From contig OY855903.1 of the NCBI GenBank assembly GCA_963693305.1, positions 32,021,598 through 32,085,597 of the forward strand: a stretch of 64,000 nt of DNA, written 5' to 3'. The notes under the pieces were generated by a model, which did not search any database, was not told the DNA's origin, and worked only from the letters and a program-made list of their open reading frames with translations. Below are positions 1-64,000 of the stretch, one piece after another. Every line of letters starts with the position of its first letter. The first letter of the stretch is position 1. The position numbers and the translations under genes were made by a program. The stretch comes from Meandrina meandrites (taxonomy: Eukaryota; Cnidaria; Anthozoa; Scleractinia; Meandrinidae).

Positions 1-1150
1 GTTATTAGAGTTTTTAGACAGGCATACAGCACGTCATTTATTTCGATCGAGTCACCTTAAGATGAGGTTAACTTATGATTAATCTGTATTTTTTACCAGG
101 CCATGAGCTGTTTCATTAGAAGGTGAAATGTTAAACAACTCCAGGACAAACAGAAGACAATTTGTAAAAGAGAAGGCAAGGCTGGTTTGTAGTTAACTAA
201 CAACTTTAAGGGCCCAACTGTAAACTTTACCAATTGTTTATGTCAAGCATGTCTTTGAGACTTTGTTTTTTATGGTGCAGTTTACAAGGCAGATTTTTTT
301 AATTGAAGAGGTAATATTGTGTGACTCAATCTTTTGCAATGATTATTTCCTGTTTGAATGATTATTCCAGACAATAAAAGAACAAAGAGACCAAAGGAAT
401 GAGGTTGAAAATTAAAAGAAAAGTATTTTTATGATCACCTCCCAAAAGAATTATGATTAGTGTTTACTCTTGCTTCTGAAAACTAGTATTCCATTTTTAG
501 AAAAATGTACTGGAAAACAACAACAAGAGACTTGAAAGCTTAAAACCATGTGGTTAATGTTTAACCAATTTTTTGGGTTCAGCGGTATGGTGTAGTGAAG
601 TAAGACCTTTTGTTAACTACTCCAGTTTTGAAATAGTTTTATTCAATGACAAGTGCAAATCCAAATACTAAGATTTTATGCAAACCTGTTTAGACGTGTT
701 CTGCCCAAGAAAAATTCTAGAGGTGTCTTTGAATAAATTTAAGCTTTACATAAGCAATATAGATGTAACAAGCTTCGCAATTATTAGGTGAAAGAAGTGA
801 AAACTGATTATGTGACACCTTTAAAATAGCATCAACGTGAGTAACACAAAGGTCTGAGGCTTGTGTGGGGGACAGCTTTGTTAACATGACACCATTTTGT
901 GTGTGGCTTAAACCTAATCCATACATGCTAAGAGTTGGTAAGGTTGCACTTGGTGGATTTTGAACTTGGATATAAAAAAAATAACAAAACATAAACTATT
1001 TAGCACTGTTGTGCTATTTGAAGACACTGTAATTATATAAACAAATATTGTAAATGAAGCAGAAACTTGTTAAAAATCCCAACTGGCTGGAGGCTGACCA
1101 GTTCGCTATTTACAAATCATGGAGGAGTTGAATTTTGGCGACCAAAGACA
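1..1150. other. Non-coding stretch, no gene seen
   Basis: I see no reading frame with protein-like composition, no splice-bounded exon and no recognisable repeat boundary here. The only longer frame (717-992, minus) has no recognisable family and lacks the codon bias of the coding regions elsewhere in the window. It may be intron or intergenic DNA. Confidence 0.5.
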
Positions 1151-1159
1151 AATCTATCC

Positions 1160-1235
1160 AGTGGTAGGGAGGAGGATTTGAACCGAGGGCCCAGGTTTAA
1201 AAGTCCAGTGCCCTAACCACCAGGTGATGCTTGCT
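1160..1235 (-). repeat. tRNA-derived SINE head (degenerate tRNA-like promoter)
   Basis: Read on the minus strand, this ~73-nt stretch has the layout of a tRNA. An A-box-like GGTGGTTAGGGC is followed about 35 nt later by a B-box-like GGTTCAAATCC, with a matching T-arm and an acceptor-like end. The acceptor stem is poor and there is no clear cloverleaf with a credible anticodon loop. It is better read as the RNA polymerase III promoter of a tRNA-derived SINE or a tRNA pseudogene than as a working tRNA. Confidence 0.55.
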
Positions 1236-1914
1236 ATTAAGACACAAAAAAAGAAAAACCTGGAACCTGAGAAACAAGAAAAAAAGAATTTCATGCTTTT
1301 TAGGGTATGCCAATAGAGTTGATAAAATAGATTCATTATGGTTTACAATGTTAGTGCCCCCTTAAATTCCTGTGATGTTTTCTGGGAAATTGTCCTTTAG
1401 TATATATCTGCCAATTATGAATTCATTTGCACGTGAATAAGTCTTCAAAAATTCAACATGAAATGGAGAAACAAACTTACAAAGCTGAGTGGGTCTATTC
1501 ACTGGATTGTGTTCCTCTTCATTTACAGTTCTTAAGTTTCAAAGAAGTCTTCAATGTCCTGTGTCAGGTGGAGCCTGGCTACCAGCTACTAGCTACCAGC
1601 ATCAACCCAATTAATGAATTATGAGTTCAACTGAGGGTATGAAAATATCCAAATTCATGATCTCAAGAATGTCAAATTCAATTATCACTTTAGGATATCA
1701 ATTCATATTCTCCATGACACAGCTCACAAGAATTTAGAAAATGATCACCATTTAAGTATTGTCTGCATAGAAAAAGCAATTCCCTTAACTATTTCTGTGA
1801 GAAATGTTAAGAGAGCAGTAAGGAGAATATGAAGTTGACAGGCAGGCTTATAGGGTCCAAGGTGGCAGCACTTTTCCATCAGTGAACACCTACTTTATAG
1901 TCAGTTTGCGAAGT

Positions 1915-2560
1915 GCTGTGACCTAATGGTTAGTGGATTGGACTCCTGATGGGTCAGTCTGGTGTTGAGCTCTTGCGAGAGTCATCATGCTGTGTTCCTT
2001 GGCAACACCCTCTACTCTAACAATCCTTTCTCCATCTAGGAGTGTCGATGGCACTGGTGGACTCTGTTAACACTCACTTTGTGCGGGAGACACAGTGCTC
2101 TGATGGCAACATGTAACATGTTGGAATGCAGATTGTGAGATCCACACAGATTGCATCCAGTGTTCTTGTGTTGTGTTGTTGGACGAGATGGGAGAAGAAC
2201 TCTTCGTGATTTAAAAGTGTCATCACTTTGCAGTCAAGGAAGACTCAGTTTGTAGCAAGTGTGGAAGGAACAGTGACCAAATGGTAAGTGGCTGATCAGT
2301 AGGTCTTAAATTGCGCTCTTGCTGGAGCCATCATGTCATGTTTATGGGTAACACACTACTCTCACAGTGCTTCCCTCCAGCTTGGAGTGTAGACTGGCAC
2401 GGACCAACTGTTAGGGGATCCTGACAAATGCTGGGGGTCACTTGTAATGGACAAGCATCCCATCAAGGGAGCGGAGCAATATTCCTAGGCACTTCATACT
2501 ACAGGAACCAGAGTTGAGCACCAGTGCTGTTGAGCCATCCGGCTTCTCGCATCCCTAGGA
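1915..2560 (+). repeat. Tandem pair of SINE-like units inside the palindrome arm
   Basis: A unit beginning GTGACCTAATGGTTAGTGG (about 1918) and a diverged copy beginning GTGACCAAATGGTAAGTGG (about 2273) follow one another. Both continue with a block containing 'GAGTCATCATG' or its variant 'GAGCCATCATG' and a later 'GGAGTGT' block. The head resembles a tRNA A-box and the 'GTTGAGCTC' word a decayed B-box. Reverse-complement counterparts lie at about 4500-5000 in the other arm. Confidence 0.5.
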
Positions 2561-2929
2561 ATGTAGCAGACTTCCTTCCTCTGTAGCCAATGAAATGCTT
2601 ACTGGAATGTTTTTATTTTTAGCCACAGAGACTGTAAGGGTGATTCATTGTCCTGTGTAAAACATTCCTTTCACCATTTAAGTCCAACACCCTTCATTGG
2701 TTGCACCACAAAACATTTAAGTCGGGGAGGAAAAAGGGTATTGGTTAACCTACCCCTCTTACAAACAGTTACACCGCAAACAGGTGGAAGTGTAGAATGG
2801 CAGACTGGGATTAGGGCAACAGTGGATTGTAGAATGGGGTGGAGAGACTGGGGAATGGTGGTTCTTGAGTTTGGCTGTACAGTCAAGTTGATTTAAGAAC
2901 CCACAGTGAAGGACAATTCCTCGGCAGTG

Positions 2930-2990
2930 ATGTGGTTAGCACATGTTGCAGTGGTTGTCTAGGTCAGGATTTGAATCCCTGGATGCGCTT
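2930..2990 (+). repeat. tRNA-like SINE fragment with B-box
   Basis: A 'GTGGTTAGCACATG' A-box-like word is followed by 'GGATTTGAATCC', a near-consensus RNA polymerase III B-box. The mirrored copy lies at about 3945-3995 on the other palindrome arm. No full tRNA fold is apparent. Confidence 0.45.
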
Positions 2991-3424
2991 TTCTGTTGTA
3001 GGAAAAAGATAGGCAATAAAACAACAGTTATTTCTACCTGATGTTCAGATGACACATATTAATTGGATAAAGCTCAGCTTCCGAGTGGCTGTTGAAAGTT
3101 GGGGAAAATGACGTATTGCATGCTTGGTTGAGATTATGCTGCCTGTTTTAGGTCATAAACAGGCAACAGATGGGGTAGAAAGCAAGTCATGGTAGGTGAT
3201 CCTTTAGTCATTTCAGAGACTTTTCCATTCTTTTGGCACTTAGTTCAAGATATCTGAGTGTATTTCTTGTAAGAACTACAGTGCAAGGATGTTCTAGTTG
3301 TAATGACGCATCATCTTCCGTATATTTAGGAGAAATGTTGAGTGATGAACTGACATGTCTAGGAATAGGTAGCTAACAACAATTATATCAACTGGGGAAG
3401 ATTAACCGTGTTTAAGCTCAAAGG

Positions 3425-3486
3425 TTTAATAATAACAATAATATTAATATAATAATAATAATACTAATAATAATCATAATAATAAA
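3425..3486. repeat. ATT/AAT microsatellite at the palindrome centre
   Basis: An imperfect run of AAT/AAC trinucleotides. It is bracketed by the 11-bp inverted words CTCAAAGGTTT and AAACCTTTGAG, so it forms the loop of the surrounding palindrome. Confidence 0.8.
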
Positions 3487-5074
3487 ACCTTTGAGCAGAC
3501 ATGGCTGGCCAGTCTTTCCTGGTTGATGTGACTGTTGTTTGCTACTTCTTCATAATGATGTGTTAGTTCATCACTTGATACTTTTTCCTGAATGCATGGA
3601 AGATTATGTTTCATCACATCCGGAACATCCTTGCGCTGTAGCTCCTGCAAGAGATCCACTTAAACATCCTGAACAGAATGCCAGGGGGATGGAAAAGCCT
3701 CTGAAGTGAAGAAAAGATCACCTGCCACGACTCACTCTCTACCCTGTCTGCTGCTGTTTATGCCCTGGAACAGGTAACATTATTTCTACTGAGCATGGAA
3801 TGCAATCTTTCCTCAATTTTCAACAGGCAATCAAAAGCTGACTTTCATCCATGCAAGATGCGTCATCTAAATATCAAAAGAAATAACTGTTGTTACAAAG
3901 GTTGCTGATCTTTTTTCTACAACAGAAACTGCCCCTTCAGAGATTTGAATCCTGATCTTGGCTGCCACAACACCATGTGTTAACTACATTACTACAAGAG
4001 GATTGTCCTTTGTTGCAGGTTCTTGAATCAACCAGACCGTACAATCAGACTTGAGAGGCACTATTCCCTAATCCCCCCTCTGCATTCTTCAATCCATCAT
4101 TGCCCTAGTCACAGCTTGCCAGTCCACACTTCCACCCATCTGCTGTGTAACTGTCTGTAAGAAGTGCAGGTTAACCAGTGTTCTTTCCCCTCCCTCACTT
4201 GAAGGTTTTGTCGGTACATTCAGTGGTGGGAGTTAGACTTTTATGGTAAAAGGTTTGTTTTTCACAAGGCGATAAATCCCTCTTCCAGTCTTGGTGGCTC
4301 GGAATGAGAACACTCTGGTGACCATTTCACTGGCTGCAAAGCAGGGACGTCTGTTTCATTCCTGGGAAAGCGAGAAGCCGGATGACTGAACAGCGCTGAT
4401 GCTTTACTCTAGTTTCTGTAGTATGAAGTGCCTAGGAGCATCGCCACACTCTCTCGATGGGAAGCTAGTCTATTGCAGGTTACCCCTAGATTTTTGTCAA
4501 GATGCCCAAACAACTGGTTAGTACCATCTCCACTCCAAGGTGGAGGGATGCACTGCGAGAGTGGTGTCTTGCCCATGAACTCGACACAATGACTCTAGCC
4601 AGAGCCCAATTTCAGACCAGCCGAGCAGCCACTTACCATTTGGTCACTGTTTCCCCCACACTGGCTACAAACTGAGTCTTCCTTGACTGTTAAGCAGTGA
4701 CACTTTTACATCACGAAGAGTTTTTCTCCCATCTCGTCCAACAACACAACGCAAGAACACTGGACACAATCTGTTTGGATCTTACAATCTGCACTCCAAC
4801 ATGTTACATGTAACCGTCAGAGCACTGTGTCTCCCGCACAAGTGAGTGTTTGCAGAGTTTACAGGCACCGTCAATACTTCTAGGTGGAGAAGGGATTGTT
4901 AGAGTAAAGGGTCTTGCCAAGGAACACAACACGACGACTCTGGTGAGGGCTCAACTCCAGACTGACCCATCAGGAGTCAAATCCACAAACCATTAGGTCA
5001 CAGCACCCCACAAACTGACTCTAAAGTGGGTGTTTACTGATGGAGAAGTGCTGCAACCTTGGAGCCTTTAAGTG

Positions 5075-8000
5075 TTAATGTCAACATAAAAATTCTCCGT
5101 ACTGCTCTGTCTACATTTCTTTCAGAACTAGTTAGAAGAATTTCAATGGTGATCATTTGTGAAACCAGCCACTAAACATTCGGTTACTCAACTGACCCGC
5201 ACTGGCCTATAAATTGAGTATTCCTTGTTTGCAAAGTGTTCACACTTTTAAATTACAAAAAAGTCTTTTCTTAATATGTAAATGGTGTCTTGTCTAAGAA
5301 GTTAACACAACAACCCTGGATGGGGATTGACTTTGAGCCATGCGTTTGTAGTCCAACATGTTGGATTTAACCCTTAGTCAATTGTGCCTTCTTCACAAGA
5401 TGAGATTTTACCGAGTGAAAAGTGACACATATCATATTGATATCATGATGGCATCAATGCATACATCTCTTTTGAGATATTTTAGCTTACTGGTTTCATG
5501 TTGTTGGTAGATACTAATGAACGGAGCTAGCAATGAATAGACTTACATGTGGGATGTATTGTTCACAGTTAAGTTGTGTGGATCACCTGATAATTGGATT
5601 TACACTGAAACATTTCAGGTTATATCTTCCACATGACATTTGAGAGTTTAAATCTAAACACCTGAAACAGGAAACAGTCTAGCAGGAAGACTACATGAAA
5701 CCGATCTTTGTTAGTTTGTTAACCCGTATCAGATCATGTGTTACACTGGACATTGCTACCGGTATTTGCTTTAAGTTTTCAATCATATTCACTTGTACAT
5801 GAATGAATGATTTGCAGTTATATTAAGGCCGGCCGGGGCAATTTTCCAGGAAGTGTCGTATTAATGTCTTTAAATTTGGGGAACTACAGTGGACATGTAA
5901 CATTGTGAAGGTAAATAAATCTATTTTTTTGATCTCTGTTATTGGTAACCAACCCAAATAGGTAATAAAGTTATATAGATTTAGCCAAGCCTAAAAGTGG
6001 AGCTCCACATATACATTTTTTGCTGGTTCTTAATAATTTGTAGAAATACTCTCATTAATAGTACTGTCATTGAAGTTATTAGGCAACTTCTCAAGAAAGA
6101 TTCCATAGTCTAAATTGATCGTCAACTCCAATTGCAGAAATTCCCTTGCAAAATCCTGTTAGAACAAAAAAATAAAGGACTAGAGCTAGTGATCCAATAG
6201 AAAACCAATATCTGGTCAGGGGCCAACTTCAATAAAACATGTGATCTCGGTACAATGTTTTTAACTTCAACAATGATTGTATGTATACTGGAAGTTCCTG
6301 TCATTTCATTATATTATGGTGAAGTCAATGACCAATTGTATTGACTTTTCACAGAATTCAGTTGTGACATCTGCACTTCTACGTTTGATTTAAAACTAGA
6401 TAAAAGCAGAACATGCTCACATTTTGTTTTCAATTTAGCACTCTAAGAGCATTGTATGTGATATAAACAACATGTGTGTGATGCGCAATGAGTGGTCATT
6501 GGTCGTTAAGAAAAAGTTCTTAACATAGCAAATAAATCAGAAAAATAGGAACTAGAAGTAGCCAAGTAAAGTATGTGTATAACCTTCAAAGTGAACGTTT
6601 CTAAATTGAGATGACAGAAGAAAGTGGGGGACCAGAAAAGGTAAAACAAATCACATGCCTCTTTTCTACAAATGTGGCTGTCTTTCTTGAGCAAAATAGG
6701 AGTCAAACTGTAAGAATGGTTTAAAGCTTCTTAATTTTTTGAATGCTTTACTATTTTTAGTGTGAATTCAATTTCTTTCTATTTATTTCCATATAAGTGT
6801 TTTAGTTTCTTTACTAAGCGAGAATTGTTCCAGGCAATAGACAACATAAGGGAAATTCCAGTGCATTACCATAGCGAGCCATGAGTCACTCAAACCCTGG
6901 ACATTTGTTACTCAAGTGGCTGCTTTTCTAAATTCTTTACTTTGATGTTCCATGCAGTTAAATTCAAGAGTTGGTAAGCATTAACTGTCCAGTTTAAAGC
7001 TTTCCAGGTTTTTGTTAGTTTTAAGTTGTTGTTTTCATGTCCTGTTACATCTTACCCTAAACAGAATTTTACTGTAAAAAACTCTAAGGGGAAGAATTCG
7101 TTCAGTGAAATACATATTTTGTAGTACAGGAAAAAGTCTTGGCTTTGAAACTGTTGAAATAATTTATCTTCAGGGCTGTTACTTGTGTTTGAAGTATTAT
7201 GAAAAAATAGCAATCAGGATGAATAACTATGAAAGCCATCAGAGAAGACAGAGAAAATACCCTGCCCTACCCTACCCCCAACCCTTTTAATAAAGAGTTT
7301 TATGAAACTATACCTTTCAAATAGCTTTCTAATCTTGTAATGGTGTTTAGTTGTGTGTTATTAATGCAGAAATGGACAACACCTGCAGAGTGTTCTTTGA
7401 AGTATTTTAACACAGGCACAATCCACAAGAAAGTTTGAGAAACAAGTGCACAAGATGGTGCAGCCAAGGACAATACTGGATTGTCAGGACTTTAAAACAC
7501 GTGCATTTTCTGCATGATTAGAGCTGTTTCAGGTAGAGTCCACTAAAAACTACATTTAAAAGGTTCTTAAACTTTGACACAAAGGCACAAAAAATATATT
7601 TGTCATCCATTTATCTTTGTCAAAATTATGACAATATAAAATGCTTTTCAGCATCTCCTTTGACTGGAAAGTTTCCATAATGGCTTCAAAATTTGTGAAG
7701 GAGGCGTGAAAGTGCCTCCACTCGTATGAAAAGCTTGTGAATCCTGTACCTTTAAATTTAATTGCAATGTAGCTGAGTTGTTACAAAATATTGGGTCAAA
7801 TATTAATTTCACAAGTAGTTCATTTTTTTCACGTTTTCACCCAAATTCACATTGTTTTCAGCTCTGAGAGGTTATTGAAAGGAAAAAAAAAACCTATAAA
7901 ACGTTAAGATTGTTTCATTTTAGATTTTTTATCTTGAAAACATGTTATTTGTCTGAAGAGAAGTGGGCACACGAAGGACTACTAGAAGGCGATTTTCACT

Positions 8001-9440
8001 GATAACACGGCAGTGGCTTGCAGAGAACACTGTGGAGAACAAATGTGGTAGGTGTACGCGTAAGCAAGAACAGCCAATTATTTGCATGTTTTCAATAAAA
8101 TAATTATTCCACTCACGCTTGTTGAATATGAGATGTTTATAGCCAACTTGGCGCTACCCGCCATATCCAATATGGCGCTACCATCCCATATCCAACATGT
8201 GCTTGTGGAATAGTTGTAAATTATTCACAAAATAGTCATGTTGCCCATATATGGTCAGAAAGTCACTGCTGTTCATCATCTGTACATTGCAGATATGCTG
8301 CCATATAGCTGGTTGCCACAATTTGCCTGAGTATTGCAAAGCACTGCTTAACCACGGTAGTTTTAGCTGTAAAATTGTTTTCATTGGCAATTAGTTCAAT
8401 AATAAAACAATTATCCTGATCAGTCTTGCAGAATATCTGCTGATTTTAAGTATCAAGCGATATACTGCATGATTTGTTAAATATTGACTAACACATCCAA
8501 CATGCATATGTTAGCAAATATTGTTTACATTGATGCAAAAGTCTTCTTTTTTGGCTTGTCATTAAGGTCATTTGTTGAAATATAGCTGTAGAACTAGACA
8601 TAGATTTTAAATCAAACTTTGCCTATTGGTTGAAATTTGTTTAGGAGCATGAAGATATTGTATTATATAACACATAATTCCTTACATTTGTATTTAAACT
8701 GTTTACTTTATTCCTTATGAGAGCAAAAACAGGAGAATAAAAAACCTATGCAACAATCCAACAGAACAGCACAAAAGAGAACATGATACTCATAGACTCG
8801 AAACTTTCAAAATTGGGTGAGAATATTGTCCAATGTTGGTTAGATATAAAACTCCACTTACAAATGTACAACACTAACAACAAAGATATAAAATATCCAG
8901 TAAGTTTGACATATAAATTTATGAAAAGACAAAGCTGTAATAAAAATAATTTAGTAAAGGAAATGAAGAAGAGATATTATTTTGTAAAGCATATACATGC
9001 GAAATAATCGTAATCAGTTGACGCTTCGGCATCATCTTGACGCAATTCTCAAGACTAAAATCAAATCAAATATGCAATGTTGTTAAAAAATTCCTAAATT
9101 TGCATAAAGCAAAAAATCCTAGGTGAATACTTTTGCACGGACAGAGTCTGTTTGCACATTAAGGAATGGTTGCAACTTGCAGATGAAATGCATGTCTTTG
9201 ATTAGGCCATCCATTTTGTTTTTAGAGATGCGGGCAGTTGAACATTGTGATCGTCCATGTAGTGCTTGTAAATAGACGACGATTTTTATTTATGTCCATC
9301 AACACATTGGTGCAAGTGGCCCTGTATGTAAACAACATAGCCCGCATCGCCCAGGCCACATTGAAATTTGCAACCTAAACATTGACGCGCTTGATTTCTT
9401 GCAATTTGAGGTCTTCATGTTATTTTATTTAATTACCGTT
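5075..9440. other. AT-rich non-coding stretch
   Basis: No protein-coding exon could be supported. A short CCCTACCCTACCCC-type word near 7260 begins a segment (about 7235-7275) that recurs in reverse complement near 25905-25945, so it belongs to an interspersed repeat. A small duplication of 'CCATATCCAA' words lies near 8160-8200. The frame at 8783-9007 (+, 74 aa) is lysine and asparagine rich and matches no family I know. Confidence 0.5.
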
Positions 9441-9442
9441 TA

Positions 9443-10075
9443 GGGCACCCATCCTTTCTTATAAAAGTCTTATCATGCCCTTATTCGAGTATGCTGATCT
9501 AGTTTGGGGTGACAAGCATAATGTAACTTTAATGTCTAGCCTACAAGTTTTGCAAAATAGGGCGGCTAAAATAATTTTAGATCGACCGCTGTATTCATCT
9601 GGCTCGCATGGATTAGCGACTTTTAAATGGATACCATTAGAGAAAAGGCGTTTCCAGCAAAGATGTGTGCATGTCTACAAATGTCTAAATGGACTTATAA
9701 ATCATGAATTGACTTTAGTGACACAACAACATCAACATAATTATAACACCAGAAATTAAGTCAATATCAGACTCCCCTGCGTCAAGAGAAATTGGGGAAA
9801 ACAGAGAACCGCCAATTATCACACAGCTAATGATTTTAATTCTCTTAGCCAGATTATACGAGACTCTGACAATATAAATACCAGTGTTTTGAAGCGACAG
9901 GTTTTTAATTTCTTAATTTAAGTGTTTATAAAACTCTTATTTTTTGTCCTCTTAAGTTTTTAACATATTTTTAACTCAATGTAGATAATTTTAGTTTTTA
10001 GTTTTAATCTTCAAGGTCCTTTTTGAAAACCACTTATGTGTGAAAAAGTCTCCTCATTAAAGATTATTATTTATT
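9443..10075 (+). mobile_element. 3' end of a LINE-type non-LTR retrotransposon
   Basis: An open frame from about 9443 encodes the extreme C-terminal region that follows the reverse transcriptase domain in CR1/L2-like LINEs of invertebrates. Visible words are 'MPLFEYADLVWGD', 'LQNRAAKIIL' and 'KCLNGLI' with 'YNTRN' at the end. The frame stops at 9759; similarity resumes in a different frame (about 9768-9920) through words of the type 'RNWGKQRT' and ends at a stop near 9920. A short AT-rich 3' tail follows, ending near 10075. The upstream endonuclease and the RT catalytic core are absent, as expected of a 5'-truncated, frameshifted insertion. The exact clade is an inference. Confidence 0.75.
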
Positions 10076-10164
10076 TCCAGCTAACAAAAATCTGCTGGAT
10101 TACAGTCTTGGTCTCTAAGCTTAGGTTGTTAAGAGGCTGTTTAACAATGTTTGCTTAGTCTTAG

Positions 10165-11135
10165 TCTTTTAAAGGAAGAATGACTCGAGCCATGGTAGTT
10201 TTCTCCTCTAGCAAGGGAGTGTGGTGCTGGTCAGATAACCAATGAAGCACTTGACAGCTGAGTTGCATAAGTGCTGAGGGTATTTAAGTTTTGAGAACAC
10301 ATCCTTTAACCGATCACATTCCTGTGAAAAATAGGACCAATCAGACGACAGCCAGTAAGCTTGATACAACATGGTGGTAATTAGGCAGCACTTGTATCTA
10401 CTATCGACATGGTTTTGGTAATGAACGAGGAGTCTGTGTTTGTTGGCTTGGTGTAAACTCTGGTCTCAATTCTTGGCGTTACGTTTATTAGCTCAACACC
10501 AACAAAAGGTATAAAGGAATTATTCTCAATATCCATTGTAAATTTTACAGAGGAGTGGCAGTTATGGAGAGTTTCCAAAAAACTGTCAGCTGAAGCCTTG
10601 TTTGGCATAACCTACATATCAACGATAGAAATAGGACAACTTGCCATCCTGATTGTGTTTTTCTTTGATGGAGCACATGAATATGTTTGCTAGCAGGGGT
10701 GCAACAGGGGATCCCATTGCAGCCTTATCCGTCTGTTCATAAAGATTCCCATCAAACTGAAAGAGTTGCCTTTTGGTTGCTGCTCTCAGTAAGTCGACTA
10801 GCTGAGATCTGGAGAGGTTCAGTTCATGGATCTTATTGATCCAATGATCAGTGAATGCCTTGTCAGCCAATATTGAGATGGTCTCCTCCAAAGGCACATA
10901 AGTAAACAGCAAAGTTATGTCGTATGACACCAGGATATCACCATTGTTGATCACCAGGTCTTGTATTTCATTAAGGAACTGATAGGTTTCAGTTACATTG
11001 TACTGATTGATCTGATCATCCAGCCATTTGCCCAAAGCATAAATATAGGTGTGTGTGGCCAAGAGGATTGGGCACATAGCAAGGTTTTCTTTGTGCATCT
11101 TTGGTAATCATTATGGGACATCCTTGAGCAACATA
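10165..11135 (-). pseudogene. Broken Penelope-like reverse transcriptase
   Basis: Minus-strand frames 11098-10619 and 10608-10381 together carry the order of conserved blocks of Penelope-like element (PLE) reverse transcriptases. These are a 'PILLATHTY' block, an 'LVSYDITLLFTYVPLEETI' motif-A region, an 'AMGSPVAPLLANIFM' motif-B-type block and the post-catalytic 'FIPFVGVELI' and 'VYTKPTN' blocks. Further degraded similarity, with a 'KLKYPQHL' word, reaches about 10165. The catalytic YVDD region is destroyed: 'FYR' is followed by an in-frame stop at 10619-10621 and the two aspartates are not present. A frame change separates the two halves. No GIY-YIG endonuclease domain can be made out downstream. 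It is an inactive relic; the RT/PLE assignment is firm. Confidence 0.82.
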
Positions 11136-11139
11136 CTGT

Positions 11140-12190
11140 ACGCTTCATATTGTTTATTGCCACCTTGTATGGAATTGAATAGCTGTCTTGTTTTAAAGTA
11201 CATGTCATCTGAAGCGGTCAATATGTTCATCTATGACATAACAATTAGAAGTGTTGATCTAATTACATGTCAGTGAATGCCATTAAAAGCTACTGGCTTA
11301 CAGAAGCAAGCAACTAAAATAAAAACAATTTAATAAGGAAATATAGGTAAAGTGAATAATGTAACAAATATAAGTAAAAGAAATAAGTGTTCAATCCTAA
11401 TACCCAGGTAAAAAGAGAAGCTACTGTATAAACTGTATAATAGCTTAGTTTTCCATGAAAAACTCAACTTATCATCGGAAAGTTGTAATATCCTTTTGTC
11501 TTGTATTAATTTATTTAAATTTCCTTAGTTGTATAAACGAAATCCACCACTTCCTTTTTCCTTGGATTCTATTTTTTATGTTTGTTAATTTTAGTTTTAT
11601 TGTTTTCCTAGAATATGAACATTTCAATAACTTTCTTTGTGTCAAACAATCAAGCAGTTTGTTGATGGAGGGAAGCACCTTCATTGGTGTACTTAAGGAC
11701 AGCTCAAAATGATCAGTCAAGTTGGTAATGTGTGTGTTGTGGTTCTTGAGAAGGAAAACTTGACTGCCCTAACTTGCTGATGTTTATTGTGGTCATTAAC
11801 GGTAGGTGAAGCTTTATCTTTCCAGCAGTGTGGCTACCTGGCTGACAGATGGTGTGTTCTTAACTTGAAAGAATTGATAAGAAAACAAACTTTAACATTA
11901 TTGACATGTAGCGGAATGCCATAAAATTATTCTTTGAGATTATCAAGAGATTGTGCTCATGGGCACCTATTTGTAGAAAAAGACCATGGCAGCACAACAT
12001 TTGCTGGTATAGTTAAAAAAGTATTGGTTGTTTTGCATATGAAATCAACATCGGGTTGTAGTCTGGGTGACAATTAATGATTTGTCTCGCCCTTAGAAAG
12101 TAATAAATACTTGTGATTAAGGACAGGCAATAAAAGGAACTACAGCATAACAAGCAGTCAAAAACAGATACTATAAACGATTTGCACTAA
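11140..12190. repeat. Diverged duplicate module P (copy 1)
   Basis: This stretch aligns by eye with about 15300-16110. Shared words are 'TTGTATGGAATTGAATA', 'TCTTGTTTTAAAGTACATG', 'TCAAACAATCAA' and 'GATGTTTATTGTGGTCAT'. A shorter third copy lies near 22200-22400. Substitutions and small indels are spread throughout and frames are not preserved, so I treat it as a non-coding local duplication rather than exons. Confidence 0.6.
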
Positions 12191-12224
12191 GGGAACTTAG
12201 GAAAGTCAACCGAGATAAACATAG

Positions 12225-13514
12225 GCATGCTGAGCGTGCAGGAGTTATTTTTTCAATTGATTGGGTTGCTTGGGGTAAGACTGGGTGTCAGTCCTGTTGG
12301 GATAGTTGAGCTATTTGTGCATGGTGCATCGCTAACTACATAGCTTCTTGCTACGACTAAGAGGCATTTTTTGAAAAATGTTGCAGACAAAATAATTTTT
12401 ACATGCAATTTGTTACATCAATACTGTTTCGTTCAATAGTAAATTTTTATCATTTAGAAAAAACAAGAACTAATTTAATTGTCAAAATATCACGAAATGG
12501 CTTATTCTGTTAGCGTTTATTTCGTTGCTAGCTTTTTGTGTTTTTGTCAAACACTGTAAAACGATACCTTTGTTTTTATTAAAACGCATGTAACATGACA
12601 CTTTTGTTTTTCTTGAAAACACCATGTGTCCATTGAGTAATCAAAAAGTAATAAACGAAGGAATAAACGAATCAAATTAAAGACTATATTTTTAGCAAAG
12701 CTTTTAAAGTGTAGTACACCTGGAGTATTTGTTTCCTGTCGTAAATGTAAATTTTCATTCAACAAACAGGAACAAGAACTAATTAATTTTAGTTATCAAA
12801 CTGTCACGGAATGACATGCTCTTATTCTAGCCTATTGCCGCTATCGATCGTAGTTATTTTAAAAGCAAAACCATTTTAAAGTCAATACCCATACCGGTTA
12901 ATTAAATGTCTAAACGTGGTGTGTTTAAGGTATAAACATAAACGCTACTTGCCCGAGAGTCAGCTAATCGTCGGAGCAAGACGCTAAGGAGAGTAATTAA
13001 ATTAATTGCGGTTTTCAGTTGGCGACACGGTGTCTCAAGCAGTATTAAATTTAAGAAGTTTCCTTGTCACAAACTCTTAAAACAAGAGGCCACAACACAC
13101 TCTGAAGAAGATTCCTTGCCATTTTTATGACACAGTATTAACATCACAATGAGAACATCTTTCTTCAAATCTGCTTTGTGCAAATGCTTTATGCAATTTC
13201 TACTACGGTCAGCGAAACTAGCCCGTCCTAAAGGAACGCTTGAATAACAATTTAGTGTTTGGTCTTCTGCTGGCGGCGTGTGCGTTGTAAGCAGGCGAGC
13301 GTTACAACTCAACAATTCCGCCTCCTACAAATCTAAAATCCTCAAATGAAATTGCTCGCTTTCAACGGTGTCAGATTACTTCCCCTTTATAAACTGCAAT
13401 TTCATTGGTTCTGATAGTACCTCAAACCTGATTGGTGTGAGATACAAACATACTCCACTGACTACACGGTCCATCGCGCCGACTAAGAGTTATTTTTTTG
13501 AAAAAATAACTCAA
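12225..13514 (-). mobile_element. Hairpin-ended element family, copy A
   Basis: This ~1.3-kb unit recurs in inverted orientation at 27833-29315. One end carries the palindrome GCATGCTGAGCGTGC followed by 'AGGAGTTATTTTTTC'; the other is a hairpin of the form AGAGTTATTTTTTT-GAAAAAATAACTC at about 13487-13514. A related internal hairpin (AAGAGGCATTTTTTGAAAAATG) is at about 12361-12382. An 82-aa minus frame (13067-13315) has a partly conserved counterpart in the other copy, but I recognise no domain and no transposase. It is probably a non-autonomous DNA element; the superfamily is not established. Confidence 0.6.
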
Positions 13515-13529
13515 AAATGAGCCAACATT

Positions 13530-15290
13530 CCAGACATGTTGTTTACTGCTGAGACTTTCCTTTGCTCAATAGAGTTACAGTGCATATGCTTCATGTAACA
13601 AGATGACAGCAACAGCTCCAATGGGGGTTTCAAAAATACTGATCCCAGAATGATATTTTTGTTATCCCGTTGCCTGCCAAAAATTAAGGTGTGAGTTGAA
13701 AGAATGTTATATCCCAGTCTTGTCTTAGGATATATTGAAAGTTGCCATTGTCCAAGCTGGTAGGAGCTATATTTCTGGCTTGTTTGTAGGCAACTACTCC
13801 GATTTTGGAAGAAAATTTTATGTCAGTAGACAAGTGATAAAGAACTCCTACAAAAAAGTTGTTGACAGTTGAGAAATTGATCCTTAGGACAAGAAAGGGG
13901 CTCAAAATCCCCCACACATGATAGCATCTGATTGGAAAGTATTGAATTTCTGAAGAGGATGCCTTATTAAAGATATTAAAGATTTACAATGTTTTAGCTT
14001 TCATTTTGTTGGTTTTTTCCTTCAACAACAAAAAACAAAATTCCTCAATTTGTTATGCTGGCGCTAATGACTGATACAGTCACAATAGAAAGGGAAGTCA
14101 CTAAAACATCCCATGGTCTGACCAGGACCTCATGCATGTTCACAGTCTGTCACCTTAGCAGTGGCAGCCATGGGCAGCTGTTTTGGCCTTGTTAGGCTCC
14201 ATCAGCATGGCATAGCTGTCAGGCAATGAGGAAGACCCAAATGTCCTGTACACCTGCCCTTTACTGCCTTTACATTTCTCTCTCTGTCTATCCATGTAGC
14301 AAACTCCTTGTATCTTTGTAATAGCTCTAGGCATTTAAACAATGCTATCCTTTATAGGTCCAAATAGGAGGATCACTTATAGCTATCATGGAGACTTGAA
14401 ATGAGTAAATATGATTGTGAAGAATCCAACTTCAAGTAGGACTTGCTTAACCTTGACTAAACGTTTCGGTGTCAATGGTAGAATTGTTTGAATGTAAGCT
14501 AAATACAAAATCCTAGTCCTCATTGGATGAGAGGGCTAAGTGTGGTGTCATTGAGATGCGTGCTCTTGCTCACATAAGAGTTAAAAACTATAGTGATACA
14601 TAAAGCAAGAATTTGAAAAAATGTAAATAAATAAACATACATAAACGTTAAAATCTTATATTAATAGTAATTTGGTATCGTATTCGTCAAAAACAACAAT
14701 GACAAACAAAAGCAATCATTAAGTCTTTGAGATGGCTTGTGACTCAGTTGAGAAAATGGCAGGCAATCATTGCAACATAGTAATGCTTAAAGTGAAATGC
14801 TCTTCTTTGTGGAAGAGTCAGTGGTTAATACAGCAAGATCTCCTTGATTGTTCCTTGTCACTGTGCATTGAACTTAACATGAGTCATTTTGTTTTGAAGT
14901 ATACACTGTATGTAGTTCCAAGTGGTTAACAAATACATATAAAGTATAAGAATTAAAAGTGTCAATTTATTGACACATCAGCAAATGCCAGATAATAATT
15001 CTTATCAAAAAGATTTAGTTCATGGCCAGTTATTGAGACAGCACAATTTGTTTGGTACAGTGAAAAAAAAGATTGCTTTTCTAGTGAATTGAAGTATATT
15101 GGTTTGTACTCCAGGTGACAAGAAACAAATTTTTAATATTTGTGACTCTATACTGTCAACAAAATATTGGAAACATAAGAAAGCAGACATGAAACCTACA
15201 GCGTAAACAATATTAAAAAAGGCAACTGGTAAACATCAGTGTCTTTAATGTAGTTTGTATAATATTAGAAGATGTGCAGGTGATGGGATG
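13530..15290. repeat. Duplicate-module block, copy 1 (modules Q, R, S)
   Basis: It contains three words-in-order modules that recur further on. Module Q, about 13530-13660, has 'GACATGTTGTTTACTGCTGA' and recurs at 16145 and, partly, at 18187. Module R, about 14060-14620, has 'CATCCCATGGTCTGACCAGG' and recurs at about 16930 and twice near 21260-21530. Module S, about 14700-14900, has 'CTCTTCTTTGTGGAAGAGTC' and recurs at about 22730. No coding exon is supported. Confidence 0.6.
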
Positions 15291-15299
15291 CCATATTGG

Positions 15300-18180
15300 T
15301 CTTATATCGTTTATTGTTCATTACCACTTTGTATGGAATTGAATACCAATCTTGTTTTAAAGTACATGTAGACCAATAAGGTCTGCATGTTCATCTATAA
15401 GTAAAGTGAATAATGTAGCAAATATAAATAAAGGAAGTAAGTGTTCATTCTGTATACTTAGGTAAAAAGAGAAGGTACCAAATAAACTTTGTAGCTCACT
15501 TTTCCACCAAAAAGTTGGTATATTCTACTTTAATTGTTTTCTTAGAAATATGAACATTTCAATTACTTTCTTCATGTCAAACAATCAAACAGTTTTTGGA
15601 TAGAGGGAAGCACCTTCATCAGTCTTAGGACAGCAGAAAATGTGTTGTGGCTCCTGACAATTAAAACTTGCCTGCCCTAACTTGGTGATGTTTATTGTGG
15701 TCATCAGATCAACTGTAGGTGAAGTTTTATCTTTCCAACAGTGTTGCTACTTGGCTGACAGCTGATGGTGTGTTCTTAACTTTAAAGAAGTGATAAGAAA
15801 ACAAACTTGGCAAACTTTAAAATTATTGACACATCAGGGAATGCCATCAAGTTATTCTTTGAGATAATCGAGAGATTTTGCTTACCAGCTCCAATCTGTA
15901 GAAAAAGAGCCATGGCAGCTTGAGATTAGCTGACACAGTTAGCTTGTTTCACACGTGAAATGCAACATCAAATTGCAGGTTGAGTGACAATTAATTTGTC
16001 TTGCCTTTAAAAAGGTATTTGAATACCTGTGGTCACTGGTAGTCAATAAGAAGATTTGCAACAAAACAAACAGATTAAAACAGATGCCATAAAGGATTTA
16101 CACTAAGGGAACTGAGGAAAGTAAACCATGTTAAAAATTCAACATTCAGGACATGTTGTTTACTGCTGAGACTTTTCTCGGCTCAATACAATAAGAGTAC
16201 ATATGCTTGATGGAACCAGATGACAACAACCGCTCTCACTGTGGTTCTGCAAAATTTTGTTCATGTGTTATGCTGGCTTGTGTCTGATGCAGGGTTCCAC
16301 AGGATGCAAAATGGTTCATCATGGCAAGAATGTAACATCCAAAGTGAAATGGTCTCCTGTGAGGAAGAGTGTGTAAAAAGGCAACAAGAAAGCAAGTCAC
16401 TTGCTTTTAAATTACATGTTGCCACAAAGGGTCAACACATGCAACTATAAGAAACATTCCAAACATTCAAGCTACAATCATTTTAGTGGACACCACAAAA
16501 TGATTCTGTCCGATTGTTGAAACGATTTTCTTTGTAGAAAATGGACCTGTGCAGCACAATATATGCTGGTATATTAGAAAGGTATGTCTTTTTTGTCATA
16601 TGAAATGCAACATATCGATTTGTATCCTTGGTGACAATTAATGTCTCACACCTTAAGAGCTCTCAAGATATTGGTGATCCTAGACAATCAATAAAAATCT
16701 ATAAGATAATACAGACAAGAAAACATACACCATAAGCAATTTTTAAGGAGACAACTGCTAAAAGTCCATTTTTGCAACAGTTTTTTGCCTTGACAATCGG
16801 GACACCTTCAATTTGAAGGATTTTATCTGCAATTGCAGTGCATATCCTTGAAGCAACAGGATGACACACATGGCTCTTTATCTATCTATAGTTCTACCTT
16901 TCTGTCTGTCCATAAATAAAATGTGAAAAGAAGTCACAAAACACATCTCATGGTCTGGCCAGGACCTAACGGATACGCACAACTTAACACATGTATATGC
17001 CACCGTTTATCGCTGTTATGGCCTTGTTAGGTCTCATCAGCATGACATAGCCATCAGGCCTAAAAGTAATGTAAACATACCCTTGGTGGCTTTACATTTC
17101 TTTCGATCTATTTATCTCTATCTGTTTGTCTGTCTTTCAATGTACTTAAATCTTTGTACCTCTGTAATAGGTGGGGTATTTGAACAATGGTATCCTCGTA
17201 TAACTCCAGATAAGAGGATAACTTGTAGTGTTTGTGAAGACTTCAAATTATAAACTAAAACTGTCATGATTCCAACTCCAAATAGGACTTCCCTAACCTT
17301 TACTAAACATAACAGGGTCTTGCCCTTCTTCAGGAGTGTTAAGTATAAATTTAACGAGGGTCAGTGGTTCAACTTTATTTTAATATAAACTAAATAAAAA
17401 ATCCCAATGATCATTGGTTGAGAGGGTTGCCTGTGGCACCATCCAGACACATGTGGTTACTGACACAAGACTGAAAAACTACAGTGATGCATGAAGCACA
17501 AATTTGAAAAAAAAGTAATTAAATAAACATAAGAATGATTGAATAAAACTAATAAAAAATAACAATAAAACGAAATTTTATTGAATAAAGAAAGAAAATA
17601 CAAACAGTATAGAAGATTAATACAAGAACTACTAAAAACTTGGTTAGATTAAATTGTTTATGGCCGGCTTTAGTCTTAAAATCCAGTACTTTTCTGTTTC
17701 AATCTAGTAATCTTATCGTCTGTTCTCACCCTTTCTATGATTGTTAATGTCATGTTCAATGGCTTTGAAAGTGTTGGACAGCTAGAATACTTTTCTGACT
17801 AACAGAAATATTGGCGTCATGTTGATTGGCTCTTGTGTGGATCCTATTACATCAAACATATTGGTCCTTGCATTATACTTGTGATTCCAGACAGTCAACA
17901 AAATATCAAAAGCATAATAAACAGACATGAAACATACACCGTAATTGATATATAGCAACTGATCAACATAAGTGTGTTTAAATGTTCTAGTTTGCTAGTC
18001 TCCAAGACTATGTAGTTGAACCGACATTCAGCCACTATAACAAAGCTGGTCAAAACTGTATGCTTTTGTCTACCCCAAGCTTGTGAACAATTTTTGCAAC
18101 TAGTCTCCTTTCTAAATGCCTTCTAAAATATTTGAAATCACAAAAACCATGGTCTTTTCCTCATGTATAAAACACTGCTA
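15300..18180. repeat. Duplicate-module block, copy 2 (modules P, Q, R, T)
   Basis: Module P occupies about 15300-16110, Q about 16140-16260, R about 16870-17510 and T about 17650-17760 ('TTAAATTGTTTATGGCCGGC', recurring near 22065). The preserved order across copies argues for duplication of a longer ancestral segment followed by divergence. The 16220-16450 plus frame is not conserved as protein in the other copies. Confidence 0.55.
17308..17336 (-). ncRNA. Decayed hammerhead-ribozyme-like core
   Basis: On the minus strand the stretch reads CTGAAGA, then AGGGCAAGACCCT, which can pair as a 4-bp stem II (AGGG/CCCT), then a mutated GTTAT where GAAAC is expected. CUGANGA plus GAAA flanking stem II is the hammerhead core, and such cores occur in Penelope-like elements. 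The related copy at 21687-21716 keeps GAAAC. Loss of the GAAA box here makes self-cleavage unlikely. Confidence 0.35.
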
Positions 18181-18579
18181 TTTGGAATGTGTTGTTTACT
18201 GCAAAGGATTTCTCTGCTCAATTCAATTTCAGTGAGTATGCTTCTTGTAACAACTTGACACCAACAGCCTGCTCCAACTCATCCTTAAGAGAGATAACAG
18301 AGAATCAAGCCAGTGGACTTTCGATAATGATAGATAATGGAAATAGGACTGAGTGGAGTCAATTTGGTCTACAATCATACAAGTGATTAACAAAATCTGA
18401 AGACCCAGTGTAGCAGGGGTCCAATTTGTTTAATCACGAGTATGACTACAGAGGAAATTGGACAACACAAAGTCCTATATACATTTTAAATTGATCATAA
18501 GTATAGAAATATTTGAGAAAAAATTTAGACAAAGCGAAGCGTGTTGCGTTGTTATCATCACTATGACAATGAGCCATTT

Positions 18580-20782
18580 TTGAGTTATTTTTTAAAAAAA
18601 ATAACTCTTAGTCGGCATGAAGACGTGTTTGGCTATTAAGTGGATGGATGTTGGTTGAGTGGATCATTCATGTATGTATTTCACACCAGTCAGATTTGGG
18701 ATTCTATCAAGGACCAATCAAATTGCTGCTTGTATATATGGATCGTTGTTATGAATATTTGTTTTCGGTTCAAGGTACGGCCATTTTTCTTTTGCTATAG
18801 ATTCGACCTTACTGGGCCGTGTTGGTCTGAAGTCTCTATTCCAAGTCTTGATTTTTATGTAGCTTTGGGTGAGAACATTGTGTGTGGGTTCTGAAAGCGA
18901 AAAGTGTTTGGAAATTTCATCGTGGTGAAAGTGATTCTCTTGGTTTACGGAATCAACTGGTTCAGTTGACGACACAATATGGGTATAGTATTTGTTGACC
19001 ACTTTATATTAAAATGTTTGATGTTTTTGAGTAGAATAAATATGTATATTGATAATAAATGTTGTGACTTCCATTTTTAATGTGAGTGTTGTGTGTTTGC
19101 TGAACATTTTGTTTTGGTCCCCAAATGAGAACAAACTGATGCTGTTGTTTGTAAGGGCGAGTGTTAAAGATTTGAGATTCAAACCACACGGTGTGTTTAA
19201 ACTGGTTTCTCTCGGTTAAAAGTATAGCATTAGTAGGAGCTTTGGCTAAGTAATAACACAAGTGACCACAAATCTATCAAGGTTTTTCTCCCAAAGAATA
19301 ACGTGATTGTAATAGCTTGAGGCATGTGCGTTTATTTGGGTTCGAGAGTTGCCAAATAATAGGTATTTTAGTCAGGTTGGAATGTGGCCAGAGAAGGTTT
19401 GACGTTTCCTGCTTAGGAATAGTAGGACTTCACATGGGCGGTCATGAGTTATTTATTGCACTATCGTTTGAAAAGCTCATGACGTGATGATGTTACAAGG
19501 GCACGTTTTGTCTGCTTGGCAAATATTAAATTAGGTGTTTTGACAACGTGGTTGGATGGCACAGCAAGAGAAAATCATCATTTGTGCCGCAAGTGAGGGC
19601 CGTAGGAAGGTATAGTAGTCGTTGTGTGAGTCTCGCATTTCAAGCTTCGCATTGATGGCTATCTTTAGTAGTACGGTGGTGCAATGCGGTTATTTCCGTA
19701 CCAATGACGTTATGCTTGCAAGTGTTCACGTCAGCCAAATTTATTTTCTTCAGATCTCTGAACTCACCTCGATGAAACAGCCAAAAGATTCACTTCAACT
19801 GGCTAAACCGACAAATAGTCGCAAAATTGCAAACAAATTAATGACCATCGCTTCTGGCGAAATAAACATGCAAAGTAAACATATTTCTTGTCTGTCACGT
19901 ACCGAAAGTGAAAACTGCAACGTCAGCGCATTCCATGGCTGATGCAATACCTTTTTACTCATAGGCAAAAGAAAAAACAGACAGCCAGCTTTTTGGTAGT
20001 CTCCTTTACAGCCGTTGTTTGGGCTCGTCACGCAAAAAACAACGGCTGAAAAGAAAAGTAGCTTTTTGGGTGTGCAGTCAAGCGTGTAACACAACTTCAT
20101 CGACAGCTATTTTTAGCACGGCCGTGGGAATATCGGTACTGATGATGTTACGCTTACAAGTTAGGGCACGTTTCTGCTTCTGGTTGCGAAATTAATATTG
20201 TACCAGTCCAAGTAAAATCGTCACGTGGTTTGGCCGGAATGCACTGGTGACTAGAGTTGTTTGTTTCTGGCGTTCGTCGAAAGAAATTCGTCGTTGCTTG
20301 CGGAAAGGTTTCTGTTTTATATTGATGATGAAAATAATGGAGCCATTTCAGAGACCCGAGAATACTTTGTTCTTGTTCCATCTGGCTATTCGTTTGCAAT
20401 TTCTGGATCAATTTAGCATTCTTAGTGAGCGTGTTTGCGATTTTGTGATCATGTTTACGGTAAATGTTGTCAACAGTTTTGAATCGATGTTTTGATGTAC
20501 TTAGCGGTTTTCTTTCGGCTTGGAATGAAAGGGGATGGATAGTTAAACATCAAGGTAACCTTAAAAGTGACTACCAGATATTTTTTTCTGTTTACGTTTG
20601 AAGAAATTACTGACGTATTTTTTGTCTTCAACAGTATGGTTCGATCCCTGGTTCGATCGATCGGTTGCACACCATAGTCATATTTACAAGCAGTTACAAG
20701 GGAAAGCAGCCTAATTTTATAACATTTGCACAATTTCTTTTTAAATTGGTTTTGAGTTATTTTTCCAAAAGTAGCTCTTAGT
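18580..20782 (+). mobile_element. Hairpin-ended element family, copy C (longest, ~2.2 kb)
   Basis: It is bounded by hairpins of the form GAGTTATTTTTTA...AAATAACTC at about 18580-18608 and GAGTTATTTTTCC...GTAGCTC at about 20755-20782, each followed by 'TTAGTCGGC'. Copies in the opposite orientation lie at 29340-30775 (internally deleted) and 31240-33074 (one end missing). Three frames recur among copies: about 106 aa at 19622-19942, 82 aa at 20247-20495 and an opposite-strand frame. None has a domain I recognise, and overlapping frames on both strands are conserved equally, which suggests DNA similarity rather than protein constraint. Internal words near 19495, 19700 and 20140 (GATGATGTTAC/AAGGGCACG types) are themselves repeated. 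Confidence 0.6.
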
Positions 20783-20920
20783 CGGCGCGATGGACCGTGC
20801 ACATGAACCATGCACAAATAGCTCAACCCATGAAATAAACCATCCTAACAGGACTGACACCCAGTTCTACCCCAAGCCACCCAATCAATTGAAAAAATAA
20901 CTCCTGCACGCTTAGCGTGC
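20783..20920 (-). repeat. Terminal arm of the hairpin element family with GCACGCTTAGCGTGC palindrome
   Basis: This segment abuts copy C. It matches, in order, the ~85-bp ends of copy B: 'CCTAACAGGACTGACACCC' here, then 'CCCAATCAATTGAAAAAATA' and the 15-bp palindrome GCACGCTTAGCGTGC at 20906-20920. The same arm ends occur at 12225-12310, 27833-27920 and 29225-29315. Confidence 0.6.
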
Positions 20921-20999
20921 CTATGTTTACAACTGAAGGTTTTAAGAATATTAAGGAGATTTTAGTCACAATAATGAATCAAATATATTGCGTGCCCAT

Positions 21000-22860
21000 T
21001 TATAGAAAATGAACTTTGTTATTGGACACTTTGTTGTTGGACACTTCAGCTGTGGGTGCTCTAATTTGGCAAGATACAGGACGTGCTAAGAACCAATCAG
21101 AATTAAGAATGTTGTTATAGTTATAATTAATTCAGAAAGTGTATGTTCATCCTCTTGTTGCCTATCTATGAATCCTTTGATCTATCAATTCATCTATCTA
21201 TGGAGCTATTTATTACATGTATTTCCTCTAACTATCCAAAAAACAAATAGTGACGTAACAAAACACATCCCACAGCCTGGTCAGGGCCACACACATTTGA
21301 AGAAAACCCCTATCACCTATGCGGTGGTGACAATTGCAGCTGTTTTTGCCTTCCTAGGCCTCATCAGTGGCTTCCATTTACTGCGGGTTTTTCTATGTTC
21401 TGTCTGTCATTGTCTGTCGTTTCATGTTTCTAAAAATTGAAAAATGTTGGGGGAAGTCACAAAACACATCTCATGGTCTTGTCAGGACCTCATGCATGCA
21501 TACAACCCATCACCTGGGCAGTGGCAGCCATGGACAGTCAATCCATGAATCTTTGGGTGTTGAAATTCAAACAATGCTATCCTTTTATAAGTCCAAATAC
21601 GAGTATCACTTGTAGCAACCATGGAGGCTTGAAATTATTGAAAAAGATTGTTGAAAATCCAACTTCAAATAGGATTTCCTTTACTCAACGTTTCAGGGTC
21701 TTGGGTTTCTTCAGGAGTTTTAAGTATAAGTGTAATTAGTGTCAACAGTAGAATTCTTTTATATAAAATAAATACAAAATTTTAATCATCATTAGTTAAA
21801 ATGGCTATGTGTGGCTTCATCCATGCGCATACACTTACTAAAATAGGTATTGAAAACTATAGTGAAACATGGAGTAAGAATTTAAAAAGATAAATATTTA
21901 TAAATTAAAATATTTGAATAAAATTAAAAATATAATTCGATAGAATAAAAGAATATTTCAATATTGTGTTTTTAAAAAAAACACAAGTAGGATTATAAAT
22001 ATATAAAACATTATGAAGTATATAGTAAATTATACAAGACTTACAGAAATATTAGTCAGACTAAATTGTTTATGTGCGGCTTCAGTCTTATAATCCAATA
22101 CTTTTTCTGTGTCAATCTAGTAATCTTATTGTTTGTTCTCACTATTTCTATAATTTTCAGTGTCATGTTGTCCCTTAGCAACTTTTTCAGTGTTAATGAC
22201 ACATCATGATGATCAGTCAAGTTTATTAGCTTTGTAGTATGGTGTTAATGACAAGAAACTTGACTGTCAAAACTGTGATCAGCAACGTTAGGTTAAGGTT
22301 TATGTTTTCAAGATATTTTCCACTGTGGTTGACAGTTGGTGTGATCTTAACTTGAAAGAACTGACAAGGAGAACATGCAACATATGTTCAAGATGTCACA
22401 TAGTGATAATATTTGTTGTTAATATGAGCTGTTCAGTATTATCTTACTCATTTTTTCGGTTCTTGCATTAATTACGGTTCTTTTTATGATTCATAAGTCA
22501 TGTCTGCATAGCATCTCTAACCTTTTCCTCCATGGCATTACCTTTGAGGTTCTCAATATTACATTATTAATGGTATTTTATTATCTAGTTCAAAAACAAC
22601 AACAACAATAAAAAAGAACGAATGATTAAGTTCTTTAAGGAATAGATGACTTGTGACTGATGGTGGATTCCTCAGTAGAAAACATGTCTGGCACTCATGG
22701 TAATGTAGTAATGCTGAAAGTGACATTCTCTTCTTTGTGGAAGAGTCACTGGTTTTAGGACAACAAATCCTTCATTGTTTCTTTCAACTGTGTATGGAAT
22801 TTAATTGAGTCATGCCCTCATTTGACCATGGTACAATTTGCTTTCAGGACTGAAATTAAA
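21000..22860. repeat. Duplicate-module block, copy 3 (modules R, R', T, P, S)
   Basis: Module R appears twice in tandem (about 21130-21420 and 21450-21760). Module T follows at about 22065-22170, a short P piece at about 22200-22400 and module S at about 22560-22820. Frames in the repeats (for example 21168-21440) are broken in the sister copies. No host exon can be supported. Confidence 0.55.
21687..21716 (-). ncRNA. Hammerhead-ribozyme-like core motif
   Basis: Minus-strand reading gives CTGAAGA (fits CUGANGA), a short putative stem II segment, then CCCTGAAACG (fits the GAAA box). Stem II pairing is weak here because the 5' side reads AACCC, whereas the 17308 copy reads AGGGC. I place it as a decayed Penelope-type hammerhead; the flanking stems I and III are not convincing by eye. 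Confidence 0.35.
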
Positions 22861-22873
22861 ACAACTATATTTT

Positions 22874-24269
22874 GAGTCTAATGCGCATGCGCTTTAGACT
22901 CTATGTAGTGGAAAGAAAGCTGTTAGCAATCCCAAGGGAATGGTTCGGGATCGATAATCGTCCGGTGTAATTGTGCTTAAACAATTGCCCGCCTCATTGC
23001 GGGCTTGGTGCGGTGATCGTAATCCAATCAGGAAGCAAGGATGTTGTTAACGAGGCAACGGTCGAACGGAGCTCGAGCACGACACGCACTCGTGAAAGAA
23101 ATTGTCATGTATGTAATTGGAATAAATGTTTTACAGTGCAAAATAATATGAATCCTCGTTTTCAAGTGTGAAGCCACTGAAAATGTTCTCTTTCCAGCTG
23201 CATGTTTTTTGTATAATCCGTGGGAAACGCAACGTGAAATCGACATCTTTTGATGAAAAGATTCCAGAAGTGACATTTGTGTTCATAAACAAAAAAACCT
23301 TTGAAAAATATGGAAAATTAAATAAAAAATTGTAGTCAGCAATTGATTGTTCAATTCAACTGAAGCAGGATATCATTCACAGAATGCAACTTTCATTAAA
23401 AAGAGTTTTTTTCACCATTCAAGATTCAATCTGGAGCTTGAAAACAAGACAGTGTAATCAAATTGCATTTCGCGCGAAATTTGCATAAATATTGAAACTT
23501 GCCAAAAAGTAGTTAAGGCAGAATGAAACTCGCTTTAATAGTTACTAAATTCCGATCTGATTGTTATTTCCATGTATTGACTATTTGGAAGCTGTTCTCA
23601 GTCATGAAAACAAAACTCTTTCATTCAACTGCTTGTAGTGTTTAATAGACGTGAAAATATTTCGCTTAATTAAATTACATTCTGCACGCAATGTTTTCTT
23701 TGCTCTCCTGTGTCGAGACGTTAAAAGGTAATTGAAATCTTTGTTGAGCAGTATCGCATAAATTGCAAAGGAATTGAAAAAATATATTTTGGCTTATTTT
23801 AATGTGATTTAGGACATTTAGAATACTAAATAAGCGGCTGTATTTTGTCTATTTATGGGGTGGACCATTATTTTTTTGGAAGCAGGGGGATGAAAATTTT
23901 TTCAAGACAAACAAATTTTTTTCTGTATTGTTGTCTGTGAAAACATTTTTTCCGGTGTCATCTTCCTGCAGACAATTTTTTTCATGCCTGCAAAAAATTT
24001 AGTTGGGCTTTTTTTGCTTTTGCAAACAAATTTTTCAGGATTTGCCCCCCCTCTAAATCTGTACGATCTTCCTATGGTCTACAACGCACTAATCTTTTAA
24101 CATGAATAAATATATATAAATATATATACTTAAGAGAACAAATATTATCGACTTCTTCTGAACCACTCTTACTACCAAACCTCTGCTACATCTCTTGCTC
24201 TGTGCCCTAAATACCGAAACTACTTCAACATATTTCAACCGCAATAACAATCAATGACGCATTAGACTC
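22874..24269. mobile_element. Possible small DNA element with 12-bp terminal inverted repeats
   Basis: GAGTCTAATGCG at 22874-22885 is mirrored exactly by CGCATTAGACTC at 24258-24269, 1.4 kb apart. The left end itself forms a hairpin with AGACTC near 22898. I see no clear target-site duplication and no transposase. A T-rich interspersed-repeat-like segment (about 23870-24060) lies inside. A chance inverted pair cannot be excluded. Confidence 0.4.
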
Positions 24270-27200
24270 ATGTACCCACTGGGTACTATTTTTCTCTCTT
24301 TTTTGTCTCAAACATTGTTTTAATTATGGATACTTGGCAAACTGAATGTTCGAACGTTGTGAACGCACGTTATACGTTTCAACTCCTTATGAGTTTCTGG
24401 TGCAATAAAAGATAAAAATCATTAAGAATAAATACGTTTTTCCAAAAGGAAAGTTTTGAGTTGAGATTTAAAAGATCTTAAATATTTTTATGAATGGATA
24501 AAAACAGGCAATGACTCTTGACCGTATATGGGCATCATGACAATTTGGTGAATGAAGTACAGTATATGCATGAATTGTATGCAATACTTAGCTCTTACTA
24601 ACCAAGCAGGAGGTCTGTATGGGAAAATCTTGACCGAGGTCGCGAATACACACCAAATGCACGACCAAGGTCAAGAGTGCTTTTAAGTTCTGGCCTTGCA
24701 ATTTCTTTGCAAATTCACCTCTAGCTGATATGTGATTTCGTGCCTGTTTACTGAACAAAAATTTGCGAGTTTTGCTGGTTCTTTTTATCTTTTTTTGCGT
24801 CAAGCTTTTTGGTGTTTTCACTTATTATTTTTTAGCAAAAACAGGTCAACGTTTTTTCATTTTCTAGATGGGAAAATCTAGCCTGTGATCAATATCGATT
24901 TTAGCCAATCAAATTTACAAATTTGGTAGTTCCCAGTCTTTGTGAGACATGGCTATATAATTAATGGATATAATACATCTATGGTGCAAATTGAAATGAA
25001 AATTGTGTAAACAAACTAATATGCTTTAACAGACTTTAATTGAGATCCTTACAAACCAAAGCAAACTTGCACAAACATTAATTGTTAAGAACACGGTGCA
25101 ACAATGAAAACAGTAAGCCGGGCGTCAAGTACAAAAAGCTAAAATGCTTGTGAACAATTATTCACAATCTCATTTGTTGAGTACTAGCACTGTGTCTTAA
25201 ATACAACCATACATTATGTAATGTAGCTGGTGAACAAATTTGGGTAGAAATGATACTTTTGAAATTAACATTTGACCCAATGTTTTGTAGTAGCGCAGCT
25301 ACATAACAATTGAAATAGAAGGTGAATGTAAACGGTGTTACTTCATGATTTGTTGAGGCACTTTGACTTCTGCTTCAAAACTTTTTGAGCCATTTGAAAA
25401 ATTTGGAGTCAGAGTAGATGCTGCAACCACTTGCACCATTTTGACAAAGGCAAGCTGATGAAAGTTTTATTTCTGTGTAATTGTGGCAAATTAGTACAAA
25501 AAGTGGCTTCTTGACAAATTTTGAGAACCTTTTAAAATTGTGTAGGTTTGAGTGCAATCCATCTGAAACAGCTCTAACCATATGCAAAATGTTTGTGATG
25601 TTCAGCTCCCTTTGGGCTGGTGATTCATTTCAACCTGTTTTACTGTCCTGACAATGCATAATCTCTACAGTGACCAGCATATCCTCATCATTATCATCAT
25701 CATCATCATCACGATCATCAATCTATGTTTAAATATAAAAGCCACGTTAACAACAGAAGTGGTCTTCCTAAAAATCATATTCTTGGTTTGCATGTCATGT
25801 CATAAAGTTGTAAACTCAAAGCTGCGAGGTCCTCTGAATTTATATCTACACTAGGTTGAAGATGACCTGGAAAAAACCTTCTTGCAAGTTTTCGGTCTTG
25901 TTTATTAAGAGTGTAAGGTAGGGCTGGGTGTTTTCTCTGTTGATAGTTGTAGCCTTGAGAACATTGTGAATTTGGAACAAATTTGATCACTAGATTAAAA
26001 GTGTGCCCATTTATCATGAAACATGTACTTGCTATACTATGTGCTCTTTGACATTGTTGCGATACATTTATGTTGTATTTCACACTTTGCTTTCTCTCGT
26101 TGTTTGCTCTCATGCAGCATAAAGTAAACGGTTTAAATAATTAGGCTTCTTGAAGCTTTAAAGTTTAAGGAATTATGTTACATACAAGGTCAACCAGATA
26201 AGATAGTCAACCAATAGGGAAATTTGAAAACTCATGTTTAGTTCTATAATTTCAGGGGAAATGACTGATAACAACAGCCGAAATAAAAACCTTTTGCATT
26301 CAGTGTTGACAATTAATATTGACTTGCAGATAATGAATAACGATGAATTTTTGACCATATATGGCATCATGACAATTTGGTGAATTATGTATATGCATGT
26401 ATTGTATTAATACATGCATATAATACATCTTCACCGTTATCTGTACAGCCTGTATAAACTAGTATTTTATAATTTTACATTCCCATTGCCAGGTCATTTG
26501 AAGGGATTCTGCTCTTCAGTGACATCTTTGTTATGTGAAGTGAGCCAGTCATTCACCTTCCCAAAGGTTGCATTGAATTCGAAAAAGGAAATTCCAGATG
26601 CTGCCAACACAATAGCAGGCAGAAGTGAAGCACAGAACATACATATGAGATACGTATGTATCACTAGTCACTAACCACTGTTTCTGGAAATTCAAACAAT
26701 CAGGGTTTCCTGTGGGGAGCCTGCTTGCAGGCGAGGAAATTAGCGAGTACAAAATCATGGATCACTCTCCCAGCGATTCACTTGTAGAGTAAGCGTCACA
26801 TGTAGCACAATTCCTTAAATCTTCCTTATTTATAGTTTCTATTCCATACGCAATGGCATATAACTACGGTTCTGTTTGAGAACATCCTGGCTTTATGTCA
26901 CAGCAAATTTTGCTGAGGTTCATGGCTATCCTGAGCAAGCATGTTAAACAAACTGTTGAGGTGAACGCGGTTAAGCAAATGATTGATGCTTTGCATCATT
27001 TTGTTCGTAGGAGTTGTTAACTGCATTCAGATTCCTTTGATAGTGCTATGTGTTGATACAAAAGTACAGCAAGATGATTATTTGAAATATCTTCCACTAT
27101 GCTGTGATTTCTGTTTTTTTCAATCTCAAGCTAAATTTGTTCACCTTCAACAATTCTCTGGTCTACTATATATTGTTAATTTCAAGCTCGCCCTCCTGTT

Positions 27201-27300
27201 CCACGTCATAGTCTTGAAAGAATGGGCTACTGTATCTTGATTGCCAAAATATTAGTTTCTAAATTCAGGGTGCCACTTATCTGCCGGGGCAGTTTATTTG
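24270..27300. other. Mostly non-coding, with scattered repeat pieces
   Basis: A short segment with 'CATCATGACAATTTGGTGAAT' occurs at about 24533-24590 and again at 26366-26410. A piece with 'GGGAAAATCTTGACCGAGG' at about 24618-24690 looks like an interspersed repeat. An imperfect ATC microsatellite lies at 25685-25720. The 25775-26113 minus frame (112 aa) contains the repeat-derived word 'RKHPALPY' also seen near 7260, so it is probably repeat sequence and not a gene. Confidence 0.45.
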
Positions 27301-27309
27301 CAGGTGTTT

Positions 27310-27565
27310 ACTATAACTGCGACACTACGGACCACGGTGGCAGGAGAAATTAAATATTTATCTCACTAGTTATGAAAATTGAAACTAACTGTGACAACAC
27401 GGCCCGTGGTGGCAAAATGACTTAAATTTTTTATCTCATTATTTAAGAAATTCAAACTAACTGTGACACCACGGACCAGAGTCACAAGAGAAATTAAATG
27501 TAAATCTCATTATTTAAGAAATTCAAACTAACTGTGACACCACAGACCAGGGTGGCAGGAAGTGA
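27310..27565 (+). repeat. ~70-bp tandem repeat, about 3.5 units
   Basis: Successive units start with ACTGYGACAMYACGGMCC and continue with GTGGCAGGAG/GTGGCAAAAT, an AT-rich stretch and 'CTCATTATTTAAGAAATTCA'. Unit starts lie near 27316, 27388, 27461 and 27532. The last two full units are the most alike. Confidence 0.75.
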
Positions 27566-27832
27566 ACCTTGCACTTTTAGAATGGACCGCTATTGTAAAA
27601 TTACTCCAGATTTTCTAAGTTCAGTTAAATTTCGGCCATGCCGTTCTCAAATTTGTTGCTGCCTAATTTCCCCTTCATTATCCTGTTTGAATTCAAGAAC
27701 GTGCATCTCATTCTTGAAAACATGGTATTCCTTAAGGGTTCTTTTCAATATCTCTGGAATTTGAATCTGTCTACAAGCTTTGGCTGCAGTGACCATGTTT
27801 TTTTCATTGGCTCAACTCTTCATAAAACATAG

Positions 27833-29315
27833 GCACGCTAAGCGTGCAGGAGTTATTTTTTCAATTGATTGGGTGGCTTGGGGTAGAACTGGGTATTAGT
27901 CCTGTTGGGATGGTTTATTGAGTTATTTTTTCAAAAAAATAACTCTTAGTCGGCGCGATGGACCGTGTAGTCAGTCAGTCAGTCAGTCAGTCAGTGGAGT
28001 ATGTTTGTATCTCACACCAATCAGGTTTGAGGTACTATCAGAACCAATGAAATTGCAGTTTATAAAGGGGAAGTAATCTGACACTTGTAAGGAAGCGATT
28101 TCATTGGAAGATTTTCAATTTGTAGGAGGCAGAATTGGTGAGTTGTGAATTAATCCTGGATTTGAAACGCTCACCTGCTTACAACGCACACGCCGCCAGC
28201 AAAAGACCCAACACTAAATAGTTATTCAAGCGTTCCTTTAGGACGGGTTAGTTTCGCTGACCGTAGAAGAAATTGTATAAAGCATTTGCATAAAGCAGAT
28301 TTGAGGAATAATGTTCTCATTGTGATGTTAATACTGTGTCATAAAAATGGCAAGGAATCTTCTTCAGAGTGTGTTGTGGCCTCTTGTTTTAAGAGTTCGT
28401 GACAAGGAAACTTCTTAAATTTAATACTGCTTGAGACTCCGTGTTGCCAACTGAAAACCGCAATTAATTTAATTAGTCTCTTTAGCGTCTTGCTCCGGCG
28501 ATTAGCTGACTCTCGGGCAAGTAGCGTTTATGTTTATACCTTAAACACACCACGTTTAGACATTTAATTAACGGGATGGGTATTGACTTTAAAATGGTTT
28601 TGCTTTTAAAATTAACTACGATCGATAGCGGCAACAGGCTAGAATAAGAGCATGTCATTCCGTGACAGTTTGATAACTAAAATTAATTAGTTCTTGTTCC
28701 TGTCTGTTGAATGAAAACACTAATGACAGAAAACAAATACTCCAGGTTTAGTACACCTTCAAAGCTTTCCTAAAAATATAGCTTTTGATTTGATTCGTTT
28801 ATTACTTCGTTTGTTACTTTTCGATTACTCAATGGAGACATGGTGTTTTCAAGAAAAACAAAAGTGTCATGTTACACAAGTGAGATAAACAAAAGTGTCA
28901 TGTTACACGCGTTTTAAAAAAACAAAGGTATCATTTTACAGTGTTTGACAAAAACACAAAAGTATCCTGTAACAAACAAAAGTATCGCGTTACGGTTGTA
29001 AAAGAGCTAGCAACAAAATAAGCGCTAACAGAATAAGCCATTTCGTGACATTTTGACAATTAAATTAGTTCTCGTTTTTCTAAATGATAAAAATTTACTA
29101 TTGAACGAAACAGTTTTGACGTAACAAATTGCACATAAAAATTATTTTGTCTGCAACATTTTTTTTTCAAAAAATGCCCCTTAGTCGTAGCAAGGGGTTA
29201 TGTAGTTAGTGATGCACCATGCACAAATAGCTCAACCATTCCAACAGGACTAACACCCAGTACACACCAAGCAACCCAATCAATTGAAAAAATAACTCAT
29301 GCACGCTTAGCGTGC
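27833..29315 (+). mobile_element. Hairpin-ended element family, copy B with both terminal palindromes
   Basis: This copy is the most complete for this subfamily. The palindromes GCACGCTAAGCGTGC (27833-27847) and GCACGCTTAGCGTGC (29301-29315) sit at the two ends. Each is followed inwards by ~70 bp of inverted matching sequence ('GAGTTATTTTTTCAATTGAT', 'CTTGGGGT', 'CCTGTTGGGATGGTT'). The total is 1483 bp. An AGTC microsatellite (27968-27996) and hairpins at about 27919-27948 and 29160-29183 lie inside. It is inverted relative to copy A. No transposase was found, so it is probably non-autonomous. Confidence 0.65.
27968..27996 (+). repeat. (AGTC)n microsatellite
   Basis: About seven tandem AGTC units just inside the end of element copy B. 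Copy A has only unrepeated AGTC-like sequence at the matching position, so the repeat expanded after the copies separated. Confidence 0.85.
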
Positions 29316-29339
29316 CTATGTTTTCATGGGTTGAGCTAT

Positions 29340-30775
29340 TTGTGCATGGTTCATGTGCATGGTCCAAGAGCTACTTTTGGAAAAATAACTCAAAAACAAT
29401 TTAAAAAGAAATTGTGCAAATGTTCTAAAATTAGGCTGCTTTCCCTTGTAAATATGACTGTGGTGTGCAACCGATCGATCGAACCATACTGTTGAAGACA
29501 AAAAATACGTCAGTAATTTCTTCAAACGTAAACAGAAAAAAAATATCTGGTAGTCACTTTTAAGGTTACCTTGATGTTTAACTATCCATCCCCTTTCATT
29601 CCAAGCCGAAAAAAAACTGCTAAGTACATCAAAACATGGATTGAAAACTGTTGACAACATTTACCGTAAACATGATCACAAAATCGCAAACACGCTCACT
29701 AAGAAAGCCAAATTGACCCAGAAATTGCAAACGAATAGCCAGATGGAACAAGAACAAAGTATTCTCGGGTTTCTGAAATGGCTCCATTATTTTCATCATC
29801 AATATAAAACAGAAACCTTTCTGCAAGCAAGGACGACTTTCTTTCGATGAACGCGAGAAACAAACAACTCTAGTCACCAGTGCATTTCGGCCAAATCACG
29901 TGACGATTTTACTTGGACTGGTACAATATGTAATTTCGCAACCAGAAGCAGAAACGTGCCCTAACTTGTAAGCGTAACATGATCAGTACCGATATTCCCA
30001 CGGCCGTGCTAAAAATAGCTGTCGATGAAGTTGTGTGACACGCTTGACTGCACATCCAAAAAGCTAGTTTTCTTTTCAGCCGTTGTTTTTTGCGTGACGA
30101 GCCCAAACAATGGCTGTAAAGGAGACTACCAAAAAGCTGGCTGTCTTTTTTTTTCTTTTGCCTATGAGTAAACGTACATGTAGCTGCAACCGCTTTGGGT
30201 TGGGAATATTAAATACACTAAAAAGGTATTGCGTCAGCCATGGAATGTGCTGACGTTGCAGCTTTCACTTTCGGTACGTGACAAACAAGATTATGTTTAC
30301 TTTGCATGTTTATTTCGCCAGAAGCGACGGTCGTTAATTTGTTTGCAATTTTGCGACTATTTCTTGTCGGTTTAGCCAGTTGAAGTGAATATTTTGGCTG
30401 TTTCATCGAGGCGAGTTCAGAGATCTGAAGAAAATAAATTTGGCCGATGTAAACACTTGCAAGCATTACGTCATTGGTACGGAAATAACCGCATTGCACC
30501 GCCGTACTACTAAAGATAGCCATCAACAATCGGATGCGAAGCTTGAAATGTGAGACTCGCACAATGACTACTATACCTTCCTGCGGCCCTGAAAACGATT
30601 CATATATACAAGCCACAATTCGATTGGTCCTTGATAGAATCCCAAATCTGATTGGTGTGAAATACATACATGAATGATCCACCCAACCAACATCCAACAT
30701 CCAACATCCACCCACTTAATAGCCAAATACGTCTTCACGCCGACTAAGAGTTATTTTTTTTCAAAAAAATAACTC
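29340..30775 (-). mobile_element. Hairpin-ended element family, copy D (internally deleted)
   Basis: It matches copy C in reverse. The 82-aa frame at 29629-29877 (minus) corresponds to 20247-20495 of copy C, and the 30218-30715 minus frame overlaps the 19622-19942 frame. The middle of copy C (about 18790-19600) is absent. The right end is the hairpin AAGAGTTATTTTTT...AAAAATAACTC at about 30747-30775. It directly abuts copy B on the left. Confidence 0.6.
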
Positions 30776-31239
30776 AAATATTCCTTTGTACTTACGTTTT
30801 CAGCCTTCTGCCATAAAGACGCTGTAGAAAAAAACACTAACCCTTACGAACATTACACAGAGCAAAACAAACTATCAAACCATCAAACAACCGTGTGTTC
30901 TTGAAATAAGGTTGACAAGTCACAATTTTTGTGAAAGCGTGAAAGCGCACGATCGGGCCATTCTGAGAAAACCGCACAATGGCAACAATATAATAAAACA
31001 AAGACTACAAAGACAATGTAGTGCTCATTAGTCAGCTTTAGTCGTCCTGGAAAGGGGCTTCATATAATAATCTCTCATGAATAATATCATGAAATAAGTC
31101 AGATAAATACCTGGAACGTCGGTATTTATCCATATGTATATGGCTTAATACAATAAAATCCTAGTCCATACTTTCGGCAGCTTGTTTTGAATGCATATAT
31201 TGGCTTCTTGGTCGGTGCATCAAAAACGGAAAAAACAAC
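30776..31239. other. Spacer between element copies, no gene seen
   Basis: AT-rich sequence without a credible frame. A short palindromic pair 'GTATTTATCC' / 'GGATAAATAC'-like words occurs near 31105-31135. Confidence 0.5.
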
Positions 31240-33074
31240 CTGTTTATTATAAATTTTGACAATATGGTTTCTGAAATGGCTCCATCATTTTCATCATCAA
31301 TATAAAACAGAAACCTTTCTGCAAGCAAGGGCGAGTTTCTTTCGACGAACGCGAGAAACAAACAACTCTAGTCACCAGTGCATTTCGGCCAAACCACGTG
31401 ACGATTTTACTTGCACTGGTACAGAAACGTGCCCTAACTTGTAAGCGTAACATCATCAGTACCGATATTCCCACGGCCGTGCTAAAAATAGCTGTCGATG
31501 AAGTTGTGTGACATGCTTGACTGCACATCCAAAAAGCTAGTTTTCTTTTCAGCCGTTGTTTTTTGCGTGACGAGCCCAAACAATGGCTGCAAAGGGGACT
31601 ACTAAAAAGCTGGCTGTCTTTTTTTTTCTTTTGCCTATGAGTAAACGTAACTGCAACCGCTTTGCATTGGGAATATTAAATACACTAAAAAGGTATTGCT
31701 CCAGCCATGGAATGCGCTGAGGTTGCAGCTTCGCTTTCGGTACGTGACAAACAAGATTATTTTTACTTTGCATGTTTATTTCGTCAGAAGCAACGGTCGT
31801 TAATTTGTTTGCAATTTTGCGACTATTTCTTGTCGGTTTAGCCAGTTGAAGTGAATCTTTTGGCTGTTTCATCGAGGCGAGTTCAGAGCTCTGAAGAAAA
31901 TAAATATTGCGGACGTAAACACTTGCAAGCATTACGTCATTGGTATGGAAATAACCGCATTGCACCGCCGTTCTACATTCGGATGCAAAGCTTGAAATTC
32001 GAGACTCGCACAACGACTACTATACCTTCCTATGGCCCTCACTCGTGGCACAAATGATGATTTTGTCTTGCTGTGCCATGCAACCACGTTGTCAAAACAC
32101 CTAATTTAATATTTGCCAAGCAGACAAAACGTGCCCTTGTAACATCATCACGTCATGAGCTTTTCAAACGTTCATACAATAAATAACTCATGACCGCCCA
32201 TGTGAAGTCCTACTATTCCTAAGCAGGAAACGTCGAACCGTCTCCGGCCACATTCCAACCTCACGAAAATACCTATTATTTGGCAACTCTTGAACCCAAA
32301 TAAACCCACATGCCTCAACCTATTACAAATACGTTATTCTTTGGGGGAAAACCTTGAGAGGTTTATGGTCGCTCGTGTTATTACTTAGCCAAAGCTCCTA
32401 CTAATGCTATACTTTTAACCGAGAGAAAACAGTTTAAACACTGCGCAATTAGAATCTCGAAGATTTCTCGTTTAATTTCTTTAACACTCGCCCTTACAAA
32501 CAACCCACAGTGCGTCAGTTTGTTCTCATTTGGGGACCAAAACAAAACGTTGAGCAAAGACACAACACTGACATAAAAAATGGAAGTCACAACATTTAAT
32601 TTATTCTCAACACACATATTTATTCTACTCAAAAACATCATAAATTGTAAATGAAGTGGTCAACAAATACTATACCCATATTCTGTCATCAACTGAACTA
32701 GTTAATTCCGTAAACCAAGAGAATCACCTTCACCACCATCAAATTTCCAAACACTTTTCGGTTTCAGAACCCACACACAATGTTCTCACCCAAAGCTACA
32801 TAAAAATCAAGAACTGGAAAAGAAACTTCAGACCAACATGGCCCAATAAGGTCGAATGTATAGCAAAACAAAAATGGCCGTACCTTGAACCCAAAACAAA
32901 TATTCATAAAAACAATCCATATATGCAAGCTGCCATTTCATTGGACCTTGATAGAATCCCAAATCTGATTGGTGTGAAATACATACATGAATGATCCACC
33001 GAACCATCCATCCACTTAATAGCCAAATACGTTTTCATGCCGACTAAAAGTTATTTTTTTGAAAAAAATAACTC
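31240..33074 (-). mobile_element. Hairpin-ended element family, copy E (one end truncated)
   Basis: It matches copy C in reverse from about C:20340 to C:18580 and includes the middle section missing from copy D (for example 'AACCCACACACAATGTTCTC' at 32767). Frames 31549-32013 (minus) and 32656-32994 (plus) correspond to frames in copy C but differ by small indels. The intact end is the hairpin AAGTTATTTTTTTGAAAAAAATAACTC at about 33048-33074. The opposite end, which should carry the second hairpin, is missing. Confidence 0.6.
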
Positions 33075-33077
33075 AAA

Positions 33078-33159
33078 AAGTAAGCCTGTTATTTTTAGGC
33101 ACCTCAGGGATATGTGATTTATTCACGTTGGGTTGCACCCTCGGTAAATAAATCACATT

Positions 33160-33190
<31 letters not shown>
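33078..33190. repeat. 113-bp foldback hairpin
   Basis: AAGTAAGCCTGTTATTTTTA at the left end is mirrored by TAAAAATAACCCTTACTT at the right end. Further pairing of 'GGCACCTCAGGGATATGTGA' with the matching right-arm block leaves a loop of about 20 nt. It lies 3 bp from the hairpin end of element copy E. It looks like a miniature foldback element. Confidence 0.7.
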
Positions 33191-33191
<1 letters not shown>

Positions 33192-34465
33192 AAATACATA
33201 ATTTCTAGATTGTGAATTAGATTATGTTCTTTTTTAAATTAAAATGTGTCATCCTCGGCTGTCCTCCCTGTTACCATCGCAACATTGATATCAGCCCATT
33301 TTGCTAAGATTAACTTCTTTTGTTCAGCTTGTATCTGTTCATATTTTTGGTATTGTACTCAATTCTACAAACCATCTATAAATCTCATATATTCACTACA
33401 AAAATTTAAATCTTCACACACAGTTTGTCCAGATTTCCTGTGTTGCGAGCACATGAAAAAATACACGAGGGATGCTGTTATTCTAGGAAGAGAAAAAATA
33501 ATCATCAAACTTATTTGGAATAAAGTTTAGGTCAAGAATAATTAAGTCAATCTCTCTCCATTCTAGATATCAATTTGTGGATCGTGGCAATAATGTTAGT
33601 GTAATCAGTCTGTAGTGATGGACAAGGCAACTTCGTTGCTCTTTGCCCGGCAACAATGAGTGAAGGTGGTGCCTTCATGAAACCCCTGCCTTTTAGAGCA
33701 GCTAATACGTGGCAAGGTCTGAGGCGAGATCTTTAAATTTGCCACGGGGGACCGGGAACCCTCCTTCTTTTCAATAACTATTTGTGTGTTCCATATTGAA
33801 CAACATTAAAGTAATGTAATATCATCCATTGTTATTTGCCTTTTTCAGGATTAAAACCAGTCGTAGAGTTTGCACAAAGTTACAGACACAGACATAAATG
33901 GACAAGCAGATTGTTAATTAATTTCTTCATTTAATGTAAGGACACAGGACGTGTCTAATGATAACATCTTTGGATGACTGTGGAATATCCCACGAGTCAC
34001 TTGTATTCTCTCCATATACACACAATCTTTAGGCAAAAGAAGAAAATACAGGTGAGAAGTGGGATGTTCCATGGCGTGCTACACAAGTGTCGCAAAACTG
34101 TTTTATGCCATGCAATTGAAAATATGCTCACTAAATTTTGACGGGAAAAAATTGCAGCATACGATGGGAAGGTTAAGTTTAATACAGTCAAATATACGAC
34201 AGCTTTTGTGTATTCTGATTAGCTGTATTTTCTGTGGCATGGTATATAAAACCGTGTAGCATACATGATGCAGGGAGATCAGGCAGATGTTGATAAGCTG
34301 ACCAAAAACCTGTCAAGGTGGGGGTTTAGGTATTTTCCACAACAACACGTTACTTTCCTTTGAGATTTCCCTTAACCTGAGGGCACACACACAAACAGAC
34401 ATTTCCTATGAAGAAAGGGTTGATAGGCTCACAGATCGATTGATCTGGTCAAGGAAACAGTCAAC
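33191..34465. other. Non-coding stretch
   Basis: Frames at 33246-33530 (+) and 34059-34259 (+) have no recognisable family and no supporting splice or homology signal. I see no repeat boundary. Confidence 0.45.
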
Positions 34466-34469
34466 AAAA

Positions 34470-34790
34470 AAGTAAAAAAGTCCACTTTTCGTTCTCGATT
34501 TTTTCTGACTTTTCCTTGTGTTATTTCTCTAATTTTACCGACTTTTTTGCAATCTCCTTTCTGACTTGTTTTCCGACTTTCCAACTTTTCGCGAAGGTTT
34601 TCTCCACTATTATCCAACCTTTTTCCCGCGTTTTTTGTTGAATTTTATCCGAATTTTTTCCATTTTCACAACCTTTTATCGACCATTGTCTGACCTTTTC
34701 GCACGCTTATTTCTCGATTTTTCCCATTTGTTCTGACTTTTTCTCGACTATATTTCTGACTTTTATCTCGATTGTTTTTCTTGAATGCTT
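34470..34790. repeat. Degenerate pyrimidine-rich tandem array
   Basis: Short T-rich words of the type CTGACTTTT, TCTCGATTTTT and CCGACTTTT recur irregularly about every 12-25 bp. The strand bias is extreme: T and C on this strand, hence a lysine/arginine/glutamate-rich minus frame at 34429-34617 that I regard as an artefact. It lies immediately outside the 6.6-kb transposon. Confidence 0.55.
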
Positions 34791-34824
34791 AAATTATTGT
34801 TTTTGTTTTAAAACTAAACTTTAA

Positions 34825-35868
34825 GAGGCAGTCGCCATAATTCCGGTCTGCTGAATTTTGGATCGAGAACACAATTTCCTTTAAAGTTTGCCAACGGGTC
34901 TATCTTGATTCAAAAGTAAATTAAATCACCTTAGTTTCTGCAAATATCGCAAAATAATTTTTTTATGAATTTTTTTCGATTTGACCACGACTGGCCTAGT
35001 TTTAGCAATGGCGACAAGTAAAAATTGGAAAATTGTCGAGGTCACCACTTCAAAATAGTCAAATTTCAGGAATTGTTTTAGCTTTCCTGGATTAAATTGG
35101 TCCTTTATTTGTACAAAGCACACGATTTCGGTTCGTTTAAAAGAAACTTACAAAACGAAATAATTTTTTGTTTGCAGCCTACTTCGCCATAAACGCCAAC
35201 GGCTCAAAAATGCACATTTTCAACCTGCCATTGCGCATAAGTCCAACTACTTCCGCGTAATATTTGTATCCATACCAACTAAAAAGAAGTCAAAGAGCAT
35301 GGAAATGTAAAAATATGTTGTGGTTTAAGCGAACTTTTAGCGCAGCCAGGCAGCAACTTTGCTGTTGTTGCGAACATGTTTATTTACACTGACACAGGAA
35401 AGTCGCTCACGCGAAACGAATTCAGCATGAATAACACTATATTTTGAAAACGTCCTAGCTTAACAAAACTTTTAAATAACAGCTGACACAACAAAACATC
35501 ATTTAAGACCCGAAAACCTCAACACCAAGTCAAAAATATATATACTGTCGCCTACCTGCAAGACAACTGCACAAGGTCAAGTCCGCCACGTAATTAGATT
35601 TCGCATTCCTTTCTGATTTTCGTCGACCATAGTATCCGCAGAAAGTTTCAAATGGAAAACATAAAACACTTTGCACATACATCAGTATTGTACCACATGA
35701 TTTTGATAATCAAAACAAATGAAGGAAAGTAGCGCGCAACACATTCGAAGAAATTAACCGAACACAATTGATCGGCCTGAACTTGAAAGTTGCGTCACGC
35801 AATCTAATCTAACCACGTTATGAGCCAACTGAAGAATTATTCGCCAAGAATTGACTGTATAAAAATAT
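34825..35868 (+). repeat. Left terminal inverted repeat of the TTAA-flanked element
   Basis: It matches 40343-41407 in reverse complement, with scattered substitutions and short indels. The inner boundary is near 'GAATTGACTGTA' (35858), facing 'TACAGTCAATTATTG' (40349). Confidence 0.75.
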
Positions 35869-36199
35869 TGGTTGTAAATATTTTTTCACTGATACTGTAC
35901 TGTCCTCGTGTATAACAATTTAATAGAAACCAACCTTGCGAATTTTGTTCATGCGAAACGAATAACATGAATAACACGATATTATATTTCGCATCTCGAG
36001 TCTACAAAACTAGGAAAAAACTTCTAACTAGGAGCTAACACAATGAACATCATTTCCGAAACAAACTCTAACAAGGCAGTTGAAAAAGTCTGAATAAATA
36101 TTGCCGCTTTTCAGTGAGTCATCCATCACTTAGCCCCCTTTTTATATTTACTACTCGTGTTTTGTTTGTAAACTGATATAAACTGATTCTCTTTTAAAG

Positions 36200-36265
36200 A
36201 CACCAGGATAAGTATTTTAAAGAATTATTCTAATTATTATTCTAAAGAATTATTCTAAAGAATTA
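36200..36265 (+). repeat. Short AT-rich tandem repeat
   Basis: Three to four tandem copies of a TAAAGAATTATTC-type 13-bp word inside the TTAA-flanked element. Confidence 0.65.
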
Positions 36266-37513
36266 TTTATAAAACTAAAATATGCTTACATTTTAACCTT
36301 CTTTTCTTTTAGGTGAAGTAGGCCTTAAGTAAAGATTTTGTTATAAGTAATAGGTGACTTTTACCCACTTCTATCAGATTGGAGTGGTCGCAAATCCCTT
36401 CAAAAATCTGTCGACACTGTTAGCACAGGGAGACCACAATATTTGAGGAAATGAATAAATGAATAAACAATAATATTATTCACGAGGTTTTCTGTATTGT
36501 TTTTCTTATATGTACAGTAGGCGTCAATAAACGCGACAGCACCGCTATCGTGTTCAGAGCTACTCAAGTGCGCGAGCGGATCTGAAATAAGCTAATTTTT
36601 TACCTATAATAATCCCTATAATATTAATAAGTAGCAAGGGTGGCAACTCTTTCACGAAATAATTTGAACACGCTGTGCGAAATCGCTTTAAACTCGCTTC
36701 TTTCGCACCTTTTTGCGACCAAAATCGACCCAAACGAAGGCTAGATAATTTGCGAATACTCTTACCTGACAGTAGTAAAAAAAATGTCTGTGCTTCCTCG
36801 TGCGCTGTTGGATTAAAATTGTTTTGCTGATAGTTTCAAGTGATGTTGGACGCGTGTTGTTACTGTCTATGTTGCGCGCGCGGCCGTTTCAAGTCTGGTC
36901 ACCGCAACCCATTTCGCAGCCTCAGACCTTGGCAATAGGAGAAGCAATACTTCTACGGAAATTGGATTCTTAATTAATTACAATTCCTGTTTTGGATTGG
37001 CTGTTCAAAACAAAGAAATCCCCACGAACGCACTCCATAATCCATGATTACTACTAGTACGATAAGAAACAGGACGTGAGAGCACGTACAAGCTCTACTG
37101 GATATGATAATTACGATAACATGCTGATAAACTCGGTCGCATAAAATCAAACTCGGCAAAATTCAGCCTTGCAAATTTAGCAAATGTAAGATAATGTTAT
37201 TTGTTCGCTTCAGTAAAGATGTTAGAAGCGAAGTCTTTTGCACAGATGTGTAGTGTTTGAGCTTAGCGTGTCGCTTTCAGCGAACGCAGACAACATACAG
37301 AACATACACAAACAAAATAAATCAAAATTTAATTTTATAGTTATACCGAGATAGTTATACCGAGATACTTTACAAACAGGAAAAGAGATTCCAAACGCTA
37401 AAGATTTAAAACGTCATGTACCACTATTCTCATGTTCAAAATAGCAAATGCGACTCAAACGATCCGTGACCGCATAGATGCATGTTTTCCATAAATTGTT
37501 TGATCATCGCAAA

Positions 37514-37867
37514 TCACTGCGACGCCAAGTAAAACAAAACAATATCCTTGACATTGAACTCTTTGCTAAATAGGCTATGAAGAGCGAGCGAAATAAATTC
37601 TGCAATGAAGACGAGTGGATATGTTTGGACCAAACAAAGCCTACCGTTAAAAGGCGTTGATATTACGGCAAACACAACACTGCGAAGTGTTGCGTCTTTC
37701 GCTGTGTTCGTTGAAACATCACTTGTAAACGGCTGATCTTTTCTCCACAATTTAGGTATCTTTTCAGCGACCCACATAGCCAATGACCAGAATATGCTAT
37801 CTAGCCAAATCACCAGATGGCTCCTTTCCAAAACCTCGAGTTTCGTGGCGTTGTTGTCGCAAAACAT
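37514..37867 (-). CDS. Unrecognised 117-aa frame inside the TTAA-flanked element
   Basis: The frame starts at an ATG and has two hydrophobic stretches (about residues 18-35 and 82-100) and a mixed composition unlike translated AT-rich repeat. I recognise no domain. It lies in the unique centre of the 6.6-kb element, so it could be an exon of its lost protein or a chance frame. Confidence is low. Confidence 0.25.
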   Translation of the reverse strand: MFCDNNATKLEVLERSHLVIWLDSIFWSLAMWVAEKIPKLWRKDQPFTSDVSTNTAKDATLRSVVFAVISTPFNGRLCLVQTYPLVFIAEFISLALHSLFSKEFNVKDIVLFYLASQ

Positions 37868-38589
37868 TTCATAGCCGCTGCTAGTTCAATGGCTGTCATG
37901 CAAAGGCATAATACATCCACGTAGCTGTGCACAAAACTTGCTCTAAAAGCGAAAAGCCTGAAAAATAACTAGGCAAAAAGGTTTTGTGAACGATAAGGAA
38001 AGTTCGACAATAAATTTCTACACAAACTTCACAAGGATGGCTGAGATGTAACTCGATGGAAACAGAAAACGATTCTCCCGACGAACTTGAAATAGTTTAC
38101 CCAACGCTTTCAAGAGAGCTTGCTCCGTCGCGCGCATGCGCCACAGATGATACAGTCCCTTTAAACATTCGCTGCTATACCATCAAGGTAGAAAACATTA
38201 TACCTACACCAGAGTATTTAGGTGAACCCCAGAAAGAAAACCAAAACAGTCCTATTCGGGGACGGGTCTGAGCGGAGCTGTTAGAGGGGGTAATAGCGCA
38301 GGGAAATTAAAATAATCATGAAACTCAACATCAATTCCTTTTTCCCGTGTTAGGAATATGGTGGAAATTGCCAGAAGTATCGATAAACCCTGTACATCAA
38401 ACGATGCTCAGGATTTGTGTTTTGAATGCTTTAGATGGCCTGCAAACTAGTGTCACTAGCGGCGCTTACGTTTTGTTGTTGCTGGACAGCTTCGAAAAGT
38501 TTTTCTCCATCGCGAGGTGCTATAACATCGCACACTAACTGACATACCTCTTTCACTTTGTACTTTTCTCCATATCACTGCAATCGTCC

Positions 38590-38760
38590 CAACTTTTTAA
38601 CTGATATTCTAGTGGATCACCGCCTCTTCTGCAAGGTTCTCCATAGCCAAATTAAAAACAACGACGGGAAAATTTTCATTTGCTGCCTCTTCAGATTCGC
38701 TTTCAGACTCACTATCTTTGTAATCCTGTTCGACACATTATCTGGGGGTCCTCATCTGAC
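38590..38760 (-). pseudogene. Acidic N-terminal-like coding remnant
   Basis: One minus-strand frame reads through an acidic run 'DSESESESEEAANE' followed by hydrophobic and acidic residues, ending at a stop near 38611. Acidic serine-rich leaders are common at the start of transposases but are not specific. It lies in the same orientation as the cysteine-rich remnant at 39571-39951. No start codon or continuation can be fixed. Confidence 0.3.
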
Positions 38761-39570
38761 TGGGCACGTGCGGAAACACGCGGTGTTATGGTGACCAATC
38801 ATAAGTGGTAAAAGCAGCTGTTGCAGCCTTTTTAGAAGCCCTTTGCAAAAAGAAAGGATTGATAAGCACTGAAGGGTTGCAAATATTCATGGGTGCGTGT
38901 ATGTTTGTTAAATGGGGAGTCTATTTTCCAGCATGTTTAACCCTCTGACGTACAGGCGAGGGGTGGATGCCAGTCCCCATAACGTTTTTCCAAATCTTGA
39001 AAAAACGATTTACTCTACAATGCTGAAACTTTCAGTAGCTGTTCATTCATCCTTTGCAAAAATTTTGATATGTCAACCATGTGTCCATGATATTTGACGT
39101 TGCCATTACAATGTAATAAATACAAGCAGGTCTTTTTAAAAATGGTTATTTTTAAAATTTTTCTTTATTTTTTTCAGTTTTTTGAAACAGAATTGCACGA
39201 TTTGTTTAACATTCCATAAGCATTCTGGATTGATTTTGCATCAGTTTTCGTTCTTTTGTGACTTTCTAAGAAAATGTTGAAATCCATGATGGCGGATCCA
39301 AGATGGCAGCACTTATGACGTCACTTGACGCCGTATGACGTCACAGCAAATTATAATTATGTCATCTTGTAGAGTACGCGCGCGCACCAAGGGAAACTTC
39401 TCACTGTAGATTGCAGTTGTTTTAGCTCCATTTGCATCAGAAATGTTCAAAAAATGTTTATTTGATATGTGTTGTGATTTTTTTCTCTTTCTTACGTGAA
39501 GGAGAGCGAGTATAGAGGTCAGTTAAATAAAATCTCTGTCACGTTTATATGACTGTAATGTGAACTAGGT

Positions 39571-39951
39571 TCACCAACCTGATCCAATCGGGACAATCAC
39601 TCCATGGAGTTTCATAATCTCCTTTGCCATCCGAACAGTTATAACTTCTCTGCTTTTGATGGCTTTCTAACCACCACGGTGGGTTGGATATTGGCATGGC
39701 CTGCGCTGTTTCCAGTATTTCCCAAGTGAATGACGATGCTTAGGACATATAAAAATTTTACCTGTCTTTGATGGAGGCAATTCAAAAACACCGGCTCTGG
39801 CCAAAATAAGTTCGTGCTCCGTCATTTTTTCCCGCGACAAATGGCACGAAGTTAAGTGGTTAACTACGGGATCATTACAATCTCCAAGGCGAACGAGCTC
39901 GGTTATTCCCCTTGAATTTCCGCAACTACCTTTATACTGCCAGAAAGCACA
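39571..39951 (-). pseudogene. Cys/His-containing protein remnant with an in-frame stop
   Basis: The minus-strand frame encodes protein-like sequence with the words 'CAFWQYKGSCG', 'LTSCHLSREK', 'FICPKHRHSLGKYW' and 'RPCQYPTHRGG'. An in-frame TAG follows, then resumed sense sequence ('VITVRMAKEIMKLHG') ending 'VPIGSG' at a GT that could be a splice donor. The spacing of cysteines and histidines suggests a zinc-binding domain. I have the impression that such 'CPKHR...LGKYW...CQYP' proteins are multicopy in cnidarians, but I cannot name the family. The stop suggests decay. Confidence 0.5.
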
Positions 39952-40342
39952 ACTCCTCCATTATGTTGGAAAATGTGAACACTTCATGAGAACAACAAAA
40001 GTATGATTGACAAGTGCTGGATGGCGGCGAGGTTTTATAGGCCTCTTTTTGTTTCTGCTTTTTTCATTCCTAATACTTACCTTTATCATTTACATAATTT
40101 TTTTACAACTTAACAGAAATTATATATCATTTTAATAAAGTGAGTTTTTTGTATTTTAAAAGTGAGCGAAAATTTTACATTTGGAAACATCAAAAGGAAG
40201 ATGTACTGGAAGTGGTCGAAAACAAAAAAATCAAAACAACCTACGTAAATAATGCATGCTTGGCTTCAATTAAACTCACCAGAATGGTGCACACGAAGAC
40301 AGCACATCATCAGGCTCCTGACATCATGAAACAATATTTAAA

Positions 40343-41407
40343 ACTTTGTACAGTCAATTATTGACTCTTGGAATTATTTCTTCAGTTGGCACATAACGTG
40401 GTTGGATTAGATTGCGTGACACAACTTTCAAATCAACGTTCAAGCCGATGTACCGGTATTGTGTTCGATTAATTTCTTCGGTTGCGTTGCCCGCTACTTT
40501 CTTTCATTTGTTCAGATTATCAGAATCATATGGTTTGTGCAAAGTGTTTTATGGGCAATGGTTTCCATTCAAAACCTTTTGCGAATACTATGGTTGATGA
40601 AACCAGAAAGGAATGCGAAATCTAATTACCGGTACGTGGCGGACTTGACCTTGTGCAGTTGTCTTGCAGGTAGGCGACAGTATATATATTTTTGACTAGC
40701 TGGTGAGGTTTCCGGGTCTTAAATGATGTTTTGTTGTGTAAGCTGATATAAAGAAGTTTTGTTAAGCTAGGATGTTTGCGAAATATTGTGTTATTTATGC
40801 TGAATTTCATTCGCGTGAGCGACTTTCCTGTTCCAATGTAAATAAACATGTTCGCAACAACGGTAAAGTTGACGCCTGGCTGTGCAAAAAGTCCGCTTAA
40901 ACCACAACATGTTTTTACATTTCCATGCTCTTTGACTTCTTTTTAGTTGGTATGGATACAAATATTACGGGGAAGTAGAAGTAGTTGGACTTTTGCGCAA
41001 TGGCTCGTTAAAAATGTGCATTTTTGAGCCGTTGGCATTTATGGCGAAGTAGGCTGCAAACAAAAAATTATTTCGTATTGTAAGTTTCTTTTAAACGAAC
41101 CTAAATTGTGTGCTTTGTATAAATAAAGGTCCAATTTAATCCAGGAAAGCTAAAACAATTCCAAATATTTTGCAATTTTGAAGCGGTGAACTCGACAATT
41201 TTCCTATTTTTCACTTGTCGCCATTGCTAAAAATAGGCCAGTGGCGGTCCAATCGAAAAAAAATCATAAAAAATTTATTTTGCGGTATTTGCAGAAACTA
41301 AGGTGATTTCATTTGCTTTTGAATTAAGATAGACTCGTGGGCAAAGTTTAAAGGAAATTGTGTTCTCGATCCGAAATACAACAGACCGGAGTTATGGCGA
41401 CTGCCTC
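40343..41407 (-). repeat. Right terminal inverted repeat of the TTAA-flanked element
   Basis: This is the counterpart of 34825-35868. It ends only about 25 bp from the 435-bp module that begins the neighbouring polymerase element region, so the two long-inverted-repeat elements are virtually adjacent. Confidence 0.75.
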
Positions 41408-41431
41408 TTAATTTCTTGTGTCAAACTAGAC

Positions 41432-41866
41432 CGATAGTAGTATAAGAATAGGGCTTTTGCAACAGGGCGCATGCGTAAGGGCGTAAGGGGCGCTCATGAC
41501 GTCATTATCCCCCTTGGGGGATAAGGTCACTTCCCCTTTTGGAGGATGACATCATCGGTTGGAGGGGCGTCTGCGCAGGGGCGTAAGGGTGTTCATGACG
41601 TAATTCTCCATTTTATTCTGAGGATGACATCATAGGTTAAAAATAGACGGATGATGTAATAGAATACTTTTAGAGGATGAATCTTACCTTTTCCTACGTC
41701 TGTGTTTGTCGTCCGAAAATAGATCTAGAGTAGATAAAAATATTTTGATATTTGACATTGATATTTCTGTGATTAAGTAGGGTAACCTCGTAATACGATA
41801 AAAATTATCTTTTTCAAGACTGAATTACTTTTTATTTCGCGTTGGAGTGTGCCCTGCAGACCATAA
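41432..41866 (+). repeat. Extra outer copy of the 435-bp CRE-rich module
   Basis: This is a direct duplicate of 43205-43640, present at the outer edge of the left arm only. The two copies share the ends CGRTAGTAGTATAAG and GCAGACCATAA and differ by scattered substitutions. It replaces the sequence that continues beyond the right arm. It may be an independent miniature element or the result of recombination between arms. Confidence 0.75.
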
Positions 41867-42349
41867 GCCAGACGATCACACTAAACGAACTACTATTGTT
41901 ATTGCTTCATACTGCAAGTCTATCTGCTATTAATGGTAGCTGGATATATGAAGAAGTTAGAATTTTACTTCCCTTCTTTATTTGCTGAGGGGTGGGGTCA
42001 TGTAAAGAAACTAAATTAATGTGATTGAAAAGGAAACACTGAATAGGAAGTCATTGTTTGTTATACATGTACAGTGGATTTTAATTCCTCATTTGCTATT
42101 GTGTTCTTCAGGCGATGCGTTTGAGCCAAAATACTCAACTTGGCCAATGGAGGAATTAAAAGAGAGAAGAAAGGAACAAAACTGTTTCAATGCCTCGGTT
42201 GCAAAGAATATTATATATGTACATCATTAAATAAACTGGTGTGATGAAAACTATTTGTTTGCTTCTTTTTCACATGCTGATCGTAAAAGGCTGGCCACCA
42301 CGCTGGTCATTAAGGTTAATTTTCTCGTGTCCGGCATGAAAGCTAACCC

Positions 42350-42760
42350 TCACTCTTACTCATCCTTTAAAATACTCTTAACCCTAAAACCCTCCATAAC
42401 CCGTCCATTACAATACCCCTACCATTCATTAAGCACGTGTTGCACCGACCCTAACGAAACCTAAAGCCATCCGTAACATGTCAGTTACAATAACCCTAAC
42501 TCTAAGGCCATCCGTTGAGCGTCCGTTATAATAACCCTACAACAAAAAACCATCCGTTACGTGTCTGGTACAAAAACCCTTACCCTTAACCCGTTCATTA
42601 CTTGTCTGGTATAAAACCCTTACTCTAAACCCGTCCGTTACGCGTATGTTACAATAACACTTACCCTTAGCCGGTCCATTACGTGTCTGTTACAATAACC
42701 CTAACTCTACACCCATCTGTTACATGTCCATAATAATAACCCTAGCCGTAACACAACCTG
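42350..42760 (+). repeat. Minisatellite with telomere-like words in the left arm
   Basis: About nine to ten units of roughly 42 bp with the pattern CCGTCCGTTACGTGTCTGTT, then ACAATAACCCTTACTCTAAA. Units begin near 42350, 42395, 42460, 42510, 42555, 42600, 42640, 42680 and 42720 with variable wording. Each holds a TAACCCT-type word reminiscent of the animal telomere hexamer TTAGGG, but not in perfect tandem. It is mirrored at 56225-56640. Confidence 0.8.
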
Positions 42761-43204
42761 GTTCGTTGTCAGGAGATGGGCACTGACCGGTATATGAAAT
42801 CAGTTCAAAATTATAACGTAAACCACCCTACATAATTCGAAGCATAAAAATGGCTCTATCTTACTCGTGCTCACTATCTTAGTGACACTTTTAACAGCAT
42901 AGACCCTTGTAATAGTCCCCTCCCCAATTCTACCATAAATTTGTTAAAAAATTGTAGCGGGGAGCATGTCCCAGGGGCAAGTTGCAGCGACACGTCCTAT
43001 TCTTTGGCTGATTACTTTAAGCTCATGCAACACAAATTTTGCAGCAATTTTGTTCCTTGAACTCATTAAACTTTGTGGGACGTGTTGCAGGGAAAAATGT
43101 TGCAGAGATGCAATGTCCCATCGTGTAGATGGTTGTGCAACATGTCCCTACAAAATAATTAAATAATGATGGCGACGGTGACGGTGACACCGAGTGCAAA
43201 CAAT

Positions 43205-43640
43205 CGGTAGTAGTATAAGAATAGGGCTTTTGCAACAGGGCGCATGCGTAAGGGCGTAAGGGGCGCTCATGACGTCATTATCCCCCTTGGGGGATAAGGT
43301 CATTTTCCCCTTTTGGAGGATGACATCATCGGTTGGAGGGTCGTCTGCGCAGGGGCGTAAGGGTGTTCATTATGTAATTCTCCATTTTTTTCAGAGGATG
43401 ACATCATAGGTTAAAAATAGACGGATGATGTAATAGAATACTTTTAGAGGATGACATCATACCTTTTCCTACGTCTGTGTTTGTCGTCCGAAAATAGATC
43501 TAGAGTAGATAAAAATATTTTGATATTTGACATTGATATTTCTGTGATTTAGTAGGGTAACCTCGTAATACGATAAAAATGATCTTTTTCAAGACTGAAT
43601 TACTTTTTTTTCGCGTTGCAGTGTGCCTTGCAGACCATAA
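43205..43640 (+). promoter_or_regulatory. CRE/ATF-like site cluster in the left arm
   Basis: Within about 190 bp the module holds TGACGTCA once and several GATGACATCAT or near variants (near 43270, 43320, 43397 and 43450), spaced about 45-75 bp apart. The TGACGTCA palindrome is the CREB/ATF site and TGACATCA-type words are AP-1/ATF-like. The module is kept in both arms and once more at 41432-41866. Regulatory use is inferred from the motifs only. Confidence 0.45.
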
Positions 43641-44394
43641 ATTCGTATTTACACTTCAAATAGTCGCTCAGCAGGGCAAGTGTGATGTATAATGAAAATT
43701 AGAGAAGTCTTTTCACGTATCGATAATATAAAGAACGGCAGATGGAAAGAAATAAAGCAATGGCTCTTGTATTTTGATCTCGTATGAATATAGAATATTC
43801 TTTACAAAATGTAATAATTGAGTTATAAACACTATTTGTTCTGTCTTAACTTGCCTGGTTAGTAGACGATTATTTTACTGACTACGAAGTTTTACTAATG
43901 GGAATTGTTTTGCGTTTCATGCATTTTTCGATTTTCCTCTTAACTTGTATGTTAGTCTTCTAGTAAAAGTAAATGTGTTCACGCTCAACTAAATCGGATG
44001 AAAAATATGTTTACCTTTTTTATCCTCAGTGATTTCGGTCTCACTAAGATTAGAATACGTTTTGACTCAACAGATTCAGTCAAATTTATTACCCGATCTG
44101 CCGTTGTGCAAGCGCGCACGTGTTTATTTCTTTTGATCCAAGTTCTAATTAAGTCACCGAGAACACTAAAACCTATAAAAATGTTTGCGTTTTAGAAATA
44201 AGCCTTCAAGCGAAATCATTGAAGCACATCATTTGCGCAAGCCTGAGTATAGTTACCGTCTAATTGTTTGCGGTCTTGAAAAGAATCCTTTGAAACACCG
44301 TGTTTGCCTATGAACAAAAGCGGTAGCTGCTATTTTCGTATCGACATACTACTGAAAACCGTTTTTTCGCAATTGCGAGGGAAATTAGTTGAAA

Positions 44395-44589
44395 TTAATG
44401 TCTTACTTTGAATGATTGTCCTTCAGTGAACCTTAAAAACCCATTTTTCACCTTTACCACATATGGATTACCGACATTGACCAGGACAGTGCTCCAAAGC
44501 GGCGAAAGGGTATTTGTACGAGCGAGTCTTTTAGGTATTGTGGAATTTGCTGATGCGGGGTTTGACGGGAAAACGGCAACGCGGAACAC
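44395..44589 (-). CDS. Small exon-like frame conserved in both arms (64 aa)
   Basis: The frame is open in both arms (counterpart 54389-54583, plus) with one amino-acid difference. It ends in 'FTEGQSFK' followed at once by GTAAGAC, a good splice-donor sequence, and is preceded by an AG. Composition is protein-like ('VAVFPSNPASANST', 'VVKVKNG'). It may be an exon of an arm-borne or captured host gene. I cannot name the domain. Because the arms are nearly identical, conservation alone does not prove coding. Confidence 0.35.
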   Translation of the reverse strand: MFRVAVFPSNPASANSTIPKRLARTNTLSPLWSTVLVNVGNPYVVKVKNGFLRFTEGQSFKVRH

Positions 44590-45212
44590 TTTTAAAGGTA
44601 TGAAAAGATAGGTTCTTTTAATCAGTGCAGAAAAACGAAGTGGAAATGAACTGATCCGCTTATTATGACTACGAATTCCTTGCTCTTTTTAAAAGCGGTT
44701 TATTCTATTTGTTTACCGTTGTCTAGATACTCGTTGGCATTCAACTGAATGAATTTCTTAGAAGATGACGATCTTGTATTAACATAGACGTCGAAAATTG
44801 GAAACGTTTAACGACTTATAAACTCTTTCTACAGTAAGAAAGTTTTATTTTATCAGTAAAAAGCGAAAATAAAGTGCTGTGAGGTTTGTTGTTTATCTGG
44901 AGTGTGTGAATTTTTGGCTTCGATAATAACCCTTGGGAAACGCGTGTTATAAACGCCTTTGTTTTAGCCGAAACCTCTAATTCTAGAAAATAATTGAGTG
45001 TCAATTAAGTAAACGAGGTAAAATGAGTCCATAAGAGTATTTTAGGGGAAGCCTCCTAATGTAATACCAAAATAACGAGACCATCTTTATGACCTTTATG
45101 AATTTTGCTGTACGATAAATTTCATTTTTGTAAATATAGATTCTTTCAACATATCTTAAACTTTGCGCCATGATAAAGTCAACCCATAAATAACAAACAA
45201 AGCCAAACGCAA

Positions 45213-45422
45213 CTACTTTTTATTATTCATTTCATTCACGGTCAGCCGGTTCGTCCCATCACGAATGTATCTCGAGGTTACTGCTGTTGAATATACTTTT
45301 GAGCGCCTTTGTTCACCGAAAATGTCTTGAAAAGCTCTTTGTTGTAAGGTTTTGTACTTAACATACAATAACGATAATACCTTCAGTACTTTGCGCCGGT
45401 TTGCCAGAGTTAACTGTGGCAT
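45213..45422 (-). CDS. Small basic frame at the inner edge of the left arm (69 aa)
   Basis: It starts 'MPQLTLANRRKVLKVL' and is rich in lysine and arginine (pI clearly basic). The counterpart in the right arm starts at about 53534 with 'MPQLQLANRRKVLKVL'. That copy is cut short near residue 60 because of a 23-bp insertion. The frames point outwards from the core. I recognise no family. Confidence 0.35.
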   Translation of the reverse strand: MPQLTLANRRKVLKVLSLLYVKYKTLQQRAFQDIFGEQRRSKVYSTAVTSRYIRDGTNRLTVNEMNNKK

Positions 45423-45690
45423 ATTTTAACTGATAGGTGTGATAGATGAACTCGCACCCCAGATGTGTTCTTTCTTCTTTTGATCCTTTCAAACAAATAA
45501 CTTTCGTAACAAGAGCTGTTAAAACAATGATGTCATCGCTAAATATACGATCATTACCTTAAAAGCGATGGTGCAATGGCTGGAACTGAACTAGTGCTTC
45601 CTCCCTGAATCTAAAAATAGAAATGATGTTTTCGGAGAGAACTGGGGTGGTTCTTAATTTAGGTGATGATGTAATGCTGTGGTTTTTAAG

Positions 45691-45729
45691 CTATAAAAGC
45701 GAGAGTTATTCGAGCTGCTGCTTCAGTTG
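45691..45729 (+). promoter_or_regulatory. TATA box and initiator of the polymerase gene
   Basis: CTATAAAAGC at 45691-45700 is a consensus TATA box. CTTCAGTTG about 30 bp downstream (45721-45729) resembles a TCAGTT initiator. The polymerase ATG at 45738 follows within about 15 nt, giving a very short predicted leader. The spacing is typical of RNA polymerase II core promoters. Confidence 0.7.
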
Positions 45730-45737
45730 TTAGAAAC

Positions 45738-48700
45738 ATGGATGCTGATCACGAATTAGCAGAGTTAAACATGCAAGAATGGGAAGGCCTATGTCGCTAT
45801 CACCCAATCTCTTCGAGAGATTTGAAAACTCTTCTAGAAGACACCATCAACGAGGTAGATGCGCCATCTCTCGAACACTTCCACCGGCCTAAAAACAATA
45901 AGAAGAATTTTCTCTGCACTCGATGCGAGAGGAATTTTACAAGGAAATACGATTTACAGCGACATATGAAAATACACACGCGGGAAAAAGGATATGGTTG
46001 TTACCTTTGCCCAAGAATGTTTTATCGCAAAGACAAACTTCGACAACACCAAGAAATTTGTCAGAGGAAGGTGAATGATGATCAGTGTTCAAAAGAACAA
46101 TGTCCGACGCAAGTGATCGCTAATGATTGTGGTGTTTTTGGAAACACTATTACTGCACACGAATATCACTTCCGATCTAACGTCTCCAAGAATTTTGTTT
46201 GCACTCGTTGCAATAAACATTTTACAAGGAAATTTGATTTACAACGTCACATGAAGATACATGCTCGGGAGAAGGAGTTTCAATGCAGTACCTGCACTAA
46301 AACCTTTCATCGCTGCGATAAGAAACTCCAGCATGAACAGAACTGCAGAAGACTACAACTGCCAGTAGAAGACAACAGGCTCAATCAGGGAAGCATGGTT
46401 CAGGTCGGTCACGGAGAAAGTAGCCCAACGGAAGAAAGGGAAAATGACGTGTGTGAAAGTGCGCTCAATAGGAATTTGAAAACTGTACAGATGAAACCAA
46501 GGACAAACGAAAAGCACGACTTAACACTCTTCCTAAAAGGAAAGAAAGCAAATATCTTCAAAAACCTGAAAACAGAGCTGAAAGAGAAAAAAGGTGTAAA
46601 ATGGTTTATATCAGTACAAGTAAAAATGGTAAAATATAGGCCAGATGGTCAAGATGAGTTCGCCACACCCCATTTCAGAGGCAACTGCCAGCGACTGACG
46701 AATTTCAACGCGCTCCCCGATCAATACGAAGAATGCGTGGAAAAAATAAAAGAATCATTTCAGAGTTACCAGCGTGAAGGGAGCGGTTGGCAATTGCTAG
46801 AGGTAAGATTACTCCTTTTCTTTTACGACAAAGTTCTTCCTACAATTTGACTCTTTCGTTCTAAATATAAAAGTATTTCAAACTAATAGACTCTAGTGAT
46901 TTCCACTTGATTAATTTTTTTGCCTGTTAGGTGTTGAAATTAGACCTCGGCATTGCTGTGTATACCCCACTCCATGGTTCTAGCTACGTGAAACTTCCCA
47001 AGGAGCTGCATGACAAAAAAGCGATACTGAATATACAGAATGACGATCAAAAGTGTTTCGTCTGGAGTGTACTTGCTGCCTTGCACCCAGTTAATCGGAA
47101 AGATCAACCTCATCGCCTTCACCACTACAGACCTTTTGAAGGAGAGTTGAACGTAAATGGCATTGAATTTCCAGTGAAAGTAAGTGACATACCAAAATTT
47201 GAGAAACAAAACCCAGCGCTGAGCATCAACCTCTTTGGATATGAAGAAAAAGAACTCTTCCCGTTGTATATAACGAAAGAGAAAAAAGAAAACCATGTAA
47301 ACTTAATGCTTATCTCGAGTAATGAGACGAAACACTATTGTTTGATTAGGAATTTAAACAGGTTATTGTTTTCGCTGACCAAATATAAGGGTAAAAAGTT
47401 TTTCTGTGTATATTGTTTGCATGGGTTTGTTAGAGAGGATTTGTTATTAGAACACGAACCCCACTGTAGCAAAAACGGACCGCAAAGAATCAAATTACCA
47501 GACGAAAATAATGATGTATTATATTTTAAAGATGTTCAGAAACAACTTAAAGTACCTTTTGTCATTTATACAGACTTCGAGTCGATTTTAGTGACGTGTG
47601 ACGAGCAAAGATTAGACCCTAGTGTTTCGTTTACGCAGAACACGCAAGTGCATCAACCTAGCGGTTTTTGCTATACGGTGGTTTCTAAGGTAGAGGCTTA
47701 CGATACTGCACCTGTTGTGTATCGTGGGGAGAACGCAGTTGACAAATTTTTAGACCATTTATTGCACGAAGAAAAACGAATTAAGGAAATTTTAGAACAT
47801 GTTGTCCCGATGTCGATTAACAGGAATGAGGAGCAAGCTTTTCAAAGGGCAACACACTGTCACATTTGCGGAGATGTGCTTGACTCTGATCGCGTCAGGG
47901 ATCACTGCCATCTGACGGGAAAGTATCGCGGAGTGGCCCACAGCGATTGTAATCTTAACAACAAGTTTACCAATCGCATACCTGACGTGTTGCATAACCT
48001 ACGGGGCTATGACTCACATCTGATCATGCAAGGGCTGGGAAAATTGAAAGGAGTTCCTATCACCTGTATACCCAACAACTCGGAAAAGTACATTTCGTTT
48101 ACTGTTGGGGACTTGGTTTTCATTGACTCCTTACAATTTATGAATGCTTCTCTTGAAAAGCTTGTCTCCAATTTAGCAAAGAAGGGAGATGGTAAATTTC
48201 GCATACTTAAGAAATACACGCCCGTTGAGAAGGTACTGTTACTCTTGAGAAAGGGGGTCTACCCTTATGAGTATGTGGACAGTTTTCAGAAATTTCACGA
48301 AACGAACCTCCCACCCATTGAAGCATTTTTCAGTACTTTACGAAATGAAGGAATAAGTGTAGAGGATTATGTTCACGCACAAACTGTGTTTACCGAGTTT
48401 CAATGTCAATCACTGGGAGATTATCATGACCTTTACCTGAAATCTGATGTTTTACTGTTAGCAGATCTATTTCAAAATTTTCGCGACATATGTTTAAACT
48501 ATTATCAGCTAGATCCAGCTCACTTTTACACCTCTCCGGGCCTAAGCTGGCAGGCCTGTCTAAAAATGACGCAGGTAGAACTAGAACTCATTACCGACCC
48601 AGACATGTACATTTTCATCGAGGAAGGTCTTAGGGGTGGAGTTTCTATGATATCGAATAGATATTACAAAGCAAACAACCCCTATATAGCGGGCTATGAC

Positions 48701-50056
48701 AAAGATCAGGAGACGAATTATATCATGTATTTAGATGCAAATAATCTTTACGGGTGGGCTATGTCACAACCGTTACCCGATAGTGGGTTTGTCTGGTTGA
48801 GTGAAGACGAAATTGAAGAATTAGATGTATCAAACATCGCCGATGACAGTGAGGAGGGGTACATATTGGAAGTGGATTTGGAATACCCTTGTAGTTTACA
48901 CGAGCGTCACAACGACTACCCACTGGCCCCCGAGAAGATGGTGGTGAAGACCGACATGCTATCTCCCTACTGCGATCAGATAGCAGGTGAATTACACTTG
49001 AAATCTGCGTCAGTCTCTAAACTTGTTCCAAATCTCGACAACAAGAAGAAGTACATTTTGCATTACCGCAATTTAAAGCTCTACCTCAGTTTGGGTATGA
49101 AGTTGACAAAAGTTCACCGGGTTCTCAGCTTCCAGCAATCTTCCTGGCTCAAGTCCTACATTGACTTCAACACCGAAAAGCGAAAACAAGCTTCTAACGA
49201 CTTTGAGAAAGATTTCTTTAAACTGATGAACAATTCTGTCTTTGGGAAAACGATGGAAAATCTACGAAAACGCGTGAATGTTAAACTTGTGAATGATGAA
49301 AAAAAGCTCAAGAAACTGACCGCCTCCCCTTCCTTCGACTACTTCAGAATTTTTGCAAACGAGTTGGCCGCAGTGAACATGAAAAAACCCACGTTGTACC
49401 TCAAACGCCCCATCTACGTTGGCTTCAGCATACTGGACTTGTCTAAAACATTGATGTACGATTTTCACTACAACTATATCAAGGTGAAATACGACAACAA
49501 GGCAACTCTGCGTTTTACTGACACGGACAGTTTGTGTTACAACATACAAACCAAAGACATTTACAGAGATATGCAAGAAGACTCCGAACTGTTTGATACG
49601 TCAGAGTACTCAAACGATCATTTCCTGTTCAGCACGAGCAACAAGAAAGTTCTGGGAAAGATGAAAGACGAGACACACGGAGTTCCTATCGAAGAGTTTG
49701 TTGGTCTTCGACCTAAAATGTACTCATTACTCTATACGGAAAACAGCAAAACGGTTGAGAAAAAAGTGGCGAAGGGAATTGCGAAGAATGTGACAAAAAG
49801 GGAAATAAGACATGAACACTACAAAGAGTGCCTCTTCAACAGAAAGCAGCAGATGGCTTCCATGCACCAAATACGAAGTTTTCAGCACAATGTCTACTCT
49901 ATTAAACTGAACAAAATTGGGCTGAGTCCTTTCGATGACAAACGATATATTTTGGATAACAGTTGTGACTCATTAGCGTATGGACACTACTTATTAAGAG
50001 ACTCTAATTTAGATCAACATGATCAAGAACTGATAGAATTATTAGCGGATTTGTAA
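45738..50056 (+). CDS. PolB: Family-B DNA polymerase with zinc fingers and endonuclease-VII-like block, two exons
   Basis: Exon 1 is 45738-46802 and exon 2 is 46931-50056, joined in phase 0 for a protein of about 1396 residues. Residues 60-80, 88-108, 155-175 and 183-203 form two duplicated pairs of C2H2/C2HC fingers. A further Cys/His cluster is near 514-536. A CxxC...HCH block near 665-697 resembles the HNH region of recombination endonuclease VII. 3'-5' exonuclease motifs are TDFES (Asp570), NLRGYDSH (711-718) and YLKSDVLL (Asp861). Polymerase motifs are DANNLYGWA (Asp957), KLMNNSVFGK (1119-1128) and DTDS (1219-1222). All expected catalytic acids are present, so the enzyme looks intact. 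The layout fits protein-primed PolB of Maverick/adintovirus-like elements. The start follows a TATA/initiator pair. Confidence 0.92.
46803..46930 (+). other. 128-nt spliceosomal intron in the polymerase gene
   Basis: Begins GTAAGA after codon 355 (GAG) and ends TTTTGCCTGTTAG before the GTG codon at 46931. Both flanking frames are in phase 0. Without splicing, exon 1 runs into a stop 16 codons later. The downstream sequence resumes the conserved 'LKLDLGIAVYTPLHG' region at the expected place for this polymerase family. Confidence 0.85.
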
Positions 50057-50061
50057 ATAAA
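50056..50061 (+). terminator. AATAAA polyadenylation signal overlapping the polymerase stop codon
   Basis: The stop TAA (50054-50056) shares its last base with AATAAA, implying a very short 3' untranslated region. The convergent gene ends 288 bp further on. Confidence 0.55.
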
Positions 50062-50343
50062 ATATTTAAGTAATGTCCCGGAGTTGAAACATCTATCTTT
50101 CCCCGCATTTCCTTGATTTCATTACTAAATCAGATCAAAAATGTTCTTGTTTCAAGTCTCAGTAGTTATCCCTCGTTAAGGTGTTGACAATGTAAGGAGA
50201 GTTTAGATGTGGATCACTCCCGGGGTTTATGCAAACATGTGTAAAAGTAATTAGTGGCTATTTCAATAAAACACAATGGATGAAAAAAAACTGTCGTTGT
50301 GTTTGTGTTCCAAAACAAAACGTTGTATCTGTGAACTACATAT

Positions 50344-51055
50344 TTACATCTCCGTAGTGCGAGAGAAAATAACATCCTCATCACTTGAATAATCTTTCTC
50401 ATCATGTTCGATGTTGAGTGGCGATAAATGGAGTGCCACTGACGGTGGTCGCTGTCTTGATTTCCAGCATCGGATGATTGATCGGAGTAAAATCACACTC
50501 GCTGGTATAAACAGCAGAGTACCAACTAGTGTGTAAATGTATGGTATTGCGCGATGATCAACTCCTATTTTCATGATCTGTTTGTGATTTGAAGTATACG
50601 GTGTTTGATTTTTTTCCAGTGCTGAAAGTATAAGTGAGGTGGTTCTGGTGATGAGTCGGTGGCTTTGTAGAGAAGGTGGCTGGAATCTCAGTTGTCTTGT
50701 TGGTCGGGATCTTTTTCATTGAATAAGTACAATCGGAAATTATAGTGATTAATTTGGAAGGTTGAAATCGCTTGACATCGTCACATAACAGCGGATTATT
50801 GTCGCGCAAATCCAAAAGTACAACCCGTGGAAACACTTTGAATAGAGAGGTTAAATTGAGGTGTCGAAGGTTGTTACCACGCAGTAAAATTGAAGTATAG
50901 TTCACCAGGGTAGACTTTGAGTTGTGGCATTGAATATAGATCTCCGTGCATGAGCAGTCGATTATCTCCGATGCTTCATAACAGCAATACTTTCCCTCTA
51001 AGCAGGCGTTAGAATACCGTAATAATATGAACATAAGGAAAACAAGAGCAGACAT
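50344..51055 (-). pseudogene. Leucine-rich-repeat type I membrane protein, one apparent frameshift
   Basis: The upstream frame (51055-50558, 165 aa) has a signal peptide (about residues 1-17) and a cysteine-rich cap (Cys18, 24, 25, 34, 36, 43) like an LRRNT. A short leucine-rich repeat (about 57-90, 'LRHLNLTSLFKVFPRVVLLDL') is closed by Cys90 and Cys108, followed by a Thr/Pro stalk and several N-glycosylation sites. The second frame (50574-50344, 76 aa) supplies a transmembrane segment (about residues 12-30), a basic stop-transfer 'RSIIRCWKSRQR' and an acidic serine-rich tail. The frames overlap by 17 nt, one base out of register. A 7-T run at 50609-50615 is a likely slip site or sequencing error. 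Two overlapping genes are less likely. It resembles a cell-surface receptor or adhesion protein; its role in the element is unknown. Confidence 0.6.
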
Positions 51056-51099
51056 ACTGCTATCTTTCTGGAAACGAGGAATTCGAGATTTCCTTTATC

Positions 51100-51520
51100 G
51101 TGAAATTATTAACTTATTTTATCAGTGATTTTTACATAGATAAGGGAAAACTTTTGTTGAATGACACGCGCGCGCTTTCATATCGCGAACCCACGCACTA
51201 TCTCCACGGGCATTTCCACGCGCGTTCACAAGAAAACACGGAGGTTAAAGAGGCTCTAATGGCCCTTAAGGCTCTTTCGGCCCTTTTATTCCTTATTTCA
51301 ACCGTTCTGTTCTTCAGTAACGTTTATATTAGAAAAGGATGATAATAAAACTCTGTCATTTGCTTCAAGTTAACAACCTGTTAACATGATGCGAAGGAGA
51401 TGTAAGCATTGTCCGATCCCACGCACTATCTCCACGCGTGATTCCACGCGTGCTCTCAGAGAAAAACACAAGCGGATATGTGCCCTTTAGGCCCTTTATG
51501 TCCCTTTGGCCCTATTAATT
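51100..51520 (+). repeat. Imperfect direct repeat upstream of the LRR gene
   Basis: 'CCCACGCACTATCTCCACG' occurs near 51189 and 51418. In both places it is followed by a 'TTCCACGCG' block and then GGCCCTTT-type words (51262-51290 and 51482-51515). The 80-aa plus frame at 51100-51342 spans the first copy and is not preserved in the second, so I do not call it a gene. The segment lies in the likely promoter side of the LRR gene; a TAAAATAA word on the minus strand near 51117 could be its TATA box. Confidence 0.5.
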
Positions 51521-53419
51521 TAGCGAAGGAAACAAATTTCTTCAGTTTTAATTTTTAGGTTTGTGAAAAATTATAAACATGTTTTTCAAAATCTCTTTTT
51601 TGACACGATTTTTTTCTTCAAATGATTTAACCTTAACAATTTTTCTTTTAAATTTTTACCTTTGCACAAAAATATCAAGATATATCTTGCATTTACTCTT
51701 TGCCATTTTCGAAATGTGTTTCTATTCTAATAATTATCTCCACCGAATCCACTATATCATGTCTACATGATTGCATCTTGAGAAATAGAATCATTCCGGC
51801 AACAAGACTTTTTTTTCTCTAAAGGGCAAGGCTATTTTACACCTTTATCAATAACTACGTTTTCAAGTGATTTTACTAATCTCTGAGATGTTAAACTTGG
51901 GAATGATCGAGATGAGACTGTTAAGTGAAATATGAAAACGATTGTTCATTTTGTTTCAAAACTGAACACAAAACTCCCTTTGAATTGTTTACTAATGCCT
52001 CGCAGCAGTTCAAGTTGTATTGGTTGACTAAAAAACTTTCTTACCGTTAAAAGAGTTTATGAGCACTAAACATTTCCTAGTTGAACTATTCTGTTTTAAC
52101 GCTGCTTAATACTTAAGACTTAGAGAATTAGATAACTTAATGATATCCTTCGTTCCTTATAAGCAACCTGCGGAAGAAAAAAGTATGAACTCAAGTAACT
52201 GGCAACGAAAGCGAAAATCTTTTAGCGTAAATATTCGATTACGACTTCAACCTTCGACACTTACTGATAAAAAAAGTGCAAAAAAAAATAGAGCAGTTGG
52301 ATGATAAATCTCTTAGTATACATCTGTATATTTTGTTTTCCAGTACAGCTGAGTAGTTTTATTCGCTGTTTTTGTTTTGACGTGTTTGCGGGATTTTCTG
52401 CCATGATAGTTGATCCACGTAGCTTAATAATTTAATATTCTTTTCATAAAACTTTTAATATAAAGATCATTTGCCAGTCAAAACCTAACAAAGTGTCAAG
52501 TTAATTCCACCTTATAACTAAATTAAATCAAAAAGTTTACAACAAAACATTGTGCTTGTATAGTGTGATCATGTTAAACATTAAAAATTGAAAGCATCAA
52601 AAACAGATTTTCATAATACATTTAGAGCTACTGTATTCAGTAAAGATTAGTATTTTAGTTACTTCATATTTGGAGAAAGCATTTGGAGAAAGCTTCTCAA
52701 TTCAGAGGGGAAGCTTTCAAACTAGGCTCAATGAATATCGGAGACGAAGCGACAAGTTTTCGTGATAGTATCAGGTTATTGAAAAAAAGCCACCTACATT
52801 ATATATTATCTGCGAATATCAATTTCCTTCTTAATTTCCACTCGTGCGCCTTTTGGCCGTTTCTTTTATCTTTCATTTCAGTGAACTTGAGTGGTTCTGA
52901 GTTCACTTTCATTTTAGCTTAATTGGTTTTCTACTCTTGGTCAGCGCAGGAATGACAGAGAATGCTCCTACGATCATTTTGACTTGAATACAATGAATCA
53001 TGCTCGGAGCCGCAATTATTTCGGATCTCTCCGTTAACCTAATTTATTTATTATAATTATCCACAATGTAGAAAACTCACTGCAAGGTAGAGCGAGAAAT
53101 ATTTATGAAAAAAATATTTTTTAGCCTGCTCGCTATTTTTTTTGGTTCAGCTTACAAAGCGAATTTGCCTTTTTTTGCGCCTTTTCATACCATCAGTTAT
53201 CTCAATCACGGTGCTCCCGAGCCAGAGGTTAGTGTTAAAAGTGCCTGATAATAATGATGCAAGGAAAGCTAAGAAATACTAAAAAAAACAAGAAAATTGT
53301 AATATTTCAACTAAATAAATAAAGATTAAGATGTATTTATTTTATACAATGACATCCCTTTTAAACTGACTTGGAAATGTGCTGTTTGAAGGAACCACCC
53401 CATGCATTTCTAGCATAAA
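51521..53419. other. AT-rich non-coding part of the element core
   Basis: No frame with protein-like content is supported. A block near 52025-52075 ('AAAACTTTCTTACCGTTAAA') resembles arm sequence near 54130-54175, possibly a decayed internal copy of arm DNA. This is where further element genes would be expected, yet none is visible. Confidence 0.5.
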
Positions 53420-54388
53420 GACATCAATTCTTTTCACAGCTCTTGTTACGAAAATTATTCTTCTTTAAAGGATCAAAAAGAAAAAGAACACATTTGGGTT
53501 GCGAGTTCATCATTCACACCTATCAGTTAAAATATGCCACAGTTACAGCTGGCAAACCGGCGCAAAGTACTGAAGGTATTATCGTTATTGTATGTTAAGT
53601 ACAAAACCTTACAACAAAGAGCTTTTCAAGACATTTTCGGTGAACAAAGGCGCTCAAAAGTATATTCAACAGCAGTAACCTCGAGATACATTTGTGATGG
53701 GACGAACGATTGAGATGTTACTACTTAACCGGCTGACCGTGAATGAAATGAATAATAAAAAGTAGTTGCGTTGGGCTTTGTTTGTTATTTATGGGTTGAC
53801 TTTATCATGGCGCAAAGTTTAAGATATGTTAAAAGAATCTATATTTACAAAAATGAAATTTATCGTACAGCAAAATTCATAAAGGTCATAAAGATGGTCT
53901 CGTTATTTTGGTATTACATTAGGAGGCTTCCCCTAAAATACTCTTATGGACTCATTTTACCTCGTTTACTTAATTGACACTCAATTATTTTCTAGAATTA
54001 GAGGTTTCGGCTAAAACAAAGGCGTTTATAACACGCGTTTCCCAAGGGTTATTATCGAAGCCAAAAATTCACACACTCCAGATAAACAACAAACCTCACA
54101 GCACTTTATTTTCGCTTTTTACTGATAAAATAAAACTTTCTTACTGTAGAAAGAGTTTATAAGTCGTTAAACGTTTCCAATTTTCGACGTCTATGTTAAT
54201 ACAAGATCGTCATCTTCTAAGAAATTCATTCAGTTGAATGCCAACGAGTATCTAGACAACGGTAAACAAATAGAATAAACCGCTTTTAAAAAGAGCAAGG
54301 AATTCGTAGTCATAATAAGCGGATCAGTTCATTTCCACTTCGTTTTTCTGCACTGATTAAAAGAACCTATCTTTTCATACCTTTAAAA

Positions 54389-54583
54389 GTGTTCCGCGTT
54401 GCCGTTTTCCCGTCAAACCCCGCATCAGCAAATTCCACAATACCTAAAAGACTCGCTCGTACAAATACCCTTTCGCCGCTTTGGAGCACTGTCCTGGTCA
54501 ATGTCGGTAATCCATATGTGGTAAAGGTGAAAAATGGTTATTTAAGGTTCACTGAAGGACAATCATTCAAAGTAAGACATTAA
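54389..54583 (+). CDS. Right-arm copy of the 64-aa exon-like frame
   Basis: Identical to the left-arm frame at 44395-44589 except for one residue (Tyr for Phe near position 51). The same AG/GTAAG context is retained. Coding status is uncertain. Confidence 0.35.
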   Translation: MFRVAVFPSNPASANSTIPKRLARTNTLSPLWSTVLVNVGNPYVVKVKNGYLRFTEGQSFKVRH

Positions 54584-55338
54584 TTTCAACTGATTTCCCT
54601 CGCAATTGCGAAAAAACGGTTTTCAGTAGTATGTCGATACGAAAATAGCAGCTACCGCTTTTATTCATAGGCAAACACGGTGTTTCAAAGGATTCTTTTC
54701 AAGACAGCAAACAATTAGACGGTAACTATACTCAGGCTTGTGCAAATGATGTGCTTCAATGATTTCGCTTGAAGGCTTTTTTCTAAAACGCAAACATTTT
54801 TAAAAGGTTTTAGTGTCCTCGGTGACTTGATTAGAACTTGGATCAAAAGAAATAAACACGTGCGCGCTTGCACAACGGCAGATCGGGTAATAAATTTGAC
54901 TGAATCTGTTGAGTCAAAACGTATTCTAATCTTAGTGAAACCGAAATCACTGAGGATAAAAAAGGTGCACATATTTTTCATTCGATTTAGTTGAGCGTGA
55001 ACACATTTACTTTTACTAGAAGACTAACATACAAGTTAAGAGGAAAATCGAAAAATGCATGAAACGCAAAACAATTCCCATTAGTAAAACTTCGTAGTCA
55101 GTAAAATAATCGTCTACTAACCAGGCAAGTTAAGACAGAACAAATAGTGTTTATAACTCAATTATTACATTTTGTAAAGAATATTCTATATTCATACGAG
55201 ATCAAAATACAAGAGCCATTGCTTTATTTCTTTCCATCTGCCGTTCTTTATATTATCGATACGTGAAAAGACTTCTCTAATTTTCATTATACATCACACT
55301 TGCCCTGCTGAGCGACTATTTGAAGTGTAAATACGAAT

Positions 55339-55774
55339 TTATGGTCTGCAGGGCACACTCCAACGCGAAAAAAAAAGTAATTCAGTCTTGAAAAAGATCA
55401 TTTTTATCGTATTACGAGGTTACCCTACTAAATCACAGAAATATCAATGTCAAATATCAAAATATTTTTATCTACTCTAGATCTATTTTCGGACGACAAA
55501 CACAGACGTAGGAAAAGGTATGATGTCATCCTCTAAAAGTATTCTATTACATCATCCGTCTATTTTTAACCTATGATGTCATCCTCAGAATAAAATGGAG
55601 AATTACGTCATGAACACCCTTACGCCCCTGCGCAGACGCCCCTCCAACCGATGATGTCATCCTCCAAAAGGGGAAATGACCTTATCCCCCAAGGGGGATA
55701 ATGACGTCATGAGCGCCCCTTACGCCCTTACGCATGCGCCCTGTTGCAAAAGCCCTATTCTTATACTACTACCG
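55339..55774 (-). promoter_or_regulatory. CRE/ATF-like site cluster in the right arm
   Basis: Reverse-complement copy of 43205-43640, with TGACGTCAT near 55702 and ATGATGTCATC words near 55523, 55575 and 55650. Because the module is in both arms, any regulation it confers would face inwards from both ends. Confidence 0.45.
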
Positions 55775-56224
55775 ATTGTTTGCACTCGGTGTCACCGTCA
55801 CCGTCACCATCATTATTTAATTATTTTGTAGGGACATGTTGCACAACCATCTACACGATGGGACATTGCATCTTTGCAACATTTTTCCCTGCAACACGTC
55901 CCACAAAGTTTAATGAGTTCAAGGAACAAAATTGCTGCAAAATTTGTGTTGCATGAGCTTAAAGTAATCAGCCAAAGAATAGGACGTGTCGCTGCAACTT
56001 GCCCCTGGGACATGCTCCCCGCTACAATTTTTAACAAATTTATGGTAGAATTGGGGAGGGGACTATTACAAGGGTCTATGCTGTTAAAAGTGTCACTAAC
56101 ATAGTGAGCACGAGTAATATAGAGCCATTTTTATGCTTCGAATTATGTAGGGTGGTTTACGTTATAATTTTGAACTGATTTCATATACCGGTCAGTGCCC
56201 ATCTCCTGACAACGAACCAGGTTG

Positions 56225-56640
56225 TGTTACGGCTAGGGTTATTATTATGGACATGTAACAGACGGGTGTAGAGTTAGGGTTATTGTAAAACACACGTAAT
56301 GGACCGGCTAAGGGTAAGTGTTATTGTAACATACGCGTAACGGACGGGTTTAGAGTAAGGGTTTTATACCAGACAAGTAATGAACGGGTTAAGGGTAAGG
56401 GTTTTTGTACCAGACACGTAACGGATGGTTTTTTGTTGTAGGGTTATTATAACGGACGCTCAACGGATGGCCTTAGAGTTAGGGTTATTGTAACTGACAT
56501 GTTACGGATGGCTTTAGGTTTCGTTAGGGTCGGTGCAACACGTGCTTAATGAATGGTAGGGGTATTGTAATGGACGGGTTATGGAGGGTTTTAGGGTTAA
56601 GAGTATTTTAACGGATGAGTAAGAGTGAGGGTTAGCTTTC
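56225..56640 (-). repeat. Minisatellite with telomere-like words in the right arm
   Basis: Mirror of the 42350-42760 array, here reading as AGGGTTATTGTAAC and ACGGACGGGTTTAGAG type words in ~42-bp units. Confidence 0.8.
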
Positions 56641-57118
56641 ATGCCGGACACGAGAAAATTAACCTTAATGACCAGCGTGGTGGCCAGCCTTTTACGATCA
56701 GCATGTGAAAAAGAAGCAAACAAACAGTTTTCATCACACCAGTTTATTTAATGATGTACATATATAATATTCTTTGCAACCGAGGCATTGAAACAGTTTT
56801 GTTCCTTTCTTCTCTCTTTTAATTCCTCCATTGGCCAAGTTGAGTATTTTGGCTCAAACGCATCGCCTGAAGAACACAATAGCAAATGAGGAATTAAAAT
56901 CCACTGTACATGTATAACAAACAATGACTTCCTATTCAGTGTTTCCTTTTCAATCACATTAATTTAGTTTCTTTACATGACCCCCCCCCCCCCCCCCCAG
57001 CAAATAAAAAAGGGAAGTAAAATTCTAACTTCTTCATATATCCAGCTACCATTAATAGCAGATAGACTTGCAGTATGAAGCAATAACAATAGTAGTTCGT
57101 TTAGTGTGATCGTCTGGC

Positions 57119-57240
57119 TGAGTGTAGTTCTCAAAACAACTGTTGTTGGTGACTGATGTTTTGACAACCTGTTTGGAAGTCATCTTTAGAGTAAAGTATA
57201 AAGTTGTTGTCAGTCAATAATGTTCCGGGAAAGAAAACTT
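57119..57240 (+). repeat. Repeat continuing past the right arm, with hammerhead-like core
   Basis: It continues a repeat that starts inside the arm (about 57092, 'GTAGTTCG') and recurs at about 57948-58080 and 60728-60835. On the minus strand 57157-57190 reads CTAAAGATGAC...GTCAAAAC, a decayed form of the CTGAAGATGAC...GTCGAAAC seen at 60797-60829. The left arm lacks this continuation. Confidence 0.5.
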
Positions 57241-57371
57241 CCTACAAACACAAACCTATAAAAGAACCTCACAGATGAACCCAGAGAAATATGAGTGATA
57301 TTCATAACATCTAATTTTATTTCATTTTCACCTACCATTGGTATTTCTTCTTCTGAATAAATGACGCCCCT

Positions 57372-58085
57372 TCAGTCGCATTCTTTGCAACCGAGGCATT
57401 GAAACAGTTTTGTTCCTTTCTTCTCTCTTTTAATTCCTCCATTTACCAAGTTGAGTATTTTGGCTCAAACGCATTGCCTGAAGAACACAATAGCAAAATG
57501 AGGAATTAAAATCCACTGTACATGTATATCAAACAATGACTTCCTATTCAGTGTTACTTTTAAATCACATTAATTGCCTGTTTATGTAGTTTCTTAGTTA
57601 GGGCCTGTGTAATAATTATCAGTTTGGTAGGGGGGGGGAGGGGTTAAGAAATGCAACAAGGCCAAAAATTTACTTAGCCCCATCCCCTGGACAAAAGGCC
57701 CCATATTTTAATAAGATATGATAGGGGACCGTTCTTTTTTTATTGGGTAGGGGGAGCTAGTGGTATTTCATATGTAGTCTCTGAAATATCTTATGACCCC
57801 CTCTCCATCAGAAATATTTTATCCTTGTCCACCTAATAATACTAATTTCTTTAGATAACCCCCCCCCCCCCAAATAAAAAAGGGAAGTAAAAATATATCC
57901 AGCTACCATTAATATCAGATAGAATTGCAGTTTGAAGCAATAACAATAGTACTTGGTATAGTGTGATCGTCTGGGTGAGTGTAGTTCTCAAAAGAACTGT
58001 TGTTGGTGACTGACGTTTTGACAACCTGTTTGGAAGTCATCTTCAGAGTGAAGTGTAAGGTTGTTGTCAGTCGATGATGTTATAA
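57372..58085 (-). repeat. Second, diverged copy of the element's outer end
   Basis: 57378-57560 matches 56772-56950, and 57850-58085 matches 56981-57230, in the same order and orientation. An unmatched ~290-bp segment (57575-57850) separates them. It looks like the end of an older, related element or a tandem end duplication next to the intact one. Confidence 0.75.
58013..58046 (-). ncRNA. Hammerhead-like core (degenerate)
   Basis: The minus strand reads CTGAAGATGACTTCC, then AGGTTGTCAAAAC. The CUGANGA box is intact. GAAA has become AAAA. GAC/GUC and CC/GG pairs could form stem II. Cleavage is unlikely in this copy. Confidence 0.3.
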
Positions 58086-58489
58086 GTCTGGTCTGTTAGA
58101 GTTGATTGGTCAGTTTAGCGGTGCTGTTAGTGGCTGTAACACTCGTGTTTAATTCATCAAGAGTAATTGGTTAGTTTTGATTCGTCTATTGTTAGTCAAA
58201 TTAAATCGTTCTGTTTATCAGTTGTGTTTATGCCATAAATAAGTCGTTTGTAAGGTGCCTGTAGTTGTTGACATCGGTTGATAGGCATTCGTTCCAAGTT
58301 TGTGTACCAGCTTTCTAGAGTCATCGCCAAAATAGTTCGTACTGTAGGGTAAACATTCAGCAGAGCCTCAGTCAATATTGTGACTAGTTAGTCCATGGCA
58401 TCCAGAAATGTGATTGTTGTTAGGCATTCTGGTAGAACGTTTGCACTTTAATAGATACAGTCATTACAACACTCAAAAGTAATTATTTT

Positions 58490-59110
58490 GGGTGGATCCC
58501 CCATACAGACCATATTTTTTGCCTGCCCCCCCACTCCCCAAATCCCACCAATCCCCCAACCTCATAAAAATAGAATGGTCCCAAATGGAGCATGATGATA
58601 GTGTCTTCAGATAAGGACAGGCAAATTACAGAGGGCTGACTTGCCACCACCAGAATAACTCCGGGGGGAATACTCCTTTAATTTTACTATGGGGGTCAGC
58701 AGCAAAGTCCCTGAGACTGTTGACCTTGAATTCTGACCCTGTTCTAGAGAAAAATTGCAAAAAAGGTAAATGACAACTGAAAGCAAGGGACCGTGGACGA
58801 AAATGCTGCTGGTGTACGTAGGAGCTCCTGACAGCTCTGATCAGCCAAAAATAAAATACAAAGACAATAAACTGCAAGGCTGACACTACGTAGAAATGAA
58901 AAACCTTAACGGGACAACGACCCTGTTCCACACAAGACAGTACACCGTACAAGAAAGTGTTTGTCATGCCATGTTTTATTCTTTGCCGACATCGAGTTTT
59001 CACCTTATGGCCTATTTGGGTAAAAACGATCATTATGCAGCTGAGAAAGCACAGTTGGCATAACATTGAACTTGTTTGTATCATTATACTGGAACTGAAA
59101 CATTATCTGA
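58490..59110. other. Repeat-like segment with an unassigned 152-aa minus frame
   Basis: The minus frame 59084-58626 is open for 152 aa with several hydrophobic stretches but has no recognised family, and it ends in low-complexity Trp/Pro/Leu sequence. The C-rich stretch at 58510-58560 resembles an interspersed repeat. Not enough to call a gene. Confidence 0.3.
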
Positions 59111-60089
59111 ACTATGTAAACTTGACTCCAAACTGCACAATTGTGCGCGTTTTTTGCGGCCTCTGCGGACCACCTGTAAGTGACGTCTCAACAGGACATA
59201 CTGCCATTTCCATAATCTCAAAGTCGCTTGCATACAGTCGAAGCTCTTGGAAGTGGACACACTGAACATTTATTTAACTTAACTGTTTAATGAATAACTG
59301 GTTAATGTACTGGTTAAATAGATTACAGAAATGGAAGAGACGATCCATAACATAAGTGACATGACCGATCACGTAACGAAAATGGCCTTTTTTGTGGAAT
59401 ACCATGGCAAACAGGAGATATCACAAAGCGAGTGACCAAGGAAGCGGAGTTTCCTAGCTATACTAGACCGTGGTTAATAAAAAATACCCTCTTCCACAGA
59501 GAAAGGGCGATTTTTATACCCTGTAAAAAGCATAATCTGCTCCCAGCCAAGGTTCAGGAAATCCAGAAAAATATCTCTTCTGAAAATCTTTCTTAAAAGA
59601 GCAGCCCGACCTTTGTCAAAATTTCAAATAAGTTCAACACCCTCTTACATGCATTCAAGATGAGCTCAAAATAATAACATCAGGTTGCTGTTTGCAAAAA
59701 AAAAGTCACAACCATATTGCCAAAAATTCAGCGAAATTCAACCTTGAAGCTAGAGTCTGGCAGCTTCTTAATTTGTCAGCTATTGATTTTCAGGAGACTG
59801 GCACAAAAATTTGATTTTTTTATTATCAAAATTTTGGTCAGGCATTGTGAATGTCCCCTGACCAACTGTTATCTGGCAATCAACAATTAAAAAAAATCCA
59901 GAAAAATTTGAGGCCCAAGATTGGCCCCTCATGTTTAGGTGTCTGTGGTATCCGTTCGTTTCGCCTGCAAGATGTTTCACCTACACTATCTGAGATGTTT
60001 AACCTACCCTGAAGTTTAAGCATAATGTATATTCTTCGTTCTTAAAATGTGAGAGCCCAAACACGCTAAACACAATGTATATTCCTCAT

Positions 60090-60440
60090 TCTAAAAGAGT
60101 GAAAATTTAGGCAAATTGACTTGTAGGCGAATCATCTTGTAGGCGAAATGACCGACATCCGTGTCTATCACATAAGCATGCTGTCTGTTGAGTAGTTGCA
60201 AGGTATAGGTACAAAGGGCTAAATACCTGTCTACATCAATGGTTGAGTAGTCATAATCCTGATGCAGATCAGCAGCCATGCAATCATATCTTTGCAATAC
60301 TGTGCAACAGACTGTTTGTTTTTGCCTGTCAGTGCCTCATACATCAAGCCAGTATCTGTTATTGATTGAATAAAAGAATCTCTGTCAGTACATGGCAATA
60401 AAACCTTGCAATATCTAAGTTTTGCCCCAGGCACTAACTA
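60090..60440 (-). pseudogene. Degraded exon(s) of a minus-strand gene
   Basis: Two overlapping minus frames, 60434-60231 and 60297-60091, carry protein-like sequence in succession ('DRDSFIQSITDTGLMYEAL', then 'DVDRYLALCTYTLQLLNR'), implying a frameshift near 60250-60290. A possible splice acceptor (CTGTTAG) precedes the first frame near 60440. It may continue the gene seen at 60855-61115. Family unknown. Confidence 0.35.
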
Positions 60441-60727
60441 ACAGCTTGGTTTTTTATCGTCTGTTAGCAGATTTATTTCTTATTACAAGTAGGCTTGTCC
60501 TCAGTTTTTTTCAGAGGGGTTTACCAAGCTATGTAACATCATGATACCAAGTCTAGTTGGAAATGATGAAATGTATATGAAATTCACTGCGAAGATCACA
60601 TATCACATTCTAGTTTGAAATGTTTACATGCCCAAAAAATATTTTTAAAAAAGCATCACTTTTGCCCTCAGAGGGGCTACTGAGATTCAGGAAAAGTTCA
60701 TTGCTGCAATATATCAAGAATGAATAC

Positions 60728-60835
60728 TACGGTAGTTCGTATAGTGTGATCGTCCGGGTGAGAGTAGTTCTGAGAAGAACTGTTGTTGGTGACTGACGTT
60801 TCGACAACCTGTGCGGAAGTCATCTTCATATGATA
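60728..60835 (+). repeat. Interspersed repeat with best-preserved hammerhead-like core
   Basis: A 'GTAGTTCGTATAGTGTGATC' head leads to a block with 'CTGACGTTTCGACAACCTG'. On the minus strand 60797-60829 reads ATGAAGATGACTTCC then AGGTTGTCGAAACG. The GAAAC box is intact and the first box is one base off CUGANGA. Such cores are known from Penelope-like elements; a Penelope relic is present at 10.2-11.1 kb. Confidence 0.4.
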
Positions 60836-60854
60836 GTGTGACTTTTTTTTCAAC

Positions 60855-61115
60855 CTGGATCATGAAGGGCATCTCTAAGAAATTTAACTTGCAATCCAGG
60901 AATTAACCCTTCTCTCAAACAGCCAACAATTCTTTTGAGCAAATGGTTATGGTCCTTGCACTGGTGAAGTTTCTCCTGGGTGTCAGCATGAACCTCAGGC
61001 ACCACCAGGCTGTTTCTGAAGTCAATTCCTTTTTCTGCATGAGACTTGATCTCCTGTCTAAACAGGTATTTGGCCATAATTGACTTCAAGCAGTCAGTTG
61101 CATCTTCATCTTTTC
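60855..61115 (-). pseudogene. Well-bounded exon of an unidentified minus-strand gene
   Basis: A 261-bp frame is bounded by an acceptor (TTTGTCACAG) and a donor (CCAG-GTTGAA) on the minus strand. It encodes 'KDEDATDCLKSIMAKYL', 'GIDFRNSLVVPEVHAD' and 'GLIPGLQVKFLRDALHD'. The composition and splice sites support a real exon. The neighbouring pieces contain stops, so the gene as a whole looks decayed. Family not recognised. Confidence 0.5.
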
Positions 61116-61399
61116 CTGTGACAAACATTATAAAATAAATATTATTTTTCTTATTGGAAATCTGTACCCTTACATCAGAAAACCTTTAATAAAGTTGTGT
61201 GCAATGGTTAAAGATTGAACACAATAGGGTAAAGTATGAATATCTTTATCACTCTTACTATTGTGTAAAAAGATTAATAATAACTTTTATTTAGTGTCTA
61301 ACTTTGTTAATGTTGTCCCACTTTTTTCAATTTCAGTCGGATTCTTTTCACCTATTTTTCCAAGAATGCATCTTAAAGTGAGTTTTACATTAAGTGAAG

Positions 61400-61590
61400 T
61401 ATCCATTTTAAGACTGGCAATCACCTTTGATCCAAGTGCATGGCTCATAGCCTTCCGGAGACATCTTCCGTAGACGAAGGATGGCCTCCTAAGGGGATGC
61501 CTTCATTGGCAGTGGTTTCTTGTAACCACAGTACATCACCAAGTGGGACAGCTGGATGGCACTGTAATGGATTAGCTGCAGATAATTATT
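61400..61590 (-). pseudogene. Exon remnant with in-frame stop, upstream of 60855-61115
   Basis: One minus frame reads 'LIHYSAIQLSHLVMYCGYKK', then, after a TAG near 61491, 'EAILRLRKMSPEGYEPCTWI'. The sense sequence on both sides of a single stop suggests a recently inactivated exon. It probably belongs to the same gene as the flanking remnants. Confidence 0.45.
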
Positions 61591-61734
61591 AAAGCAATTT
61601 GTTAGGACAAACCAGATCTATTTTAAAATAATAAAGAGTTCATTCTTAAGGGGCATGTTCAAAAATTGGAATATTGGTAAAGCCGTGAATTAGAAAAATT
61701 AGAAATTTACTGGTACTAATTTCCTTCTTTTTCT

Positions 61735-62270
61735 ACAGCTATTACATGTATGCACCATCACATAAAACACGAACAGCAATCCAGCATAAAATGTTATGAG
61801 AAATACCTTGTGCATTTAATTTCAAATATTTTGCAATCTTTAATTTGTCACTGGTGAGGATTTCGCCTTCTGCCTTGCATGACCTATCAGTTGTAAAATG
61901 GAAATAGGACACTCACTTCCCACGGTGCAGAGAGAATTAAATTCGCCATCAGTAACAAATCCTTCAAACAAGACAAAAATAGCAAGAATAAATGAGTGGA
62001 TCTTTATCCAGTCGGTTGGCAATTTGGCTGATTATCAAAATCGGAAGGAGTTTGCTAGACTCCTTGGCTTGCGGGACTGATCTGATGTCGTGTTAGAAGA
62101 TCTGAGGATCCTTATCACAATTCTAGATAATTATTTGGAGCTACTTTGGGAAGGTGAGGCTGAGGCACAAACCAAGTATGAGAAACGCAGTCTGAGCAGA
62201 AACAGTCCAACTGAGTCACTACTAGCACTGATGGTGCTTGCATGGGACTTGGTAGGGTTTTAAGGTGTCT
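61735..62270 (+). repeat. Duplicated segment, copy 1 (with exon piece at 62030-62270)
   Basis: 61735-61990 recurs in direct orientation at 62365-62620, starting GCTATTACATG and sharing 'CATCACATAAAACACGAACA'. Its right part, 62030-62270, is an inverted copy of the exon remnant at 63100-63320 and carries the same TGA stop after 'GLRD/GFRD'. Confidence 0.75.
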
Positions 62271-62364
62271 TACTACAGTTTTTATGAGGGAAGAGCGCAC
62301 GCAACAATTCAGCTGCCTCATGTCAATATCGCTCGCATTCGCAAAACTTTTGCAAGCAACACTG

Positions 62365-62640
62365 ACAGCTATTACATGCATGCACCATCACATAAAACAC
62401 GAACAGCAATCCAGCATAAAATGTTATGAGAAATACCTTGTGCATTTAGTTTCAAATATTTTGCAATCTTTGTCACTGGTGAGGATTTCGCCTTCTGCCT
62501 TCCATGACCTATCAGTTGTAAAATGGAAATAGGACACTCACTTCCCATGGTGCAGAGAGAATTAAATTCTCCATCAGTAACAAATCCTTCAAACAAGACA
62601 AAAATAGCAAGAATAAATGAGTGGAAGGCCAGGTAATGAG
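62365..62640 (+). repeat. Duplicated segment, copy 2
   Basis: Direct repeat of 61735-61990, about 630 bp downstream, with few differences (for example a short deletion near 62470). The 62372-62596 minus frame matches the 61840-62022 minus frame, and neither is recognised. Confidence 0.75.
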
Positions 62641-62734
62641 CAGATCTTTATCCAGTTGGTCGGCACTGCACCACATGCCAAGTTCTTAAATGTATGCAGA
62701 TTACCTGTACCTATTTCAGCCTGTACGTGACAAA

Positions 62735-62744
62735 AATAATGATG

Positions 62745-62812
<68 letters not shown>

Positions 62813-62822
62813 TATAATAATA
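62735..62822. repeat. (AAT)n microsatellite
   Basis: About 28 tandem ATA/AAT units, almost perfect. The poly-isoleucine and poly-tyrosine frames across it are artefacts. Confidence 0.95.
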
Positions 62823-63099
62823 CATGTAATAATAAAAACAATAGGATTATGTTCAGTTGATAAATTTACTGGGAAATGTTTCAAACCATACAACACCTGG
62901 TCTCTAGTCAGTTTGAAATAATGATTATAACTGCTGAGCAAATGATGTGCAATTAAGTTATAATTATTAGATAGTGTCATTACCAACAGCAGTCATTTCC
63001 AGGACAACCATGACTTTCCTTCACTCCACATAAAGCTCCCGCAGTTTACTGTCTTTCAATCCTTTGAACGGCATCACTCATACTGGCAAAGCATATGGT

Positions 63100-63492
63100 T
63101 TAAAACCCTACCAAGTCCCATGCAAGTGCCATCAGTGCTAGTAGTGACTCAGTTGGACTGTTTCTGCTCAGACTGTGTTTCTTGTACTTGGTTCGTGCCT
63201 CAGCCTCACCTTCCCGAAGTAACTCAAAACCGTTATCTAGAATTGTTTTAAGGATCCTCAGATCTTCTAACACGACATCAGATCAGTCCCTGAAGCCAAG
63301 GAGTCTAGCAAATTCCTTCCCATTTTGATAATCAGCCCTGCAGTTCTCTAACTCGCCATCATCCAAGTTGGCATCTCCAGCCCACTTTCCTTGTACATTT
63401 TCTCTCAAACCTTTCCGGACATCACAAGCGATAGCTTTTATCCACCACCTTGCTAATGGGTTACTTTCTTTAGCATTCTTCAGAGCTTGCAC
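63100..63492 (-). pseudogene. Exon of an unidentified gene with an in-frame TGA
   Basis: Preceded by a strong acceptor (TTCTTTTTTTATAG) on the minus strand. It encodes 'VQALKNAKESNPLARWWIKA', 'CDVRKGLRENVQGKWAGD' and 'ADYQNGKEFARLLGFRD', then a TGA at 63283-63285, then continuing sense sequence ('SDVVLEDLRILKT', 'ESLLALMALAWDLVGF') to a stop near 63100. A Trp codon (TGG) is the likely ancestral state. Probably the upstream exon of the same decayed gene as 60.1-61.6 kb. Confidence 0.5.
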
Positions 63493-64000
63493 CTATAAAA
63501 AAAGAATAGGTGTAAGCACAAAAATCGCCTTGATGCTGGGGAGGAAGCATATAATTCATGTAACACTATTATGAGCTACCAGCCTGTTGTCTAAGAAGGC
63601 TCCACGCCATCAAACCTGAGGTGCCCAGCACTGAAGTTTTATTTTAAAAGTAGGTTTGTGTAGTCAACTGAAAACCCTGGCCCTGCGAAAGAACAGCCCT
63701 GAGATATTTTGATATTCAGACTTATAAATGGATACTCCAGGCACTGCTAAAGCTGCCATTGAAACTTCACATCGTTAGGATCTTAAGAATTATAGTGTAC
63801 ATGTGCTCACACTGTAGTCTAATGTAGAAGAATGGCCCCATATCAGAACATGAATCCTGCAACAATAAATTAAGAAATGAACTGCATATACCTGGATAAA
63901 AGCATCTCTAGAAAATCCAGACAAGCTGATCCTCTTTTTAAGTTGTTGTTAAGCCGGCAATAATAACAAGTGCCTATAAACAAATGTACTAAAGACAGGA

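Follow-up and report, generated by a model that had tools for sequence, protein, structure and literature searches.

Within the window, the whole 64,000-nucleotide stretch of Meandrina meandrites DNA that was analysed, lies an element of Polinton type at 43209-55770 (12,562 bp), which starts with AGTAGT, finishes with ACTACT and carries a spliced polymerase gene, a membrane-protein gene and a non-coding core between long inverted repeats (Table 1). The polymerase gene opens with a zinc-finger frame of 370 aa and continues, after a likely intron, in an intact frame of 1,041 aa; the Oculina predicted protein P0003 is continuous over the proposed splice junction, GSGWQLKEVLKLDLG, which bears out the intact, spliced family-B polymerase of the preliminary description. 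On sequence comparison the enzyme is a B-family polymerase of Polinton/adintovirus type, being 51-52% identical over nearly its full length to the adintovirus polymerase of the Parasteatoda house spider adintovirus. Pfam DNA_pol_B_2 did not match it, nor did any other Pfam polymerase profile match the window protein. The HNH match of exon 2 is weak and under the Pfam cut-off, and the putative OTU-like part was recognised by eye alone from a Cys...His arrangement, a profile search giving no match. Viral contigs searched with the single polymerase yielded no match, and searched with a polymerase alignment yielded one distant contig, L001, at 41% identity. The one membrane-protein gene described for the core is present as a type-I frame but is frameshifted in the window, where its TM part falls in a separate frame; relatives such as P0125 are unbroken. 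Its predicted layout comprises a signal peptide, a Cys-rich leucine-rich ectodomain, a stalk, a TM segment and an acidic tail. PDB sequence searches were empty or gave chance matches only, and Rfam found no match in the window.

Table 1. Features of the element and its borders, in window coordinates.
Feature	Position	Strand	Basis or remark
Target-site duplication ACCGAT, left copy	41430..41435		End comparison and empty site
431-bp stump of left repeat, true left end of insertion	41436..41866	+	98.8% to the end of the right repeat; ACCGAT just before
Inverted copy of right flank 55771-57119, interpreted as break-repair scar, not element	41867..43208		99.1% to flank; C8 copy without such a stretch
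Left terminal inverted repeat, complete copy	43209..45534	+	Begins AGTAGTATAAG; 98.28% identity to 55770-53420; outer end matches end of C8 copy
Polymerase gene exon 1, C2H2 zinc fingers	45738..46802	+	Open reading frame and domain reading
Predicted 128-nt intron, GTAAGA...TTAG, phase 0	46803..46930	+	Junction agrees with P0003
Polymerase gene exon 2, endonuclease-VII-like HNH and B-family DNA polymerase	46931..50056	+	Open reading frame and sequence comparison
Type-I membrane protein gene, frameshifted in window	50344..51055	-	Two frames, 50558-51055 and 50344-50715 (TM part)
Stretch common to window and region past membrane gene of C6 virion-bearing relative	51338..51581		Detectable C6 homology stops there
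Non-coding core	51600..53420		Parts recur at 6/6 dispersed virion-less loci; not found in C6 virion-bearing copy
Right terminal inverted repeat	53420..55770	-	Ends ATACTACT
Target-site duplication ACCGAT, right copy	55771..55776		End comparison and empty site

The preliminary description had read the arms as near-identical terminal inverted repeats of about 3.7 kb, and 41866-45534 and 57119-53420 are indeed inverted copies of each other (97.65% over 3,702 columns), but only 2.33 kb of this is the repeat of the element, the rest being right flank and its inverted copy. Other armed copies were sought and their ends aligned, as had been proposed, and 41866 and 57119 were dropped as termini when a copy on C8 revealed the real ends. 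This independent copy (12,275 bp, read whole, with target duplication GACCAA and flanks unrelated to those of the window) has its two ends, bordered by a 6-bp duplication, at the positions that correspond to 43209 and 55770, which sets the length of the real inverted repeats at 2.33 kb, with 98.3% identity between them. The insertion proper in the window opens at 41436, and the 6-bp ACCGAT stands outside both 41436 and 55770. Its empty target site occurs 54 times in the genome with one to three mismatches (none exact, 3/54 with a single mismatch) and 0 times in the control. An assembly artefact, a case that the preliminary description had raised against itself, is not the source of the arms: they are 1.7% apart and are found again both in adjacent units of the array and on other chromosomes.

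The outer ~1.3 kb of the apparent left arm is flank sequence copied into a damaged left repeat. A first arm probe fell inside this duplicated flank, and its 40 genome matches were rejected as copies of the element. The window sits within a tandem array, so its near-identical copies, which share flanks, are segmental. Among three array copies the polymerase dN/dS is 0.6-1.0, based on 10-27 changes, and 2/8 near-full-length polymerase copies on the C1 array and C28 contain a stop codon; with the frameshifted membrane gene, these figures make the window locus itself look dead.

Beyond the array, seven dispersed loci carry the polymerase at 92% identity or more, six of them virion-less. Arms flank the polymerase on both sides at four of these six and on one side at the other two (40 of 72 candidates scored), further armed loci lying on C3 (arms at 11219323 and 11229588), C6 and C1. 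A candidate copy spans C6:15492719-15505196, and terminus pairs of 4.8-5.5 kb also occur. Besides C8, all five remaining virion-less loci keep the virion-less core past the membrane gene, at C1:29.4 with just 73-83% identity. Target duplications were read at two virion-less copies, those of the window and C8. The seventh locus is a 15.6-kb element on C6 (26623908-26639537, target duplication AGAAAG), which has the polymerase (92%), the membrane protein and a 23-bp terminus in common with the window type and carries an rve integrase with a chromodomain together with a capsid gene; no arms were detected in it. Within pairs of the common terminus, 1/108 MCP matches and 1/112 integrase matches listed were found, both in this C6 element. 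Two other Polinton-like insertions, ins1 and ins2, have 5-bp rather than 6-bp duplications; they were dropped as virion-bearing elements, the frames found in them being polymerase and integrase-like only.

That the core has no recognisable integrase, ATPase, protease or capsid gene was upheld by Pfam and tblastn searches, in the arms as well as in the core. Pfam gave no match below E 0.07 in six frames of the window core and arms, and found no rve integrase there, the identical search detecting rve in the C6 relative. Because Pfam also misses the window polymerase, the C6 capsid frame and the by-eye protease and ATPase frames of same-genome elements, the decisive negative test is tblastn. With 92 open frames from same-genome elements as queries (the capsid frame backed by separate evidence, the ATPase and protease frames named by eye), it turned up no integrase gene, no packaging ATPase, no protease and no capsid, and neither a Hexon gene nor a chromodomain integrase, in the window or the C8 copy, the two virion-less elements read end to end and tested directly. 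Furthermore, copies combining the same arms with genes for integrase and capsid, which the preliminary description had named as the case against it, did not appear in the genome search: 0/108 capsid matches listed (88 of 160 candidates scored) and 0/112 integrase matches listed (112 of 1,986 candidates scored) fall within an armed locus. With these shares of the candidates scored, a diverged gene may be present at loci other than the window and C8.

Comparison of virion-less loci shows the polymerase to be under purifying selection, dN/dS between the window and C8 being 0.168 for exon 2 (dS 0.21) and 0.247 for exon 1 (dS 0.30). In the polymerase tree C8 groups with the virion-bearing C6 copy (99/86), represented by a 705-aa piece, and the window falls outside, so some of the measured selection may date from ancestors with virion genes; this origin is opposed by exon 1 and by the non-coding core.

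We propose that the window element probably belongs to a non-autonomous Polinton/Maverick (adintovirus-like) lineage that has kept its own polymerase and is integrated in trans. The element has retained a putative module for replication, formed by the zinc-finger/HNH/B-family polymerase, together with a gene for a type-I membrane protein and long inverted repeats whose ends show the Polinton motif. Its own polymerase would copy it into linear DNA with inverted ends, and an integrase supplied by those Polintons of this genome that bear virion genes would recognise the AGTAGT ends and insert it, generating a 6-bp duplication of the kind observed. Mosaic identity suggests that copies recombine with one another and with virion-bearing elements. 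At the window, the element may have been inserted into one unit of the tandem array and then broken in its left repeat; the scar is consistent with healing of the break by copying that ran along the right repeat and out into its flank, after which the unit would have been amplified along with its array. A Polinton derivative without virion genes was among the readings offered by the preliminary description, and the end motif, the 6-bp duplications, the empty site and the virion-bearing C6 relative, which matches the window element in polymerase type, membrane protein and 23-bp terminus, argue for it.

The strongest of the alternatives reverses the direction of change, with the virion-less element as the older stable state and the C6 copy as a chimera of this polymerase module with the virion/integrase block of another Polinton family. 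Virion genes are present in just 1/7 dispersed copies of the window-type polymerase, and at 10 other loci a C6-type integrase (87-90%) adjoins a C6-type capsid match (81-90%), none of the ten, among the matches listed, lying within 750 kb of the 23-bp terminus or 800 kb of a window-type polymerase. Against this chimera, capsid genes are common in Polintons (46/72 full-length plus 13 split in PMC4028283), which makes loss in the virion-less line the default, and we consider the reversed order rather unlikely.

It is improbable that the element is a nuclear linear-plasmid-like replicon, maintained by its own polymerase and landing in chromosomes by rare accident; the selection on the polymerase between virion-less loci, the inverted ends and the failure to find an integrase in the window or C8 copy would suit such a replicon, but two loci have exact 6-bp duplications, the end motif is that of integrase-mobilised Polintons and the 23-bp terminus is held in common with an integrase-bearing element. 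More improbable still is a dead deletion remnant, in which a single Polinton lost its genes and all copies are its segmental duplications. The near-identical copies with common flanks and the weak constraint among the three array copies are what such a remnant would leave, but it is contradicted by the C8 locus, with its unrelated flanks and own target duplication, and by the armed loci on C3, C6 and C1. An inverted segmental duplication or assembly artefact surrounding an ordinary polymerase gene is already refuted: 1.3 kb at the outer end of the arms really is duplicated flank, but the empty site, the target duplications and the polymerase armed on both sides at four other loci oppose it.

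The lineage may, with somewhat less than an even chance, be a Polinton satellite: a persistent line without capsid or integrase that replicates with its own selected polymerase, lives off the integrase of virion-bearing Polintons and perhaps off their particles, exchanges modules with these helpers and spawns smaller forms, possibly the six terminus pairs of 1.3-3.0 kb that have no polymerase among the matches listed. A polymerase selected without integrase or capsid would mark a satellite-like, helper-dependent element. Polintons stand between transposons and viruses, and the element bears on whether they survive as replicons after losing the virus shell. As this genome holds virion-bearing and virion-less states of one polymerase lineage, with common termini and traces of exchange, the transition between the states can be dated and compared.

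Protein-primed linear plasmids combine a polymerase with inverted ends and have no capsid, as does the window element, which unlike them is integrated with target duplications. With Polintons/Mavericks it shares the B-family polymerase, the AGTAGT...ACTACT ends, the terminal inverted repeats and the 6-bp target duplication, (AGT)2//(ACT)2 with 6-bp TSDs being the commonest vertebrate Maverick end motif according to PMC8097293; it differs in that integrase, ATPase, protease and capsid were not found in it, and in having repeats of 2.2-2.3 kb and a length of 12.3-12.6 kb for its type, against the 15-20 kb given for Polintons in PMC4028283. Its polymerase resembles that of adintoviruses nearly end to end, whereas the Hexon and chromodomain integrase that define this group together with an OTU-bearing polymerase (PMC11071296) were not found in it. 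A search of the open-licence PubMed Central literature for non-autonomous Polintons or Mavericks under such names returned nothing. The closest counterparts are the 9/72 Polintons without MCP, protease and ATPase in PMC4028283, where morphogenesis genes are likewise lost in concert; the window element stands apart by its long arms and its retained membrane protein, and perhaps also by having no detected integrase. As capsid-less Polintons are thus already published and self-replication is something we infer, the new class of self-replicating element first suggested was too strong a claim, and the window element is a new variant within Polintons rather than a new class.

The element integrates with a 6-bp duplication, and its copies share their termini. 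The flanks were read for two virion-less copies, that of the window and that of contig C8, the latter starting AGTAGTATAAG and ending ATACTACT. GACCAA stands on either side of the C8 copy, whose flanks are unrelated to those of the window copy, and its ends have their window counterparts at 43209 and 55770. ACCGAT lies immediately outside window 41436 and 55770, with its reverse complement, ATCGGT, preceding 43209. The empty site, that is the flanks joined by a single ACCGAT, occurs 54 times in the 551-Mb assembly (56 contigs) at up to three mismatches (no exact occurrence; one mismatch at 3, two at 50 and three at 1), and a reversed-pattern control occurs nowhere. The inverted arms of the preliminary description, 41866-45534 against 57119-53420, are real and 97.65% identical, but their full 3.7 kb does not belong to the element, since 41867-43208 repeats the flank at 55771-57119 in inverted orientation, at 99.1% identity.

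The window locus carries a scar and has been amplified with its array. In the simplest account the original insertion would start at 41436, its left repeat would have broken 431 bp in, and synthesis templated by the right repeat would have carried the broken end outward, beyond that repeat and through 1.35 kb of the right flank, before rejoining. Repair of this kind accounts for both the inverted flank copy and the 3.7-kb arms described earlier. As for the array, window position 1 recurs 75.5 kb downstream at C1:32097083, where the neighbouring unit matches nearly the whole window, with insertions, at 99.09% over 61,418 aligned columns (13 collinear rows weighted, other rows left out). Because of these array repeats and a left flank common to five loci (L003-L007), the near-identical C1 and C28 copies that we compared are segmental rather than transposed. 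The macro tandem repeat, whose copies are often separated by 65-105 kb, occurs on five or more large contigs as well as several small ones. In C1, C4 and C14, out of four large contigs of known length, it sits near the middle, and it is perhaps a candidate centromeric array. Two neighbouring array units hold Polinton-like insertions, ins1 and ins2, with integrase-like frames and a polymerase about 48% identical to that of the window.

Coordinates of the element's relatives and of neighbouring features
Feature	Location	Remarks
Window	C1:32021598-32085597	
Second virion-less copy	C8:27377921-27390195	12,275 bp
Virion-bearing element	C6:26623908-26639537	15,630 bp; inverted repeats 214-232 bp (88%); target-site duplication AGAAAG
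Dispersed polymerase loci	C8:27383414, C6:26633013, C3:11224864, C6:15497195, C6:30639726, C1:18984104, C1:29385565	at least 92%, among matches listed
Terminus pairs, 1.3-3.0 kb	C1:20464375, C2:3074611, C5:7740952, C5:14783908, C6:22806162, C10:30758258	
Terminus pairs, 4.8-5.5 kb	C2:43480812, C7:20295639, C12:13018480, C14:11258702	shared 23-bp end
Empty site, occurrences	C1 2, C3 1, C4 16, C13 15, C14 5, C21 1, C36 1, C44 2, C48 4, C49 6, C50 1	
Macro tandem repeat	window 1-64000; C1 ~30.4-32.3, C4 21.5-23.0, C13 12.9-14.9, C14 12.6-13.4, C3 16.4-17.0 Mb	
ins1 (L014/L015)	C1:31955345-31970633	~15 kb; 5-bp duplication CATCA; inverted repeats 131 bp
ins2 (L027-L029)	C1:32154905-32169794	~15 kb; 5-bp duplication GGTGA; inverted repeats 263 bp
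Insertion L026	C1:32137586-32141382	3.8 kb; inverted repeats 1.1 kb (91%); position in window ~34790
Second inverted pair	window 34821-35893 and 40323-41411	86% identical; adjoins the element on the left
Frame resembling Penelope-like reverse transcriptase	window 10619-11107	recognised by eye

The spliced polymerase noted earlier holds, with two exons and, between them, a predicted intron of 128 nt whose splice ends are standard; database relatives P0001 and P0002 both begin at one and the same residue of exon 2, and predicted protein P0003 reads through the proposed junction. Among named proteins its nearest relative belongs to the coral Oculina patagonica (85%); together with the Oculina and Porites relatives of the C6 capsid protein, this makes a stony coral the probable host. 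The same-genome search listed 46 matches (best 44 of 2,033 candidates scored), 19 of them at 92% or more, and 12 of these 19 fall within C1 30.6-32.3 Mb or on the small contig C28; among the other 27, 26 stand at 51-54% and one is a 60% piece of the C1:18.98 copy. Between loci the polymerase is under purifying selection. In the 1,012 codons compared in exon 2, window and C8 differ by 112 synonymous and 83 non-synonymous changes (dN/dS 0.168); their exon 1 gives 0.247 (351 codons). Window against C6 gives 0.204, and C8 against C6 0.189 (705 codons). Among the window and two array copies dN/dS is 1.0, 0.8 and 0.6, from 10, 25 and 27 changes. The left and right repeats of one copy diverge by 1.7% (window) or 2.0% (C8), far below the synonymous distance of 0.21, so that most divergence predates the insertions, provided the repeats were alike at insertion. 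Window and C8 are the closest pair in exon 1, C8 and C6 past ~46.6 kb, and across non-coding 52220-53469 the identity of window and C8 is 97-99.8%, against 69-92% for their repeats. A mosaic of this kind suggests that copies have recombined, and it makes any simple tree less secure.

A true-repeat probe (window 44200-45500; 47 matches, best 40 of 72 candidates scored) shows the polymerase bracketed by inverted arms at C8, C3, C6:15.5 and C1:29.4; C6:30.6 and C1:18.99 have a single arm, and C6:26.62 has none among the matches listed. At four further places (C6:6.49, C5:13.72, C9:11.69, C2:34.09) there is an arm but the 15 kb around it contain no listed polymerase. At all five dispersed loci besides C8 and C6:26.62, the 1.2 kb past the membrane gene matches the virion-less core of window or C8 (at C1:29.4 at only 73-83%) and is matched by none of the C6 virion frames. 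The terminus pattern occurs at 59 places at up to two mismatches (control 0), and a pattern of the 23-bp terminus at 28 (control 1). Among the convergent pairs are those of C8 (12,275 bp) and C6:15.49 (12,478 bp) and pairs of 20.6 and 23.8 kb on C1, besides six short pairs of 1,347-2,967 bp and four intermediate ones of 4,782-5,451 bp. No polymerase, integrase or capsid match in the lists falls inside the short or intermediate pairs; the short ones may represent MITE-like forms of the family.

The C6 element shares with the C8 copy its first 23 bases, identical at one end and with one mismatch at the other, and encodes the window-type membrane protein and polymerase, the latter with one internal stop. 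It also encodes a chromodomain-bearing rve integrase (rve 2.7e-13), a PC4 protein and a major capsid protein, whose nearest named relatives are from Oculina and Porites, those in Porites lobata being labelled 'Major capsid protein' and 'Capsid protein'. P0163, which is exactly the C6 capsid protein, lies with P0004 and P0125 on one 418,895-base contig in the protein database. C6:26.62 is the only terminus pair to hold a capsid match (1 of 108 listed, best 88 of 160 candidates scored) or an integrase match (1 of 112 listed, best 112 of 1,986). Lists of this depth may have missed a diverged gene at armed loci other than those read. We compared 92 open frames of at least 90 aa, from the C6 element and pieces of ins1 and ins2, by tblastn with window 40000-59000 and the C8 locus. 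Window matches were confined to the zinc-finger/polymerase frames and the membrane gene, together with antisense shadows of these exons, and to a segment at 51338-51581; the C8 element gave only the same kinds of match, with one chance-level match (E 0.005) beyond its borders. As a cross-family control, ins1 and ins2 frames reach only the C6 polymerase and integrase and miss its capsid, so the negative result is most powerful with C6 frames. None of the armed loci examined yielded a virion or integrase gene.

We propose that the element's own polymerase would copy it, that integrase would be supplied in trans, and that the membrane protein may act at the host surface or membrane. Among the matches listed, C6-type integrase (87-90%) occurs at ten other loci, where a capsid match stands 1.8-7.3 kb away, the nearest window-type polymerase over 800 kb off and the nearest family terminus over 750 kb off; virion-bearing Polintons able to lend integrase therefore exist in the genome, and module exchange is likely. 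The membrane protein has a signal peptide, six cysteines before one transmembrane segment near residue 169, and an acidic tail; its gene is broken in the window and gives dN/dS 0.35 between C8 and C6. Superinfection control or entry is perhaps its role, at a guess. Database protein P0158 combines a Parvo_coat-type domain (precomputed PF08398), a domain linked to phospholipase A2, with part of this family, and could be a gene-prediction fusion of neighbours.

Full-text searching of open-licence PubMed Central found no paper on non-autonomous Polintons/Mavericks. Capsid-less Polintons are already known, 9 of 72 in PMC4028283, so the window element is a variant. In it no integrase was found either, the arms measure 2.2-2.3 kb and a membrane gene is retained.
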